This document shows positions 1-64,000 of a stretch of 64,000 nucleotides of DNA, one piece after another; positions within the stretch are counted from its first letter, which is position 1, and every line of letters starts with the position of its first letter. The translations under genes and the position numbers were made by a program. The stretch comes from Propionispira raffinosivorans DSM 20765 (GTDB taxonomy: Bacteria; Bacillota; Negativicutes; Selenomonadales; Selenomonadaceae), in contig NZ_KB905854.1 of NCBI RefSeq assembly GCF_000381065.1, forward strand, positions 1-64,000, given 5' to 3'. A model generated the notes under the pieces. It was given only the letters and a program-made list of their open reading frames with translations, was not told the origin of the DNA and did no database searches.

Positions 1-396
1 GATCATATTGGTATTGCTGTTGCTGACTTAGCAGAAGCAAAAAAATTCTATACAGATATTCTTGGTCTTAAAGCAACAGGCGAAGAAGTAGTTGAAGAAC
101 AAAAAGTAAAAGTTTGCTTTATACCATCCGGTGACAGCGAATTAGAACTTTTGGAATCGACGTCTCCAGATGGTCCGATTGCAAAATTCATTGAAAAAAA
201 CAATGGCAGAAACGGGATTCAGCATATTGCACTTCGCGTTGATAATATTGAACAAACGATTGCAGATTTATTGGCAAAAGGCGTTCGTATGATTGATGAA
301 AAACCACGTTATGGTGCGGGCGGATCAAGTATTGCGTTTGTTCATCCAAAATCTACCGGCGGTATTTTAGTTGAACTTTGCCAACGCAATAAATAA
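1..396 (+). CDS. mce: Methylmalonyl-CoA epimerase, 5'-truncated by the window edge
   Basis: The reading frame is open from base 1 and ends at a TAA at 394-396, so the first few residues lie outside the window. The product is a glyoxalase/VOC-fold protein. It starts DHIGIAVADL with the metal-ligand His of the first beta-alpha-beta unit, has the second His in GIQHIALRVDNIE, and ends with the metal-binding Glu in GGILVELCQ. These are the hallmarks of methylmalonyl-CoA epimerase, which interconverts the R and S forms of methylmalonyl-CoA in the succinate-propionate pathway. The role is cytoplasmic and fits a propionate-forming anaerobe. Partner genes (mutase, decarboxylase) would be upstream and are not visible. 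A strong terminator follows at once, so this is the last gene of its operon. Confidence 0.9.
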   Translation, partial: DHIGIAVADLAEAKKFYTDILGLKATGEEVVEEQKVKVCFIPSGDSELELLESTSPDGPIAKFIEKNNGRNGIQHIALRVDNIEQTIADLLAKGVRMIDEKPRYGAGGSSIAFVHPKSTGGILVELCQRNK

Positions 397-420
397 ACAT
401 ATCATATTTAGAGTTAACTC

Positions 421-472
421 AAGAGGAGCAGAAAAAATCATTATGATTTTTTCTGCTCCTCTTGGTTTTTTT
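421..472 (+). terminator. Rho-independent terminator after mce
   Basis: A nearly perfect inverted repeat (AGAGGAGCAGAAAAAATCAT and its complement around a TATG loop) is followed by a T-rich tail ending near 472. It closes the mce operon. Confidence 0.9.
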
Positions 473-490
473 GTATTCCAAAATATTTAG

Positions 491-517
491 GATATATAAG
501 TTGCATTAAATATTTTT
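491..517 (-). repeat. Terminal fragment of the dispersed hairpin element
   Basis: The 23 bases 493-515 match exactly the reverse complement of the right end of the element copy at 19189-19335, and closely match the left edge of the copy at 39747. The core and the other end are absent, so this is a solo terminal fragment or decayed copy. It lies just upstream of the nadA promoter. Confidence 0.6.
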
Positions 518-527
518 TTGCTTACCG

Positions 528-582
528 TTGCGGTATTTTGGAAAAGGATTTATAATTATAGTATTGTCAACTGTCAAGACAG
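528..582 (+). promoter_or_regulatory. Promoter and candidate operator of nadABC
   Basis: A sigma-A-type promoter is visible: TTGCGG at 528-533, a 17-base spacer and a perfect TATAAT at 551-556. Just downstream, where a repressor would block the start region, is the palindrome CTGTCAAGACAG (571-582), preceded by another TGTCAA half (565-570). NAD synthesis operons in Firmicutes are often repressed by NiaR (YrxA) in response to nicotinate. Calling this a NiaR site is inference from position and symmetry. Confidence 0.6.
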
Positions 583-608
583 TAAGAAAGATGATGGAGA
601 AATTATAA

Positions 609-1517
609 ATGAAAAATTTGGTACAGGAAATCGAAAAATTAAAAAAAGAGCGACGGGCTGTTATTTTAGCGCATGTATACCAGCCGCCAGAAATTCAAGC
701 GATTGCGGATTACACAGGCGATTCATTTGGTCTATCGCAGCAAGCAGCAGCAACCGATGCAGAAGTAATTGTATTTTGCGGTGTTCATTTTATGGCGGAA
801 ACTGCCGCTATTTTATCACCAGAAAAAATAGTTTTGCTCCCAGCAATCGATGCTGGATGCTTGATGTTTGATGATATGATTGAGCAGGCATTAAAGAAAA
901 AAATACAGGAAAAACCGGATGCGGTCGTTGTGTCATATGTCAATACACCAGCAGCGGTTAAAGCGATAAGTGATATTTGCTGCACATCCGCCAATGCAGT
1001 CGCCGTGGTTGAATCGATAGCGTGTGACAAAGAAATTATTTTTGTGCCGGATCGAAATCTCGCTTCGTATGTACAAGAGCAAACGAATGCTAATATTTTT
1101 TCTTGGCCCAGCTGTTGCCCAACGCATGCACGTCTGTCAAAAGAGGAACTTCAGGCAATGAAAGAAAAGCACCCCAAGGCACTCGTTCTAATGCATCCTG
1201 AATGTGAGCCGGAAGTGAGGGGAATTGCTGATTTTATTGGCAGCACGACTAATATTGTAAAAGAAGCAAAACGCAGCCCAAACCGTGAATTTATTATTGC
1301 AACGGAGCAGGGCGTTTTATATCAGCTAGAAAAGGAGTGCCCAGAGAAAAGTTTTTATTTGGCATCGGATAAAATGGTCTGCAGCAATATGAAAAAAACG
1401 ACACTCGAAAAAGTTAAAAGTTCATTGGTTCAGTTGGAACCACGAATCATCGTTCCGGAAGAAACTCGCTTGCGGGCAGTCGGAAGCTTGAAAAAAATGC
1501 TGGCAATTTGCGGTTAG
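609..1517 (+). CDS. nadA: Quinolinate synthase A
   Basis: NadA condenses iminoaspartate with dihydroxyacetone phosphate to quinolinate, the second step of de novo NAD synthesis, using an oxygen-sensitive [4Fe-4S] cluster. The 302-residue product has the family length of the short, non-RecA-linked type. Three repeated domains are recognisable: AHVYQPPEIQAIADYTGDS at the N-terminus, the SANA motif near 127-130 and PTHA near 171-174. The likely cluster cysteines are C84 (DAGCLM), C169 or C170 (SWPSCC) and C258 (DKMVCSNM). The chosen ATG has a GGAGA ribosome site ten bases upstream. nadB follows after ten bases, so the two are co-transcribed with nadC. Confidence 0.95.
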   Translation: MKNLVQEIEKLKKERRAVILAHVYQPPEIQAIADYTGDSFGLSQQAAATDAEVIVFCGVHFMAETAAILSPEKIVLLPAIDAGCLMFDDMIEQALKKKIQEKPDAVVVSYVNTPAAVKAISDICCTSANAVAVVESIACDKEIIFVPDRNLASYVQEQTNANIFSWPSCCPTHARLSKEELQAMKEKHPKALVLMHPECEPEVRGIADFIGSTTNIVKEAKRSPNREFIIATEQGVLYQLEKECPEKSFYLASDKMVCSNMKKTTLEKVKSSLVQLEPRIIVPEETRLRAVGSLKKMLAICG

Positions 1518-1527
1518 GAGAATTAGA

Positions 1528-3099
1528 ATGCAGCGTTATTTAATGAATTTTTCGACCAAGGATCTTCCCGTACAAAAAACGGATTGTCTTGTGGTCGGCA
1601 GTGGGGTTGCTGGGCTGATTACTGCCTGGTATGCGGCTGAAAAAGGTCAGAAGGTCTTATTGATGGTAAAAGATACATTACATGACAGCAATACCAATCA
1701 GGCGCAGGGCGGCATTGCTTCCGTTTTTGGTGAAGATGATACCTTTGCTTTGCATGTGGCCGATACAATCAAAGCCGGAGCTGGACTTTGCGATGAAGAA
1801 ATTGTGAGACTGGTTGTTGAAGAAGGACATGATGCGGTAGAGAATCTGATGAAATTAGGGGCGGTTTTCGATCGTGATAAACAGGGGAATATTGCTTTGG
1901 GGCGTGAGGGTTGTCATTCACGTTCAAGGGTGTTACATGCCAAAGGCGATGCGACCGGGGCTGAAGTTGTGCGCTGTTTGCTGGCGGCGGTTGAATCACA
2001 TCCGAATATAGTTATTATGGAACATCATTATTTAGTAGATTTATTGATTCAACAGGGAACTTGTTATGGGGGACTTTTATGGTGCGAGCAAAATAAAGAA
2101 TTATTGACGGTTCGTGCAGGCTCGATTGTTTTGGCTACTGGCGGTGCCGGACAATTGTTTGTTCATACAACGAATCCGGATGGTGCAACGGGAAGTGGAA
2201 TTAGCATTGCCTATCGCGCCGGTGCAGTTCTTATGGATATGGAATTTGTTCAATTTCATCCAACAGCACTTGCTTTTAGTGGTGGAGATAATTTTTTGAT
2301 TTCTGAGGCGGTACGTGGGGCGGGCGGTATTTTACGCAATGCACGAGGAGAACGTTTTATGCCAAAGTATCATGAACTGGCGGAATTGGCACCGCGCGAC
2401 ATCGTAGCACGCGCTATTTTCCAAGAAATGAAACAAGATGGTGCGGATCATATCTATCTGGACGCCAGGGCGATTGATCAGTTGACGACAAAGTTTCCCA
2501 TGATTACAGCAACTTGTGAAACGTATGGGATCAACATCCAATCGGATCTTATTCCCGTTGCTCCAGCAGCACATTATATGATGGGAGGCATCCAAGTTGA
2601 TCGAAATGGCGAGAGCAGCATCCAGCAACTATTTGTTTGTGGTGAAGCTGCTTGTACAGGGCTGCATGGTGCCAATCGTCTAGCGAGCAATTCCCTGCTA
2701 GAAGGACTCGTTTTTGGGCGGAGAATTGCTGAGCTTATCGCACGGCGACATGTGGCAATCAAGGAAAGCATTGATTGGAAATGTACATCCTTGCAAAAGA
2801 AAGCCTATCGCTGTGCTATAACGGCCATGCAAAAAACAATGAGCCGTCACTTGGGTCTAATTCGTGATTTTTCGGGTTTGACGGTTGCCAATGAATTTTT
2901 TGCTGGTATACATAATGATCTCGATGGAACAAATGCTTTTAGTCAGCAGGAGCTCGAATATCGTAATATGCTGCTAACTGCGAAGCTTATTGCCCAGACG
3001 GCTGCAATGCGCCAAGAAAGCCGCGGTGGACATTATCGCAGTGACTATTCCAGACCTTCGGCGGCTTGGCAGCAGCATATTTTAGAGAAAAGCAGGTAA
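1528..3099 (+). CDS. nadB: L-aspartate oxidase
   Basis: NadB oxidises L-aspartate to iminoaspartate, the substrate of NadA. In an anaerobe the FAD is probably reoxidised by fumarate. The 523-residue length is normal. The N-terminal FAD-binding dinucleotide fold shows GSGVAGLITAWYAAEKG, followed by the succinate dehydrogenase/fumarate reductase flavoprotein signatures: NTNQAQGGIA, REGCHSRSRVLHAKGDATG, EFVQFHPTAL and the catalytic-domain GGIQVD and GANRLASNSLLEGLVFG stretches. A helical C-terminal domain follows from about residue 420. It starts ten bases after nadA with GGAGAA as ribosome site and is followed after four bases by nadC, so the three genes form one operon. Confidence 0.95.
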   Translation: MQRYLMNFSTKDLPVQKTDCLVVGSGVAGLITAWYAAEKGQKVLLMVKDTLHDSNTNQAQGGIASVFGEDDTFALHVADTIKAGAGLCDEEIVRLVVEEGHDAVENLMKLGAVFDRDKQGNIALGREGCHSRSRVLHAKGDATGAEVVRCLLAAVESHPNIVIMEHHYLVDLLIQQGTCYGGLLWCEQNKELLTVRAGSIVLATGGAGQLFVHTTNPDGATGSGISIAYRAGAVLMDMEFVQFHPTALAFSGGDNFLISEAVRGAGGILRNARGERFMPKYHELAELAPRDIVARAIFQEMKQDGADHIYLDARAIDQLTTKFPMITATCETYGINIQSDLIPVAPAAHYMMGGIQVDRNGESSIQQLFVCGEAACTGLHGANRLASNSLLEGLVFGRRIAELIARRHVAIKESIDWKCTSLQKKAYRCAITAMQKTMSRHLGLIRDFSGLTVANEFFAGIHNDLDGTNAFSQQELEYRNMLLTAKLIAQTAAMRQESRGGHYRSDYSRPSAAWQQHILEKSR

Positions 3100-3103
3100 A
3101 ACT

Positions 3104-3949
3104 ATGAAATTTAAAAACTTTAATCTAGATCGTTGGCTTGAAAACTGGTTAGCCGAAGATATTGGCAGTGGTGATCTGACAACCGATTTGATTGTGCCGG
3201 AAGCAGCTGTGGCAAAGGCGTGTATTCATTCTAAAGATATAGGACTTTTGGCTGGTGTTGATGTTGCTGGACGTGTTTTTACTTTACTCAATCCCGACAT
3301 CCAATTTACGGTGTGTGCGCGAGATGGGGCGCAGCTTGATAAACAAACTGTGATTGCAACCGTCGAAGGTGATGCACGCAGTATCTTGGCGGGTGAACGA
3401 CTGGCACTCAATTTGCTTCAGCATTTGAGCGGCATTGCGACCCAAACAGCACATTTCACAGCGCTGGCAGCGCCATATGGTGCACGTCTGGTAGATACTC
3501 GCAAGACTACACCAGGGCTTAGATTACTCGAAAAATACGCTGTAAGAGTAGGCGGGGGCTTCAACCATCGCCTGGGGCTTTATGATGCGGTGCTAATTAA
3601 AGACAACCATATCAAAGTGGCTGGAGGCATTAAGGCAGCGTTGGAATTGGTCAAACAAGAAATTTCACATATGACAAAAATTGAAATTGAAGTGGAAAAT
3701 ATTGCGGGGGTCGAAGCAGCTCTTCGCGGAGGCGCAGATGTTATCATGTTGGATAATATGGATTGTGAGCAAATGATACAAGCTGTAAAGCTAATTGATG
3801 GACGTGTACCAGTAGAGGCTTCTGGTGGTATTACGGCAAAAACGGTGGCTGCTATTGCTGCAACGGGTGTAGACATAATATCGGTGGGGGCCCTGACACA
3901 TTCGGTTCGATCCCTTGATATCAGTCTTGATATTGATTTAAATAAATAA
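3104..3949 (+). CDS. nadC: Nicotinate-nucleotide pyrophosphorylase (carboxylating)
   Basis: NadC (quinolinate phosphoribosyltransferase) joins quinolinate and PRPP, giving nicotinate mononucleotide, CO2 and pyrophosphate. At 281 residues it is full length. It shows the N-terminal EDIGSGDLTTDLIV, the PRPP/quinolinate-binding DTRKTTPGLRLLEKYAVRVG, GGFNHRLGLYDAVLIKDNH, and the barrel motifs EVENIAGVEAALRGGADVI and VEASGGI. It is the last gene of the nadABC operon, and a hairpin follows its stop codon. With nadA and nadB it gives the complete aspartate route to nicotinate mononucleotide. Confidence 0.95.
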   Translation: MKFKNFNLDRWLENWLAEDIGSGDLTTDLIVPEAAVAKACIHSKDIGLLAGVDVAGRVFTLLNPDIQFTVCARDGAQLDKQTVIATVEGDARSILAGERLALNLLQHLSGIATQTAHFTALAAPYGARLVDTRKTTPGLRLLEKYAVRVGGGFNHRLGLYDAVLIKDNHIKVAGGIKAALELVKQEISHMTKIEIEVENIAGVEAALRGGADVIMLDNMDCEQMIQAVKLIDGRVPVEASGGITAKTVAAIAATGVDIISVGALTHSVRSLDISLDIDLNK

Positions 3950-3961
3950 AAAACTGTCGAA

Positions 3962-4006
3962 TAGAATCGGTGTATAAAGTCACTGGTTCTATTATTTTTG
4001 TTTTAA
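3962..4006 (+). terminator. Terminator after nadC
   Basis: The inverted repeat TAGAATCGGTG ... CACTGGTTCTA (two G-T wobbles) is followed by TATTTTTGTTTT. The remaining 240 bases up to cheR are AT-rich; a TTATAAT at 4124-4130 could be the -10 box for cheR, but I see no convincing -35. Confidence 0.75.
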
Positions 4007-4248
4007 AATAAAAATAAAAATCAAGGCTAATTGGAAAAAAAGAGAATTTATTAAGTTTTTGTGAATTTCCGTGCATTTATGTAGGACTTTTCTATCTAAA
4101 GAACGAATATTATCTTTATTGGGTTATAATTGTTTTTTGTAGGCGTTGAAGACTCGCTGTTAGAAGTATGCCCATTATTGTATATAACAAAGGTTAACCT
4201 TTTGACCATAAGGATTATTAGTGTTAATTATAATGAGGAGGTAAATAT

Positions 4249-5031
4249 ATGCTCGATGAAAAAGATTGGGAATTATTTAAACAAAAGCTGAAAATGAAGA
4301 CGGGTATTGATTTAAATTTGTATAAAGCAAATCAAATGCAGCGCCGGATCGGGAATCTAATGACGCGGCATGGTAGTACATCGTATGTGGCTTTTTTTAG
4401 CAGCATTGAAAATGATAAACAAGCTTTTGCTAATTTTATTGAATATCTGACGATAAATGTATCGGAATTTTTTCGGACACCGGATAAATTTTCTCAGCTG
4501 GAAACAACGGTAATTCCAGATTTATTGAAAAAAAGTTCAAAACTTAATATTTGGAGTGCTGGTTGTTCAATTGGAGCGGAACCTTACTCCATGGCAATGA
4601 TTTTAAAAGAAATGACGCCGATGTCAAAACATCGTATTTTAGCGAGTGATCTTGATATTGAAATTATTACGAAAGCCAAAAAAGGTGTTTATTCTGATAA
4701 TGAATTAAAAAGTATTTCAGCGGATCGCAAAAGAAAATATTTTACTGCAGAGGCGGATAAATTTGCAGTTTTGCCTGAGATCAAGTCCTGTATTGAATTT
4801 AAACAGCATAATTTATTAAAGGATCGTTTTGAAACGGGCTTTGATCTTATTTTATGCCGTAACGTAGTAATTTATTTTACAGAAGAAGCTAAGGATCAAT
4901 TATATAGAGACTTTTTTGCGGCACTGAAACCAGGCGGCGTTTTATTTGTTGGTGCCACCGAGGCTATCTTAAATTTCCGCAATATGGGCTATGAATCTTA
5001 TTTACCATTTTTTTATCGCAGACCAATGTAA
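4249..5031 (+). CDS. cheR: CheR-type protein-glutamate methyltransferase
   Basis: The 260-residue product is a CheR methyltransferase, which uses SAM to methylate glutamates on chemoreceptors. The all-alpha N-terminal domain spans roughly 1-75. The SAM-binding domain follows with VSEFFRTPDKF, the glycine motif IWSAGCSIGAEPYSMAMIL, ILASDLD, FDLILCRNVVIYF and PGGVLFVGATE. The start has a strong AGGAGG site. No other chemotaxis gene lies nearby and the gene appears monocistronic, so it is an orphan CheR. It might act on receptors coded elsewhere or in a non-chemotaxis signalling pathway; the sequence does not decide this. Confidence 0.88.
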   Translation: MLDEKDWELFKQKLKMKTGIDLNLYKANQMQRRIGNLMTRHGSTSYVAFFSSIENDKQAFANFIEYLTINVSEFFRTPDKFSQLETTVIPDLLKKSSKLNIWSAGCSIGAEPYSMAMILKEMTPMSKHRILASDLDIEIITKAKKGVYSDNELKSISADRKRKYFTAEADKFAVLPEIKSCIEFKQHNLLKDRFETGFDLILCRNVVIYFTEEAKDQLYRDFFAALKPGGVLFVGATEAILNFRNMGYESYLPFFYRRPM

Positions 5032-5150
5032 TAGATCATCTAGATTATGGGGATGATTTTGCTATAAATTGATTTCGTCAGAATTAATCGTGAGAAATGT
5101 GTTACAATGAAAACATACTCTAGAGCGGAATCAATTGCGGAGGAGATTTT

Positions 5151-6110
5151 ATGTACTCGAATCAGAAAATCGAAACGATGCCTCGCGAACTCATGACGCA
5201 GCTGCAGACGGAACGATTGCGCAAGACAATGAAATGGGCTTATGAAAAAAGCCCGTTTTATCATGAAAAAATGAACTCGATGGGGCTGACAGACCAGTCT
5301 ATACAGACGTTAGATGATTTAAAAAAAATGCCATTTACAACACAAAATGATCTGATCGTAAATTCCCCGTTTGGTTTTTTAACGGTACCAATCAGCGGTA
5401 CGATCCGTATGCGGATTGTTGGAAGAAATTTTAACATTGCTCGTGCATATACAAATGCTGATGTCGGACGCAATGTTGAAATGATGACACGCTGCCTGAT
5501 GGCTGGGGGTGTAACCAAGGGAACGATCATGGAAGTGATTGATGAATATTCAGATGAAAATGCTTTGAGTGTTCAATATGCAGCCGAAGTACTTGGTGCG
5601 ACGGTGATTCCGTCGCCTTTGACAAACTTGGAACGTGCGATTACGATGATGAACCAATTTGGCGTGGATGCAATCGTTAGCAACCCGAAACAACTTTTAC
5701 AGCTCATCATCAATGCACAGGCATTTGAAAATGATATTAAGGGGATGCCGCTTACGGCCATCTTTTGTATGAATGATTTGCTTCGCAACAATATGGACAC
5801 GCATTTGAAGTCCAGAATTGGAGCGAAAATTTATAATATGTATTCACCCGTTGAGTTTGGCTGTGCGGGGATGTTGTTTGAATGTGAATATAAATGTGGT
5901 TTTCATATACAGGAAGACTATTTTTATCCGGAAGTTATTCGATTGGGTGATAATCAAGCTATTGATGAAAATCATATGGGTGAACTCGTTATCACATCTT
6001 TAGCTTTAGAAGCAATGCCTTTGATTCGTTTTAGAACAGGACAGATGGTGATGCTCGATCAGGATACCTGTAAGTGTGGTCGTACATTGATTCGGCTGAC
6101 GACACCTTAA
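5151..6110 (+). CDS. Degenerate phenylacetate-CoA-ligase-like (PaaK family) protein
   Basis: The 319-residue protein resembles PaaK, the adenylate-forming ligase of the ANL superfamily. Visible family features are ERLRKTMKWAYEKSPFYHEKM, LDDLKKMPFTTQNDL, the central YSPVEFGCAGMLFECEYKCGFH (the usual Y-x-x-E-x-G region) and PLIRFRTGQMVMLDQDTCKCGR. Two things are missing. The Ser/Gly/Thr-rich phosphate loop (SSGTTGKP in active PaaK) is replaced around residues 83-98 by sequence without it, and the protein stops right after the CxCGR motif, so the C-terminal lid domain with the catalytic lysine is absent. PaaK is usually about 430 residues. Ligase activity is therefore doubtful. A binding or regulatory role, or a decaying gene, are both possible, although the frame is intact and has a good GGAGG ribosome site. 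Confidence 0.7.
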   Translation: MYSNQKIETMPRELMTQLQTERLRKTMKWAYEKSPFYHEKMNSMGLTDQSIQTLDDLKKMPFTTQNDLIVNSPFGFLTVPISGTIRMRIVGRNFNIARAYTNADVGRNVEMMTRCLMAGGVTKGTIMEVIDEYSDENALSVQYAAEVLGATVIPSPLTNLERAITMMNQFGVDAIVSNPKQLLQLIINAQAFENDIKGMPLTAIFCMNDLLRNNMDTHLKSRIGAKIYNMYSPVEFGCAGMLFECEYKCGFHIQEDYFYPEVIRLGDNQAIDENHMGELVITSLALEAMPLIRFRTGQMVMLDQDTCKCGRTLIRLTTP

Positions 6111-6141
6111 TGCAAGAAAATTTAAAGATTGTACGTTTGCT

Positions 6142-6171
6142 GCACCGGATAAAAATCTGGTGCTTTTTTTA
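6142..6171 (+). terminator. Terminator after the PaaK-like gene
   Basis: GCACCGGAT, a four-base loop and ATCTGGTGC are followed by TTTTTTT, separating this gene from sbcDC. Confidence 0.88.
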
Positions 6172-6235
6172 TTCTTGCAGGGTTTTGAGCGAGCTGAAAA
6201 GAATTTAAGATTTATAGATAGAGGAGGGAACGTCA

Positions 6236-7390
6236 GTGCGTTTTATTCATACGTCAGATTGGCATTTAGGACGGTTGTTTCATGGTAAACATTTAACACA
6301 GGACCAGTCGCATGTTCTTGAACAATTTTATCAAGTGGTAAAGGACACAAAACCAGATGCAATATTGATTGCAGGTGATATTTATGATCGTGCGGTACCA
6401 CCGATCGAGGCGGTGGAACTTTTGGATGATACGCTGGCACGTCTTTTGCTGGACCAAAAGATACCCGTTATTATGATAGCTGGTAATCACGACAGTGCTC
6501 AGCGGATTGGATTTGGCAGTAAATTACTTGCCGGGCAGGGTCTGTATGTAACGGGACAGCTCACAAATCCTCTTACGCCCGTGGTACTGACGGATTCATT
6601 TGGCGATGTGTATTTTATGCCGTTTACCTATGCCGAACCATCTTTGGTACGATCCGTATATCAACATAATGAATCGCTGGACTTTGATGGGGCAATGAAA
6701 TTTTTAGTGCAGCAAAGTCTGCAAAGAATCCCACAAGGGGTACGTAAAGTTGCCTTAGCACATGCCTTTATTGCTGGTGGGCAAGAGTCAGAATCGGAGC
6801 GCCCGTTATCGGTAGGTGGCAGCAGCAATGTTAGTGCAGGAAGTTTTGCCGCCTTTGATTATACAGCACTAGGGCATTTACATAATTCGCAAAAAGCAGG
6901 TGGAAAACAGATTTGTTATTCGGGTTCTTTGATGAAATATTCTTTTGATGAGGCAAATCAAACTAAAGGAATCAATATCGTGGATATGGATAAGAATGGG
7001 CAAGTAGAGATCGAGCTGGTTTCGCTCAAGCCCAAATATGATGTTTGTAAAGTGTCAGGTTATTTTGCTGATATCTTGCAAAACCGTGAAAAATATCCTT
7101 CTCAGGATGATTATATGATGGTTTCACTGAAAGATACGCAGGCAATTCTTGATGTGCATGGGCAATTGGAGAAAATTTATCCGAACCTCATGCAGATTGA
7201 ACGACCTTATTTAAATATAGGGGGGAAACTAGCTACGGAGCGTTTGGATTATCGTACAAAGACGGAGCTGCAGCTATTTGGCGATTTTTTTCAGCAGATG
7301 ACAGATCGGGAGTTGAATCAAGAGCAAAAACAAACTTTTGCCACAAATTTGGATGAACTTTTGCTTAAAGCACGGGAGGTCAAATCATGA
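6236..7390 (+). CDS. sbcD: Exonuclease subunit SbcD (Mre11 family)
   Basis: SbcD is the Mn-dependent nuclease subunit of the SbcCD complex, which opens DNA hairpins and processes double-strand ends. The 384-residue product has the calcineurin-like metallophosphoesterase motifs in order: DWHLG near residue 8, GDIYDR near 47, GNHDSAQR near 84, then HAFIAGG and GHLHNS. A C-terminal capping domain follows from about 270. The start codon is GTG, chosen because a strong GAGGAGG site precedes it and the protein begins MRFIHTSDWH as is usual for the family. The stop overlaps the sbcC start by four bases (ATGA), which points to translational coupling. Confidence 0.95.
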   Translation: MRFIHTSDWHLGRLFHGKHLTQDQSHVLEQFYQVVKDTKPDAILIAGDIYDRAVPPIEAVELLDDTLARLLLDQKIPVIMIAGNHDSAQRIGFGSKLLAGQGLYVTGQLTNPLTPVVLTDSFGDVYFMPFTYAEPSLVRSVYQHNESLDFDGAMKFLVQQSLQRIPQGVRKVALAHAFIAGGQESESERPLSVGGSSNVSAGSFAAFDYTALGHLHNSQKAGGKQICYSGSLMKYSFDEANQTKGINIVDMDKNGQVEIELVSLKPKYDVCKVSGYFADILQNREKYPSQDDYMMVSLKDTQAILDVHGQLEKIYPNLMQIERPYLNIGGKLATERLDYRTKTELQLFGDFFQQMTDRELNQEQKQTFATNLDELLLKAREVKS

Positions 7391-10300
7391 AACTGTTGAA
7401 ACTTGTTTTTAGTGCATTTGGACCTTATTTAGGCAAAGAAACTCTGAATTTTGCTGATTTACAGGGAAGATCCTTTTTTCTGATCCATGGACCGACTGGA
7501 GCAGGTAAAACAACCATACTGGATACGATTTGTTTTGCGCTTTATGGTGATGCCAGCGGCGAAAATCGTGAAGCGAAAATGCTGCGCAGTGATAATGCTG
7601 ATATCGAACAAATGACGGAGGTAGAATTTACTTTTTCATTAGGTCAGGATTTATATAAGGTATGGCGTGCTCCTGAACAGCAGCGTCCAAAAAAACGCGG
7701 CGAGGGGACGACCTTAAGCACGGCCGATGCATTGCTTTATAAAATAAATGGCAGCGAAGAAAAATTATTGGTGCAGGGCTATACAAATGTTACGCTGCAA
7801 ATTGAAAAACTACTGGGGTTCAAGAGCAATCAGTTTCGACAGGTTGTGCTGCTGCCACAGGGAGAATTTCGCCGGCTGCTTTTAGCGAATTCGGCCGAGC
7901 GACAGGAAATCATGCAAACTTTGTTTAAAACAGAATTATATCGTCAAATTGAGGAACATCTTAAAGAAAAAGCGAAAGATATCGCAGCGGCTAAAAAAGT
8001 ATTGGATGATGAACAGAATTTTATTTTGCGTGAACTTGAAGTTGATTCTTTGGTTTGTTTAGAGGCGAGTATTGCAAGTAAAAAAATAACCCTTGAACAG
8101 ACAGGTGTAAAAGTAGAGGCTTTGAAAGCTTTGCAGCAAAAAGCGCAAGGTGAAGATGTGGATGGTCGTCTTACTGAGAGTAAATTTCAAGCAGCAGCAA
8201 AAGCTGCCTTGGAAAAAGCAGAACAGAAAACGAAAATTCCAGTGGTGGAAGACTATCGTAAAAAATACCAGGCGGCACAGCAAGCGGTAAGCCTGGAGGA
8301 TCTTGAAGTGCAGGTTCAATCTTTGCTAGTGAATGTCAAAACGGATGAAGGTAAACTTAGGCAAACGAGTGAGCGTGTAGACTATTTAAAAAAACAGTTA
8401 CAAGTGGCGGAAGAGAATTTTCGCAAAGGGCAAGAAGACGAACCAAAACGGCTGGTTATGGATGCACAAGTTCTGAAATTGACTGCATTTGCCGAACAAT
8501 TGACTGGTTTGGCAAATGCCCGACAGGCTGCCAAACAAAAAGAAGCTTCGCTCACACAAGCTTTAGCTTTGCAGACCGATGGTGAAAAAAAGATTTTGCT
8601 TCTAGCTGAAAAACGTCAAAAAGCACAAGCTTTGGTTTTGCCATTAACGCAGGAAAAAGCGAAAATTGAGGGATATCAAGGCGAACTAGTGCGTCTCAAA
8701 AATTTACAGATCAAATTGAACGAAGGAGAAAAAATTGATAGTGAATTAATTGTAATGCTTGCAAAACAGCAACAGGAAGACCTGAAAATGCAGCAGGTAA
8801 GTGAACTTTATGAAAAACAGCAGCTTCAGGTAATGCGTCTTCAACATCTGTTTGCGATTGGACAGGCTGCTATCTTAGCCCGAGGTTTAAAAGAAAAACA
8901 GCCTTGTCCGGTTTGTGGATCTTTGTCACACCCGAATGTAGCGAGCAGTACAGAAATATTGCCAACTGAAAACGAAGTGAAGGAAGCACAACATCAATTG
9001 GCAGAACTCGATAAAAAAAGACAGCAGCAGCACATTGATTTGAGTAAGATTGAAACCCAATATGCTACAGCTATGAATCGGAAAAATGACAGTAAATTTG
9101 TATTGGGAGAAAACCCACCAGCCATTGGTGAAGTGATAAAGCAGATCAAATTGTATGAGAGTTATCTGCAAAGCGCTAAGCAGGCAGGTACTGAACTAAC
9201 GGAAGTAGAAAACTTATTAGAAAAATTGCAGTTTGAAGAAATTTCAATCGGTGAGCAGCAAGCGGAGTACAGCCTTCACTACAAACAAACTGATAATGAA
9301 TATCAGGCAGCGGTAGCTGTTACCAAGGAACGGGAAGAGTCCTTGCCAGAAATCTATCGAGATTCAACTGTTTTATTAGAAGCGCAACGTGATGCAATCC
9401 GTAAACAAAAAGATCTTAAATATGCCTTTGAAAAAGCAGATCAGGAAGTTCAGCGTTTTCGTAGTGAATATGCTGTAGCAACGGCAACTCTTGAAATGGT
9501 ACAGAAAAATTTACTGCAAGAGCAGGACCGGTTAGCGCAGACTGAACAAAAATTTACTATGCGGCGTCAAAATGCGGGATTTAGTAGTCAGGAAGAATAT
9601 CTGACTGCGAAATGGACGGAGAAAAAAAGGCAGGAAGTTAAGGAAAAGATCCGGATATTTGATGATAAGTTGGCCGCGGTAGAAGATGCTGACCAAAAAG
9701 CACAGGCGGCGATTGTGATGTTAACGCGGCCTGATCTGACCGCATTAGAACAAGAACTGCAAAAGACGGCGCAGGATTATAATGAAGCCTATGCCCTGTG
9801 GCAGCGAGAAAAAGAGCAGATCAAGCAAAGTCAAAATAAAGCGAAACGGTTGCAGACCCTTGAGGCGAGATCAGCTTCTATTCAGGAAGAATACGGCGTG
9901 ATTGGAACTTTGGCAGCTGTTGCTGGCGGCAATAATATACATGGCATGACATTTCAGCGTTTTGTTTTGAAATCACTATTGGAGGATGTGATTGATGCTT
10001 CCAATATGCGATTGAAAATTATGAGCCGTGGCCAGTATACTTTGCAAAGCACGCCGGAACGAACGCGTAAAAATGCAGCAGGTGGTCTTGAAATAGAGAT
10101 TTTTGATCAATATACGGGCTATGCGAGATCCGTGGCAACCTTATCGGGTGGCGAAACATTTTTAGCATCTTTATCACTGGCTTTGGGCTTGGCTGATGTG
10201 GTGCAAAGCTATGCTGGTGGAATACATTTGGATACGATTTTAGTTGATGAAGGTTTTGGAACTTTAGATCCGGAGGCACTGGATATGGCAATTAAAGCTC

Positions 10301-10434
10301 TGATTGATTTGCAAAAAGGCGGTCGATTGGTGGGGATTATTTCGCATGTGCCAGAACTTAAAGAACGAATTGATGCGAGACTTGAAGTTACCAAAGGCAA
10401 ACAAGGCAGTCAGGCTGCTTTTCATGTGGGATAA
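7387..10434 (+). CDS. sbcC: Exonuclease subunit SbcC (Rad50-like ATPase)
   Basis: SbcC is the SMC-type ATPase partner of SbcD. At 1015 residues it is the normal size. The N-terminal half of the ATPase head has the Walker A sequence GPTGAGKTTILDTICFALYG near residue 36 and the Q-loop LLPQGEFRRLL. Long heptad-rich coiled coils run from about 180 to 850, with the zinc-hook CPVC at about residue 507, where two SbcC molecules dimerise. The C-terminal head has the ABC signature ATLSGGETFLASLSLALGLA and Walker B ILVDEGFGTLD. It is translationally coupled to sbcD. The dispersed hairpin element starts directly after the stop codon. Confidence 0.95.
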   Translation: MKLLKLVFSAFGPYLGKETLNFADLQGRSFFLIHGPTGAGKTTILDTICFALYGDASGENREAKMLRSDNADIEQMTEVEFTFSLGQDLYKVWRAPEQQRPKKRGEGTTLSTADALLYKINGSEEKLLVQGYTNVTLQIEKLLGFKSNQFRQVVLLPQGEFRRLLLANSAERQEIMQTLFKTELYRQIEEHLKEKAKDIAAAKKVLDDEQNFILRELEVDSLVCLEASIASKKITLEQTGVKVEALKALQQKAQGEDVDGRLTESKFQAAAKAALEKAEQKTKIPVVEDYRKKYQAAQQAVSLEDLEVQVQSLLVNVKTDEGKLRQTSERVDYLKKQLQVAEENFRKGQEDEPKRLVMDAQVLKLTAFAEQLTGLANARQAAKQKEASLTQALALQTDGEKKILLLAEKRQKAQALVLPLTQEKAKIEGYQGELVRLKNLQIKLNEGEKIDSELIVMLAKQQQEDLKMQQVSELYEKQQLQVMRLQHLFAIGQAAILARGLKEKQPCPVCGSLSHPNVASSTEILPTENEVKEAQHQLAELDKKRQQQHIDLSKIETQYATAMNRKNDSKFVLGENPPAIGEVIKQIKLYESYLQSAKQAGTELTEVENLLEKLQFEEISIGEQQAEYSLHYKQTDNEYQAAVAVTKEREESLPEIYRDSTVLLEAQRDAIRKQKDLKYAFEKADQEVQRFRSEYAVATATLEMVQKNLLQEQDRLAQTEQKFTMRRQNAGFSSQEEYLTAKWTEKKRQEVKEKIRIFDDKLAAVEDADQKAQAAIVMLTRPDLTALEQELQKTAQDYNEAYALWQREKEQIKQSQNKAKRLQTLEARSASIQEEYGVIGTLAAVAGGNNIHGMTFQRFVLKSLLEDVIDASNMRLKIMSRGQYTLQSTPERTRKNAAGGLEIEIFDQYTGYARSVATLSGGETFLASLSLALGLADVVQSYAGGIHLDTILVDEGFGTLDPEALDMAIKALIDLQKGGRLVGIISHVPELKERIDARLEVTKGKQGSQAAFHVG

Positions 10435-10435
10435 G

Positions 10436-10575
10436 ATATACTTAAAGAAATGCCATACAGTCTATCAGTCTGCCAAGAGTAGGAGGGTATCGTTTGCTTC
10501 CTCTCGTAACGCCACGGAGCCCTATACCCATTCCTGACGATTGCCATATAAAATGTTTAATGCGTCTATATATTA
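10436..10575 (+). repeat. Dispersed hairpin element, copy 1
   Basis: This copy lies between sbcC and addB and ends about 24 bases before the addB start codon. It carries the conserved core GTTTGCTTCCT..GTAACGCCACG and the stretch GCCCTATACCC, then TGACGATTGCC and a right end TTTAATGCG.CTATATA that pairs with a degenerate left end (TATACTTAAAG). The inner stem is weaker here than in copies 3 and 4. The core is strongly conserved while the flanks are not. There is no coding potential. The reading frame of addB runs open through part of the element, but this is coincidental. Confidence 0.85.
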
Positions 10576-10598
10576 TAAAAAGGGAGTCAGGTGGAAAT

Positions 10599-13500
10599 AT
10601 GTCATTGCAATTTATTATCGGACGCGGCGGGTCTGGTAAAACATCATACTGTTTAGAGTCCATGCGTTCCAAACTTTTTGCCGAGCCGGAAGGGGCGCCT
10701 TTAGTTTTGATTTTACCAGAACATATGACATTTAAAGTAGAAAAAGAACTAGCGAATACGCCTGATTTACATGGTTTTACAAGAGCCTATGTTTTTGGCT
10801 TTCGGCGCTTGGCCCAGCGCGTACTATTAGAGACTGGTGGCGCAATTTATCCATCAATTACAGAAATTGGAAAACGATTACTTCTTTCAAGGGTGTTGAG
10901 TGATAATCTTGATACGCTGCATACATTGGGCCGGGCAGCTCGCCAGCGTAATTTTACCGATTCGCTCTCACGCATGATTGAGGAATTCAAAAGCTATGGT
11001 GTTGATGCAAAGACTTTGCAGCAAGCGGCAGAATCTATGACAGCCAGTGCATTAAAAGATAAGTTGACGGATTTAGCTTTGATTTATCAGGGCTTTAACC
11101 TTGGGATGGAAGGACATTATACGGATGCGGAAGATGTACTTGAGGTGATGGAGCAGAAAATTGCAGATTCGTCTATTTTGCGTGATGCCGAAGTTTGGAT
11201 TGATGGATTCATTTTTTTTAATCCACAGGAAATGAATATTTTGCGGGAGATTTTATTGACCGCGAAAAGTGTGAAAATAACACTTTCTTTAGAGGCTATT
11301 GATTCGGTGGAGCATACGATTGATACATCGCTTTTTCATCGGCAGTGGAAGACGCTGCAACAAGTAAAACGTTTGGCAGAAGAATTGGATATGAAGGCAG
11401 AGGTATTGGAGCTTACTGCGCCAATACGTTTTATAAGGGCAAATTTAGGGCATATCGAGTCAAATTTATTTAAGTATCCCATCCAGCAGTTTGCCGAAGT
11501 TGATGGGGTCGCGATTGTGGAAGCTGCGAATCGTCGTATTGAAGTTGAAGGTGTTGCGGTAGATATTTTACGATTATGCCGCGAAGAACACTACAAGTGG
11601 CGTGATATTGGTATATTAGTACGTGATAGCAGTGCCTATGAAGATGTATTGCAAGCGGTATTACAAGATTATCAAATTCCATTTTTTAGTGACAGCAAAC
11701 GTCAAACAATTCATCATCCATTGGCAGAACTTTTGCGTTCGGTTCTTGAAGCCTTGCATGGCTGGAAATATGAGCCTTTATTTCGGTGTTTTAAAACGGA
11801 TTTTTTCCCCGTCACACGCTCACAAATTGATTTGCTCGAAAATTATGTATTGGAATTTGGTATCCGCGGCAATCGCTGGCTGATGGAAGAAGATTGGCGT
11901 TATCATAAACGTTTATCTTTGGACGAAGACAGTGAAATAAGTGATGAAAATGCCGAACGGTTAGCACAAATCAATCAGATTCGGCGACAGGTTATGCTTC
12001 CCTTGACAAAATTTGCGCAGCAGATAAAAAAAGCAGCCACTGTTTGTGAACGCACGACGGCTTTATATCAGTTGTTTACGGATTTGGCAGTGCCGGATAC
12101 ACTCGAAAAATGGGCCAAGGCAGCCGAAAAGCAGGGGAATCTTGCCGAAGCCCGCCAGCATCAGCAGCTTTGGGATAATGTTATTCAGTTGTTTGACCAA
12201 CTGGTGGAAACTTGCGGAGCGGATGTAATGACCGCGGATGTTTATGAGCAAACAATCAATGATGGGCTCGATGGGCTGATGATTAGTTTGATTCCCCCGG
12301 GACTTGATTATGTGACGATTGCGCCATTTGATCAAAATAGCCTGGACAATACAAAAGCTATTTATATTATTGGGGCAAATGAAGGTGTAATGCCAAGGCG
12401 CGGTCGGGCAGAGGGCTTGCTGACGGATGGTGAAAGAGCAGAGCTGGCTTCGCTGGGACTAGAACTTTCTCAAGGGGTTGGTGCCGATAATTTTGCGGAA
12501 AAATATTTCTTGTATAGCGCTTTTACACGTGGCACAGAATATCTTTGGGTGTCTTATCCTTTGGCGGATCAGGAAGGGGCGGGGCTGAATCCATCTTCAT
12601 TGGTACAGCGGCTGCGTGAACTTTTGCCGGCTATAAAACTACAGTCTTTGCCGCTGGAACCTTTACCGGGATCTGAATACTGGTCAATTGCTCAGCCGCG
12701 ACAGGCTGTAGCGAAATTGGCGGGAGCCTTACGTGCTTATCGGAAAAACGGTTTTTTTAGTCCTGTTTGGCAGGATGTGTATAATTGGGCTTTGACCGAC
12801 GAAAAAATGAATCCTGTCTTGAAAATGGTTACAGCGGGTTTGTTTGATTTGCGCCAAGCCGAAGCGCTGCCAACGGATATCGCAAAAATGCTCTTTACAA
12901 ACAATAAACGCTTACGCGGTAGTGTGACTCGTTTTGAAAGATTTCGTGCCTGTCCGTTTCAGCATTTTGCGCAGTATGGACTAAAACTTAAAGAACGGGC
13001 TGAGTTTTCTTTTGCTGCCCCAGATTTAGGGAATTTTTTACATGCATCACTAAAAGCCTTTGGTGAACGGATGAAGGCGGAAGAGCGTAATTGGAGTGAC
13101 GTTAAAGAGGGAGAATATCAAAATATATGCGGTGAAATTGTTGCGGATTTGGCACCTAGATTGCAAAATGAAATTTTGCTTAGTTCAGCTAAATATCAGC
13201 ATTTGTTAGGTCGAATTCGTCGTACGGTCGAGCGAGCGGTGAAGCGTCTGATTGCCTTTGATTATGTGAGTTGCTTTAAGCCAATTGGTTTTGAAAAAGC
13301 GTTTGGCCATGATTTTGATGCTCTGCCACCCCTTACGTATAGTTTGGAAGATGGTTACCAGATAGAAATCACTGGACAGATTGATCGCATTGACTGCATG
13401 GAGGCGGAGGATCGTAAGTATTTTTTGGTGATTGATTATAAATCCGGTAATGCTTATTTGAATTTGATTGATGTCTACTATGGACTTAGATTACAGTTGC

Positions 13501-14054
13501 TGACCTATCTGCTTGTCGCCCAAAATGCGGCACAAAAACTAGTTGGTGGTAAAACGATACCGGCCGGTATTTTATATTATTTCTTAAAAAATCCCGTGGT
13601 GAGTGCAAAATATCGACTGAGTGAGAAAGAAACCGAAGCGGAATTAACGAAAATGCTTAAAATGCCGGGGTGGATACTGGCGGATTCGGAGATTATTCGT
13701 CAGATTGATTCGTCGTTTAATTTTATTAAAGTTTCATTAAAAACGGATGGCGAAATAAAGCAAACCGGAAAAAACAATGTAAAAAGTGAAGAGGAATTTA
13801 TGGCTTTGCTGGGTTTTGTTGATTATATTTTATCGGATACTGGGCGGCAGATTCTTAGCGGTGATGTTTCCGTCAGTCCGTTTGCTTTAGATAATAAAGA
13901 GGCTTGTACGTTTTGTCCGTATCGTTCTTTTTGTCAATTCGACCGTATGATACCAGGACATGAATATCGCCAACTAAAAAAACTAGAAAATGAAGCGGTT
14001 ATGGAATCCATTACAGAGGAGGCAGCAACATGGCATGGTCTAAAGCACAATTAA
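10599..14054 (+). CDS. addB: ATP-dependent helicase/nuclease subunit AddB
   Basis: AddB is the second subunit of AddAB, the Firmicute equivalent of RecBCD that resects double-strand breaks and recognises Chi. I place the start at the ATG at 10599: AGGTGG precedes it and the protein begins MSLQFIIGRGGSGKTSYCLE, as in AddB proteins. A longer in-frame start would lie in the hairpin element. The product is 1151 residues. Visible features are the N-terminal phosphate loop GRGGSGKT, the IIGANEGVMPRR region, the C-terminal RecB-type nuclease motif FLVIDYKSGNAY, and four cysteines for the AddB [4Fe-4S] cluster: one in FRACPFQHF near 784 and three in CTFCPYRSFC near 1103-1112. The gene overlaps addA by 25 bases. 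Confidence 0.93.
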   Translation: MSLQFIIGRGGSGKTSYCLESMRSKLFAEPEGAPLVLILPEHMTFKVEKELANTPDLHGFTRAYVFGFRRLAQRVLLETGGAIYPSITEIGKRLLLSRVLSDNLDTLHTLGRAARQRNFTDSLSRMIEEFKSYGVDAKTLQQAAESMTASALKDKLTDLALIYQGFNLGMEGHYTDAEDVLEVMEQKIADSSILRDAEVWIDGFIFFNPQEMNILREILLTAKSVKITLSLEAIDSVEHTIDTSLFHRQWKTLQQVKRLAEELDMKAEVLELTAPIRFIRANLGHIESNLFKYPIQQFAEVDGVAIVEAANRRIEVEGVAVDILRLCREEHYKWRDIGILVRDSSAYEDVLQAVLQDYQIPFFSDSKRQTIHHPLAELLRSVLEALHGWKYEPLFRCFKTDFFPVTRSQIDLLENYVLEFGIRGNRWLMEEDWRYHKRLSLDEDSEISDENAERLAQINQIRRQVMLPLTKFAQQIKKAATVCERTTALYQLFTDLAVPDTLEKWAKAAEKQGNLAEARQHQQLWDNVIQLFDQLVETCGADVMTADVYEQTINDGLDGLMISLIPPGLDYVTIAPFDQNSLDNTKAIYIIGANEGVMPRRGRAEGLLTDGERAELASLGLELSQGVGADNFAEKYFLYSAFTRGTEYLWVSYPLADQEGAGLNPSSLVQRLRELLPAIKLQSLPLEPLPGSEYWSIAQPRQAVAKLAGALRAYRKNGFFSPVWQDVYNWALTDEKMNPVLKMVTAGLFDLRQAEALPTDIAKMLFTNNKRLRGSVTRFERFRACPFQHFAQYGLKLKERAEFSFAAPDLGNFLHASLKAFGERMKAEERNWSDVKEGEYQNICGEIVADLAPRLQNEILLSSAKYQHLLGRIRRTVERAVKRLIAFDYVSCFKPIGFEKAFGHDFDALPPLTYSLEDGYQIEITGQIDRIDCMEAEDRKYFLVIDYKSGNAYLNLIDVYYGLRLQLLTYLLVAQNAAQKLVGGKTIPAGILYYFLKNPVVSAKYRLSEKETEAELTKMLKMPGWILADSEIIRQIDSSFNFIKVSLKTDGEIKQTGKNNVKSEEEFMALLGFVDYILSDTGRQILSGDVSVSPFALDNKEACTFCPYRSFCQFDRMIPGHEYRQLKKLENEAVMESITEEAATWHGLKHN

Positions 14055-17000
14055 AAGCAATTACTACCTATAATAAAAATTTACTGGTAGCTGCTGCTGC
14101 TGGATCAGGTAAAACATCTGTTTTGGTAGAACGAATCATTCAGCGGCTGTTGAGTGGAAACTGCAATATTGATGAAATTTTGGTGGTAACATTTACCAAT
14201 GCGGCAGCGGCAGAAATGCGGGAACGGATTGCTCTGGCAATTGATGCCGAACTTAAAAAAAATCCGCAGTCGTCTCATTTAGAGCGGCAGCTGGTTTTAC
14301 TCAATACAGCCTCAATTTCAACACTGCATTCTTTTTGCCAAACGATCATTCGGCAAAACTTTCACCTTTTGGATTTGGACCCGAAATTTCGTCTGGCGAA
14401 TCAACAGGAAATGAACTTATTAAAGCGGGATGTTTTGGAAGCGATCTTTGAAGAGGGGTATGAAAGCAATAATGCTGAATTTTTGAGCTTTGTTGATGCT
14501 TATGCCGACGAACGTAGTGATGAAGAAATGTATGGAATTTTATTAAAGCTGTATGAATTTTCGCGTAGTCAGCCTTATCCAGAGCATTGGATTGGAACTC
14601 TGCCAGAAAACTTTGTTTTGTCAGAAGCTATGACGGTGGATGATACACCGTGGCCGCGCATCATTAAAGAACAGTTAACTCTTGTTTTTGAAGAATGTCG
14701 CGTGCAGTGCGATGAACTTGTGCAAATGGCACAAGAGCTGGACTGTACATTTTATCTGCCTGTTTTGCACTCAGATCTAGAAATCATTCTCCATTTGCAG
14801 GATTTGTTAAAAACGGATTGGGAAACATTACGCAATGGCATATATGCAGTGAAGTTTGCAACACTTACGGCACCGCGTGGTACAGATGTCGAGCTGAAAA
14901 CATTATTTCAAAAACCACGACAGCAAGTCAAAGAACAAATAAAAACCATAAAAGAAGTCTATTTTATGTCCGATAGTATGGAATTGATGGATGATTTACG
15001 TCAAACAGCTCCATTGATACGAGCTATTTGTGATATGACAGTGGCTTTTGCGAATGGCTTTGCGGCGGCAAAACGTACTAAGATGGTTGTGGATTTTAGT
15101 GATTTGGAACATTTTGCTTTACAGATTTTACTCGATGAAACAGCCACGGCAGAGCAGCTGAAGCCATCTGTCACAGCATTGAATTTGCAGCAGAAATATG
15201 TCGAAGTCATGGTTGATGAATATCAAGACACAAATGGGGTACAGGAAGCAATTTTGTCATTGGTACGAAAATCATCGGTGCCAAATCTTTTTGTTGTTGG
15301 TGATGTAAAGCAAAGTATCTATCGTTTCCGTTTGGCCGATCCAGAACTTTTTTTGAAAAAATATCGTGAATATCCAACGGCAGGCAGCGATTTTGCCCGT
15401 ATTGATTTAGCGCAAAACTTTCGCAGCCGGGCGGGAATTTTAGAGGCAATCAATTATATTTTTGCTCAGGTAATGTCAGAAAAGGCCATGGAACTTCCTT
15501 ATGGTGCAGCCGAACAACTAAACCCTGGACCGCCATATCCTGAAGGCGAAGGGACTTTGGATGACTCGATCGAGGTTGATTTGATTGACCGCGATGAAAC
15601 GGGAACTTTTAGTGAAACCGAATTTGCTGTGGGTGAGACACAAGCGGCTGAAAAGGAAGAAACGGAAGAGTTAAAAGGATTCCCTTTAGAAGCCAGATTT
15701 ATTACCAATAGAATTCAAACATTGATGGACGAAAAAAAACAGGTTTTTGATAAAGCGACCAAAACATATCGCCCTTTAGAATGGCGTGATATTGTAATTT
15801 TATTGCGTTCCGTCAAGGGAAAAGCAAATATTTTACTAGAAATATTGCATGCGAATAATATTCCAGCTTATGCGGCAGTGGACTCGGGTTATTTTGAGGA
15901 AACGGAAGTACGAATCATGCTAGCCTTATTGAATATTATTGATAATCCACGTCAGGACATACCGCTGGCCAGTATCTTGTATTCGCCAATTATTGGTTTA
16001 TCACCAGTCATGCTGGCAAAAATTAAACTTTTACAGCCCAATGATGATTTGTTTGCAGCGCTCCTACTGGTCAATGAGCCTTCGACTGAGATAGATAGTG
16101 AAGTTAAAGAAAAAGTGATGAAATTTGTGCTTCAATTAAGTAGTTGGCGCAATTTGGCGAGGTGCAGCAGTGTACCGGATCTTATTTGGCAATTATTTCG
16201 TGATACGGGCTATTATGATTATGTAGGGGGGATGCCGGGCGGCCTTTTGCGGCAGGCGAATCTCAGGGTGCTTTATGACAGAGCTAGAGAATATGAGACC
16301 ACAAATTTTCGTGGACTATTTCGCTTCCTGCGCTTTGTCGATAAGATGCAAGATACTGGTACGGATCTGGCTGTGGCCAGAACGCTGGGGGAAAGTGAAA
16401 ATGTAGTACGTGTCATGAGCATTCATAAAAGCAAAGGATTGGAATTTCCGGTCGTTATCGTGGCTGATCTTGGCAAAAAATTTAATCTGCAAGATAGTAG
16501 TGATACACTTTTGGTTCATCGGAAATATGGGCTGGGTCCGTTCGTAAGTAAGCCGGATATTTCCTTGCGCTATCCAACCATTGCCAGACAGGCAATTGCT
16601 TGTCTAATGAATCGGGAAAGTAAAGCTGAAGAACTGAGGGTTTTATATGTTGCGCTAACGCGGGCACGCGAAAAATTAATTTTAGTTGGATCAAGTACAA
16701 AACTGGCTGATCGGGCTTTAAACTGGTGCCGTAATATTGATTTGACCTGTCCAGTGCTGCCAACGTATACAATTGCGGGTGCGAAGACTTATTTAGATTG
16801 GATTGGTGCCGCGCTTGCCCGCCATGAGGATGGTAAAGTGCTGCGGGATTTTGCGCAGACAACGAAAAAACGTCTTAATATAGTTTATGAGAATCACTCA
16901 CGGTGGGAAATTAATATTATACCAGCCAGTAACATTCAAAACCAAGACGTTATATCCAGCGAAACGGAGGTATTGCTGGCTGCGGTTAAAGCACAGCAGA

Positions 17001-17716
17001 TTTTACCGGGATCGCCACAGCAAAAATGGGTTGAACAAGTTTTGAATTGGCAATATCCTGATAAGACTATGCAGGAAGTTCCGGCAAAACTTTCTGTGAC
17101 GGAGATGAAACGGCGTTTTGAGGTAATGGATACACAAGCCTTGCCGCTTTTTAAACCAAAATTGATTGTCACAAGACCACGCTTTATTCAAGAACAAACA
17201 CAGCTTACCGGTGCGGAATATGGGACGCTTATGCATGGTGTTATGCAGCATATTGATTTTTGTAAAGACTTGAGTGAAAATGGACTAAAATTGCAACTGG
17301 AATCCCTTGTCAACAAAGAGATGATTTTGCCAAAACAGATCAGCCTCATTGATTTAGCAGGGGTGCATAAATTTTTCACTTCTCCACTCGGGCAAAGAAT
17401 GATAGGCTCAGCTAAGGTAAGGCGCGAACTTCCTTTTAGTATAATGCTGCAAGCGAAAAAGTTTTATCCGGATATATTGGATGAGCAGGAAAATATTTTT
17501 GTGCAGGGAATTATTGATGTTTTATTTGATGAACCGGATGGCATGGTTTTAATTGATTATAAAACCGATAAAAATACACAAACTGAAGCTTTAATCAATA
17601 AATATAAACTGCAGATTAATCTTTACAGTGAAGCCGCTGAGAAAATATTAAAAAAAGACATAAAAGAAAAATATCTTTATCTATTTCATAATGGAACCGT
17701 AATTCCGATGGATTGA
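14030..17716 (+). CDS. addA: ATP-dependent helicase/nuclease subunit AddA
   Basis: AddA provides the UvrD/Rep-type 3'-5' helicase motor and one nuclease domain of AddAB. The 1228-residue product is normal in size. It shows Walker A AAAGSGKTSVLVERI near residue 22, motif Ia VTFTNAAAAEMRER, the Walker B VMVDEYQDTNGVQ, GDVKQSIYRFRLADP, the motif VMSIHKSKGLEFPVV, and LRVLYVALTRAREKL. The nuclease domain at the C-terminus has VLIDYKTDKNT. A GAGGAGGCAGCAAC ribosome site inside the end of addB precedes the ATG, so the genes are translationally coupled. Two hairpin terminators follow. Confidence 0.95.
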   Translation: MAWSKAQLKAITTYNKNLLVAAAAGSGKTSVLVERIIQRLLSGNCNIDEILVVTFTNAAAAEMRERIALAIDAELKKNPQSSHLERQLVLLNTASISTLHSFCQTIIRQNFHLLDLDPKFRLANQQEMNLLKRDVLEAIFEEGYESNNAEFLSFVDAYADERSDEEMYGILLKLYEFSRSQPYPEHWIGTLPENFVLSEAMTVDDTPWPRIIKEQLTLVFEECRVQCDELVQMAQELDCTFYLPVLHSDLEIILHLQDLLKTDWETLRNGIYAVKFATLTAPRGTDVELKTLFQKPRQQVKEQIKTIKEVYFMSDSMELMDDLRQTAPLIRAICDMTVAFANGFAAAKRTKMVVDFSDLEHFALQILLDETATAEQLKPSVTALNLQQKYVEVMVDEYQDTNGVQEAILSLVRKSSVPNLFVVGDVKQSIYRFRLADPELFLKKYREYPTAGSDFARIDLAQNFRSRAGILEAINYIFAQVMSEKAMELPYGAAEQLNPGPPYPEGEGTLDDSIEVDLIDRDETGTFSETEFAVGETQAAEKEETEELKGFPLEARFITNRIQTLMDEKKQVFDKATKTYRPLEWRDIVILLRSVKGKANILLEILHANNIPAYAAVDSGYFEETEVRIMLALLNIIDNPRQDIPLASILYSPIIGLSPVMLAKIKLLQPNDDLFAALLLVNEPSTEIDSEVKEKVMKFVLQLSSWRNLARCSSVPDLIWQLFRDTGYYDYVGGMPGGLLRQANLRVLYDRAREYETTNFRGLFRFLRFVDKMQDTGTDLAVARTLGESENVVRVMSIHKSKGLEFPVVIVADLGKKFNLQDSSDTLLVHRKYGLGPFVSKPDISLRYPTIARQAIACLMNRESKAEELRVLYVALTRAREKLILVGSSTKLADRALNWCRNIDLTCPVLPTYTIAGAKTYLDWIGAALARHEDGKVLRDFAQTTKKRLNIVYENHSRWEINIIPASNIQNQDVISSETEVLLAAVKAQQILPGSPQQKWVEQVLNWQYPDKTMQEVPAKLSVTEMKRRFEVMDTQALPLFKPKLIVTRPRFIQEQTQLTGAEYGTLMHGVMQHIDFCKDLSENGLKLQLESLVNKEMILPKQISLIDLAGVHKFFTSPLGQRMIGSAKVRRELPFSIMLQAKKFYPDILDEQENIFVQGIIDVLFDEPDGMVLIDYKTDKNTQTEALINKYKLQINLYSEAAEKILKKDIKEKYLYLFHNGTVIPMD

Positions 17717-17771
17717 TGACAGATAAGAGAAACTGTCTTGATCTGCGTACAGCAGATAAAAAAATGGATAA

Positions 17772-17812
17772 AAAATAGCACTGGTCAGTTAGTCGACTTG
17801 TGCTATTTTTTT
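17772..17812 (+). terminator. Terminator after addA
   Basis: AAAATAGCAC and GTGCTATTTTTTT form a ten-base stem with a U-tail, 55 bases after the addA stop. Confidence 0.88.
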
Positions 17813-17868
17813 AGGTAATTAGCGGACTCGTGAAATCGTAAATGTTGATGAATGGGGAATTGACCAAT

Positions 17869-17907
17869 AAAAAAGCGACTGCATATTACATGCGAGTCGC
17901 TTTTACG
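17869..17907. terminator. Second hairpin, possible bidirectional terminator
   Basis: AAAAAGCGACT and AGTCGCTTTT pair perfectly with a 14-base loop. Runs of A on one side and T on the other allow termination in either direction. Confidence 0.7.
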
Positions 17908-18520
17908 AGTTACGAGTTATCATTGTTTACCTTCTTTATTCATTTGTCTGCAAGACTTCTCTTAAGTAGAAGTAATGCTTTATCAAACAGTTAGATCTAG
18001 CTATAAATGATGCATGTCATGCTTACGCATTCATTTACGAATTTTTCGATACTACTTACAGGGACAAGAACCAGGATACGCAACATATATCGAAGTGCCT
18101 TATAAATAATATCGAGCTTGGAATTTTGTATTGCAATACATTGGAAGGCTGGTTGTCAAATCGTTATGCTCTCAATTGTGTTATTACTGTGCGGCTTTAA
18201 TTTTCCTCTAGGCTTTTGAGTACGCATAATGCTAAGAGCCATCATTGCGTCTAACTGTGCCGTTTGAAAATAATCTTTCCAGAAATGCACGTGAATCCAA
18301 ACCCACTTGAGAACGACTTGCTGTGTTTTTTTATAACACCACATCCCTTCACATTTGGTAAAAGAAGAGTAAAATTGAGGTGGTAAATTATTTTCTGTTG
18401 CTCTTCTTTATGTTTTTATTATAACATAGAAAATATGTTATGGCAATATTCTAATTATTATTTTTAAAATAATTAGGGACGAATAATATAGTGGATATTT
18501 TTGACGGAGATCGGTTTTGT
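17908..18520. other. Gene-poor stretch without recognisable gene
   Basis: No gene is recognised between the addA terminators and the Lrp terminator. The only notable item is a 62-codon minus-strand frame at 18156-18344 that begins MWCYKKTQQVVLKWVWIHV. It has no clear ribosome site, it resembles nothing I can name, and the surrounding sequence carries several stops. It may be a remnant of a longer gene. Confidence 0.4.
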
Positions 18521-18522
18521 TT

Positions 18523-18567
18523 ATAAAAAAAAAGACCCTTATCGTAACAAGAAAATCGATAGGAGTC
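18523..18567 (-). terminator. Terminator of the Lrp/AsnC gene
   Basis: Read on the minus strand, GACTCCTATCG and CGATAAGGGTC form a stem followed by a run of nine T, about 45 bases after the Lrp stop. Confidence 0.85.
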
Positions 18568-18611
18568 ACCGTTATGTATTTAAGTAAAATAGATTTTCTG
18601 ATCCAGTGATT

Positions 18612-19058
18612 TTAATCAGGGATAATAGAAGGACTATCAGTAATCGTTGATAAAATAACAATAGTTTGTGTTTTTACGATTCCAGGATGATTTTTGATTC
18701 GGGTCAATAATAGTTCCAAAGTTCGGGTGTTTTCGGTAATGATTTTCAACGAATAATCAAAATCTCCCGTAATATAAAAACACTCTTTGATTTCAGCTTC
18801 ATTTTTTACAAATTCGGCAAAGCTGTCACTATGGGTTGGATTGTCAAAACGAAGAAACATTAACGCCATAAGGTGTTTATTGAGCATGGCTGGATCTAAT
18901 ATGACTGTATATTGCTTAATGACGCCGGATGCTTCCAGCTTTTTTAGTCTTTCACTGATTGCCGGCATGGACAAAGAAACTTGCGAACTCAAATCAGAAA
19001 TTGTCATGCGAGCATTTTGCTGTAGATTTTTCAGAATTTTTTTATCAATATCATCCAT
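18612..19058 (-). CDS. Lrp/AsnC family transcriptional regulator
   Basis: The 148-residue protein has the standard two-domain layout. The N-terminal helix-turn-helix includes MDDIDKKILKNLQQNARM, ISDLSSQVSLSMPAISERLK and KLEASGVIKQYTVILDP, and an RAM/AsnC ligand-binding domain follows from about residue 60 (VKNEAEIKECFYITGDFDYSLKI). These regulators sense amino acids and often act on amino-acid transport or metabolism genes. The gene is alone on the minus strand, faces away from the PBP gene and has its own terminator. The ligand and targets are not apparent from the neighbours. Confidence 0.9.
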   Translation of the reverse strand: MDDIDKKILKNLQQNARMTISDLSSQVSLSMPAISERLKKLEASGVIKQYTVILDPAMLNKHLMALMFLRFDNPTHSDSFAEFVKNEAEIKECFYITGDFDYSLKIITENTRTLELLLTRIKNHPGIVKTQTIVILSTITDSPSIIPD

Positions 19059-19188
19059 TATGAAACACCGCCGTTCTATATAATTTTAAGCATCTTTTTA
19101 TTTTATATGCATATTATATTATAACAGGCTCAAGCGAATCTGTAAGCTTTTTTCTACTATATAATGTAAAATTTGTGATCAATACATT

Positions 19189-19335
19189 ATATATAAGTTG
19201 ATTAAAGAAATTGCATCTAGTCTATTAGGTTTCCCAAAATTAGTAGGGAATCGTTTGCTTCCTATGTAATGCCACGGAGCCCTATACCCAACTCCTGACG
19301 ATTGCCATATAAAATATTTAATGCAACTTATATAG
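19189..19335 (+). repeat. Dispersed hairpin element, copy 2
   Basis: This copy lies between the divergent Lrp and PBP genes and ends about 110 bases before the PBP start. The ends TATATAAGTTG.ATTAAA and TTTAATGCAACTTATATA are complementary. Compared with copy 4 (AGAACGCATTAAA/TTTAATGCGTTCT), both arms have changed while pairing is kept. The core GTTTGCTTCCTATGTAATGCC, then GCCCTATACCC and TGACGATTGCC, are conserved. Confidence 0.85.
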
Positions 19336-19443
19336 ATCATAGGTATTTTAGAAAATAATATAGGTATTTTCTAAAAACAAAGGAACTTTAATGACAGCAA
19401 ACGAATATATATCACATTGAAATATTTTTAGGAGTGAAGTAGT

Positions 19444-21411
19444 TTGATTCGATTGCAAGTAAACGTTCAGAAACGTATTGCTATTTTTATAGGATTGATC
19501 TTGTGTTTTCTTATCATTTTGTGTGGACGCTATGCTTGGCTGCAACTGGTTCAAGGGGGGCAGCTGGCTGAACGAGTCAAGGCACAAAGCGGTGAACAAA
19601 AAGTTTTGCAGTCACCTCGTGGTACTATTTATGATCGCAATGGTCGGGAACTTGCCGTGAGTATGCTGACCAAATCACTTTTTGTCGATCCAAGTAATGT
19701 AAAAGATGGCGATCAGCTGGCGGCTGACTTAGCACCGATACTGATGATAAGTGAAGCTGAAATCAAAGCAGACATAGCTCAAGGCGGTGGTTTTGTATGG
19801 ATTAAACGCCGGCTTGAACATGATGAATCTGAGAAGGTACAAAAACTTATCGATGAACAAGGATTAAATTGTCTGGGTTTTAAAGAAGAAAGCAAGCGTT
19901 ATTATCCGAATGATATGTTAGCGGCGAATGTAATTGGTTTTGTCGGTACAGATGATTTAGGTCTTGATGGAATTGAACAGGAGTTTAATTCTGTTATGAA
20001 AGGTGAATCAAAAAAGCAGTTGTTGTTTACGGACATGCAGGCTCGTCCTATTTTTGATTCTATTTTTTCCAATAGATCCTTTAAGGGAGACCGCTGCAAG
20101 GATGTTTATTTGACTCTCGACTCTACGATGCAGTTTATCGTTGAACAAACGCTTGATAAAGCAGTGATCGAAAATAATCCTCGTGCAGTTACAGCGATTG
20201 TAATGAATCCACAAACTGGCGAAATTTTAGCTATGGCAAGTCGTCCGTCTTATAATCCAAATAAATTTTATGATTATAAAGCGGCTGATTGGAAAAATAA
20301 AGCAGTTTCATTTGTCTATGAACCTGGATCAACATTTAAAGCCGTTGTGGCAGCTGCCGCACTGCAGGAAAATCTCGTTACGCCACAGCAAGTTTTCGTT
20401 GATCCCGGATATGTCATGGTATCGGGGCGTCGAATCCAAAACTGGAGCGCAGACAGTTTTGGTACCGTTACGTTTTTGGATGTAGTCAAACAGTCCATCA
20501 ATACAGGTTTTGTTCAGGTTGGTCTTCGTGTAGGTGCTGAAAAACTGACACATTATGCTAAGCTTTTTGGCTTTGGTCAGCCTACTGGTGTTGAATTACC
20601 GGGTGAAGAACAAGGAATTTTATTTGATCCGAAAGATATGCGTGACTCAGATGTGGCAACGATGTCGATTGGGCAAAGCATTGCTGTTACACCACTACAG
20701 TTAGTAACAGCAATGTCCGCAATTGCGAATAATGGCGTATTACTAAAACCACATATTTTAAAAGCTGTTAATAACGCCGATGGTTCGACGTATGCGCAAA
20801 CACAGACGGATACCGTACGTCGTGTTATCGACCAAGATACCGATACGACGTTGGTTGGCATGCTGGAACAGGTTGTAGCTTCTGGTGGTGGCGGCAAGGC
20901 AGCGGTAAAAGGATATCGTATTGCCGGTAAGACCGGCACGGCACAAAAAATCCGCGATGATAGCAGAGGCTATATGGAAGGCCATTATATTGCTTCTTTT
21001 TGCGGGTTTGCTCCTGTTGAAAATCCACAGATAACAGTTCTCGTGATGATTGATGACCCATCAGGGATCTATTATGGCGGTCAGATTGCTGCACCAATTG
21101 CCAAGGAGATTTTTTCACAACTGTTTCGTTATTTGAATATTGCTCCATCAAGTGATCCCTTGGCAGGGCAGCCTAAAAATGCTCAAGTAGAGGGAACCTT
21201 TCCGGCAACAGCCATTCCAATGGTGCCTCAGGGCAAAATTCTTGTGCCAGATATGACGGGCAAAAGCCTGCGTCAGGTTTCTGATGAATTGGATGGTCTG
21301 GGGCTCGTTATGAAACCAAGCGGTACAGGGATTGCCGTACGGCAAAGCATCGAACCAAATACGATTGTCGATCAGCACACAGAGCTGGCGGTTTATTTTG
21401 AAACGAGTTGA
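19444..21411 (+). CDS. Class B penicillin-binding protein with PASTA domain (SpoVD/FtsI type)
   Basis: This is a peptidoglycan transpeptidase anchored in the inner membrane. The 655-residue product has a single N-terminal membrane segment (about residues 11-32), a PBP dimerisation domain beginning LQSPRGTIYDRNGRELAVS, and the transpeptidase domain with SxxK in PGSTFKAVVAAAAL (near 296), SxN in SINTGF (near 351) and KTGTAQK (near 496). One PASTA domain closes the protein (about 597-655). The start is TTG, preceded by TAGGAG; the nearby GTG is followed at once by a stop in its frame. The gene is outside any division/cell-wall cluster, so whether it is the septal FtsI or a SpoVD-type paralogue cannot be told from context. 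Confidence 0.88.
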   Translation: MIRLQVNVQKRIAIFIGLILCFLIILCGRYAWLQLVQGGQLAERVKAQSGEQKVLQSPRGTIYDRNGRELAVSMLTKSLFVDPSNVKDGDQLAADLAPILMISEAEIKADIAQGGGFVWIKRRLEHDESEKVQKLIDEQGLNCLGFKEESKRYYPNDMLAANVIGFVGTDDLGLDGIEQEFNSVMKGESKKQLLFTDMQARPIFDSIFSNRSFKGDRCKDVYLTLDSTMQFIVEQTLDKAVIENNPRAVTAIVMNPQTGEILAMASRPSYNPNKFYDYKAADWKNKAVSFVYEPGSTFKAVVAAAALQENLVTPQQVFVDPGYVMVSGRRIQNWSADSFGTVTFLDVVKQSINTGFVQVGLRVGAEKLTHYAKLFGFGQPTGVELPGEEQGILFDPKDMRDSDVATMSIGQSIAVTPLQLVTAMSAIANNGVLLKPHILKAVNNADGSTYAQTQTDTVRRVIDQDTDTTLVGMLEQVVASGGGGKAAVKGYRIAGKTGTAQKIRDDSRGYMEGHYIASFCGFAPVENPQITVLVMIDDPSGIYYGGQIAAPIAKEIFSQLFRYLNIAPSSDPLAGQPKNAQVEGTFPATAIPMVPQGKILVPDMTGKSLRQVSDELDGLGLVMKPSGTGIAVRQSIEPNTIVDQHTELAVYFETS

Positions 21412-21513
21412 TGCTGGAGAAAAACGGCTGAATTAACCTTTCAATTTAGAACTGAACGGTGTAAAATAAAAAAAGAATTCAGCAGAGAAAATCTTTAGGT
21501 TATAGCTATAAAT

Positions 21514-21555
21514 AAAATTCAGAGAGGCAATACCTGCTATCTGAATTTTATTTTG
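21514..21555 (+). terminator. Terminator between the PBP gene and alr
   Basis: AAAATTCAGA and TCTGAATTTT pair perfectly and are followed by ATTTTG. The hairpin ends 28 bases before alr. Confidence 0.75.
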
Positions 21556-21582
21556 CAATTATTTAATGAGGGAGTGAACCGT

Positions 21583-22689
21583 ATGCCAAATCGTGCAGTC
21601 TGGGCTGAAGTTGATTTAGCAGCCATTGAACACAATATCAGAGAAATTAAGAAAAAAGTGCATGGCGGCGCAAAATTCTGTGCAGTCATCAAAGCGAATG
21701 CGTATGGCCACGGGGTTATACCTGTAGCTAGAACGGCGATTGCTGCTGGGGCTGATTATCTGGCAGTAGCAATTTTGAATGAAGCAGTTGAGCTGCGCGA
21801 TGCAGGCTTTACAGAGCCTGTCTTGATCTTGGGCTTTACACCACTTGAACAGTCGGCTATTCTCGTTGATCGTGGTATTACACAGACTGTATTTTCTTAT
21901 GAAGCAGCGGAAGCTTTGTCAAAAGAAGCTGTTTTACAGAAAAAAACGGCAAAAATTCATCTGAAAATTGATACGGGGATGAGTCGTATCGGTATTTTAC
22001 CGGAAGATGCAGGTGAACTTGCCAAAAAAATTCAACAATTACCTCATATTGAATTAGAAGGATTGTTTTCTCATTTTGCCTTAGCTGACAGCCGTGATAA
22101 ATCGTTTGCGAACGAACAGCTGCAGCGGTTTCAAACAGCCATTGATCTGATCGAAAAACAAGGTATCGATATTCCGCTGAAACATATTGCCAATAGTGCA
22201 GCAACATTAGAAATGCCGCAAGCTCATTTTGATATGGTTAGAGCGGGGATTATTCTTTATGGATTATGGCCGTCTGATGAAGTAGAACGCTGCGTGGATC
22301 TTCATCCAGCTATGGTTCTTAAGGCGAAAATTGCTTATTTGAAAGAACTGAAAAAAGGGCAGTCGATTGGTTATGGTCGCACATTTATAACCAATCGTGA
22401 TAGTTTGATTGCGACACTGCCGATTGGCTATGCGGATGGTTATACGCGGCTCTTTTCCGGTAAAGCACAAATTGAGATCGCCGGAAAACGTGCTTTTTTG
22501 GTGGGACGTATTTGTATGGATCAATGTATGATTGATGTGACGGATCTTGAAACTGTACATAATGGCGATGAGGTTGTTTTGTTTGGCAGTGCAACGCTGC
22601 CAATGGATGAAGCAGCAGCATGGCTGGGTACTATCAATTATGAGCTGGCTTGTATGGTTAGCAGTCGTGTACCGAGAATATATCGTTGA
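21583..22689 (+). CDS. alr: Alanine racemase
   Basis: Alr is the PLP enzyme that makes D-alanine for peptidoglycan. I start at the ATG at 21583, which has GAGGGAGTG upstream and gives the family N-terminus MPNRAVWAEVDLAAIEHN. The product is 368 residues. The PLP lysine is in FCAVIKANAYGHG (near residue 38), and other family motifs are KIDTGMSRIGI, GLFSHFALAD, MVRAGIILYG, the catalytic-tyrosine region SIGYGRTF, LPIGYADGY and RICMDQCMIDVT. It sits next to a PBP gene, which suits a cell-wall role, but a terminator separates them. Confidence 0.95.
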   Translation: MPNRAVWAEVDLAAIEHNIREIKKKVHGGAKFCAVIKANAYGHGVIPVARTAIAAGADYLAVAILNEAVELRDAGFTEPVLILGFTPLEQSAILVDRGITQTVFSYEAAEALSKEAVLQKKTAKIHLKIDTGMSRIGILPEDAGELAKKIQQLPHIELEGLFSHFALADSRDKSFANEQLQRFQTAIDLIEKQGIDIPLKHIANSAATLEMPQAHFDMVRAGIILYGLWPSDEVERCVDLHPAMVLKAKIAYLKELKKGQSIGYGRTFITNRDSLIATLPIGYADGYTRLFSGKAQIEIAGKRAFLVGRICMDQCMIDVTDLETVHNGDEVVLFGSATLPMDEAAAWLGTINYELACMVSSRVPRIYR

Positions 22690-22733
22690 AGACGAATTCA
22701 TGGAGTAAAATGAATCCAGTAAGGGGATCTGGT

Positions 22734-22763
22734 TTGACAGAAATTTGAACTATATACTATAAT
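22734..22763 (+). promoter_or_regulatory. Promoter of serS
   Basis: TTGACA at 22734-22739 and TATAAT at 22758-22763 are both consensus, with an 18-base spacer. The leader before the serS start is only about 70 bases and has no room for a T-box riboswitch. Confidence 0.85.
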
Positions 22764-22837
22764 AGAGAGATATATTTGTAAATTATAAGACATAACAGGA
22801 CGTTTCCCTTGTTTTTAATTATATGGAGGTCGAAGAG

Positions 22838-24112
22838 ATGTTAGATATTAAATTTGTCCGCGATAATCCGGAAAAAGTAGAAGCGGCTTTAAAAAACCGT
22901 CGTAGTTCAATGACTCTGGCTGGGTTTATGGAACTAGAAAAAGAACGCCGGGCTATTTTAGGCGAAGTTGAAATACTGAAAAGTCAGCGCAATTCCGTTT
23001 CTAAACAGGTTAGCGTGATGAAAAAAAACAATGAAAATACAGATGCAATTGTTCTTGAAATGCGTCAGGTTGGTGAAAAAATCGGTGGCTTGGATAGCCG
23101 TCTTAAAGAAGTCGAAGCAGAACTGCGAGATATCATGCTCAGTATTCCCAACATACCAAATGAATCTGTACCGGTAGGCAAAGACGAAAATGATAATCCT
23201 GAAGTTAGAAAATGGGGTCAGCCAAAGCAATTTGATTTTACACCGAAGCCACACTGGGAAATTGGTGAGGATTTAGGAATTTTAGATGCTGAACGTGCCG
23301 CTAAAGTGACCGGAGCCAGGTTTACTTTTTATAAAGGACTGGGAGCGCGTTTGGAACGTTCTCTCATTAATTTTATGATGGATCTGCATACCGATCAGCA
23401 TGGTTATACGGAAATGTTAGCACCTTTTATTGCTAACAAAGAAAGCATGATTGGGACTGGACAGCTGCCCAAATTTGCGGATGATATGTTTAAGTTAGAA
23501 GGTCTTGATTATTATTTAGTACCAACGGCTGAAGTTCCAACCACCAATTATCATCGTGGCGAAATCCTCGACGGCGATCAATTGCCGGAAAAATATAGTG
23601 CATATACGGCTTGCTTTCGTGCTGAAGCAGGATCCGCGGGGCGTGATACACGCGGCCTGATTCGTCAGCATCAATTCAATAAAGTTGAATTGATCAAGTT
23701 CGTAAAACCTGAAACATCTTATGATGAATTGGAAAAATTAACGAATGATGCCGAACATGTTTTGCAAATATTGGGACTGCCTTATCATGTGGTACTGCTT
23801 TGCACGGGAGATATGGGCTTCACGGCGGCAAAAACGTATGATATTGAAGTGTGGCTGCCAAGTGCTGATATGTATCGCGAAATTTCATCCTGTTCAAATA
23901 CGGAATCATATCAGGCACGTCGTGCTGATATTAAATTCCGTCGGGATGCAAAATCAAAACCGGAGTTTGTTCATACTTTAAATGGTTCCGGTTTAGCTGT
24001 AGGACGAACCGTGGCAGCTATTTTGGAAAATTATCAACAAGCAGATGGCTCGGTTATTGTTCCTGAGGCATTGCGTAAATATATGGGCGTGGATATTATT
24101 AAAAAAGCATAA
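22838..24112 (+). CDS. serS: Seryl-tRNA synthetase
   Basis: SerS charges tRNA-Ser (and tRNA-Sec). The ATG at 22838 is preferred because ATGGAGGTC just upstream is its ribosome site, and the protein then begins [21 protein letters not shown]. At 424 residues it is full length. The N-terminal coiled-coil arm spans about 27-100. The class II core follows, with motif 1 around [19 protein letters not shown], motif 2 [20 protein letters not shown] and motif 3 [18 protein letters not shown]. It is monocistronic, with its own promoter and terminator. Confidence 0.97.
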
Positions 24113-24121
24113 GGTTTTTGA

Positions 24122-24159
24122 ACTGTATTCATCTTTCTCGAGATGAATACAGTTTTTTT
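24122..24159 (+). terminator. Terminator after serS
   Basis: ACTGTATTCATCT and AGATGAATACAGT form a perfect 13-base stem with a short loop and a TTTTTT tail. Confidence 0.93.
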
Positions 24160-24244
24160 GATGTGATGCTTCGCTGCGAACTATTTACAAATCTGTTGAT
24201 TTCGTTATAATAAGAACTATACTATTTGTTAGGAGTGTTTAGTA

Positions 24245-24505
24245 ATGAGTACTTATGTATATAAAACCAAGGGAACATGTTCCCGTCAAATTAGCATTGA
24301 TTTAGAAGGAACAACCATTAAAAAAGTAGAATTTGAAGGTGGTTGCGCCGGTAATTTAAGTGGTATATCACAAATTGTAGAAGGCATGGATATGGATTTT
24401 GTTATTGCAAAATTTGCTGGTAATACTTGTGGCCCAAGGTCGACATCTTGTCCAGATCAATTAGCGAAAGCTTTGCAAGAAGCCTATGCAGCCGAAAACG
24501 CATAA
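24245..24505 (+). CDS. Small four-cysteine TSCPD-domain protein
   Basis: This 86-residue protein matches the short TSCPD domain family with four conserved cysteines (TIGR03905-type): KGTCSRQI, GGCAGNLSGI, GNTCGPRSTSCPDQLAKAL. The domain name comes from the TSCPD signature, which here reads TSCPD exactly. The cysteine spacing suggests metal binding. The longer versions of the domain occur at the end of B12-dependent ribonucleotide reductases, but the free-standing protein has no established function that I know of. The PHP phosphatase gene follows after 32 bases on the same strand, probably as one transcript. Confidence 0.85.
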   Translation: MSTYVYKTKGTCSRQISIDLEGTTIKKVEFEGGCAGNLSGISQIVEGMDMDFVIAKFAGNTCGPRSTSCPDQLAKALQEAYAAENA

Positions 24506-24537
24506 GATCGAGATCAATAGAAAGAAGGCTGGTTCGC

Positions 24538-25305
24538 ATGATATTTGATACCCATCTTCACACGAAAGTGTCGGCCGATTCCGAAATGCAGATAACAGAG
24601 GCTTTGACCAGAGCCCGTGAACTGAAGCTTGGTTTAATCGTAACAGAACATATGGATTTTGATTATCCAGATCCAAGTTTTATCTTTGATCCGCAAGCTT
24701 ATTTTACTGAATATGCCAGCTATAGGAGTGAGTCTTTATTGCTTGGTGTGGAAATTGGTATGCAGGAATCCTGCTATGAAAAAAGTCGTGCTTTGGCAGA
24801 GGAAAACCAATTTGATTACGTTATTGGCTCAATTCATTTATTGGAGCATACCGGAGATATATATTATCCAGCTTTTTACGGAAATCGACTGAAACAGGAA
24901 GTGTATTCGATTTATTTTAAGACGATGGCAGATTCTGTGAAGCAGTATTCTTTTATTGATGCCTTGGGACATATTGATTATATTGCACGATATGCTCCTT
25001 ATGCGGAACCAGAAATTTATTATCATGAATTTGCCGAGCAGATTGATGAAGTATTACAAGCCTTGATAGCACATGATACCGTCATAGAACTGAACACGCG
25101 GCGATTAGGTGACCGTTCTGTCATTAAATCCCTGGCACCTATTTATAAGCGATACTATGATTTGGGTGGACGTTATGTAACGCTTGGTTCCGATGCACAT
25201 AAAATGGTCGATATTGGCAGTCATTTTACGGCGGCAAAGGAATTAAGTGAATGGTGCAATTTGAAAATGGTGTATTTTAAAAATCGGCGAATGCAGTATG
25301 TATAA
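24538..25305 (+). CDS. PHP-domain phosphatase, histidinol-phosphatase (HisJ/HisK) type
   Basis: The 255-residue protein is a PHP-fold metal-dependent phosphoesterase. Metal-binding motifs run in order: DTHLHTKVS at the N-terminus, VTEHMDFDYPD, GVEIGMQES, IGSIHLLE, LGHIDYIARYAPY and LGSDAHKM near the end. This set is typical of the HisK-type histidinol phosphatases, which remove the phosphate from L-histidinol phosphate in histidine synthesis. No other his gene is nearby, so a different phosphate monoester is possible. The chosen ATG gives the normal N-terminus MIFDTHLH and follows AAAGAAGG. It ends at a convergent terminator shared with the DeoR gene. Confidence 0.85.
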   Translation: MIFDTHLHTKVSADSEMQITEALTRARELKLGLIVTEHMDFDYPDPSFIFDPQAYFTEYASYRSESLLLGVEIGMQESCYEKSRALAEENQFDYVIGSIHLLEHTGDIYYPAFYGNRLKQEVYSIYFKTMADSVKQYSFIDALGHIDYIARYAPYAEPEIYYHEFAEQIDEVLQALIAHDTVIELNTRRLGDRSVIKSLAPIYKRYYDLGGRYVTLGSDAHKMVDIGSHFTAAKELSEWCNLKMVYFKNRRMQYV

Positions 25306-25310
25306 ATTTT

Positions 25311-25366
25311 AAAAAGAAACCTTCGTATGACAAGTATAGAATATTTGTCAGGCGAAGGTTTCTTTT
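25311..25366. terminator. Bidirectional terminator between PHP and DeoR genes
   Basis: AAAGAAACCTTCG ... CGAAGGTTTCTTTT with additional pairing of ATGACAA and TTGTCA closes both convergent genes. A-rich and T-rich flanks serve both directions. Confidence 0.88.
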
Positions 25367-25367
25367 T

Positions 25368-26165
25368 TCATAATTTGTAAAAATTTTCTTCTTGCGAAAA
25401 ATTTGTTTGATTTGTGAGGAGCTTCACTTTATGTTTGCTGAGGTAGGTTAAATACTCCACAGGTGGTTCTTTATCGACAATGAGGTAATTGAGATCGCTG
25501 ATTTCACAGTAGGTCATTAGAGAGGAAACATTAATTTTTGAAGAATCAATGAGTAACACTTTCATATTATTTTTCTGGGCAAGATAGCGTTTGATTTCGC
25601 ATTCGAGAGGAGAAGCATTCGTTACACCGTTTTCTAGTGAGATCCCAGTTGAAGCAAGAAATGTTTTTGATATATTATAGTTGTTTAAACAGTTTACAAC
25701 ACTAGGACCAACGAATGCATTAGATGGCAGGTATAGAGAGCCGCCAGTCGCGATGATATTGAGTTGGCTGTATGCTGCTGCCAGGTTGATGACATGGACG
25801 CTGGCCGTTACAATTGTTAGATTTTTCTTTTCGGCAAGATATGGGATCATATGCATTGTAGTTGTTCCTGAATCAATATAGATAACATCACCGTCACAGA
25901 CAAGATCAGCTGCCAAGCGAGCAATTTGCTTCTTTAAAGATGGGTTTTTTATTTCGCGGGTAGCAAATGGCTCAGGGGATTCTGTACTATGTTTCAGCAT
26001 GATTCCACCATATACTTTCGTTATAATACCGTGCTTTTCAAGTTCAGCAATATCGCGGCGAATCGTATTTTTGGATACATCAAAAATTTCACAAAGTTTA
26101 TTGATGGAAATACTATCGGAATCTTCGAGGATTTCTTCAATCTTGTTTAAGCGGTTAATTTTCAT
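25368..26165 (-). CDS. iolR: DeoR-family regulator, probable repressor of the iol operon
   Basis: The product of 265 residues has an N-terminal winged helix (KIEEILEDSDSISINKLCEIF, then VSKNTIRRDIAELEKHGII) and a DeoR C-terminal sensor domain with the sugar-phosphate-binding features YIDSGTTTMHMIPYL, ATGGSLY and LLIDSSKI. I start at the internal ATG at 26165, where an AGGGGA ribosome site sits; the longer frame has none. In Bacillus, IolR is a DeoR-family repressor whose inducer is a phosphorylated inositol intermediate. The gene is divergent from the inositol operon here, and IolR-like sites lie in the shared spacer. The assignment to iolR is inference from position and family. Confidence 0.8.
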   Translation of the reverse strand: MKINRLNKIEEILEDSDSISINKLCEIFDVSKNTIRRDIAELEKHGIITKVYGGIMLKHSTESPEPFATREIKNPSLKKQIARLAADLVCDGDVIYIDSGTTTMHMIPYLAEKKNLTIVTASVHVINLAAAYSQLNIIATGGSLYLPSNAFVGPSVVNCLNNYNISKTFLASTGISLENGVTNASPLECEIKRYLAQKNNMKVLLIDSSKINVSSLMTYCEISDLNYLIVDKEPPVEYLTYLSKHKVKLLTNQTNFSQEENFYKL

Positions 26166-26337
26166 AAATTTTCCCCTGTTCTCTTTTGATTTTCGTAGAT
26201 CTTCACACATGCTCATAATGTATTCATAAAAATAAGCATATTTTGAGTATGTTACTTATGCTTTATTATAAATGTCTTTCCTTGAATATACAAGTTATTT
26301 TCACAAAGACCGGTATGGATGTTTATTTTCACTCTAT

Positions 26338-26383
26338 ATAACTATTAATAATTTAAATCTAATATGAAATTATTAATAGTTAT
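26338..26383. repeat. 17-base perfect inverted repeat in the iolR-adh spacer
   Basis: Arms ATAACTATTAATAATTT (26338-26354) and its exact reverse complement (26367-26383) enclose a 12-base loop. It lies between the divergent regulator and the operon promoter. It could be an operator, a cruciform-prone spacer or a barrier to transcription; there is no T-tail. Confidence 0.7.
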
Positions 26384-26420
26384 GGACGAATAATAAAAAT
26401 TAATAAAGCATGAAAAACTA

Positions 26421-26483
26421 TTGACAAAAAGAAGTAAATGTATTAACTTATAACCATAAGGTAATCAAAAGATTATCAAGATA
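26421..26483 (+). promoter_or_regulatory. iol operon promoter with tandem IolR-like 11-mers
   Basis: A consensus TTGACA is at 26421-26426; the best -10 at 17 bases is TAACTT (26444-26449), which is weak. Downstream are two adjacent 11-mers, TAATCAAAAGA (26462-26472) and TTATCAAGATA (26473-26483). The B. subtilis IolR direct-repeat consensus is WRAYCAADARD as I recall it. The first 11-mer fits all 11 positions and the second 9. Their place just downstream of the start region fits repression. Binding by the neighbouring DeoR protein is inferred. Confidence 0.6.
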
Positions 26484-26521
26484 ATAATAAAATATACTCA
26501 GTTATATAAGGGGTGTTCATA

Positions 26522-27673
26522 GTGGGGAATGTATTTTTAGTGCCAGCAAAAATAATATCCGGTGTAGATGTTATAAATGAACTTGGTATACATATTGCAG
26601 GAAAAGGCACAAAAGCACTGATTGTTACGGATAAATTTATGGTTCAATTTGGCAATGCTGCAAAAGTTACAGCAGTTTTAGATAGGGAACATATTGATTA
26701 TGTTATTTATGATGGAGCGAATAGTGAACCAACCGATACCATTGTTGCAGATGGTGTTGCGCTTTATAAAAAAGAGCAATGTGATTTTTTGATTGCCTTA
26801 GGCGGAGGCAGTCCCATTGATACGGCAAAAGCCATTGGCTTTATGGCGAATTCATCGGGGCATATCCGAGAATATCTCCATAAAACAATTGATGAAAAAG
26901 TTCCTTATCTTGTTGCAATACCAACTACGGCGGGAACTGGTTCAGAAGCGACTAAATTTACAATTATTGCCGATACAAAAAACAATGTTAAAATGCTTTT
27001 AGCAGGTCCTTCAATTTTGCCGGCTCTTGCCGTTATTGATCCTGTTTTTACGATGACTGCTCCACCAAAAGTAACATCGGCAACCGGGGTTGATGCTTTA
27101 ACACATGCGATAGAAGCCTATACCTCTCGCAAAGCACAGCCGCTTTCCGATATATTCGCGCTGTCAGCAATTAAAAAAATTCATAAAAATCTACCGATTT
27201 GCTTTCATGATGCGAAAAATGAAGCTTCAAGATTGCAGCTGTCATTAGGTGCGAATGAAGCTGGAATTGCTTTTAATAATGCTTCCGTCACATTGGTTCA
27301 CGGCATGAGTCGGCCAATTGGAGCACTTTTTCATATTGCACATGGTGTATCAAATGCGGTGTTATTGCCAGCTTGTCTCGAGTTTGCGATTGAAGACAAT
27401 ACGAAACGATTCGCGGAGATTGGCAGGCTCATGGAAGTTGCTGATCAAAAAACCGATGATAAAACTGCGGCCAAGGCCATGGTAAAAGAAGTCAGCCGCT
27501 TTTGTAAAGAAATAGAAATTCCAACAATGGCGGAATTGGGTGTGCGGAAAGAAGACTTTATGTCAAAGCTTGATAAAATGGCAGAAGATGCCTTAGACAG
27601 CGGCAGCCCACAAAATACGTTTCGGAGTCCAACAAAAGAACAAATTATTGAAATATACAAAAAATTGTTTTAA
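26522..27673 (+). CDS. Iron-containing alcohol dehydrogenase
   Basis: A group III metal-dependent alcohol dehydrogenase of about 383 residues, NAD(P)-dependent and cytoplasmic. It shows the nucleotide-binding GGGSPIDTAKAIG, AIPTTAGTGSEATKFTII, and the metal-binding GVDALTHAIEAYTS and NASVTLVHGMSRPIGALFHIAHG. I prefer the GTG at 26522 because GGGG lies eight bases upstream; a GTG nine bases earlier is also in frame. Relatives include 1,3-propanediol dehydrogenase and lactaldehyde reductase. As the first gene of an inositol operon lacking iolA, it may reduce malonate semialdehyde to 3-hydroxypropionate. That substrate is inference. Confidence 0.88.
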   Translation: MGNVFLVPAKIISGVDVINELGIHIAGKGTKALIVTDKFMVQFGNAAKVTAVLDREHIDYVIYDGANSEPTDTIVADGVALYKKEQCDFLIALGGGSPIDTAKAIGFMANSSGHIREYLHKTIDEKVPYLVAIPTTAGTGSEATKFTIIADTKNNVKMLLAGPSILPALAVIDPVFTMTAPPKVTSATGVDALTHAIEAYTSRKAQPLSDIFALSAIKKIHKNLPICFHDAKNEASRLQLSLGANEAGIAFNNASVTLVHGMSRPIGALFHIAHGVSNAVLLPACLEFAIEDNTKRFAEIGRLMEVADQKTDDKTAAKAMVKEVSRFCKEIEIPTMAELGVRKEDFMSKLDKMAEDALDSGSPQNTFRSPTKEQIIEIYKKLF

Positions 27674-27708
27674 TTTTAAGAATATATTACTTTAAAGGAG
27701 GACAAAAA

Positions 27709-28554
27709 ATGCCACTCGTAAAATTAAGCGAACTTTTAAATGATGTAACAGACAATACCTATGCAGTTGGCTCCTTTAATGTTTCGAATATGGAAATGGC
27801 AATGGGAGCGGTGCAGGCAGCAGAAGAACTAAATGCACCACTGATTTTGCAAATTGCGGAAGGTCGGCTTAAATATTCACCACTGGAAATTCTGGGACCG
27901 ATGATGGTGGCGGCAGCCAGACAGGCAAAAGTACCAACAGCGGTGCATCTTGATCATGGCTTTACACTGGAAACAATCCAATTAGCACTGGATGTTGGTT
28001 TTACTTCTGTAATGTTTGATGGTTCGAAATATTCCCTCAAGGAAAACATAGAAAAAACAAAAGCTGTAAAAGCATTGGCAAGTCGCTATGGTGCTGATGT
28101 TGAAGGTGAAATTGGTCGTGTTGGCGGAGCCGAAGGTGATTATAAAAGTGTGGATATACTTTTGACAAGTGTAGCGGAAGCGGTTCAGTTTGCGGAAGAG
28201 ACTGGTGTTGATGCTTTGGCCATTGCCATTGGGACAGCACATGGCAATTATAAAGAACAGCCAAAGCTTAACATTGAAAGATTGAAAGAAATTGCCGCAG
28301 TCGTCAAGTGCCCGCTCGTACTGCATGGTGGGACTGGACTTACGGATGCTGATTTCAAAAATTGTTTAGCAAACGGTATTAAAAAAATTAATATTGCTAC
28401 GGCATCCTATGATCATATTGCAAAACGGGTAAAACTTTTACTGAAAACGAAACCCGAAGCGAATTATTTTGATTTAAGTCATGAAACAGTGGCGGCTGCT
28501 TGTGAAAACATTGAGCATCATATGTTGATTTTTGGATTAAAAGACAAAGCTTGA
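27709..28554 (+). CDS. iolJ: 6-phospho-5-dehydro-2-deoxy-D-gluconate aldolase (class II FBA family)
   Basis: This is a zinc-dependent class II aldolase of 281 residues. Family features are YAVGSFNVSNMEMAMG, the zinc-binding VHLDHGF, GFTSVMFDGSKYSLKENIEKT, GADVEGEIGRVGG, AIAIGTAHGNYK and LVLHGGTGL. IolJ splits phosphorylated 2-deoxy-5-keto-gluconate (the IolC product) into dihydroxyacetone phosphate and malonate semialdehyde. The family also contains fructose- and tagatose-bisphosphate aldolases, and the IolJ assignment rests on its position between the alcohol dehydrogenase and iolC. It starts with AAGGAGG, and iolC follows 16 bases after the stop. Confidence 0.88.
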   Translation: MPLVKLSELLNDVTDNTYAVGSFNVSNMEMAMGAVQAAEELNAPLILQIAEGRLKYSPLEILGPMMVAAARQAKVPTAVHLDHGFTLETIQLALDVGFTSVMFDGSKYSLKENIEKTKAVKALASRYGADVEGEIGRVGGAEGDYKSVDILLTSVAEAVQFAEETGVDALAIAIGTAHGNYKEQPKLNIERLKEIAAVVKCPLVLHGGTGLTDADFKNCLANGIKKINIATASYDHIAKRVKLLLKTKPEANYFDLSHETVAAACENIEHHMLIFGLKDKA

Positions 28555-28570
28555 AGGAGGCAGATTAAAA

Positions 28571-29602
28571 ATGGCAGTGATAGAGTTTGATCAGACGAAA
28601 AGCAGGGATTTGGTTTTAATTGGCCGCGTAACGATTGACTTCAATCCGAATGAATTAAATCGTACGCTTGATAGAGTTGAAACGTTTTCGATGTATCTTG
28701 GCGGGTCACCGGGGAATATGGCCGTTGGTGTTAATAAATTAGGTAAAAATGTTGGATTTATCGGTTGCGTATCCAATGATCAATTTGGCACGTTTATCCT
28801 TAATTATTTTAAGGAACGCAAGATTGATATATCACAAATGGTCAGAGCACAGCATGGTGAAAATTTAGGGCTGACATTCACGGAAATATCGAGTCCAACG
28901 GATAGCCAAATATTGATGTATCGAAATGATGTGGCAGATCTGCAGATTTCACCGCAGGATGTCTCAGAAAAATATATTGCCGATAGTAAGATTTTACTGG
29001 TTTCAGGCACAGCTTTGGCGGCAAGTCCATCTCGCGAAGCTTGTCTTTTAGCTGTACAATATGCAAAAAAACATGGTGTTAAAGTCATTTTTGACATTGA
29101 CTATCGCGACTATACTTGGAAATCAAAAGAAGAGTTGGCAATTTATTATTCTTTGCTGGGGAAGATGAGTGATATTATAATTGGGTCCCGCGAGGAATTT
29201 AATTTAATGGAAAATATACCGGAAGAAAATGGAATTGCTGATCACGAATTGGCGGATGCTTATATTGCGCATGGCAATCAAATTGTTATCATCAAACACG
29301 GAAAAAAAGGATCAATTGCCTATAGTGCGGATAAAACAGCTTATAAAATTGATTCTTATAATATCAAATTGTTGAAATCTTTTGGTGGTGGCGACGCATA
29401 CGGTTCTGCTTTTGTCTATGGCTTACTTGAAGGCTGGTCGCTGCCCGAAGCATTGAAATATGCGACGGCACATGCTGCAATGGTTGTTGCCAGTCATAGT
29501 TGCTCTAATGCAATGCAGACGGCAGAGCAGATTCGAGATTTTATTGAAAAACATAAAGAGGAACAAGTCGTTACAAAATTAGATTGGAGTGAAAAAATAT
29601 GA
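28571..29602 (+). CDS. iolC: 5-dehydro-2-deoxygluconokinase
   Basis: IolC is a PfkB/ribokinase-family sugar kinase that phosphorylates 2-deoxy-5-keto-D-gluconate. At 343 residues it has the normal length. Signature features are the N-terminal LVLIGRVTIDFNPNELNRTL, the GGSPGNMAVGVNKLGKNVGF motif and the C-terminal anion-hole and catalytic-Asp motif SFGGGDAYGSAFVYGLLEG. The extended N-terminus DLVLIGRVTID is typical of IolC. The gene overlaps iolB by four bases (ATGA). It carries out the step before IolJ. Confidence 0.92.
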   Translation: MAVIEFDQTKSRDLVLIGRVTIDFNPNELNRTLDRVETFSMYLGGSPGNMAVGVNKLGKNVGFIGCVSNDQFGTFILNYFKERKIDISQMVRAQHGENLGLTFTEISSPTDSQILMYRNDVADLQISPQDVSEKYIADSKILLVSGTALAASPSREACLLAVQYAKKHGVKVIFDIDYRDYTWKSKEELAIYYSLLGKMSDIIIGSREEFNLMENIPEENGIADHELADAYIAHGNQIVIIKHGKKGSIAYSADKTAYKIDSYNIKLLKSFGGGDAYGSAFVYGLLEGWSLPEALKYATAHAAMVVASHSCSNAMQTAEQIRDFIEKHKEEQVVTKLDWSEKI

Positions 29603-30357
29603 AATTTGGGCGGTTAGACAAACTTCAGCATGGTTATAATGCAATGACAACTTGTGATAGCAAAATGTTAATGGATATTGGCTATCAGGTAATGGAACCA
29701 AAAGAAATTTTGAGCTTTATTGATACAACGAAAGAAACAGCTTTTGTTATTTTAACTGGACAGATCAGCATAACTTGGGATGAAAAAACTGAGACTATGG
29801 AACGCAGATCTTTGTTTGATGAAAATCCATATTGTTTGCATGTACCAGTCAATACACAAGTACAAATAAAAGCAGTATCAGCAGCAGAAATATTGATTCA
29901 AAAAACAGAAAATGAAAAATTGTTTCCAGCTAAATTTTATCGTCCTGCAGACGTGCAGTGCGATCAATTTGGTGCAGGAATGTGGAATGGTACGGCTGAA
30001 CGAACCGTTCGAACAATTTTTGATTATACCAATGCACCCTATTCAAATATGGTCAACGGCGAAGTTATCAACCGCCCAGGACGCTGGTCCGGCTATATTC
30101 CGCATACGCATCCGCAGCCTGAAGTATATACATATAAATTTGATAAACCGCAGGGATTTGGTTGTTCTCTTATCGGTGAGGAAGCATTTAAAATTTCACA
30201 TAATAGTTGGTCGGCGATTCCGGGGGGAGATAGTCATCCTCAGGTTACGGCACCTGGTTATGCAATGTGGTATAGCTGGATGATTCGCCATTTACCAGGA
30301 GATCCATGGAATAAAACAAGAACAGATGATCCGGATCATGTATGGTTATTGGAGTAA
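29599..30357 (+). CDS. iolB: 5-deoxy-glucuronate isomerase
   Basis: IolB is a cupin isomerase that turns 5-deoxy-glucuronate into 2-deoxy-5-keto-gluconate. The 252-residue product shows two cupin halves. The diagnostic stretches are FGAGMWNGTAERTVRTIFD, RPGRWSGYIPHTHPQPEVYT with the metal-binding His cluster, and DSHPQVTAPGYAMWYSW. The start codon overlaps the iolC stop, so the two are translationally coupled. It is somewhat shorter than the Bacillus protein (about 270 residues), mainly in the N-terminal half. Confidence 0.92.
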   Translation: MKFGRLDKLQHGYNAMTTCDSKMLMDIGYQVMEPKEILSFIDTTKETAFVILTGQISITWDEKTETMERRSLFDENPYCLHVPVNTQVQIKAVSAAEILIQKTENEKLFPAKFYRPADVQCDQFGAGMWNGTAERTVRTIFDYTNAPYSNMVNGEVINRPGRWSGYIPHTHPQPEVYTYKFDKPQGFGCSLIGEEAFKISHNSWSAIPGGDSHPQVTAPGYAMWYSWMIRHLPGDPWNKTRTDDPDHVWLLE

Positions 30358-30412
30358 GTTGTTAAAATTTTGTAATTTTAAGGTATGACAGATCACGAAA
30401 GGGTGGAATGAA

Positions 30413-32359
30413 ATGGCAAATACGATTAAACTCACAGTAGCGCAGGCTCTTGTTAAATTTTTAAATAATCAGTATATTGAATTTGATGGTAAACAAAATA
30501 GAATGTTCAAAGGTATTTTTACTATTTTTGGGCATGGTAATGTAATTGGGTTAGGACAGGCATTGGAGGAAGATCCAGGAGAACTGGTTGTACATCAGGG
30601 ACGCAATGAACAAGGCATGGCTCATGCGGCGATGGGGTTTGCCAAGCAAAAAATGCGTAAACAGATTTATGCTTGTACTTCATCGGTTGGACCTGGTGCG
30701 GCCAATATGGTGACAGCAGCAGCAACAGCAACTGCCAATTGTATTCCAGTGCTATTTTTACCAGGCGATGTCTATGCGACGCGTCAACCGGATCCAGTAT
30801 TGCAGCAGATGGAGCAACCGAGTAATTTGTCTATTAGCACAAATGACGCGTTTAAGGCTGTCAGCAAGTATTGGGACAGAATTACTCGCCCGGAAATTCT
30901 CATGTCGGCTTGTATCAATGCAATGCGTGTGCTTACGGACCCAGCCGATACGGGGGCGGTTACAATTGCGCTGCCGCAGGATGTAGAAGGTGAAGCCTAT
31001 GATTATCCGGAATATTTCTTCCAAAAGCGTGTTCATCGTATTGACCGTCGTCCGGCGACAAAAGCAATGGTTGCTGATGCGGTGGATATTATTACGCGCA
31101 AGAAAAAGCCGATTATTATTTTCGGCGGAGGGGTAAAATATTCAGAAGCTGTTGAAATGTACAAAGAATTTGCCGAAACCTATAATATTCCCATCGCTGA
31201 AACACAAGCTGGTCGTGGTGCAATTGTGTGGAATCATCCATTAAATCTTGGCGGCATTGGTGAAACAGGTGGTTTGGCTGCAAATATGATTGCTAAAGAA
31301 GCAGATTTAGTTATTGGTGTAGGCACACGTTATACGGATTTTACAACATCTTCGAAATGGTTGTTTCAAAATCCAGATGTGGAATTCCTTAATATCAATG
31401 TATCTGAATTCCATGCTGCTAAAATGGATGGAGTACAGATTATAGCCGATGCAAAAGCGGGTTTGGCGGCAATTGAGGAAATTCTTAGTACAACAGATTG
31501 GAAAACAGCGTATACAGATGAAATAAAGATAGCAAAAAGGAAATATGATACTGAGATAGATCGTGTTTATAACGTAGAATACACAGGTGTAGGCTTCATT
31601 CCTGAAATTGATGACAGCTTAGATCGCGAAAAAGTGTTTGCTGAATATCAAGCAATTACGGGGTCTTGTCTCACACAATCGCGTGCTTTAGGTGTATTAA
31701 ATGAATGTTTGAATGATACAGATATTATTGTAGGTTCTTCAGGCAGTCTGCCGGGAGATTTGCAGAGGGCGTGGCGCGTAAAAGGATCCAATACATATCA
31801 TGTGGAATATGGATTTTCCTGTATGGGTTATGAAGTTAATGCGGCACTTGGTGTAAAGCTGGCTGAACCAGATAAAGAAGTGTATTCTTTTCTAGGCGAT
31901 GGTTCATATATGATGCTTCATTCAGAATTACCAACCTCTATTCAAGAACGCAAAAAAATCAATGTTATATTATTTGATAATATGACGTTTGGCTGTATCA
32001 ATAATTTACAGATTGAACATGGACAAGGCAGCTTTGGTACAGAATTTAGATTTAGAAATCAAGCAACAGGTAAGCTTGATGGCGGGTTTGTGCCGATTGA
32101 TTTTGCGATGAATGCAGCATCTTATGGCTGCAAGACATATACTGTTAAAACGGTAGAAGAACTGAAAACTGCACTTATTGACTCGAAAAAGCAAACTGTA
32201 TCTACTTTAATTGATATTAAAGTATTACCGAAAACCATGGTGCATAAATATGGATCTTGGTGGCGTGTCGGCGTTGCGGAAGTTTCAAAAAGTCAAAAAG
32301 TACACGATGTTTATGAAAATGTAATTTTACCTCATTTGGCTGAAGCTAGGAAATACTAA
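30413..32359 (+). CDS. iolD: 3D-(3,5/4)-trihydroxycyclohexane-1,2-dione hydrolase
   Basis: IolD is the thiamine-diphosphate enzyme that opens the inositol-derived ring. At 648 residues it is full length. The N-terminal Pyr domain has [19 protein letters not shown] with the catalytic Glu, and [20 protein letters not shown]. The central domain spans about 210-370. The C-terminal PP domain has [15 protein letters not shown] with the GDG..N-type cofactor motif running on to [11 protein letters not shown]. The tail [14 protein letters not shown] is also typical. It follows iolB after about 55 bases, with AAAGGGTGG as ribosome site, and ends the first transcription block. Confidence 0.95.
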
Positions 32360-32375
32360 AAGGTTCTTTTGATAT

Positions 32376-32443
32376 ACGAAATCCGCATAAAATATTTATT
32401 ACTGACATATATTATAAAAATGGCATTGCGGGTTTCGTTTTAT
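32376..32443 (+). terminator. Long-loop terminator after iolD
   Basis: ACGAAATCCGCA and TGCGGGTTTCGT pair (one G-T) around a loop of about 40 AT-rich bases, followed by TTTAT. The roughly 190 bases from here to iolT are AT-rich and must hold the iolT promoter, but no clear boxes stand out. Confidence 0.6.
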
Positions 32444-32637
32444 CTTTAGATAGGTGACCCAGGATTATCCAGTAGAATAGACTGAATAGTTTTAATTTTG
32501 AGTTATGAATTTGTAAGAACCGTAATGAAAATTTCTTAATCTTTTAATTTCTTAAAATATAATACTGCTTCAGGATATTCTCGCAAATTACTATTTTATA
32601 AAGTCTATTAAAGACTAAATGATGAGGGGGAAATAGT

Positions 32638-34062
32638 ATGGGACAACAGAAAACACCTAAGCAATTTTTAAGAACAGTCACAATTATATCTACATTTGGA
32701 GGTTTGCTTTTTGGGTATGATACGGGTGTGGTCAATGGTGCATTGCCGTACATGGCACTTCCCGATCAATTAAATCTTACACCATTTACAGAAGGACTTG
32801 TCGCGAGTGGGCTTCTATTTGGAGCGGCAATTGGTTCATTTTTGGGTGGACGCATTTCCGATGCAAAGGGTCGCAGAAAAATGCTTTTAATGCTTGCCGT
32901 TATTTTCTTTTTTGCAACAATTGGCTGCACATTATCACCAACCGTTGAAGTTATGGTATGCTTTAGATTTTTGCTGGGGTTAGCAGTTGGGGGTGCATCT
33001 GTAACGGTGCCAGCATATTTAGCTGAAATGTCACCAGCGGAAAATCGTGGACGAATGGTCACGCAAAATGAACTGATGATTGTAAGTGGTCAGTTATGTG
33101 CTTTTGTTTTTAATGCAATCATTGGTGTAAGTTTTGGTGAAAGCGCACATGTTTGGCGTTACATGTTAGTAATTGCCTCGCTTCCAGCGGTTGTGCTCTG
33201 GTTTGGAATGCTGGCGATGCCAGAAAGCCCAAGATGGCTTGTGATGAATGGTAAAATTGGTGAAGCTCTTAAAGTTTTGAAACAGGCCAGAGATGAAGGT
33301 CGCGCGATTGCTGAGTTAAATGAAATTCAGGATAATCTGGCACAAGAAACAAGTATTGAAAAAGCAACACTAAAAGATCTTACAACGCCTTGGGTGAGGC
33401 GAATTGTCTTTATCGCTATGGGGATTGCAATTTGCCAGCAGATATCGGGCGTAAATTCAATTATGTATTACGGAACGCAGATTTTGCAAAAAGCGGGATT
33501 TAGTACAGAAGCAGCACTGATTGGTAACATTGCGAATGGTGTAATTTCGGTGTCGGCTACATTTTTTGGCATTTGGATGATGGGCCGTCATGGGCGCCGA
33601 CCACTCTTAATGACAGGTCAGATTGGTACGATTTGTGCACTGTTTTTAATTGGAACATTTTCCAATGTATTAGAAGGAACTACCATATTGCCATATGTTG
33701 TACTTTCATTGACTGTAACTTTCTTATTTTTTCAACAAGGTTTTTTGTCACCAATTACCTGGTTGATGCTTTCCGAAGTTTTTCCGATGAGACTTCGTGG
33801 GATGGGCATGGGCTTAACGGTTTTATGTTTATGGATCACAAATTTCTTCGTTGGTTTAAGTTTTCCTGTATTAATGGATGCATTTGGACTATCGCATACA
33901 TTTTTTGCGTTTGTAGGAATTGGTCTTTTTGGGTTACTATTTGCGTATAAATTTGTTCCAGAAACGAGAGGCCGCTCCTTAGAACAGATCGAACAAGATT
34001 TTAGAAATCATGGCAAAAAAAAAGCAGAAACACTGACTAAAGCGAGTACTTCTGCAGAATGA
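32638..34062 (+). CDS. iolT: Sugar porter, probable myo-inositol transporter
   Basis: A major facilitator of the sugar porter subfamily with 474 residues and 12 predicted membrane helices. Motifs are GGLLFGYDTGVVNGAL in helix 1, GGRISDAKGRRKML in the 2-3 loop, PESPRWLVMNG in the central loop, and PETRGRSLEQIEQDF after helix 12. These are shared by IolT of Bacillus and by other proton-coupled hexose/polyol transporters. Position between iolD and iolE makes myo-inositol the likely substrate. GAGGGGG precedes the ATG. A structured intergenic region of about 330 bases follows before iolE. Confidence 0.9.
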   Translation: MGQQKTPKQFLRTVTIISTFGGLLFGYDTGVVNGALPYMALPDQLNLTPFTEGLVASGLLFGAAIGSFLGGRISDAKGRRKMLLMLAVIFFFATIGCTLSPTVEVMVCFRFLLGLAVGGASVTVPAYLAEMSPAENRGRMVTQNELMIVSGQLCAFVFNAIIGVSFGESAHVWRYMLVIASLPAVVLWFGMLAMPESPRWLVMNGKIGEALKVLKQARDEGRAIAELNEIQDNLAQETSIEKATLKDLTTPWVRRIVFIAMGIAICQQISGVNSIMYYGTQILQKAGFSTEAALIGNIANGVISVSATFFGIWMMGRHGRRPLLMTGQIGTICALFLIGTFSNVLEGTTILPYVVLSLTVTFLFFQQGFLSPITWLMLSEVFPMRLRGMGMGLTVLCLWITNFFVGLSFPVLMDAFGLSHTFFAFVGIGLFGLLFAYKFVPETRGRSLEQIEQDFRNHGKKKAETLTKASTSAE

Positions 34063-34100
34063 TAAGAGGTGCAGGATGATAATTACATATAAAAAAGAAC

Positions 34101-34210
34101 GCTATGGTTCAGTCCCGCTAAGACCTGAGAACCAGCACTGCAAAGCAGGCCTCGCATAAATTGCGAATAACGTCCTAAGTGTTACATCCTAATACTAGAG
34201 TTATTTTTTT
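34101..34210 (+). ncRNA. Multi-hairpin leader with terminator in the iolT-iolE spacer
   Basis: Four stems occur in sequence: TGGTTC (34105) with GAACCA (34129), CTGC-AAA-GCAG (34138-34148), TCGCA-TAAAT-TGCGA (34152-34166), and a terminator-like stem AATAAC...AGTGTTA-CATCC-TAATACT...GTTATT (34166-34205) with seven T. The order, compact stems then a terminator before a pathway gene, is the layout of a riboswitch, attenuator or small RNA. I match it to no known class. It could also be a processed terminator region of iolT. Confidence 0.45.
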
Positions 34211-34245
34211 AACTTGTCAATGTCTGATCGAGTTTCTCTGTGTTG

Positions 34246-34287
34246 TTTAACAGCAGGTTATCTAATTAATGATAGACTGCTGTTAAA
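34246..34287 (+). terminator. Strong hairpin upstream of iolE
   Basis: TTTAACAGCAG and CTGCTGTTAAA pair perfectly, with further pairing of TATC and GATA inside the loop. A T-rich but interrupted tail follows. It is the second strong hairpin in this spacer and may act as a processing or termination site. Confidence 0.6.
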
Positions 34288-34393
34288 ATTAAATTACAAT
34301 TAAGCTAAGCGAAATTTTTCGGGGAATAGGATGATCAAATGACAAAAAAATTATAAATATACAGATTAGTAGAATGAATTGGAGGAAAATGAA

Positions 34394-35281
34394 ATGGCAG
34401 ATATAACATTGGGTATTGCACCGATTGCTTGGACAAACGATGATATGCCCGATCTTGGAAAAGAAAATACATTTGAACAATGTGTCAGCGAAATGGCCCT
34501 GGCTGGCTTTACAGGGTGCGAAGTTGGTGGTAAATATCCACGAGATACAGAGGTTTTACAAAAAGCACTAAAACTTCGCAATATGTCAATTGCCAGCGCT
34601 TGGTTTAGTTCATTTTTAACAACGAAACCATTACAAGAAACAGTAACGGCTTTTATTGAACATCGGGATTTTCTCTTTGCCATGGGCGCAAAGGTTATTG
34701 TTGTTGCTGAACAAGGGCATAGTGTTCAGGGAATGCTCAATACACCCGTATTTGCGGGGAAACCATATTTTACAGATATGGAATGGGACAAACTTGTCCA
34801 AGGACTTAATAAACTAGGTGAACTGGCAAAAGAAAAGGGCATGAAAGTCGTGTATCATCATCATATGGGGACTGGTGTCCAAACTGAAAGTGAAATTGAT
34901 AAACTGATGGAAATGACAGATCCAGCATTGGTATATCTTTTATTTGATACGGGTCATTTAGTCTGTTCAGGTGAAGATTATCTGGGCATTCTCCAAAAAT
35001 ACTTACCGCGTATCCAGCATATCCATTTAAAGGATATTCGTAAGAATATAGTTAAACAGGTTAAGGAAAAAAATATGAGTTTCCTTGATGGCGTTCGAGC
35101 TGGTATGTTTACGGTTCCTGGCGATGGAGATGTTGATTTTGCGCCAGTATTTGACCTTGTTAATAAAAGTCAGTATCAGGGTTGGTATATTGTCGAAGCA
35201 GAACAAGATCCAGCTAAGGCAAATCCTCTGGAATATGCACAAATAGCAAGAAAATATATCAGAGAACAGGCAAAATTGTAA
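34394..35281 (+). CDS. iolE: Inosose dehydratase
   Basis: IolE dehydrates 2-keto-myo-inositol to the dione opened by IolD. It is a TIM-barrel protein of the xylose-isomerase-like superfamily. The ATG at 34394 follows GGAGGAAAATGAA and gives [20 protein letters not shown]. The product is 295 residues. Family features are [55 protein letters not shown] and [13 protein letters not shown], with metal-binding Glu, Asp and His in these stretches. A TGATCAAATGA at 34332 fits 10 of 11 positions of the IolR 11-mer, but as a single site it is weak evidence. Confidence 0.93.
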
Positions 35282-35337
35282 TATTCAGCAATACAATTTT
35301 TTATGTTAAATTTATAGGTTAGGCTGGTAGGGGTGCT

Positions 35338-36858
35338 GTGAAAATAAATATACCTATTTTAGATGAATTTCTAAAATTGAGGTTGGCTTATTGGCCATAT
35401 TTATTTCGCAGCAGCTCATTTTTTATAGATGGGGTGATTTTCGTGGGACTTACAATGATTGTAATCAGTTTACTGTTGCTTATGTTTTTTGCGTATCGAG
35501 GTTATTCTATTATTTTTATTGCCCCATTGTTTGCTATTGTAGCTGCGATCGGCAGCGGGCATGCAGCTATGCCGATTTATAGTGAGATTTATATGACTAA
35601 GGCCGCAGAATATATTAAAACGTATTATCCGGTTTTTTTATTGGGAGCAGTTTTTGCTAAAATCATGGAAGAAGGTGGGTTGGCCGCAGCTGTAGCCGAA
35701 AAAATTGTATCCACATTGGGAAAAGAAAAAGCGATTCTGGCTATACTTTTGGGGTGTGGTGTTCTAACATACGGTGGATTAAGTGTATTTGTTGTTGCTT
35801 TTGTAATGTATCCGTTTTCAGCAATTTTATTTAAAGAAGCAGATATTCCGAAACGTTTGTTGCCGGCATTGCTTTGGATGGGGATTTTTACATATAGCAT
35901 GGTAGCCATCCCAGGAACACCGCAAATTCAAAATATTATTCCAACTTCTTTTTTTGGAACGACGACTTGGGCCGGTATAGGGTTGGGGCTTATTGGTGCA
36001 GTTCTTTATTTTTTGATTGCCTGGGGCTGGATTCGTCATCGCCATATAAAATTAAAAGCCCGTGGTGAAGGCTATGGTAAACATGTATTAAATGAGCCAG
36101 AGGTAGCAAAAGAAGCTTTACCAGATTGGCGATTGTCAGCATTGCCGCTTCTGTTAGTTATTGTTTTAAATTTATTGATAAGTAATCCATTCCATTGGGC
36201 GTGGGCCTATCATTGGGATAGCAGCAGTTTGGATTCCTTTTTACCATTAAATTTGTCTTTATTGGCATCCAGTGTTGATAAAGTACAGGCAATCTGGTCG
36301 ATTAATGCAGCACTTGTAATCAGCAGTATAGCAGCTGCTGTGATTGGCAAAAAACGCTTACAAGGAAAAGGTGGTGTGGTACATCCCATTAATAGTGGTG
36401 CGATTGGGTCAACCAGTGCAATTTTAAATGTTGCTTCTGGGTATGCTTTTGGTTGTGTTATTGCGGCCTTACCGGCATTTCAGGTCATTCGAGAAATGCT
36501 GTTAGGTATAACTTTTGGCGGCGGACCGCTTTTGTCAGTGATTTTTACGACCAATATTATGACGGCAGTGACTGGATCTTCTTCAGGAGGGATGACGATT
36601 GCTCTTGGAATGCTGGGACAGCAATGGCTTGATTGGGCACAGCAAATTGGCATGTCACCAGAAGTTTTACACCGTATAATCTGTATGGCTTCGGAGTGTA
36701 TAGATACAGTACCTCAAGCTGGGGCATTGGTGACCCTTATGGCAGTTTGTGGGCTTACGCACAAAGAATCTTATTATGATGTTATAATTTTAACAGGGCT
36801 AAAGACCGCGGTAGTATTTATCTGCTTAGCAATTTATACATTAACTGGACTGGTCTGA
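35338..36858 (+). CDS. GntP-family/anion permease
   Basis: The 506-residue integral membrane protein has about 12 hydrophobic segments and the GntP-like features FAYRGYSIIFIAPLFAIVAA, LGAVFAKIMEEGGLAAAVA, VAIPGTPQIQNIIPT and VTGSSSGGMTIALGML. GntP and related families carry gluconate and other organic acids with protons. The GTG at 35338 gives an N-terminal extension of about 35 residues before the first typical helix; an ATG at 35455 is an alternative. Position after iolE suggests it exports or imports an acid linked to inositol breakdown, such as 3-hydroxypropionate or a sugar acid. The substrate is not evident from the sequence. Confidence 0.75.
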   Translation: MKINIPILDEFLKLRLAYWPYLFRSSSFFIDGVIFVGLTMIVISLLLLMFFAYRGYSIIFIAPLFAIVAAIGSGHAAMPIYSEIYMTKAAEYIKTYYPVFLLGAVFAKIMEEGGLAAAVAEKIVSTLGKEKAILAILLGCGVLTYGGLSVFVVAFVMYPFSAILFKEADIPKRLLPALLWMGIFTYSMVAIPGTPQIQNIIPTSFFGTTTWAGIGLGLIGAVLYFLIAWGWIRHRHIKLKARGEGYGKHVLNEPEVAKEALPDWRLSALPLLLVIVLNLLISNPFHWAWAYHWDSSSLDSFLPLNLSLLASSVDKVQAIWSINAALVISSIAAAVIGKKRLQGKGGVVHPINSGAIGSTSAILNVASGYAFGCVIAALPAFQVIREMLLGITFGGGPLLSVIFTTNIMTAVTGSSSGGMTIALGMLGQQWLDWAQQIGMSPEVLHRIICMASECIDTVPQAGALVTLMAVCGLTHKESYYDVIILTGLKTAVVFICLAIYTLTGLV

Positions 36859-36902
36859 GTGATATCGAGGGATAGGGATAAGATCATTAAGAAGGAATTC
36901 AT

Positions 36903-37829
36903 ATGGAAAATAAAAACAAGACCTATTTTTTGTTGGTAATTGCGACAGCTTTTTGGGGAATTCAGCCACTTTGTATCAAACTGCTTGTTACAAAGTGGAC
37001 ACCAGTGACAATCACCTGCGCCCGCTACTTTGTAATCAGTGGGATACTTTTCTTTATTTTATACCTGCGGAAGGATAAAGGTTTGTTCCCACCGCAAAAA
37101 TGTCTTTTCCCTTTGATTCTCATGGGGATTATGGGGATTGCGATAAACAATATTGCCCAGTTTACGGGGCTGCAGTATTCTACTATTATTAATTGCACGC
37201 TTATTTCCGCTACCTCACCGGCTATTACAGCTTTTTTATCAGCTATCTGTATTAAAGAACGTCTTAATGGCATACAATGGATGGGAATTGGAATTTCTTT
37301 TGCGGGAGTATTATGTATAATAAGCCATGGTTCCCTAACATTTATATTATATAGTGAGTTTAATCGGGGCGATATTTTGTTTTTTATCTGTCAGCTTAGT
37401 TGGACCCTTTATTCGATAATCGGTCTTAAAGTTATGCATCAAATATCGGCACTTGCTGCAACTGCCTGGGCGGGCTTTTTTGGAGCAACGTTTACAGCTC
37501 TTTATGGTTTAATCGTTGAGGAGGTACATTTTTTGCCATTATTCGTACCAGCAGTTGCGGCATTTATGTATACGGTAATTTGTGGTGGTGTCTTAGCAAT
37601 GTTATTTTGGAACATGGGCGTAAAAGATGCTGGTCCGAGCTTGACAGCAATTTTCCAAAATATTACACCAGTTGTTGGTGTAATAGGGGGAACCATATTT
37701 TTTAATGAAATAATCGGACGGGCTGATATTGTTGGTGCTATAGGAATTTTTGCTGGTGTATATCTAACGATGCACAGTAATAAAGTACAAGAATATCTAG
37801 CACGATGTTGGTTGAAAAAAAGTATTTAA
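36903..37829 (+). CDS. EamA/DMT-family transporter
   Basis: A drug/metabolite transporter superfamily protein of 308 residues with ten predicted helices in two EamA repeats: LVIATAFWGIQPLCIKLL at the start of the first, and FFICQLSWTLYSIIGLKVM at the start of the second, closing with GVIGGTIFFNEIIGRADIVGA. Such proteins mostly export metabolites across the inner membrane. It follows the GntP-like permease after about 45 bases and ends at a terminator, so it is the last gene of the inositol block. The substrate is unknown. Confidence 0.85.
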   Translation: MENKNKTYFLLVIATAFWGIQPLCIKLLVTKWTPVTITCARYFVISGILFFILYLRKDKGLFPPQKCLFPLILMGIMGIAINNIAQFTGLQYSTIINCTLISATSPAITAFLSAICIKERLNGIQWMGIGISFAGVLCIISHGSLTFILYSEFNRGDILFFICQLSWTLYSIIGLKVMHQISALAATAWAGFFGATFTALYGLIVEEVHFLPLFVPAVAAFMYTVICGGVLAMLFWNMGVKDAGPSLTAIFQNITPVVGVIGGTIFFNEIIGRADIVGAIGIFAGVYLTMHSNKVQEYLARCWLKKSI

Positions 37830-37842
37830 TCTAGGGATAAAT

Positions 37843-37881
37843 ATCGAGTTCACAGACAAAGTTGTGGGACTCGATGTTTTT
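37843..37881 (+). terminator. Terminator after the DMT gene
   Basis: ATCGAGTTC ... GGACTCGAT, with partial inner pairing, followed by GTTTTT. Confidence 0.75.
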
Positions 37882-37925
37882 GACGTATGATAAAAAAATA
37901 AATTGTAATATCTTAATAAAATATA

Positions 37926-37960
37926 TTGACTTTAACAATAACTAATAGTATGCTACATAC
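37926..37960 (+). promoter_or_regulatory. gntR promoter with overlapping operator
   Basis: TTGACT (37926-37931), a 17-base spacer and TATGCT (37949-37954) form a promoter. Its -10 box is inside the palindrome GTATGCTACATAC (37948-37960; GTATG-CTA-CATAC). The same 13-mer, followed by AGGT, recurs before the dehydrogenase gene at 38754. This indicates an operator for the GntR protein and autoregulation. Confidence 0.75.
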
Positions 37961-38015
37961 AGGTAATCAAAACGAAAGAATATAAAACAATACATAATGC
38001 GTAGTTACTCTTTTA

Positions 38016-38696
38016 TTGCAGAAAGGCGGTGATACTATTTTACAGAGAATTTCTTTTAAAGATCAGGTTTATGAATATTTAAAAAAAGCCATTGTAAATG
38101 GTGAACTGAGTACCGGTGAAATTTACTCTGAACAGATGTTTGCTGATCAACTGCAAGTTTCAAGGACTCCTGTGCGGGAAGCTGTTTTACAGCTTAAAAA
38201 TGAAAATATGCTTGAAGTTTATAATAATCGCGGTATTATGGTAAAACCGTTGTCTTTTCTTGACGCGCAGAAAATCATCCAAACACGTGTAGCCATTGAA
38301 GGCTATAGTGTACGTTATTTAACGCAGCGTGTAGAAACGGATGTTGCGCGCGAAACTTTAAAAAAAATGCAGTCGTGTCTTGATCAAGAACGAGCCGTTG
38401 AAGTGCAAGACTTAGGAATTTATGATTTTATGAAAGCCGATGTACAGTTCCATGGACTTATTATAGCCTTTACAGATAATGAATATTTTGTTAAGACGAT
38501 CGATATGCTCAGATCCCGACTGGAAAAAGCAACGGTCAGTTCACTTAAAGCATATAATAGAACCAATGCCGCTTTAATTGAACATCGGGATTTACTGACA
38601 AAGATACAGAGCGGTAATGTTGACGCAGCGTATCAATCATTTGAAAAACATATGAAAATAACGGAAGAAATTATGAAACATTGCCAGTTAGACTAA
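38016..38696 (+). CDS. GntR-family (FadR/FCD type) transcriptional regulator
   Basis: The product of about 220-226 residues has an N-terminal winged helix (FKDQVYEYLKKAIVNGELS, QLQVSRTPVREAVLQLKNENM) and a helical FCD ligand-binding domain from about residue 85. The start is uncertain. TTG at 38016 has no ribosome site. AAAGGCGG lies just downstream of it, which would favour a non-standard ATT at 38037 or an unrecognised start. It precedes the acid-sugar cassette, and the shared palindrome indicates that it controls both itself and that cassette. FCD-domain regulators typically bind organic acids, which fits. Confidence 0.85.
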   Translation: MQKGGDTILQRISFKDQVYEYLKKAIVNGELSTGEIYSEQMFADQLQVSRTPVREAVLQLKNENMLEVYNNRGIMVKPLSFLDAQKIIQTRVAIEGYSVRYLTQRVETDVARETLKKMQSCLDQERAVEVQDLGIYDFMKADVQFHGLIIAFTDNEYFVKTIDMLRSRLEKATVSSLKAYNRTNAALIEHRDLLTKIQSGNVDAAYQSFEKHMKITEEIMKHCQLD

Positions 38697-38753
38697 TTTC
38701 AAGAAAATGAAAATATAGCCTTTCATAGCAATGTTTTGTTTTTATATCTAGTG

Positions 38754-38766
38754 GTATGCTACATAC
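38754..38766 (+). promoter_or_regulatory. Second GTATGCTACATAC operator, upstream of the dehydrogenase
   Basis: An exact copy of the 13-base palindrome seen before gntR, again with TATGCT in a -10-like position (38755-38760). It is 68 bases upstream of the dehydrogenase start. It ties the acid-sugar cassette to the GntR regulator. Confidence 0.75.
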
Positions 38767-38833
38767 AGGTTCATATAAAAAAGTAGTGTACAGCCTATCA
38801 TTTATAAATAGAAAATATCAAGGAGGTCTTTTT

Positions 38834-39730
38834 ATGTCAAAAGTAGGTTTTGTTGGATTAGGAATTATGGGAAAACCAATGGTATTGAATTTATTAAAAG
38901 CAGGAATTGAAACAACGGTATATGATATTAATCCGGCAGCGGTTGATGCATTAAAAGAAGCTGGGGCAAAAGGTGCAGTTTCGCCGAAAGAATTAGCAGG
39001 CGGAAATGATGTTGTTATCACAATGGTTCCAAATGCTAAGATTGTTGGCATTTTACTAGAAGGTCCTGATGGAATTTTAGCTGGTGTAAAACCAGGCACT
39101 GTCATTGTCGATATGAGTTCGGTTTCACCTGTGGATTCAAAATATTTTGCGGAACTGGCAAAGAGCAAACAATGTCCTTTCCTTGATTCTCCAGTAAGTG
39201 GTGGGGAGCCCGGTGCCATAAATGCAACGTTAGCATTTATGGTCGGTGGTGATGAAGCTGTTGTGGAACAAATCAGAGATGTTTATGAAGCAATGGGAAC
39301 TTCAATTACAGTAGTTGGACCAAATGGTAGTGGTTCGGTAGCAAAGCTTGCGAACCAGATCATGGTAAATCTTAATATTGCCGCGGTTTCCGAAGCTTTG
39401 ATTTTAGCCCAAAAAGCCGGCGCAGATCCGAAGAAAGTATATGAAGCAGTTCGCGGCGGACTTGCGGGCAGTACCGTACTCGATGCAAAAGCACCGATGA
39501 TGTTCAATCGTAATTTTAAACCAGGCGGAACGCTTGCAATCAATTTAAAAGATATTACCAATGTTATGGATACCGCCAAAAGTCTTGAAGTACCGTTGAT
39601 TCTTACAAGCCAGTTACAGCAAATTATGCTGAGCCTAAAATCCGATGGACATATTATGGATGACCATAGTGGTATTGTTCAATTTTATGAAAAAATTTCT
39701 GGCGTGGAAGTAAAAACTCCACAAAAATAA
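38834..39730 (+). CDS. garR: 2-hydroxy-3-oxopropionate reductase / beta-hydroxyacid dehydrogenase (GarR type)
   Basis: A 298-residue NAD(P)-dependent dehydrogenase of the 3-hydroxyisobutyrate dehydrogenase family. The ATG at 38834 is preceded by AAGGAGG. The Rossmann motif is VGFVGLGIMGKPMVLNLLKAG, the substrate motif is DSPVSGGEPGAINATLAFMVGG, and the catalytic lysine is in GSGSVAKLANQIMV; VRGGLAGSTVLDAKAPMMFNRNF is also very GarR-like. GarR interconverts tartronate semialdehyde and glycerate. Relatives next to DUF1537 kinases (LtnD) instead oxidise threonate-type acids. The kinase/aldolase neighbours make the second role possible. A hairpin-element copy separates it from the kinase gene. 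Confidence 0.87.
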   Translation: MSKVGFVGLGIMGKPMVLNLLKAGIETTVYDINPAAVDALKEAGAKGAVSPKELAGGNDVVITMVPNAKIVGILLEGPDGILAGVKPGTVIVDMSSVSPVDSKYFAELAKSKQCPFLDSPVSGGEPGAINATLAFMVGGDEAVVEQIRDVYEAMGTSITVVGPNGSGSVAKLANQIMVNLNIAAVSEALILAQKAGADPKKVYEAVRGGLAGSTVLDAKAPMMFNRNFKPGGTLAINLKDITNVMDTAKSLEVPLILTSQLQQIMLSLKSDGHIMDDHSGIVQFYEKISGVEVKTPQK

Positions 39731-39746
39731 ATTGTGAGTCAATTCT

Positions 39747-39880
39747 AGATAAGTTGCATTAAATATTTTGTATGGCAATCGTCAGGAAAGGGGTGTAGGG
39801 TTGAGTGGCGTTACGGAGGAAGCAAACGATGCCCTATACCTCTTTCCTAGCAGCCTAATAAGCTGCAATTTATATATAGC
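39747..39880 (-). repeat. Dispersed hairpin element, copy 3
   Basis: This copy is inverted relative to copies 1, 2 and 4. Read on the minus strand it has the strongest inner stem: GGAAAGAGGTATAGGGC pairs with ACCCTACACCCCTTTCC, leaving the loop core GTTTGCTTCCTCCGTAACGCC. The TGACGATTGCC block and the right end TTTAATGCAACTTATC are conserved, and the left end (GCTATATATAAATTGCAGCTT) is partly complementary to it. It lies between two genes of one apparent cassette. Confidence 0.87.
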
Positions 39881-39964
39881 TTATAAATTATTTCAGCCTG
39901 AGCTGGCAGAATCGTCTCACTAGTCTTAGGCTGAAAATTAAATGAAAGACAGAGGAGCTTTATC

Positions 39965-41389
39965 ATGGCAAAAATACTCAAAAGTGAATTATTTAAAGAT
40001 ATTCCAGTAATCGACGAAACAATGGTCGATGACACATTAAAAGATGTATTAAAAGCATTTGGTAAAAAAATTGTGGTTTTAGATGATGATCCAACAGGGG
40101 TTCAAACGGTACATGATATTTCGGTCTATACAGATTGGTCTGCAGAAAGTATTGCTGCCGGTTTTGCCGAAAAAAATTCGATGTTCTTTATCTTAACGAA
40201 TTCACGCGCTTTTTCAACAGCCGAAACCGAACTTGTTCATCGTGATATTGCGAATCGTATAGCAAGCGAAGCTAAAAAAACGCAGCAGGAATTTATGATT
40301 ATCAGCCGTAGTGATTCTACGCTGCGGGGACATTATCCATTAGAAACACAGATACTTGAAAGCACAGTTGCAAAAAATTCCGGTGTACAGACGGATGGTG
40401 AAGTTATCATGCCATTTTTTAAAGAAGGCGGACGTTTTACAATCAATAATATTCATTATGTACAGGAAGATGAATATTTAGTTCCAGCAGGTGAAACGGA
40501 ATTTGCGAAGGATAAAACTTTTGCTTATACAGCTTCTAATCTAGGTGAGTATATAGAAGAGAAAACAAAAGGAGCATACAAAGCGGCGGATACAACGTAT
40601 ATATCGCTTACAGATATCAGAAAATTTAAAATTCAAGAAATTACCAATCAACTCTTAAAAGTAGAAAATTTCAATAAAGTTATTGTTAATGCTGTCGATT
40701 ATGTTGATGTGAAAGTGTTTGCAATTGCTTTGATTCAAGCGATGCGTAAGGGAAAAACATTTATGTTTAGAACTGCTGCTGCATTTACTAAAGTCATTGG
40801 TGGCGTTACAGATCAACCGCTTTTAACGAAAAAAGAATTGGTTGAAACGGGGAACACAAATGGTGGTCTGGTAATTGTTGGTTCACATGTACAAAAAACA
40901 ACCCAGCAGTTAGCTGAACTACAAAAATGTGATTATATTAAATTTATTGAATTTAACCATTTATTAGTTTTGCAGCCAGAAAATTTAGAACTTGAATTAA
41001 AACGCATTATTAGTGAAGCCGAAAGCGATATTAAAAACGGACAAGCGGTTGTTGTCTTTACTGGCAGAAAAAGATTGGATGTTGGTTCGGAGGAAGAATC
41101 ACTCAAAGTATCTGTTAAGATTTCCGAAGCAATTACCAGTATCGTTCAGCGTTTGTCAATCAAACCTGGGTTTTTAATAGCAAAAGGCGGTATTACATCT
41201 AGTGATGTTGGAACAAAAGGTCTTGGCGTGAAAAAAGCGCAAGTTTTAGGACAGGTGAAACCAGGTATTCCCGTTTGGAAAACAGGCAGTGAAAGTAAAT
41301 TCCCTAATATGTCTTATATTATTTTCCCCGGCAATGTTGGAGCGGTTGAAACACTGCGTGAAGTAGTAGACATGCTGAATGATCGTTAA
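39965..41389 (+). CDS. DUF1537 four-carbon acid sugar kinase family protein
   Basis: The 474-residue protein has the two DUF1537 domains. The N-terminal substrate domain shows VLDDDPTGVQTVHDISVYTD and ISRSDSTLRGHYPLETQIL. The C-terminal nucleotide-binding domain shows AKGGITSSDVGTKGLGVKKA, GIPVWKTGSESKFPNMSYI and the glycine-rich IIFPGNVG. Members phosphorylate D-threonate, L-threonate or D-erythronate (DtnK, LtnK, OtnK). The exact acid cannot be read from the sequence. GAGGAGC precedes the start. The class II aldolase follows after 32 bases, so the kinase product is probably cleaved by it. Confidence 0.88.
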   Translation: MAKILKSELFKDIPVIDETMVDDTLKDVLKAFGKKIVVLDDDPTGVQTVHDISVYTDWSAESIAAGFAEKNSMFFILTNSRAFSTAETELVHRDIANRIASEAKKTQQEFMIISRSDSTLRGHYPLETQILESTVAKNSGVQTDGEVIMPFFKEGGRFTINNIHYVQEDEYLVPAGETEFAKDKTFAYTASNLGEYIEEKTKGAYKAADTTYISLTDIRKFKIQEITNQLLKVENFNKVIVNAVDYVDVKVFAIALIQAMRKGKTFMFRTAAAFTKVIGGVTDQPLLTKKELVETGNTNGGLVIVGSHVQKTTQQLAELQKCDYIKFIEFNHLLVLQPENLELELKRIISEAESDIKNGQAVVVFTGRKRLDVGSEEESLKVSVKISEAITSIVQRLSIKPGFLIAKGGITSSDVGTKGLGVKKAQVLGQVKPGIPVWKTGSESKFPNMSYIIFPGNVGAVETLREVVDMLNDR

Positions 41390-41421
41390 ACTTTTAATTT
41401 TATTTTAATGAAGGAGTTTTT

Positions 41422-42264
41422 ATGTTACTGAATTTAAAAGATATATTAGAGTATGCCAAGGTCAATCAATCGGCGATTGGTTCCTTCAATGTTTATAATT
41501 TAGAATCTATTCAGGCTGTCGTACAGGCAGCCTTGGCTGCAAAACAACCTGTTATTATATCGTTTGGCGAATCGTATACTTCACATGCACCAATCGAAGT
41601 TATTGCCGAAATTGTCAAAATATACTGTATTAAATCAGATGTGCCATTTTGTTTGCACTTAGATCATAGCAAAGAATTAGCAACGATAATGAAAGCAATT
41701 CGTGCTGGCTTTACCTCGATCATGTATGATGGATCGGCTTTACCCCTTAATGAAAATATACGAAGAAGTCGCCAAGTTGTGGAATTGTCGCATTTGGTGG
41801 GTGTGAGTGTTGAAGGTGAATTAGGGTATATGAATAATGAAGATGGAACATCACCGGATGGCTTATGTTTGGCGGAGGGTTACACAACCGTTGCAGCGGC
41901 TAAAGAATATACGGAGCAATCTGGAGTAGATGCATTAGCTATCGCAATTGGTAATGCGCATGGTATCTATAAAGGTATTCCCACCCTTGATTTTCTAAGA
42001 CTGGAAGAGATTAAGCGAACTATCAAGGTGCCGATTGTTTTGCATGGCAGCTCTGGTATTCCATTGGATTCTCTGCGTAAGGCAATTTCCTTAGGTGTGC
42101 GGAAAATCAATATTAATACGGAAGTATCAACAAAAGGAATTCAAACGGCACGATCATTTTTAGCAGACCATCTCGATAAAAATACTCGTTTCGAGATATT
42201 GGCAAAAGCCGTTGAAGGCGCCATGTCTCAAACCGTAGCAGACTATATCAATTTGTTTAAATAA
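41422..42264 (+). CDS. Class II (fructose-bisphosphate aldolase family) aldolase
   Basis: A zinc-dependent aldolase of 280 residues, paralogous to IolJ at 27709. It has IGSFNVYNLESIQAV, the zinc-site FCLHLDHSKELATIM, GFTSIMYDGSALPLNENI, SVEGELGYMNNEDG, AIAIGNAHGIYKG and VLHGSSGIPLDSLRKAIS. The kinase next door suggests that its substrate is a phosphorylated acid sugar and that a product is dihydroxyacetone phosphate or glyceraldehyde phosphate. In the known threonate/erythronate pathways the last step is done by OtnC, a class II aldolase of a different (AraD-like) fold, so this would be a variant. Confidence 0.85.
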   Translation: MLLNLKDILEYAKVNQSAIGSFNVYNLESIQAVVQAALAAKQPVIISFGESYTSHAPIEVIAEIVKIYCIKSDVPFCLHLDHSKELATIMKAIRAGFTSIMYDGSALPLNENIRRSRQVVELSHLVGVSVEGELGYMNNEDGTSPDGLCLAEGYTTVAAAKEYTEQSGVDALAIAIGNAHGIYKGIPTLDFLRLEEIKRTIKVPIVLHGSSGIPLDSLRKAISLGVRKININTEVSTKGIQTARSFLADHLDKNTRFEILAKAVEGAMSQTVADYINLFK

Positions 42265-42344
42265 ATGAGATCGACAATGCACCATATGTTAAAATTATGT
42301 TTTTACAAATGCGTAGGCGTTCGGCGATATAGGAGGATTTTGTG

Positions 42345-43679
42345 ATGGAAACCACATTTTTAGTTTTTACTTTGTTTACAGCAATCTTGTTAGTTGTATT
42401 TTTGATAATGAAAATGCATTTGCATGCATTTGTTAGTTTGATTGTTGCTTGTATGTATGTAGGGTTTATGACAGGGATGCCTTTGGTTAAGATTTGTGCA
42501 TCCATTGAAGCGGGAATGGGCAGTACGCTTGGCTTTTTGGCGACGGTTCTGGGGCTTGGCAGTATTTTAGGTAAAATGCTGGAAACTTCAGGCGGGGCTG
42601 AACGTTTGGCACGGACGTTGATTGATAAGCTCGGGAAGCAGCGGGCAAATTGGGCTATGATGGTCGTTGGTCTGATTACAGGGATTCCTGTGTTTTTTCA
42701 AGTAGGATTTGTATTATTGATACCATTGGTTATTAGTGTAGCTAGGGCTACAGGGATGTCAATTGTAGCAATCGGTATTCCAATGGGCGTATCTCTGCAG
42801 ATTGTTCATTGCATGCTGCCGCCGCATCCGGCTGCTATGGCCATTGCTGCGACACTCAATGCTGATATTGGTAAAGTGATTATGCTGGGGCTTTTGGTCT
42901 GTGTTGTATCCGCTACAATTGCCGGACCAATTTGGACGAAATTCATTAAAAATGGTATTAAAGTAGATCTTCCATCCTTAACGACACCAATAAAAGAAAT
43001 AGCGGATAAAGATCTGCCTGCTTTTGGCATTACTTTATTTACGATTTTATTACCAATGCTTATTATGGTTTCAAAAACAATTTTTGATTTAAGTTCATTA
43101 AAAACATCAGAATTTGCTCCGATTGTGAATTTTATCGGTAATCCGATTACCGCCTTAATGATTTCAGCTTTTTTTGCTTATTGGTCTTTAGGCTTGGCAC
43201 GTGGCTTTAAAATGCCGGAACTTTTAAAATTTACCGATCAATCCTTTGCTCCGGTTGCGGGTATATTGCTTGTTATTGGTGCTGGCGGGGCGTTTAACCG
43301 AGTATTGATTGATAGTGGCCTAGGCGTGGAACTTGGCAAAGTTCTTACGGGGCTAGACCTAAGTCCATTGATTCTAGCTTGGATCGTAGCGGCAGTTATG
43401 CGCTTTTCCGTTGGTTCGGCTACCGTTGCAATGATGACGTCAGCTGGTATAGTAATGCCAATGCTGGTGCAATATCCGAATCTTGATCCGGCTTTTGTTG
43501 CTTTAGCTGTAGGCTCGGGCGCAATCTGTTTTTCACATGTAACAGATTCTGGATTTTGGATTGTTAAAGAATATTTTGGCTTAACGGTTGCCGATGCATT
43601 AAAATCTTATACATTAGCGACTTGTATTGCATCTCTGGTTGCAATTAGCATGACAGTCATGTTATCAAAAATTATTTAA
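42345..43679 (+). CDS. GntP-family permease
   Basis: An integral membrane transporter of 444 residues with about 12-13 hydrophobic segments. GntP features are FLATVLGLGSILGKMLETSGG, GIPVFFQVGFVLLIPL, HCMLPPHPAAMAIA, VMRFSVGSATVAMMTSAGI and CFSHVTDSGFWIVKEYFG. Members import gluconate, threonate-like acids or glycerate with protons. AGGAGG lies eight bases before the ATG at 42345. It is the last gene of the acid-sugar cassette and is followed by a bidirectional terminator. It probably brings in the acid that the DUF1537 kinase phosphorylates. Confidence 0.92.
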   Translation: METTFLVFTLFTAILLVVFLIMKMHLHAFVSLIVACMYVGFMTGMPLVKICASIEAGMGSTLGFLATVLGLGSILGKMLETSGGAERLARTLIDKLGKQRANWAMMVVGLITGIPVFFQVGFVLLIPLVISVARATGMSIVAIGIPMGVSLQIVHCMLPPHPAAMAIAATLNADIGKVIMLGLLVCVVSATIAGPIWTKFIKNGIKVDLPSLTTPIKEIADKDLPAFGITLFTILLPMLIMVSKTIFDLSSLKTSEFAPIVNFIGNPITALMISAFFAYWSLGLARGFKMPELLKFTDQSFAPVAGILLVIGAGGAFNRVLIDSGLGVELGKVLTGLDLSPLILAWIVAAVMRFSVGSATVAMMTSAGIVMPMLVQYPNLDPAFVALAVGSGAICFSHVTDSGFWIVKEYFGLTVADALKSYTLATCIASLVAISMTVMLSKII

Positions 43680-43768
43680 TGAGGATAAGTGAGGAATCAG
43701 ACGATGAAGTCTGAAGTTACAATCATACGTATTGGTGATCTCGTTCAATTCGCTTAAAGAAATAAGTA

Positions 43769-43800
43769 AAAACCGCTGAGATAGTTTCAGCGGTTTTTAC
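43769..43800. terminator. Bidirectional terminator between gntP and iolG
   Basis: AAAACCGCTGA-GATAGTT-TCAGCGGTTTTT is a perfect stem with A-rich and T-rich flanks and serves both convergent genes. Confidence 0.92.
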
Positions 43801-43826
43801 TTTATAAAGATGTGGTTATTTTATTT

Positions 43827-44852
43827 TTATAAACCATAAACAGCGCGGATTTCTTTAAGTGAAACGGGACGATTTTCCGCTACGGATTTTTGTGCTGCTA
43901 AACCAATAAGTACGGGTTCTAGCCCATCTTGGGCAGTTACCAGAGTTGGCGTATCTTTGACAATTGCATTAACAAAGGCTGCAATTTCATCAGCATAGGC
44001 ATTCATGTAACGTTCCAAAAAGAAAAAGAGTGGTTTTTCAGCTACTACACCATTTTTGCCACTGAATACTGCATTGGAACTTGAATCATTTTGAATGGAA
44101 ATTGCCCCGTTTGTTCCAAATACTTCGGCTCGTTGGTCATAACCATAACAAGCTTGACGGCAGTTATCAATGACAGCTGTTGCACCATTGGCAAGTTTTA
44201 AAGTTATGATGGCAGTATCGACATCACCGGCTTGACCGATAGCAGGGTCGACTGTAACCGAGCCTGCAGCATAAACTTCTTCTACTTCCGAGCCGGATAG
44301 GTAGCGGACCATGTCAAAATCATGAATGGTCATATCGAGGAACATACCGCCAGAAATTTTTACATAGTCAATGGATGGTGGTTCCGGGTCGCGTGAGGTG
44401 ATTTTTATAATTTGTTGCTTGCCGATTTGACCAGCGGCTACCGCTTCCTGAATTGCTTTAAAGTTATGGTCAAAACGACGATTAAAACCTACTTGATATT
44501 TTTTGCCGGAAGTTTCAACTACTTTAAGAACTTCCTTGATTTTTTTAATACTGTGATCGATTGGTTTTTCACAAAAAACGTGTTTACCAGCTTGGAGTGC
44601 TTCAATAGAAAGAGGTGAATGCTGATCGGTTGATGCACAGATTAATACAGCATCAATTGTTGGATCCGCCAATATTTTTTTATAATCCGTATAGGTTTCT
44701 TTTATGCCGAGGGAGTTTGCCCAAGCTATTGAGTTTTCATTCAAGAATGGGTCTGCTACCGCCTTTACTTGAGCATTTTTTACATGATTGGAAATACTTT
44801 CTCCATGAACGCGGCCGATGCGGCCTACGCCAATAATACCAATGTTAATCAT
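43827..44852 (-). CDS. iolG: Inositol 2-dehydrogenase (Gfo/Idh/MocA family)
   Basis: IolG oxidises myo-inositol to 2-keto-myo-inositol, the first step of the pathway at 26.5-35.3 kb. I start at the ATG whose first base is 44852 because GAAAGGCGG precedes it and the protein then begins MINIGIIGVGRIGRVHGESI. The product is 341 residues. The nucleotide motif GVGRIGR, CEKPIDH with the catalytic lysine, and GGMFLDMTIHDFDMVRYLSG with the catalytic Asp and His (DMTIHDFD) are all present. It is transcribed alone and divergently from an AraC regulator, away from the main operon. Confidence 0.9.
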   Translation of the reverse strand: MINIGIIGVGRIGRVHGESISNHVKNAQVKAVADPFLNENSIAWANSLGIKETYTDYKKILADPTIDAVLICASTDQHSPLSIEALQAGKHVFCEKPIDHSIKKIKEVLKVVETSGKKYQVGFNRRFDHNFKAIQEAVAAGQIGKQQIIKITSRDPEPPSIDYVKISGGMFLDMTIHDFDMVRYLSGSEVEEVYAAGSVTVDPAIGQAGDVDTAIITLKLANGATAVIDNCRQACYGYDQRAEVFGTNGAISIQNDSSSNAVFSGKNGVVAEKPLFFFLERYMNAYADEIAAFVNAIVKDTPTLVTAQDGLEPVLIGLAAQKSVAENRPVSLKEIRAVYGL

Positions 44853-45189
44853 AATTTTTATTCCGCCTTTCAAAATAAGTTCCGTTTTTGCGAAGCTCCT
44901 TGATTTTGTTTGCCAGTATTCATTTTACTGGCTATTATCTTTGATTTTTGGTAATATAAGAATAGAGTGATTCAAAAGATGATAACTTTATTGTTATATT
45001 ATATGTTTGTTTTGATTATCTTTATGTTTAAGTATACGGTGAAATAACAAAGATTACCTCTAGTATTTTGCTTTTTTTGCAAAGAAAAACATTGATTTTT
45101 CAGCTCTTTTAATGAGTTTGCTAAATATACTCCAAATTATTGCTTTGTTTGTAAATAAATATTAGAATTTTCGATTAACTATAGAGTGG
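44853..45189. promoter_or_regulatory. Divergent promoter region between iolG and an AraC gene
   Basis: The spacer is AT-rich and must hold both promoters. On the minus strand TAATCAAAACA (45008-45018) fits 10 of 11 positions of the IolR 11-mer consensus, so iolG could belong to the same regulon. No other site is clear. Confidence 0.4.
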
Positions 45190-46089
45190 GTGATTCGTTT
45201 GCTGCAGTATTTTGTCAAAGAAAAATTGTCATCGATTTTTCTGGGAGATCAAAATCCGGAACTTTTATACGTATGTGAAGTCGATCCTGTGCATGCTAAA
45301 ATGCCGCGGACAATGCATGTACATGAAGATCGGGTGGAAATTGTTTTGATTGTAGAAGGTTTTGGTGACTATACGATTCATAATAATAAATATCATGTAC
45401 AAAAAGGCGATTTATTATTTTTTAATAGTGGTGTTATTCATGATGAGGCAGTTTGTGAAGATCAGAATATTTTAACATACTGTGCTGCTATTAAAAATCT
45501 TCAAATTACGGGTTTGGAAAAAAATGAAATTTTATCGAATTTGATGTGTCCGGTTATTCACTTGGACCAAGATTTTGAAAAAGTAAAACAAATATTTTTG
45601 CTGCTTTGCGATACAGTGAAAGAAGAAACGAACTGCAAGACGGAAATGAGCCATTACCTGATGCGGGCTTTCGTTGTGAAAGTTCATGATTGTATCGAAA
45701 AATATGAAGTGCCGATGGCACCAATTCCGTATAATTTAGGTATTCAGATTAAACAGTATATTGATGCGCATTATCTAGAAGATTTGAATTTAAGTAAAAT
45801 TTCGGAGGCTTTACATATAAATACATATTATTTATCACATGTTTTTAAAGAAATGGTAGGTTATTCTCCCATGCAATATGTAATGCGCCGTCGTGTGGGC
45901 GAAGCACAAAACTTGTTACTCAATACGGAGGATAGTATTACAAAAATCGCCATGTGGGTGGGTTATAATAACTCTAATTATTTTCAACTGGTTTTTAGTA
46001 CAATTGTTGGAATGTCACCGGGACGTTATCGTAAATCGTGGGTGAAAGAAACGGACACCCCAGAATTTTTTGATAAAACAGGAAAATAA
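45190..46089 (+). CDS. AraC-family regulator with N-terminal cupin
   Basis: A 299-residue regulator. The N-terminal cupin domain (about 35-110) has MHVHEDRVEIVLIVEGFGDY and KGDLLFFNSGVIHDEAV. The C-terminal pair of helix-turn-helix motifs (about 185-290) has LNLSKISEALHINTYYLSHV, YSPMQYVMRRRVGEAQNLL and ITKIAMWVGYNNSNYFQLVF. The start is GTG at 45190 or TTG at 45199; neither has a strong ribosome site. It is closely related to the AraC protein encoded on the minus strand just downstream, and is divergent from iolG. A sugar or polyol ligand is likely but not proven. Confidence 0.88.
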   Translation: MIRLLQYFVKEKLSSIFLGDQNPELLYVCEVDPVHAKMPRTMHVHEDRVEIVLIVEGFGDYTIHNNKYHVQKGDLLFFNSGVIHDEAVCEDQNILTYCAAIKNLQITGLEKNEILSNLMCPVIHLDQDFEKVKQIFLLLCDTVKEETNCKTEMSHYLMRAFVVKVHDCIEKYEVPMAPIPYNLGIQIKQYIDAHYLEDLNLSKISEALHINTYYLSHVFKEMVGYSPMQYVMRRRVGEAQNLLLNTEDSITKIAMWVGYNNSNYFQLVFSTIVGMSPGRYRKSWVKETDTPEFFDKTGK

Positions 46090-46091
46090 AA

Positions 46092-46144
46092 AGTTCTTTG
46101 TCGTTAAAGTAAGTACAATTTGTTTAACGGCAAAGAACTTTTTT
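46092..46144. terminator. Bidirectional terminator between two AraC genes
   Basis: AAGTTCTTTGTCGTTAAA and TTTAACGGCAAAGAACTT form a long stem with T and A tails. Confidence 0.92.
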
Positions 46145-46170
46145 GTATGTTAATCGATAAAAGCAGTCTA

Positions 46171-47034
46171 CTATTTAGAAGAATTATTTAACCATGATTT
46201 ACGGTACTTTCCGGGAGGCATACCAACCATGGTATTGAAGACTACTTGAAAATAATTTGAATTGTTGTATCCGCTCATTAAGGCAATCTGTGTGATACTG
46301 TAATCGGTATTGATGAGGAGGTTTTGGGCTTCACCAATACGGCGATGAATAACATATTGCATGGGTGAGTATCCCACTATTTTTTTAAATACATGAGATA
46401 GATAATATGTATTAACACGAATGGCGGTTGAGATGGTTGAGAGATTAATATCTTCGAGATAATGTTCATCAATATATTCCTTGATTCGTAAGCCGAGGTT
46501 ATAATCTTCACCTTCTAACACGACTTTATTATTATCGATTAAGATCCGGCATAGGACTAATAAAGACCGCATTGTGCAGTTCCCAATTTCGGCGGCCCCA
46601 GGTTCTAAATTATGTTCAACGAAATAAGCCAAAATTGAAAAAAACTGATGTATGCGTGAAAAAAGCATGCCGCTTTGGAGAACTGGACACATAGTATTGG
46701 GCAACAATTGATTTTCAGCTAAACTTTTTAAACGAAGTTTTTTGATGCCAATACAATAGGTACTTATAGAATTCTGTTCATTGTTTTCATTGTGAAGAAT
46801 ACCGCTGTTGATAAAAATAAGATCTCCTTTTTTTATTTCATAGGAGTGATTATTAATGGTATAGGTTCCCTGCCCGTGACGAATAAAAATAATTTCTGCT
46901 AAATCGTGATGAACATGGAATGTTCGAGGCAGGGGCGTGGTCGTTTGACTTGTTTTGCCGATGTAGGCTAAAGCCGGTACGCTGTTCAGCTCAAAAATTG
47001 TGGTGAATGTCTCCTGGGCAAAATATTGTGACAT
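46171..47034 (-). CDS. AraC-family regulator with N-terminal cupin
   Basis: A 287-residue paralogue of the convergent AraC protein at 45190. The cupin half has FHVHHDLAEIIFIRHGQGTY and KKGDLIFINSGILHNEN. The DNA-binding half has INLSTISTAIRVNTYYLSHV, YSPMQYVIHRRIGEAQNLL and ITQIALMSGYNNSNYFQVVF. I start at the ATG at 47034, which follows AGAAGGGAGAT and gives MSQYFAQETFTTIF; a longer frame has no ribosome site. It is divergent from the organophosphate-type transporter, which makes that transporter and the phosphoesterase its likely targets. Confidence 0.88.
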   Translation of the reverse strand: MSQYFAQETFTTIFELNSVPALAYIGKTSQTTTPLPRTFHVHHDLAEIIFIRHGQGTYTINNHSYEIKKGDLIFINSGILHNENNEQNSISTYCIGIKKLRLKSLAENQLLPNTMCPVLQSGMLFSRIHQFFSILAYFVEHNLEPGAAEIGNCTMRSLLVLCRILIDNNKVVLEGEDYNLGLRIKEYIDEHYLEDINLSTISTAIRVNTYYLSHVFKKIVGYSPMQYVIHRRIGEAQNLLINTDYSITQIALMSGYNNSNYFQVVFNTMVGMPPGKYRKSWLNNSSK

Positions 47035-47410
47035 AAAAATATCTCCCTTCTGATTAATTATATAGACACGGTTTGTACTATTGAATGCTGCAGTTTTTAA
47101 GATTTTACAAAAAGAGCAAAAATTTAAAGTATTTTGTCTTTTTTGCTTATAAAATAGCAAGAATTCAAAGATACAGTATTCAAACTGTCTCTATAATGAG
47201 AATCAGAGGACAAGAAGTACACATAATATAATATTAAATGTTTCAAAATATGATCATGATGAAACTATTTATATTATACTAACAAAAATGCCAGAGAAAA
47301 GCCACTTAATTTTCTATTGAAAATTAATATCTTGCGCATAACTGACAAAGATCTTATGTATCATTTACTTACTGTATGATTATTGAAATTTTAAGAGGAG
47401 GTCTATTTTT
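47035..47410. promoter_or_regulatory. Divergent promoter region between AraC and transporter genes
   Basis: About 375 AT-rich bases between divergent genes. It must hold both promoters and probably AraC sites, but I see no unambiguous -10/-35 pair and no strong repeat. Confidence 0.35.
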
Positions 47411-48802
47411 ATGTTAAAATGGTTTTTAACAGGTAAGCAGCAATCCAAAATCACAGATCCAACGATGGTGAGAAAAATGTTTCGTAGTGCCAGAATACAA
47501 GGTGTCACAGCGATGATTCTTGGGTATGGCATGTATTATGTTATGCGAATGACCTTGGGGGTTGTAAAAAAACCAATGATTGAAGCTGGTTTTACACCGA
47601 CAGAACTTGGACAAATCGGTGCAGCCATGCTTATTGCTATCGCTGTCGGGAAATGTTTGAATGGGTTTATTGCGGATCGCTGCAATATAAAAAAAATTGT
47701 GCCAATTGGGTTATTGGGGGCGGCAATTGTAAATTTCATTTTGGGATTTTCTAGCCAATATTGGATTTTTTTAGCTTTATGGTTTGTAAATGGCTGGTTT
47801 CAATCGATGGGGTCAGCACCATGTATTGTTTCTTTGGCGCAATGGTATTCAAAAAGCCAGCTAGCCACGTATTATGGTGTATTCAGTATTGCTCATTATA
47901 TCGGAGAAGGTGCAACATATTTTGGAACGGCGATGCTTGTGGTTGCTTTTGGCTGGCATGCAGCCTTTTTTGTTCCGGGAATTGCTTGTATTGTTTTAGC
48001 CTTTATCATGTATCGTTATATGTATGATCGTCCCGAAGCTTATGGACTGCCTTCAGCAAATGAATTTGAAGGTGAAGTTCTTCAGGAAAAAAAAGAAAAA
48101 GAAAAAACAACACGGGATGCACAATTAGAAGTTATAAAAAACCCATATGTCTGGTTGATTGCTCTTTCGGCAACTTGTCTTGGGATAGCAAGATACTCAA
48201 TGAGCAGCTGGGGGGTTATATTCTTACAAGAATATAAAGCGTATTCTCTCGTGACAGCTGGTAGTATAATGGCTTTATCACCTTTAATGGGAGGTGTTGG
48301 TTCATTCTTTTCTGGCATTATTTCGGATAAGATATTCAAAGCAAATCATGCTTTGACGACGATTGTTTTTGGTTGTATGATGCTGGTTGGAATTATAGGT
48401 TTTTGTTATACACCAGCAGGCAGTCCTTGGATTGATATGCTATGGATTTCGGTTTTTGGATTTGGGTTAGGGGTTATTTTGTGTTTTGTTGGCGGCATGC
48501 TTGCGGTGGATCTTTGCTCACGTAAAGCGACAGGTGCCGCCATGGGAACAATTGGGTTATTATCTTATGGTGGTGCAGCGGCACAAGATTTGATTAATGG
48601 GTTACTTATGGATGCCGCTAAGACGGTTGTAGATGGTCAGGTGATTTATCATTTTGAAAATATCATGCTTTTTTGGATTGGTGCAGTTGCGCTTATGACA
48701 ATTCTTATTGTTCCGACGCTATGGGCTAAAAAAGTAAAGCACAATGAAAGTTCCAACAATAAGAATTTAGATGAGAAACTGCAAAAGGAAACGCAGGCAT
48801 AA
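47411..48802 (+). CDS. MFS organophosphate:phosphate antiporter family protein (UhpC/GlpT type)
   Basis: A 463-residue membrane protein with 12 predicted helices. Features of the organophosphate:Pi antiporter subfamily are GYGMYYVMRMTLGVVKKPMI in helix 1, the IGAAMLIAIAVGKCLNGFIADR stretch (helix 2 and the 2-3 loop), FVNGWFQSMGSAPCIVSLAQ and ARYSMSSWGVIFLQEYKAY. Characterised relatives exchange glycerol-3-phosphate, hexose-6-phosphate or phosphoglycerates for phosphate, or act as a sensor (UhpC). A phosphoesterase gene follows after about 75 bases on the same strand, so the pair probably imports and dephosphorylates an organophosphate. AGAGGAGGTC precedes the ATG. Confidence 0.88.
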   Translation: MLKWFLTGKQQSKITDPTMVRKMFRSARIQGVTAMILGYGMYYVMRMTLGVVKKPMIEAGFTPTELGQIGAAMLIAIAVGKCLNGFIADRCNIKKIVPIGLLGAAIVNFILGFSSQYWIFLALWFVNGWFQSMGSAPCIVSLAQWYSKSQLATYYGVFSIAHYIGEGATYFGTAMLVVAFGWHAAFFVPGIACIVLAFIMYRYMYDRPEAYGLPSANEFEGEVLQEKKEKEKTTRDAQLEVIKNPYVWLIALSATCLGIARYSMSSWGVIFLQEYKAYSLVTAGSIMALSPLMGGVGSFFSGIISDKIFKANHALTTIVFGCMMLVGIIGFCYTPAGSPWIDMLWISVFGFGLGVILCFVGGMLAVDLCSRKATGAAMGTIGLLSYGGAAAQDLINGLLMDAAKTVVDGQVIYHFENIMLFWIGAVALMTILIVPTLWAKKVKHNESSNNKNLDEKLQKETQA

Positions 48803-48877
48803 AGATTAAAATTTTAACAAGGCTGTACATCAGGGCTTTACACAAATTAGACGATGCAGTAACGGGGAGGCAGCAAT

Positions 48878-51799
48878 ATGAATAGCAATTTTTTTATACT
48901 AAATGGACCGTATTTATTGGACCCGGCAGCATCACATATGACGATTGCCTGGGAAACAAACTCTCCGGTGGATATTCAAGTGATTTATGGTGAACAAGAA
49001 TTTTTAAATCAGACGATGACACCGAATTTTGAACGTGGAATTCCATATGAAGATAATAATAAGGGAAATTGTCTTTATACAGCAGTTTTACGTGATTTAA
49101 AGCCGGATACAAAATATATGTATCAAATTAAATTGCATTCTGGTGCGATGGAATCAGGAACTTTTAAAACGTTAGAAAAACAACCAAATGAACTAAAAAT
49201 TGTAATGCTAAGTGATTCACATCTTTTTCATACAGAAAAACAGTTTTCAGATATGGTGGAACGGATAAAGCCGGAATTTATCATCCATAGTGGAGATATT
49301 TCTTTTGGAACAGGCTACCAACATGAACAATATGTAAATAATTGGTTTAAGAAAATACCAGAGTTGTTAAAGCATATACCCGTTTTTTATATTCCGGGTA
49401 ATCATGATGATGGACCATTTTATGATGAGTTTTTTACAAAACCACAGGCGAAAACATGTCGATGTGATGAAACCGGTCGCACATATTCGTTTGATTGCGG
49501 CAAAACACATTTTACGCTAGTAGATAGCAACTCTTGGGGTCTGTTTGAAATGAATGCAATTAATTCTGGGGTGGAGGCAGATGCCAAAACAAAGCGGACC
49601 ATCCAGCAGACATTGAATTGGATTAAGCAGGATTTGGCGAGTGAAGCTGCGGCAAACGCAGCTTGGCGTGTACTGGTTCTTCATCACCCGTATACAGATG
49701 AATTTAATAATCGTTATATTGTGCCGGTTGCTGAAGCTTATAATGTAAATTTGGTGATCGGGGGGCACCTGCATTATTATGTAAAAACAGTATCAATTGA
49801 TCCTAAAGTTGGTGCTAAAACAGTTTATATTAGTCAAGGCAGTACGCAGGAACCGGAATGTGAGCTGGATACGGGCGGAGGAGAACATCGCCTATTAGAA
49901 GAGTTTCCGGAAGTTGTAGCGATGGGAAAAAGTAATTACACATTACTTACTATTGAAGAAGAACATTTGCAATGTGAAACATATGGATTTTCACAGCAAT
50001 CAGGAAATGAAGCACTTGTGGATCGTGTGCTTTTAGTTCATGATGAACCTAAAATTTCAATTTCCAAAGTTGAAATTCGCCGTATTGATAATAATGGAAA
50101 GGTTGAAATTAAAGGAATTGCTGAAAATATTGGTCGGGGTTTGGCCGAGGTGACATTACAGCTTTTTGACAATAATGTGGAAAATATCATGAATTTATTT
50201 GGACCTGTGGACAAAGAAAGAGTCATTGTTTTAAATGAAAAAGAAAAGCGCAGCTTTACAATGCTGTATAGAGCAGTTAATCAAGGTCAGCATGAAATTA
50301 AAGTCCAAAATGTCAGTGAAAATATCACGGTTTTTGAGCCAGAACAGTTGACATTTCAGTATATGAAACTTACGTTAGATCATGTTAAACATGCAAGTCT
50401 GCTTATGGCAAGCATTGAAGCAACGAATAATTTGGATCGGGAGATTTTTGTTCCCGTCCATTTATATATTGATCAAAGAATTGCTGAAACTAAAAATATA
50501 TTTTTTCGGGGGCACGAAAAAAAACAGGTTGATTTTTGTTATAAATTTTATCAGGGTGGAAGTTATCAGGTTAGTATTGCGGATCAATTGCCGCGTGATA
50601 TTAAAATTCCTGGACCGATTCGGATCATACCAAGAATTCAGGATAAATCAGGGCAGGGAAACTATGCACTTTTGCATGGCAATCCAAAAGTGATCACAAG
50701 ACCCGACAAAGTTGAGATTTGTCTGGAGCAATATGGTGATTATATTGAGATACCGGCGCGACCCAATTTGCGAGTAAAGAATGCTTTTAGTGGAATGGTT
50801 TGGGCAAATGTAGATCGTTTGGCCAAGCAGAACGAAATGGGGCATAATCCTTTAATGGTAAAGGGTAAATCGGTTGGCTGGGGAGCAACTTATTTAATGA
50901 GGATGGTTGTTGAACGTGCGGGTGGACTCAAATGGGGGACTTGCCATGATATTACAGAATATTCATGGCAGGGCGGTATGGTCAACTTGAACCAATGGAC
51001 ACAATATACATTGACTTTTGATAAGCAAATAGGGGGGAATTCATATTGTAATGGAAAACGTGTGGCCCATGTTTCAGGAATTGCTGTTGATACCAAACTG
51101 CGAAATTGGGAAAATGAACCAATTTTTATTGGATACTCCTATATAGGTCATGTGATAACAGAAATTGATAGACCTAAATATTTTACGCATCTTCCGGCAA
51201 AAATAAGTCAAGTCCGCTTTTATAAAGATCATTTATCAGAACAAGAAAATCGACAGATTTATGAACAGCCGCAAAAAGCTGGCATAAAGGCTGAGAAAAT
51301 GGCAGTGTGGCTTGATTTTCATGATATTTTAACAGTGGGGACACATACAACGGAATGGTGTCATCCAGCTGTATTTGATCCAGCATATAAGACTGAAAAA
51401 AAATATTGGAACTTTAAACAGTTGAAAACAAAAGCAAAACTCCCGTTGCAAGCAGGAATGAAAGCGAGTGTTGAGGTATCAGATGATGGTGCTTCCATTA
51501 AAGCACGTCAACAAATTATTCTTAAAAATGGAACAAACTATATTGTTTTAGAAGGTTTGCCACCAGCTCAGTACATTCGTATTGTCACTGAATTTTCAGC
51601 TGAAGTAGGGTCAGAAGGTACATTTATTCCTGAATTACAGGAATATCAAATCAGTGCTTTCAATGAAACGGATTTTACCGAAATGTTTTGGTCAACACAA
51701 GAAGATTGGCAACGGGGCAAGTTTACCGGGGCAGTTGGGTTTGAACCAATTGACAGATTATCTGATTTTCCAGAGTATACGGATGTTATACACGGTTGA
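48878..51799 (+). CDS. Multidomain metallophosphoesterase (purple-acid-phosphatase-like) with LamG-like domain
   Basis: A 973-residue protein. An N-terminal fibronectin-III-like domain of the purple acid phosphatase type spans about 1-95. The calcineurin-like catalytic domain (about 105-300) has all metal motifs: MLSDSHLF, HSGDISFG, IPGNHDDG, LHHPYTD and GGHLHYY. A beta-rich segment follows (about 385-500). A concanavalin/laminin-G-like domain spans about 630-800 (YIEIPARPNLRVKNAFSGMV, FIGYSYIGHV, ISQVRFYKDHLS), and another beta-rich domain ends the protein. There is no signal peptide or membrane segment, which is unusual because these domains are normally extracellular. Paired with the organophosphate antiporter, it probably acts on an imported phosphate ester. 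Substrate unknown. Confidence 0.82.
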   Translation: MNSNFFILNGPYLLDPAASHMTIAWETNSPVDIQVIYGEQEFLNQTMTPNFERGIPYEDNNKGNCLYTAVLRDLKPDTKYMYQIKLHSGAMESGTFKTLEKQPNELKIVMLSDSHLFHTEKQFSDMVERIKPEFIIHSGDISFGTGYQHEQYVNNWFKKIPELLKHIPVFYIPGNHDDGPFYDEFFTKPQAKTCRCDETGRTYSFDCGKTHFTLVDSNSWGLFEMNAINSGVEADAKTKRTIQQTLNWIKQDLASEAAANAAWRVLVLHHPYTDEFNNRYIVPVAEAYNVNLVIGGHLHYYVKTVSIDPKVGAKTVYISQGSTQEPECELDTGGGEHRLLEEFPEVVAMGKSNYTLLTIEEEHLQCETYGFSQQSGNEALVDRVLLVHDEPKISISKVEIRRIDNNGKVEIKGIAENIGRGLAEVTLQLFDNNVENIMNLFGPVDKERVIVLNEKEKRSFTMLYRAVNQGQHEIKVQNVSENITVFEPEQLTFQYMKLTLDHVKHASLLMASIEATNNLDREIFVPVHLYIDQRIAETKNIFFRGHEKKQVDFCYKFYQGGSYQVSIADQLPRDIKIPGPIRIIPRIQDKSGQGNYALLHGNPKVITRPDKVEICLEQYGDYIEIPARPNLRVKNAFSGMVWANVDRLAKQNEMGHNPLMVKGKSVGWGATYLMRMVVERAGGLKWGTCHDITEYSWQGGMVNLNQWTQYTLTFDKQIGGNSYCNGKRVAHVSGIAVDTKLRNWENEPIFIGYSYIGHVITEIDRPKYFTHLPAKISQVRFYKDHLSEQENRQIYEQPQKAGIKAEKMAVWLDFHDILTVGTHTTEWCHPAVFDPAYKTEKKYWNFKQLKTKAKLPLQAGMKASVEVSDDGASIKARQQIILKNGTNYIVLEGLPPAQYIRIVTEFSAEVGSEGTFIPELQEYQISAFNETDFTEMFWSTQEDWQRGKFTGAVGFEPIDRLSDFPEYTDVIHG

Positions 51800-51830
51800 G
51801 GCCCTCTTCATCATTTTGTGATGATTATAT

Positions 51831-51865
51831 AGCCGCTGTAAAAATTTTATAGCGGCACTTTTTTT
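51831..51865 (+). terminator. Terminator after the phosphoesterase
   Basis: GCCGCTGTAAAA and TTTTATAGCGGC form a stem with one mismatch, followed by TTTTTTT after two bases. Confidence 0.85.
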
Positions 51866-51908
51866 AACGAACAATGGATTTGTAATCAATAAACATGGAT
51901 ACAAAACA

Positions 51909-51974
51909 AAATAAAGCAGCCATTTGAACAGTCTGTTAAGTAACCAGTAAATAGTTCAAAATGGCTGCTTTATT
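51909..51974 (-). terminator. Terminator overlapping the stop of the hypothetical gene
   Basis: AATAAAGCAGCCATTTGAAC and GTTCAAAATGGCTGCTTTATT pair with one bulge around a 24-base loop. It can serve the minus-strand gene ending at 51974. Confidence 0.75.
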
Positions 51975-52639
51975 TATTTTTCATCAGGGAGTGTTAAATT
52001 TTCCTTAAGTACGGAAACTTCGTCGGCAATGGTGAGAGGGGCAGGGGCGCCGATCGTCATGATTCGTTCGAGTATTTGTACTTGTTCATCATGGCTTTTG
52101 GTCTTGAGGTTAGCTGGATCAACAGCAGCTTTTGACTTTGTTATAACATCTGTTTGCATTGTAATATAATTACTCGTTTTCTCAATTATTTTTGCGGTTA
52201 GAGTATAATTTGTATCTTCTAAACTTTCGGGAGGTTTTTGCTGGAAAAATTTATTTTTAAGTGTAAGCGATTGTTCTTGTAATTGCGTCAATCGTAGATA
52301 GACGGTTTGAATGCTGATGTCATCATTTTTAAAAGACTGTAGTATTTTATCATATTGCTGCCAGTTACTATCCAGAAGGTCGATGTCTTTTTTATAATTG
52401 GTATACCAATCAATAAAAGTGTGCTGCTGTTGGAGAATTTGATTTTTTTGTTCAATTGTCAGTGCTGTTTCTGGTGTTGTAACGTGCGTCATCAAGACAA
52501 AAATAGATGCACCCAAAATGCTAATAAGAAAGAGCGCAATCATTTTTTTGCTGCGGAATTCAATGTAAATAGCATACCCAATCAAGATTAGGGTAATGAA
52601 AATTGCAGTTTTGGCTGAGGTGTAGGATAAAATTTCCAT
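51974..52639 (-). CDS. Hypothetical membrane protein with coiled-coil C-terminus
   Basis: A 221-residue protein that I do not recognise. Two hydrophobic segments near the N-terminus (about 8-26 and 31-51) are followed by a polar, helix-rich region (about 60-220) with heptad-like stretches such as QKNQILQQQHTFIDWY and LRLTQLQEQSLTLKNK. This suggests a small inner-membrane protein with a helical domain on one side. A minus-strand AGGAGAT precedes the ATG. It is divergent from the ABC transporter gene and shares a spacer of about 165 bases with it, but nothing in the sequence shows that they work together. Confidence 0.75.
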   Translation of the reverse strand: MEILSYTSAKTAIFITLILIGYAIYIEFRSKKMIALFLISILGASIFVLMTHVTTPETALTIEQKNQILQQQHTFIDWYTNYKKDIDLLDSNWQQYDKILQSFKNDDISIQTVYLRLTQLQEQSLTLKNKFFQQKPPESLEDTNYTLTAKIIEKTSNYITMQTDVITKSKAAVDPANLKTKSHDEQVQILERIMTIGAPAPLTIADEVSVLKENLTLPDEK

Positions 52640-52806
52640 AATAATATCTCCTATATCATAAAGTGTCTTCGTTTATTTTATCATATTTAGCTTATTTATA
52701 TATAGTTGAAGGGATATTTCTTGCGATAATGTTCAATAAAGTTTATACTAGGAGATATTTACAGTGGATTTGATTTATAGATAGAGGGAAAGCTTGGTGT
52801 GGAGTA

Positions 52807-54510
52807 ATGAATAAGAAGTTCTTGGCTGATTTTTGGCGGCTGTTTAAAGGATATTGGAGTTCAGATGAAAAGTGGAAGGCGCGAGGTTTATTGGGGGCCG
52901 TTATTGTACTTAATTTTGCCGCAGTTTATATTTTAGTGTTGCTCAATCAATGGTATAACACTTTCTATACTGCCTTGCAGGATTATAATTATGAAGCATT
53001 CTGGCCGCTGATTGGGCGGTTCACGTTGCTGGCTGTTGGTCATATCGCCATTGCTGTTTATGCAATTTATCTTCGGCAAATGGTCGAGATAAAGTGGCGG
53101 ACCTGGATGACAACTCGTTATTTAGAGCATTGGATGGATAAGCAGACTTATTATAAATTACAAATCTTAGACTATGATACAGATAATCCCGATCAACGTA
53201 TTTCGGAAGATATCAATCAGTTTGTGAGCTTGACATTACAGTTGGCATTGGGTTTTTTGAAACAAACCGCTACATTAGGTGCTTTTGTCATGATCCTTTG
53301 GAATTTATCAGGAATCATTCGGGTGCCGTTTGGTGGTTACGAATTTATCATATATGGATATATGGTATGGTTATCTTTGATTTATGCAATTATGGGTACC
53401 TATTTAACGCACCGGGTAGGTCGCGAATTGATTCATTTAAATTATGATCAGCAGCGTTATGAAGCTGATTTTCGTTTCAATATGGTGCGAGTTCGAGAAA
53501 ATGGTGAAAGTATAGCCTTTTATCGTGGCGAAGAGCCCGAAAAAACTGGGTTTTCGGAACGGTTTGCTAAGGTCATAAAAAATTATTGGAGTTTGATGCG
53601 TCGAGAAAAAGCCTTGACCTGGTTTACAGCCGGGTATGGACAATTGGCGATAATTTTCCCGCTCTTATTTGCTGCACCGCGTTATTTTGCCAAAGAAATG
53701 GCTTTGGGTGGGCTTATGCAGACGACCAGTGCTTTTGGTAGAGTACAGGATGCTTTATCATTTTTTGTTGATGCCTATACATCCGTAGCGCAATGGCTTG
53801 CCGTTGTAAAACGTCTGGTCGGTTTTACGGAACATATGCAATTGGTGGAAAATGTGCAATCAGACTTGCAATTTAAGAAAAATGGTCAAGTGATTGCGAT
53901 TGAGGATTTAACGGTGGACCTTCCCAACGGGCAGGCACTTTTGAAAAATTGCAGCTTTGTCTTAAAGCAAGGTGATAAGCTTTTGATTACGGGAGCTTCT
54001 GGATGTGGGAAGAGTACTTTGATGCGGACGATTGCGGGTATTTGGCCATTTGGTAAAGGCAATATTACCATTCCTTTAGGAACGAGCCGGTTGTTCTTAC
54101 CACAGCGGCCATATTTGCCATTGGGAAATCTTAGAACTGTCTTGTTTTATCCCGAGAAAAACATTGCGGTGAGTGATCATGAAATCCAGAATGTTTTGCA
54201 GCTTTGCCAGTTGGGACAATTGATCAATAGGCTGGATGTTGTGGAGGATTGGTCGAGAATTTTATCTTTGGGAGAACAGCAGCGCATTGCCTTTGCGCGC
54301 GTATTACTGATTCGTCCAGATTGGACATTTTTAGATGAAGCTTCATCGGCATTGGATGAAGCAACTGAAAAAATCATGTATCAACTGCTGGCTGAAAATT
54401 TGCCACAGATGGTGATGATAAGTATTGGTCATCGTGATACGCTCAAACAGCATCATCAAACAAAGCTGCATCTTACGGGTGATGGTGCTTTCATATTAGG
54501 AAATATATAA
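52807..54510 (+). CDS. ABC transporter, fused permease-ATPase of the SbmA/BacA-like YddA family
   Basis: A 567-residue half transporter. The membrane domain of the ABC_membrane_2 type (about 1-330) shows NQWYNTFYTALQDYNYEAFW, VEIKWRTWMTTRYLEHWM and DNPDQRISEDINQF, which is the SbmA/BacA/YddA signature. The ATPase domain follows with Walker A ITGASGCGKSTLMRTIAG, the signature LSLGEQQRIAFARVLL and Walker B WTFLDEASSALDE. SbmA and BacA transport peptides and lack an ATPase; YddA-type proteins have one and their substrate is poorly known. The ATG at 52807 has a modest ribosome site. It ends at a terminator hairpin that is also the edge of an insertion-sequence remnant. Confidence 0.9.
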   Translation: MNKKFLADFWRLFKGYWSSDEKWKARGLLGAVIVLNFAAVYILVLLNQWYNTFYTALQDYNYEAFWPLIGRFTLLAVGHIAIAVYAIYLRQMVEIKWRTWMTTRYLEHWMDKQTYYKLQILDYDTDNPDQRISEDINQFVSLTLQLALGFLKQTATLGAFVMILWNLSGIIRVPFGGYEFIIYGYMVWLSLIYAIMGTYLTHRVGRELIHLNYDQQRYEADFRFNMVRVRENGESIAFYRGEEPEKTGFSERFAKVIKNYWSLMRREKALTWFTAGYGQLAIIFPLLFAAPRYFAKEMALGGLMQTTSAFGRVQDALSFFVDAYTSVAQWLAVVKRLVGFTEHMQLVENVQSDLQFKKNGQVIAIEDLTVDLPNGQALLKNCSFVLKQGDKLLITGASGCGKSTLMRTIAGIWPFGKGNITIPLGTSRLFLPQRPYLPLGNLRTVLFYPEKNIAVSDHEIQNVLQLCQLGQLINRLDVVEDWSRILSLGEQQRIAFARVLLIRPDWTFLDEASSALDEATEKIMYQLLAENLPQMVMISIGHRDTLKQHHQTKLHLTGDGAFILGNI

Positions 54511-54523
54511 ATAAAAATAAAAA

Positions 54524-54860
54524 CGGGGCTGTCGCACGTTACAAAAACGTGCGGCAACTTTTTTTTGCAAAAAAAGAACTTACAGGATTTTAATCGTCTG
54601 AGAGTACGTGTAAAATTTAAGTATGCAAAAAAGCAAATCAAGAAAAATCAGGCGGTACTGTGGAAGATTCTGGAAATCATTATATATGCTCACATGAACT
54701 GTATTCGTAACTCCCGCAAAATAGAGCAGGCCTACAGACGAGACCTCAATTTCATGTTTCTCCTTGAGGATAAGCACCTCCGAATCATGCGACTATTTCC
54801 AACTTTCGTATTCATCTGGCATAAAAATGACATACGCAGAACCGGGGCAAAAATTTAAAA
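54524..54860 (+). mobile_element. IS1182-type insertion-sequence remnant, copy A
   Basis: Bases 54524-54630 repeat, with few changes, bases 59094-59200. The block starts with a terminator-like hairpin (GTCGCACGTT / AACGTGCGGC plus eight T, 54531-54566), as in many IS ends that stop incoming transcription. Downstream a frame at about 54640-54860 encodes pieces of an IS1182-family transposase N-terminus: KKNQAVLWKILEIIIYAHMN, then RKIEQAYRRDLNFMFLLEDK. About 30 residues that are present in copy B are missing here, and the rest of the transposase is gone. It is an inactive relic. The hairpin also ends the ABC transporter gene. Confidence 0.8.
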
Positions 54861-55142
54861 TAGTGTCGGACTATTCGTATGCAATAAAATATCTAAAGAA
54901 ATTTCATCTGATTTTGATTGACTTTTGTTAGCAGGTTTTTATGTTTGTTTTATAAAAATTAATTATTGACTATATTGGTGCAATTACATTATAATGCAAT
55001 TAAATTAATATCATAATATAATCAATATATTAATAATTTATTAGCTATTTTTGAATTTAAAATCCATTTTTATTCAAAATATACTCATTGAGTAACTTTG
55101 TGTATTTTGAATTTAAATTTATAGAATAGGAGATGAAATGTT
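54861..55142 (+). promoter_or_regulatory. AT-rich spacer with a sigma-A promoter
   Basis: TTGACT (54966-54971), an 18-base spacer and TATAAT (54990-54995) form a strong promoter. The -10 box sits in the palindrome CATTATAATG, extended imperfectly to ATTACATTATAATGCAAT, so a repressor could bind here. It reads toward the broken small gene at 55143. Confidence 0.6.
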
Positions 55143-55299
55143 ATGACAGTGTATTTATTAGGAATGGTATTCCTTGATTGCTGGGGGAATTTTGGATATA
55201 GTTAATAAATCGGATAATATTCTTGTCAAAATCAGTGAATCGAAAGCTGGGACTGAAAGCGTATTGAAAGAGATTTCTACACATACTTTTCAAGAATAG
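55143..55299 (+). pseudogene. Broken small gene, possibly a one-helix membrane protein
   Basis: The ATG at 55143 opens MTVYLLGMVFLDC and soon stops. A +1-shifted frame from about 55178 continues IAGGILDIVNKSDNILVKIS and ends at TAG 55297-55299. Joined, they would make about 50 residues with a hydrophobic N-terminus. AGGAG and a strong promoter lie upstream. A one-base change would restore it, so it may be a recent pseudogene or a sequencing error. I do not recognise the family. From here to the AraC gene nothing else is seen. Confidence 0.4.
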
Positions 55300-55547
55300 A
55301 CGGAAGATCATAATTGAGTTAAAATACGTAATGCGATTTCATCATTAATATTTGTAATTACGTTTGCCAGTTTTATATTTCCTTTCTTTTCGATGGGAAT
55401 AATAGTTTGTTTTCACAAGATCATGCTTTAATAAATATACAATCCACTCTGCAGTTTTTACATCTGTTACTACTGTCGTTACGGTGCGTTTTTTGTTAAA
55501 ATGTAGGTAGGAAAGTTAATTATTTGGCAGTAAAGAGGTATCAAAGT

Positions 55548-56450
55548 ATGACTGTAGTTTACTATAATAAAAATGTGTTCCAGCCGGAGTTTTCCGAAAA
55601 GGAGCTGCAACTGCTCTATGTTTGTTATGCGGACCAGGAGCAGACGAGTATGCCAGCAGCATTTCATTCACATGAACATCATCTTGAGTTACAGTATATT
55701 AGCAAAGGAGGCGGCAATATTCGCATTGGAAATCGGGTGTATGACGTGCGGGCTGGTGATATGGTTGTTTATAACAGCGGTATGTTACATGATGAATGTG
55801 CAGACCCAAAAGAAGGTCTCTGGTTCTATAACTGCGGCCTCATGGGTTTACAGCTGGCTGGTTTACCAGAAAACCATCTGCTAGAGGAAGCAGCTTCGCC
55901 GATATTGCATACTGGAATGATGAGCGGACGTATATTGGCGTTGTTCGATGCTTTATATGATCAGATTCTGGAAGGGCGGATGCAGGGCGGAGCCGTTTGT
56001 CATTATTTAATGTATGCACTCTTGGTCATGCTGTTGCATCAGGTGCCGCACGAACCAGAAGAACAGAAGAACAATAAAGATAGTTTGTTCTTCGAGCTTA
56101 AAGGTTATATCGATCAGCATTATTTGGAGGAGGTTACGGTGGAGGAACTCAGCGTTCGGGCACATATGAGTACATCGAGTTTTGCTCATCAGTTTAAGAA
56201 GCGTTCGGGGTTTTCGCCCATTCAATACATTATTCGGCGGCGTATTGGTCGGGCACAAAGTTTGCTCATCAGTACCGACCTTTCGATTACCGAGGTTAGT
56301 GAAAGCGCAGGCTATGATAGTATTAGCTATTTCAATAACCAGTTCAAAAAAATTGTGGGAATGTCACCGCAAAGCTATCGAAAATATAGAGTGGGCGCTA
56401 ATCAATATAAACAACTCAATCAAATTTACGAATTGTGGCAGAAAAAATGA
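55548..56450 (+). CDS. AraC-family regulator with N-terminal cupin
   Basis: A 300-residue protein of the same architecture as the two AraC proteins at 45-47 kb but more distant from them. The cupin has AFHSHEHHLELQYISKGGG and RAGDMVVYNSGMLHDECA. The DNA-binding half has VTVEELSVRAHMSTSSFAHQ, FSPIQYIIRRRIGRAQSLL, ITEVSESAGYDSISYFNNQF and MSPQSYRKYRV. The ATG at 55548 is preferred over an upstream TTG because AGAGG lies upstream of it. It precedes the isomerase and dehydrogenase genes on the same strand and is the likely regulator of that small cassette. Confidence 0.88.
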   Translation: MTVVYYNKNVFQPEFSEKELQLLYVCYADQEQTSMPAAFHSHEHHLELQYISKGGGNIRIGNRVYDVRAGDMVVYNSGMLHDECADPKEGLWFYNCGLMGLQLAGLPENHLLEEAASPILHTGMMSGRILALFDALYDQILEGRMQGGAVCHYLMYALLVMLLHQVPHEPEEQKNNKDSLFFELKGYIDQHYLEEVTVEELSVRAHMSTSSFAHQFKKRSGFSPIQYIIRRRIGRAQSLLISTDLSITEVSESAGYDSISYFNNQFKKIVGMSPQSYRKYRVGANQYKQLNQIYELWQKK

Positions 56451-56477
56451 GTGGGTTGGATATGTTTTTTGCAGAAA

Positions 56478-56511
56478 AGTGCAAAACTTGGGGTTTGCAC
56501 TCTTTTTTTTG
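56478..56511 (+). terminator. Terminator after the third AraC gene
   Basis: AGTGCAAA and TTTGCACT with a short loop, followed by CTTTTTTTT. Confidence 0.88.
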
Positions 56512-56994
56512 CTTAAAAACGAACAGAAAAAACAAAGTATTTTTCTGAATATTACATTATAATTAACTTAATGTGTATTGCACAAACCATAAGTCTTCTA
56601 GAGTAACTGAAGTTATAGTAAATGCGTGAGTATTGCAAAACGCTTGTTGAACTGATTGAGATGGTGAGGAGAAATTGAGTTATATCACCACAAGGTGGGG
56701 CGAATTGTTCAAAATTGAAGTTGAACATTATCATGACCAAAGATGATTGTTACCCAAAGCGAACGCGGCAGATAAAATCTATAGAAACAGTGATAATCTG
56801 GTTATACTGCAAGGAAAAAGAATGATGTTTATCCTTGTACTTATCTAAAGTAACAATGATAGCGCTGTTGGTTTCTACATTGAATATGGTTTTTAGAGGC
56901 TTAAACTGGGAGATATTAAAAAAACAGTTTTTGTGTAGTAAGCATTAATTTATAAATTGTGCACAGAAAAGAACAAAAAGGAGATTGAAAAACA
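56512..56994. other. Spacer before the isomerase gene
   Basis: About 480 bases without a recognisable gene. It must hold the promoter for the isomerase-dehydrogenase pair and probably AraC sites. A run ATTACATTATAAT at 56550 resembles the promoter palindrome at 54982. Nothing else stands out. Confidence 0.4.
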
Positions 56995-57828
56995 ATGAGA
57001 TTGAGTATGAATGAAGCTACAGTTTTGGAAAAATCCAATTTGGAAAAAGATTTGGCGCTTTGTGAGAAATATGGCTATGACATGATCGAACTGCGCACGA
57101 TGGATTGCTTACCCGATTATTTGAAAACGCATACGATTGATGATCTGGGAGAGTATTTCAAAACGCACCATGTAAAGCCATTGGCTTTTAATACGCTTTG
57201 CTTTTTTAACAACCGTACACCAGAAGATTATCAGAAAGTTCTGGCAGAACTTCACCAGATGTGTGCGTGGGGGAAGAAGATTGGCTGCAAAACTGTTATT
57301 ACAGTACCGACTGTTGATCTTAAAAAAGTTACGCGTACGGAAATCCATGAATCCGCTGTGAAATGCCTGAAGGAAATGGGGAAGATTGCTGCGAGCTATG
57401 AAATGCGTATATCGGTAGAATTCATCGGTCATCCTGCAGCATCTATTAATACGTTTGGTGAAGCATATTCGGTCATCGAGGAAGTTGCTATGGATAATGT
57501 CGGCATTACTCTTGATTGTTTCCATTTTCATGGAATGAATTCCAACGTTGAAGATCTGGCAAAGGCCGATGGCAAAAAAATCTTTATCGTTCATCTCAAT
57601 GATACAGAGGATTTTCCAATTGGCTCTCTGTTGGATGAAGACCGTGTATGGCCAGGAACGGGCTGTATAAATCTTGATGAAATTTTCCAGAATCTTAAGA
57701 AGATTGGCTGGAATGCGGATATTGTATCGCTCGAGCTTTTCCGCCCAGAATATTACAAGATGAATCCAGATGAAGTCTATCGCATTGGTAAAGAAAAATC
57801 AGAGACTGTTATTAAAAGAAATTTTTAA
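56995..57828 (+). CDS. Sugar phosphate isomerase/epimerase (IolI/IolE-like TIM barrel)
   Basis: A 277-residue xylose-isomerase-like TIM barrel protein. Metal-binding acidic and His residues are expected in YDMIELRTMDCLP, ISVEFIGHPAASINTFGEAY, GITLDCFHFHGMN, IFIVHLNDTEDF and EDRVWPGTGCINLDEIFQNL. The family includes inosose isomerase IolI, inosose dehydratase IolE and several ketose epimerases. It lies next to a second inositol dehydrogenase gene, so isomerisation of a keto-inositol such as 2-keto-myo-inositol is a good guess. AAGGAGAT precedes the ATG. It probably forms an operon with the next gene, 76 bases away. Confidence 0.85.
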   Translation: MRLSMNEATVLEKSNLEKDLALCEKYGYDMIELRTMDCLPDYLKTHTIDDLGEYFKTHHVKPLAFNTLCFFNNRTPEDYQKVLAELHQMCAWGKKIGCKTVITVPTVDLKKVTRTEIHESAVKCLKEMGKIAASYEMRISVEFIGHPAASINTFGEAYSVIEEVAMDNVGITLDCFHFHGMNSNVEDLAKADGKKIFIVHLNDTEDFPIGSLLDEDRVWPGTGCINLDEIFQNLKKIGWNADIVSLELFRPEYYKMNPDEVYRIGKEKSETVIKRNF

Positions 57829-57904
57829 GGAATGGTGAATTTATCAGCGATCCCTAAAATACACAGAAATAAAAAATACGATAAGTCTAGAGGAGGAAAT
57901 TATT

Positions 57905-58915
57905 ATGTTAAATGTAGGTGTTATTGGTTGCGGCGGAATGGGCAGAGATCATATTAAACGTCTGACGGAAAGAACTCAGGGGGCAAAGGTTGTCGCTGTG
58001 GCTGATATGGTGGATGAGCTGGCTAAGAAAGGTGCTGCAGTTGCTGGTGTAGACTGCAAAATTTATAAAGATGCGATCGATCTAATCAATGATCCTGAGG
58101 TCAATGCGGTATTTATCATTACCCCTGGCTTTGCACATAAAGCAGCATTGCTGCTAGCAATTAAAGCAGGTAAGCGGATTTTCTGCGAGAAACCATTGTG
58201 TACGACAGCTGAGGATTGTTTGGAGGTTATTGATGCTGAGGTTAAATCCGGTAAACATCTCATCCAACTAGGATTCATGCGCCGCTATGATAAGGGCTAT
58301 CTACAAGTAAAGGAAGCCATTAAATCCGGTCATTATGGTGAACCACTAATGGTACATTGCACGCATCGCAATCCGGAAGTTGGCACGAACTATGACACGC
58401 CGATGGCAGTACATGACACCGCTATTCATGAAATTGATGTTATTCATTGGCTCGTAGGTGATGACTTTGTGTCGGCACAGGTTCTAATGCCGCGTGTAAC
58501 AAAATATTCCCATTCAAAACTTCAGGACCCGCAAATTATGCTGTTGCGCACGAAAAATGGCATCTGTGTTGATAATGAAGTATTTGTTAATTGCAAATTC
58601 GGTTACGATATCAATTGCGAAGTGGTTTGTGAAGATGGTGCCATCAAGATGCCGAACCCGGCTTACCCGAGCATCCGTAAGAATGCAGCAGCTGCGACAA
58701 CTATCGATACGGACTGTTTCGTGAGATTCCACGATGCCTATGATGCTGAAGTCCAGAGCTGGGTCAATGATGCGGAAAAAAATATCATTGGTGGACCGAC
58801 AACATGGGATGGCTATCTTGCAGCGATTACAGCAGATGCTTTAGTAAGAGCACAGACGAGCGGTGCTATCGAAAAAATCAAACCAGCTATAGAAAAACCA
58901 GGCTTTTATAAATAA
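57905..58915 (+). CDS. Inositol 2-dehydrogenase-like oxidoreductase (Gfo/Idh/MocA)
   Basis: A 336-residue NAD-dependent dehydrogenase and a paralogue of iolG at 43827, though clearly diverged. The nucleotide fold begins VGVIGCGGMGRDHIKRL, the catalytic lysine is in FCEKPLCTTAEDC, and VHDTAIHEIDVIHWLVG carries the catalytic Asp and His pair known from Bacillus IolG. It may act on another inositol isomer (scyllo- or chiro-inositol), which would explain the separate isomerase and AraC regulator; that is inference. GAGGAGG precedes the ATG. The gene is followed by IS remnants. Confidence 0.87.
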   Translation: MLNVGVIGCGGMGRDHIKRLTERTQGAKVVAVADMVDELAKKGAAVAGVDCKIYKDAIDLINDPEVNAVFIITPGFAHKAALLLAIKAGKRIFCEKPLCTTAEDCLEVIDAEVKSGKHLIQLGFMRRYDKGYLQVKEAIKSGHYGEPLMVHCTHRNPEVGTNYDTPMAVHDTAIHEIDVIHWLVGDDFVSAQVLMPRVTKYSHSKLQDPQIMLLRTKNGICVDNEVFVNCKFGYDINCEVVCEDGAIKMPNPAYPSIRKNAAAATTIDTDCFVRFHDAYDAEVQSWVNDAEKNIIGGPTTWDGYLAAITADALVRAQTSGAIEKIKPAIEKPGFYK

Positions 58916-59093
58916 AGTAGCACATATGAATTTTTGCATTGAATCTTGCTCAAATTCAGCGCCAAAATCGACAATGCGATCATGAATTAATTATAATATA
59001 TACAAGATTTTTCTAAGGTTCCGCAGTTTAATTTATATTGCAGGTCCGAGCGAAGACGCACATTTTATGGCTTGTATACAAGGAAGGATAAAA

Positions 59094-59405
59094 GTGTCTG
59101 TCGCACGTTATAAAAGCGTGCGGCAGTTTTTTTGCAAAAAAAAGAACTCTCAGGCTTTTAATAGTCTGAGAGTACGTGTAAAATTTAAGTATGCAAAAAC
59201 CAAATATTACACCAAAAGGTATACACCTTTTGGGAGTTCTTATCAATTGCATCTTCCATTAAATATCAAATTTAGAATTCCAAAGGATGACCCAGTCCGC
59301 CTACTGCGCTACTTTGTTGAAGGGATGGATTTATCAGAGCTTTACCATACATATTCTCATATCGAAAAAAATCAGGCGACGCCACGGCAGAGGCTGGAAA
59401 TCCTT
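59094..59405 (+). mobile_element. IS1182-type insertion-sequence remnant, copy B
   Basis: Bases 59094-59200 repeat 54524-54630, including the hairpin GTCGCACGTT/AGCGTGCGGC (about 59099-59124) and T-tail. The transposase start is better kept than in copy A: YAKTKYYTKRYTPFGSSYQL, then FRIPKDDPVRLLRYFVEGMD and LSELYHTYSHIEKNQATPRQ, which are typical of the IS1182/DUF772 N-terminal domain. After about 59405 the similarity is lost. The left-end DNA is in direct orientation relative to copy A, so the two flank the 55-59 kb cassette like long terminal repeats. Confidence 0.82.
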
Positions 59406-59536
59406 AAAAGCACAGTGCATTCATGGGAATCACAGCAAGATGCCTTTAGAAGCACAAACCAAGCATTTGAAATCTCAAAGACTTTCTAGCAGAAACGGGC
59501 AGAAGATTTGGAACGCATTACGTCAAAGAAAGGGAT

Positions 59537-60410
59537 TCAACTTGAGCAATGCACATAGACGTAGCGGACAGGAAGTGTCTTGCCGTCCTTCACAGCTTCC
59601 GCTTCTACGGAAAGCAGATATTTAGCACGGCCACGGCATTTCGTATTTTGCTGGTAAATTGCTTTAACATCCTGCATCTTGCCCTGGTAACGGTAATGCA
59701 TCTTGCTGGTTTTCTTGGCCATAGCGATGACGTCAAAACCAATATCCTTTATGGCTGTTAATGAAGCTGGAGCGCAGAACCATGTGTCAAACAAGACATG
59801 CTGTGCAGAAATGCCAGCAGCCTTTGTTTCTTTGAGCAGCTTTAGGACAACATCCGTTGCTTTCAGCTGTGCCAGCTTGCGTTGCCTACCTCCGTTGGTA
59901 CGTGGATCTACTTTAGTCGAAGCTTCATTGATCCGATTTTTCTGATTCGCCGTAGACAAAAGGCAATGGCTGACCGGCAGGAAGGTATTGCCATCTGACC
60001 ATCCGGGAGTGAGCATACGGAAGCCGAAGGTGTAAAGACCATGAGCATGGGCGAATACCTTCGCCAACAGCTCGACTTTTTTCGAACGAGACCGGCTAAA
60101 GATAGAGTCAGCGATGATAAGTACATTGCGTCTCTTCTCGTCAGTCAATGGCTCAATAGAGTGCCGGATGATACTGAAACTCAGCAGTGTAGTGAACTTG
60201 CGCCAATTCGTATGGCAGGAATTCATGAAACGGTAGAACGTATCCTTGCCGAATGCAGCGTGTCCGGATATAGATTCATCTGCATATAGAGAGACTTGTG
60301 CTGGAATACGATGCTGACGGCCAGCAGGAAAATCTGCATAGCTGGAATTCCCTTGATTTTGCCGAAAGGCATTCGTCTGATGTGTTGTCTTGTGTTATAC
60401 TTTTCATAGC
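59537..60410 (-). pseudogene. Broken IS4-type (DDE) transposase
   Basis: The 229-codon frame at 59537-60226 encodes an IS4-family DDE transposase core: VLIIADSIFSRSRSKKVELL with the first catalytic Asp, FGFRMLTPGWSDGNTFLP, STKVDPRTNGGRQRKLA and VLFDTWFCAPASL with the second Asp. Upstream, another frame (about 60280-60375) holds the N-terminus: MPFGKIKGIPAMQIFLLAVS. A frameshift near 60.28 kb separates them. The C-terminal Glu region is absent because the gene is cut off at 59.5 kb, next to the IS1182 relic. It cannot make active transposase. Confidence 0.85.
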
Positions 60411-60695
60411 ATGAGCCTCCATTTGTATGGTTTTATTTCGCAATTTTATTATACAAAATGGTTGTGGTTCATGCTAATAGAACGGTCACAAAGATAGAAT
60501 TTTTAAGGCTCATAGGCGATTATTTATCTGCGAAGTTTGAGATTTTAACTATTATTCTATTATTTTAGTACTAATTTAATGTTTTTTATAGTTTTTTTTA
60601 ATTTTTCAACGCAAAATAGACTGTCTAAGAAAATTTCTATGTTTCTCAGACAATCTTATTTATTCCAGTGTTCAAGCTATAATCTGATTGAAGAC

Positions 60696-61309
60696 TTATC
60701 CTTCGGCTCGCAACGCATGAATGACCGTTTTTGCCAAAAATTCTTTATTTGACTTCAACCTTCCCATCACGTTTATCACAAAGAGTCCTCTTTTGCTGCA
60801 GTAAATAAAGCTTTCATACTGAGTGCCAAAACTGACGCTGTACCAAAAAAGCAGCATAGCGATCGATAATGCTGCTACAATATGAATGGCATCTTTCGTC
60901 TGAGGTATACTGCCGACGGAAGATGCCATAAATGCCACATACAACCATGAAAAAGAATACCCTAATCCACCAAGACCAAACATAAAGAAAAAACTTTTTT
61001 AGATAAGTCCGAAATATTGAGCTGCGCCAAAATTGCTATCAAAACTAATGCTGCTGTTCCAACTGCTGCTGCATGCATGTGGGCCCGCTGTAACATTTTC
61101 CAAGAACTCTCAACAATCGCCGATATCTTTTGTGGATCATTCTGGTAAATAGTCGTCAAACCTGGCTGAGCTGCTGCCGTCCAAGCATCTTTGATCTGTG
61201 CTTCGGCACCACCCATAGCAGCGCCAAGAACAAATCCCAATAAATTTGTTAACACAGCTAATGTAATACCCCATTTTACCGACATCAAATTTTTCAGCAG
61301 GTAAGACAT
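60696..61309 (-). pseudogene. Frameshifted hypothetical membrane protein
   Basis: A minus-strand frame starts at 61309 (MSYLLKNLMSVKWGITLAVL, glycine-rich helix LLGFVLGAAMGGAEAQIKDA) and is followed by three more hydrophobic stretches. It runs into SKKVFSLCLVLVD and stops at 60962. The continuation is in another frame from 60983 (FGLGGLGYSFSWLYVAFMAS ... AALSIAMLLFW), so one indel near 60.99 kb, in a run of A/T, splits one gene. The tail after about 60830 may be shifted again. Small four-helix membrane proteins of this kind occur in anaerobes without a known function. A hairpin at about 60617-60657 is its likely terminator. Confidence 0.6.
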
Positions 61310-61507
61310 CCCCTTAAAATTTTATGGACTAATATTTTATCTATTATAATCAATAATATACCTTGTTTTTGAAAATTAAAGGAGAGTCCGGGAAAAATGA
61401 TCAACAAAAACAAACATTATTTTTTGCAATCAAATACAAAAGCATGCAATAAAATCGACACAGCTGCGTCTTTCTGAGAGAAATGTATTATAAATAGAAA
61501 TGGAGAG

Positions 61508-61864
61508 TTGAAAATGATAGAAATAGATCCTAGTGTAATAAAAGCTTTTGAATTAATGTGGGGCAGTTTCCCCGAACCAGTTACCCTGGTACATAAAAGC
61601 CGCACCGTAGTTGCAATAAATGAAGCCTGCCGCGGCATGCGTGAAGTGGGTATGAATTGTGCAAAGCAGGGAACTCCAGAAGCACATCGTGGCTGCCTGG
61701 CAAATCAGGCCTTAAAATCCGGCAAAGCGACTTATGTTAAAGGAGAGTATGCCGGCCGCAAGATGGTTTCTTATTGGCTGCCACTTAATGGTTATCCTGA
61801 ATTATTTGTGCATTTTGGTGTTGGTATTACCATTGATTATGATGCAGCAATGAAACAAGCCTAA
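61508..61864 (+). CDS. PAS-like small protein with three cysteines
   Basis: A 118-residue cytoplasmic protein. It looks like a single PAS-type fold: FELMWGSFPEPVTLVHKSRTV and IVAINEACRGM match the first strands and helix of PAS domains, and LPLNGYPELFVHFGVGITID resembles the last strands. Three cysteines (C37, C47 and C59 by my count, in NEACRG, GMNCAKQ and HRGCLAN) lie in the middle and could hold a metal or cluster. There is no output domain, so it may act as a small sensor or binding protein. The rubrerythrin-like gene follows after about 65 bases, which suggests a redox or oxidative-stress link. GGAGAG is the ribosome site. The family assignment is tentative. Confidence 0.6.
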   Translation: MKMIEIDPSVIKAFELMWGSFPEPVTLVHKSRTVVAINEACRGMREVGMNCAKQGTPEAHRGCLANQALKSGKATYVKGEYAGRKMVSYWLPLNGYPELFVHFGVGITIDYDAAMKQA

Positions 61865-61931
61865 AACAACATCCCAACTGCATAAACCCACATTAGAATG
61901 GAAAAAACGATCTTTGAAGGAGAAATGAACC

Positions 61932-62339
61932 ATGAGTTTATATAAAATCACTAAAGGAACGGCTCTGGAAAAACAAGTAGATTCTTACATGAAAGCGGAA
62001 GCACATGGCGTGATGCTCTATTATGCACTCAGTCGTTTAGCTAAAGAACAAGGCCTCAACGATCTAGCCGAAACGCTTATAACGATTGCCAACGATGAAG
62101 CCCGTCATGCTGGTTTATATGCAGTATTAAATGGAGAAGTTCCACAGGATATTTTTGCTATGCTGGCGCAGGTTCAAAAAGCCGAAGAAGCTGGCGCTGT
62201 CCAAATTGCCAAAATTGCTGCAACAGCGCGTACACTTGGCTTAGATGCAGCCGCTGCTGAAATTGATGCCGGCGCAAAAGATGAAGAACGTCATGGGGTG
62301 ATTTTAGCGAAAATCCTTAAAGACTATGCTAAAGCTTAA
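61932..62339 (+). CDS. Rubrerythrin-like diiron protein without rubredoxin domain
   Basis: A 135-residue four-helix ferritin-like protein. Diiron-binding motifs are KAEAHGVMLYYALS near residue 22, ANDEARHAGLY near 55, and KDEERHGVILAKIL near the C-terminus. Classic rubrerythrins add a C-terminal rubredoxin domain with two CxxC pairs; it is absent here. Members are thought to reduce peroxide or protect against oxygen in anaerobes. AAGGAGAA precedes the ATG. It may be co-transcribed with the PAS-like gene and ends at a strong terminator. Confidence 0.88.
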   Translation: MSLYKITKGTALEKQVDSYMKAEAHGVMLYYALSRLAKEQGLNDLAETLITIANDEARHAGLYAVLNGEVPQDIFAMLAQVQKAEEAGAVQIAKIAATARTLGLDAAAAEIDAGAKDEERHGVILAKILKDYAKA

Positions 62340-62353
62340 AAAATGATCATGAC

Positions 62354-62403
62354 AAAAAAGCCTTATAGAAATTGCAATAACTCAATTTCTATAAGGCTTT
62401 TTT
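62354..62403 (+). terminator. Terminator after the rubrerythrin-like gene
   Basis: AAAAAGCCTTATAGAAATTG ... AATTTCTATAAGGCTTTTTT: a 19-base stem and T tail, usable in both directions. Confidence 0.93.
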
Positions 62404-62488
62404 GCGTTTTGCAGGTGAATTACGACTTTTCTTTAATAATCCTAAAAGTATTGTTATGGCTGTTAGGATTTATTAATATGGGTCAGCT

Positions 62489-63654
62489 TTACTTGAAGTA
62501 TCCTCCGACCGCATCATCAACTCGGTCTCGGCTTAACCGATCGTCACGCAGTGCTTGCAGCATGCCATTATAAGCAGCGATTTCATGATCGTATTCATGG
62601 CAGACCAGCACGATATCCGCTCCGGCATGGCTGCCCGCACACCAAGTTCATCAAAAGAATAAAGTTTTGCTACAGCGCCCATTTCCATATCATCCGTGAT
62701 AATCAAACCATTGAAACGCAGCTGTTGACGCAAAATATCCTGCATAATAGCATGCGAGAGACTCGTTGGATTTTCGGCATCGAGAGCCGGATATTTTAAA
62801 TGTGAAACCATGATAAAAAAATCACTATTATCTATAGAATTGATAATGAACCTAAATGGTGTGATATCTTCTTTTTCCAACTTATCACGTGTCACCATAA
62901 TCTCTGAAGACATCAAATGCGAATCCACTTTCGATTTGCCGATACCCGGAAAATGTTTCAGACTAAACAACAGCTGATCGGCCTGATAAGCTCCAGCCGC
63001 CGCGACAAATTTTGCAGCCTGCTGCGGATCTTTACTGTACGAACGGCCATGTGACAATCCTAGATCGGCATCCGGTGCAAAATTCACATTGATACCTAAT
63101 GCCTTGATTTCAGCTGCTGTCTTGTGAGCATAATCAGCCACGGCTTGTTCATCTCCAGATTGTCCCAACTTTTCAGCTTCCGGTGCCACGGTCAAATACT
63201 GTAACATACGGACAACCTGACCGCCTTCTTCGTCAACAGCAATAAAAAGCGGCAAATCTTCCGCCTGTTTGGCTTCTTTCTGCAAATCAGCAGTAAGTTT
63301 CTGCACTTGCTGGGGTGTGTCCATGTTCCAATCGAATAAAATGATACCACCTATATTGTACTTATTCAAACTATAGCGTAAATTATCATCGACATTCTGT
63401 CCCTGTATGCCAATCATAAGCATCTGCCCAATTTTCTGACCGTCTGACATTTTACTGAGAACGCCTTCGACCTGCTCATCAATCGTCAGCTGTTTAACCG
63501 CCTTCACCGTGGCTGGCTTAGCAGTCTCTTCTACAATTCCAAACTGAACCGCTAAATTATGCCCCTGACTGCTATTCGCCGCAAAATGGCCAAAAACGAT
63601 CGCTAAAATGAGCATTCCCAGACCACCAATAACAATGATTTTTTTCTTATTCAT
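62489..63654 (-). pseudogene. nagZ: Beta-N-acetylhexosaminidase (NagZ), frameshifted near its end
   Basis: NagZ (glycoside hydrolase family 3) removes N-acetylglucosamine from peptidoglycan fragments. An N-terminal membrane anchor (about residues 5-25) precedes the barrel domain with SDGQKIGQMLMIGIQGQ, IGGIILFDWNMDTPQQVQKL, FIAVDEEGGQVVRM, LFSLKHFPGIGKSKVDSHL and GLIITDDMEMGAV with the nucleophile Asp. The frame breaks near 62.63 kb. After GVRAAMPER the expected AGADIVLVCHEYDHEIAAYN continues in another frame and ends YFK-stop at 62489. A one-base deletion explains this. In the main frame a stop at 62533 gives a 373-residue product with a wrong tail. Natural mutation or sequencing error cannot be told apart. 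Confidence 0.85.
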
Positions 63655-63728
63655 AATAGTATTGCCCTTGCCTTATCCGATACCATCAGTATCACTACGT
63701 CTATAAAAACATTTCGTCAGAAAAAGCA

Positions 63729-63880
63729 TATATATATAGAACGCATTAAAGAAATTCCATCAAGTCTATCAGTCTGCCAGGAATGGGGTATAGGGCATCG
63801 TTTGCTTCCTATGTAACGCCACTCAGCCCTATGCCCCATTTTGACGATTGCCATAAAATGTTTAATGCGTTCTATATAGT
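63729..63880 (+). repeat. Dispersed hairpin element, copy 4
   Basis: This is the best-preserved copy. Perfect 13-base terminal inverted repeats AGAACGCATTAAA and TTTAATGCGTTCT are extended by TATAT/ATATA. The inner stem GGGGTATAGGGC pairs fully with GCCCTATGCCCC (one G-T). The loop carries GTTTGCTTCCTATGTAACGCCAC, and TGACGATTGCC precedes the right arm. It lies upstream of nagZ, in the opposite sense to it. Confidence 0.9.
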
Positions 63881-63937
63881 ATCCCTGACGAAATTGCAAG
63901 ATCAGATAATTTATGACTAAAAAAAGGGTGTAGCTAT

Positions 63938-64000
63938 ATGTCAATACAGCGATGTTTGCACCGGATATTGCTTATTGACATATTACTAATGAATTTAAAC
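63938..64000 (+). CDS. Possible start of a gene running off the window
   Basis: AAGGGTG is followed by an ATG at 63938 and an open frame MSIQRCLHRILLIDILLMNL to the end. Only 21 codons are visible and nothing is recognisable; it may be chance. Confidence 0.3.
   Translation, partial: MSIQRCLHRILLIDILLMNLN

Follow-up and report, generated by a model that had tools for sequence, protein, structure and literature searches.

A Candidate Module for Uptake and Dephosphorylation of Inositol Monophosphate in Propionispira and Related Negativicutes

Introduction

Most of the phosphorus in plant food is stored as phytate. Mitsuokella is reported to be the only characterised gut genus that degrades phytate completely to inositol and fermentation products, and in the parts of the literature drawn on here this breakdown is credited to a periplasmic phytase together with an inositol transporter (PMC12482443, PMC7618129). 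From phytate, Mitsuokella jalaludinii makes myo-inositol 2-phosphate, hereafter Ins(2)P, and then inositol; its doubling time is 3.4 h on phytate versus 7 h on inositol (PMC7618129). The M. jalaludinii gene MJ_0380, described as an "inositol transporter", is induced eightfold on phytate. Neither a separate Ins(2)P phosphatase nor an Ins(2)P importer is named in these parts of the Mitsuokella phytate literature (PMC12482443, PMC7618129).

Here, we analyzed a gene pair in a 64,000-nucleotide stretch of DNA (the whole of it is referred to as the window) from Propionispira, an anaerobic fermenter belonging to the Negativicutes. The pair encodes an antiporter of the organophosphate antiporter (OPA) type and a metallophosphoesterase, and in P. 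arboris DSM 2179 both have counterparts of 99-100% identity. With a probability of roughly two-thirds, judged from sequence and genomic context, this pair would be a module for the uptake and dephosphorylation of inositol monophosphate.

Results

Gene Content of the Window

The following features were annotated in the window:

24427-25305, PHP-domain protein (profile match)
25368..26216, minus strand, DeoR-family regulator, IolR-like by position (PF00455/PF08220)
27709..28554, plus strand, iolJ-type class II aldolase, adjoining iolC (NF005288 over cut-off)
28571..29602, plus strand, iolC (TIGR04382 over cut-off)
29599..30357, plus strand, iolB (PF04962, KduI/IolB)
30413..32359, plus strand, iolD (TIGR04377, 966 bits, cut-off 715)
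32638..34062, plus strand, sugar-porter MFS transporter in the iol cluster (TIGR00879, PF00083)
34379..35281, plus strand, iolE, inosose dehydratase (TIGR04379 over cut-off)
43827..44873, minus strand, iolG, inositol 2-dehydrogenase (TIGR04380, 474 bits, cut-off 355)
45190..46089, plus strand, second AraC-family regulator (profile match)
46171..47160, minus strand, AraC-family regulator, divergent from the antiporter gene (profile match)
47411..48802, plus strand, OPA-type MFS antiporter, proposed inositol-monophosphate/phosphate exchanger (MFS_1; GlpT/UhpC/PgtP-like; R46, K81, H162, R261)
48878..51799, plus strand, cytosolic metallophosphoesterase, proposed inositol-monophosphate phosphatase (Pfam domains, metal-ligand motifs)
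51832..51856, plus strand, terminator-like hairpin at the operon end (11 pairs, then a T-run)

The antiporter and phosphoesterase ORFs lie on the same strand with a gap of 75 bases, and they appear to form a two-gene operon ended by the intrinsic-terminator-like hairpin. A preliminary description of this DNA had placed iolG and two AraC-family regulators beside the pair; the TIGR04380 score and the profile matches bear this out. The AraC gene divergent from the antiporter gene has the same layout in most relatives. Further iol genes, which had escaped the preliminary description, are found 12-20 kb upstream of the pair: iolJ, iolC, iolB, iolD, the sugar-porter MFS gene and iolE. Together with the DeoR gene they occupy 25.4 to 35.3 kb of the window. 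The sugar-porter MFS protein of this cluster is probably an inositol transporter, distinct from the OPA antiporter. Since free inositol thus probably has its own importer, the OPA antiporter likely brings in a phosphorylated compound.

The phytases of the source genome are exported proteins encoded on other contigs, including a cluster of a phytase, a tandem phytase, a porin and a chemoreceptor. An inositol monophosphatase of the PF00459 family was not found in the source genome by a profile search that was positive in 14 of 14 control genomes.

OPA-Type Antiporter

The antiporter ORF encodes 463 residues and matches MFS_1 with a Pfam E-value of 6e-46. Among the NCBIfam models, PgtP, UhpC and GlpT score best, with 244.5 bits for the PgtP subfamily (cut-off 408) and 208 for GlpT (633); UhpT gives 140 (497). 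All of these scores being under the cut-offs, the protein is of the OPA type but none of the named OPA members, and its identification as GlpT, UhpT or PgtP proper was rejected. The closest solved structure is GlpT 1PW4 (E 7e-50). The presence of an organophosphate-type antiporter gene before the phosphoesterase gene, as originally described, is thereby confirmed, including the ORF coordinates.

In the alignment, R46, K81, H162 and R261 are the equivalents of GlpT R45, K80, H165 and R269, which make up the phosphate site of GlpT; R46 is replaced by K in 4 of 20 relatives. Thus, the antiporter combines similarity to GlpT, UhpT, UhpC, PgtP and SLC37A4 with the two membrane arginines and the K80/H165 equivalents used to recognise the OPA family. 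A literature search turned up no OPA transporter described as acting on inositol phosphate.

LamG-Containing Phosphoesterase

The phosphoesterase has 973 residues, and its purple-acid-phosphatase (PAP) N-domain, Metallophos and Laminin_G_3 matches are each over the Pfam cut-off (PF00149: 64.8 bits, cut-off 21.5). The protein consists of the PAP N-domain, the Metallophos core, beta-sandwich linkers, the LamG domain and a C-terminal beta domain. The Metallophos domain contains the D-x-H, GD, GNH, H and GHxH motifs of calcineurin-like enzymes, with metal ligands at D113-x-H115, D140, N175-H176, H269 and H297-x-H299. In 24 aligned copies, D113, D140, N175, H176, H269, H297 and H299 are invariant, and H115 is replaced by Q in three second copies. 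Invariant positions make up 20% of the LamG domain and 13% of the C-terminal domain; with so many invariant residues, both domains seem to be maintained by selection and not to be mere ornament. The tyrosine of the GDxxY motif, by which purple acid phosphatases are recognised, is missing: the phosphoesterase has GDISF (F143), and its relatives have F, L, P, Q or R at this position. Inositol_P (PF00459) is not among the Pfam matches of the phosphoesterase. The PTP-like phytase domain PF14566 has no Pfam match in either protein of the pair and is present in the neighbours of the relatives.

No signal peptide was found in the phosphoesterase, a stop six codons 5' of the ATG closing the frame. A hydrophobic leader is also absent from 30 of 30 homologous copies, with a conserved GPYLL-type motif shortly after the start. 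The upstream stop and the leaderless copies rule out an exported enzyme with a missed start. By the absence of any leader, the phosphoesterase is cytosolic; the Pfam domains and the 30 copies agree with its original description as a non-secreted protein bearing LamG.

An AlphaFold2 model of the phosphoesterase, built with six sequences, has a mean pLDDT of 54, so low that the LamG region is unusable and the substrate-binding residues are unreadable. The best Foldseek matches of this model, wheat purple acid phytase and plant purple acid phosphatases, confirm only the PAP-like core. The wheat phytase match is no evidence for the substrate, because plant PAPs score alike, the chromophore tyrosine is missing and the model is of low confidence.

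Distribution and Gene Neighborhoods

The pair was surveyed in 200 related genomes, the antiporter clade being defined by at least 66% identity and neighbor genes being named by tblastn with reference proteins. Full-length homologs of the phosphoesterase were found in 25 of the 200 genomes, all from the same class. The antiporter clade co-occurs one-to-one with the phosphoesterase, in exactly the same 25 genomes, and the two genes either adjoin or have one to two genes between them. A wide spread over Bacillota was rejected, since a phylum-wide draw of 398 genomes gave the same family only. Scanning of named genomes with six short peptide patterns returned only 5 loci.

In 13 of the 25 genomes, a gene for a secreted PF14566 phytase is found no more than 10 kb from the pair (chance, ~3-6% per genome). 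A phytase or iol gene is found at this distance in 20 of the 25, genomes from several families; three of the other five are on contigs under 10 kb. This linkage recurs across at least ten genera. Recurrent neighbors include PTP-like phytases (single and tandem), iol genes, a porin-like protein, a PHP phosphatase, a Tat-exported HD-like protein, a chemoreceptor and the divergent AraC gene. In locus L046, a run on one strand consists of iolC, iolB, iolD, iolG, iolE, the antiporter, a PHP phosphatase, the phosphoesterase, a Tat-HD protein, two phytases, MMSDH (iolA-like) and a chemoreceptor; iolC, iolD, iolG, iolE and MMSDH are each over the curated cut-off. In another locus (L031), the tandem phytase beside the pair is ~97% identical to PDB 3F41/4WU3, presumably PhyAmm of Mitsuokella multacida. 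The name PhyAmm is that used for the M. multacida phytase (PMC3981807). The neighborhood survey, suggested in the preliminary description as a check, was positive: the repeated association with PTP-like phytases and iol genes is the opposite of the ties to unrelated pathways that would have spoken against an inositol-related role.

The neighborhoods also bear on which protein would remove the phosphate. In five loci (L034, L045-L048) a PHP gene separates the antiporter and phosphoesterase genes, in L029 one sits between two copies of the phosphoesterase gene, and a PHP-domain protein is encoded elsewhere in the window. The PHP-family protein might therefore be the inositol monophosphatase, with the LamG phosphoesterase acting elsewhere, for example on partly dephosphorylated inositol phosphates. 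This assignment is rather improbable as a general one, since most loci, as well as the surroundings of the pair in the window, lack a PHP gene, while the phosphoesterase is always present. At the loci where it splits the pair, the PHP protein could be the true monophosphatase.

Three genomes (L041, L042 and L043) have a second phosphoesterase copy, clustered with a different MFS transporter and a PI-PLC-like protein that has GTHD, RFLDLR and AAHRE motifs and, in one copy, matches PF00388 at E 0.02. These second copies have D-x-Q instead of D-x-H. Judged by its genes, the cluster resembles a sister module that would act on an ester derived from phosphatidylinositol, and the pairing with a PI-PLC-like gene makes glycerophosphoinositol a rival substrate for the paralogous branch. 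Calcineurin-like phosphoesterases often take diesters. For the main pair, handling of glycerophosphoinositol or another phosphatidylinositol-derived ester, with action on the phosphodiester or on the resulting Ins(1)P, is nevertheless unlikely: linkage to the PI-PLC-like gene is confined to the D-x-Q copies, and the recurrent partners of the main pair are phytases and iol genes.

Co-occurrence with Phytase and Inositol Catabolism

A PF14566 phytase was found in 24 of 25 pair-bearing genomes versus 78 of 175 others, and iolD over the cut-off in 22 of 25 versus 16 of 175. Both are present in 21 of 25 pair-bearing genomes versus 8 of 175 others (p 3e-18, ancestry ignored). Within the family of the window alone, both pathways were found in 17 of 21 genomes with the pair versus 6 of 100 without it (p 2e-12, ancestry ignored). 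Exceptions occur in both directions. Among the pair-bearing genomes, G074 and G108 (99% completeness) have no clear iolD, iolD of G094 is truncated at a contig edge, and a phytase was not detected in G111; conversely, the pair is missing from eight genomes that have both pathways. PF00459 was found in none of the 25 pair-bearing genomes and in 19 of 200 genomes of the whole group, an absence not specific to pair-bearing genomes, as only 2 of 121 genomes of the window's family have this domain.

Because two pair-bearing genomes lack a clear iolD, the pair may have a part in supplying phosphate as well. The OPA class takes glycerol-3-phosphate, hexose phosphates or phosphoglycerate, and the pair could accordingly be read as a system for general organophosphate scavenging, with its proximity to inositol genes coincidental. 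Such a coincidence is hard to reconcile with the phytase or iol linkage in 20 of 25 genomes from several families and with the strong co-occurrence of both pathways, and this reading has little probability.

Discussion

For the pair we propose the following substrate, direction of transport, exchange partner and enzymatic activity. Outside the cytoplasm, exported PTP-like (cysteine) phytases would degrade phytate as far as Ins(2)P, which the OPA antiporter would import, probably against inorganic phosphate. The cytosolic LamG metallophosphoesterase would remove the last phosphate with its two-metal center. The myo-inositol released would then be broken down by the IolG-E-D-B-C-J route, whose genes the window also carries. 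The imported substrate is most likely Ins(2)P, and its exchange for phosphate would be consistent with Pst induction, which suggests that phosphate is exported and taken up again. The earlier suggestion that an imported inositol phosphate ester feeds inositol catabolism is supported by the phytase and iol linkage and by the co-occurrence of both pathways. Of the two esters then given as examples, inositol phosphate is favored for the pair, and glycerophosphoinositol fits the paralogous PI-PLC-like cluster better.

A broader proposal, to which we would give slightly better than even odds, is that an Ins(2)P antiporter and a cytosolic LamG phosphatase for Ins(2)P that is not related to IMPase complete the anaerobic catabolism of phytate in Negativicutes, the carbon of phytate entering the cell phosphorylated and not as free inositol. 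The pair provides two concrete candidate genes for the Ins(2)P step of phytate breakdown. If the proposal is true, the OPA family gains a new substrate and the LamG phosphoesterase family gains a function, and the faster growth of M. jalaludinii on phytate than on inositol could be accounted for.

Comparison with Known Systems

The PTP-like phytases, such as PhyAsr of Selenomonas and PhyAmm of Mitsuokella, are neighbors of the pair and would catalyze the upstream step of the proposed pathway; they differ from the pair in fold and compartment, and their end product is taken to be Ins(2)P. The antiporter shares the MFS fold with GlpT, UhpT and PgtP and has equivalents of the GlpT phosphate-site residues, but differs from them in its genomic partners, phytases and iol genes, and in the lysine found at R46 in four relatives. 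Like purple acid phosphatases and the purple acid phytase PAPhy, the phosphoesterase has a PAP N-terminal domain and a metallophosphatase core; unlike them, it is cytosolic, lacks the GDxxY tyrosine and has extra beta-sandwich, LamG and C-terminal domains. Compared with IMPase/SuhB (PF00459), it would, if the proposal is true, carry out the same net reaction with no sequence relation.

Genes adjoining phytases in related genomes

Phytase genes flank or adjoin a gene for a porin-like protein in three loci (L-numbers denote loci in related genomes):
L028:9770-11092, porin-like protein
L031:18375-19586, porin-like protein
L057:7655-8767, porin-like protein
These proteins start with a signal peptide and a coiled-coil, and a Pfam search of them gave nothing convincing. 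They are candidate outer-membrane channels for phytate or inositol phosphates.

Phytase operons are also linked to a gene for a dCache chemoreceptor (~53-57% identity across genera), whose candidate ligands are inositol phosphates or phosphate:
L057:5450-7447, dCache chemoreceptor
L046:17132-19129, dCache chemoreceptor

A recurrent neighbour of the phytases or the phosphoesterase is a Tat-signal protein of ~390 residues, which matches an HD domain faintly (E 0.012) and could not be placed in a family:
L029:15088-16272, Tat-signal protein
L031:14124-15272, Tat-signal protein
L046:11760-12929, Tat-signal protein
L048:7818-8981, Tat-signal protein

Second phosphoesterase-LamG copies

Second copies, all of the D-x-Q variant (Q replacing H of the metal-ligand motif D-x-H), cluster with a different MFS transporter and a PI-PLC-X-like protein lacking a signal peptide, possibly forming a glycerophosphoinositol or PI-ester module:
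L041:11751-16957, second-copy cluster
L042:9210-14334, second-copy cluster
L043:3938-9061, second-copy cluster

Other genes of the window

Genes for a four-carbon acid sugar kinase (SBD_N/NBD_C), a class II aldolase and a GntP permease, together with an upstream gene resembling 3-hydroxyisobutyrate dehydrogenase, probably constitute a sugar-acid catabolic operon placed between the iol genes (38756-43679). An SbmA/BacA-like ABC transporter gene (52807-54510) adjoins an ORF without a Pfam match:
51974-52639, minus strand, 221-residue ORF
Directly preceding iolJ-iolC is a dehydrogenase gene:
26513-27673, iron-containing alcohol dehydrogenase
Its product may reduce 3-oxopropionate to 3-hydroxypropionate; the latter is a reported product of Mitsuokella.
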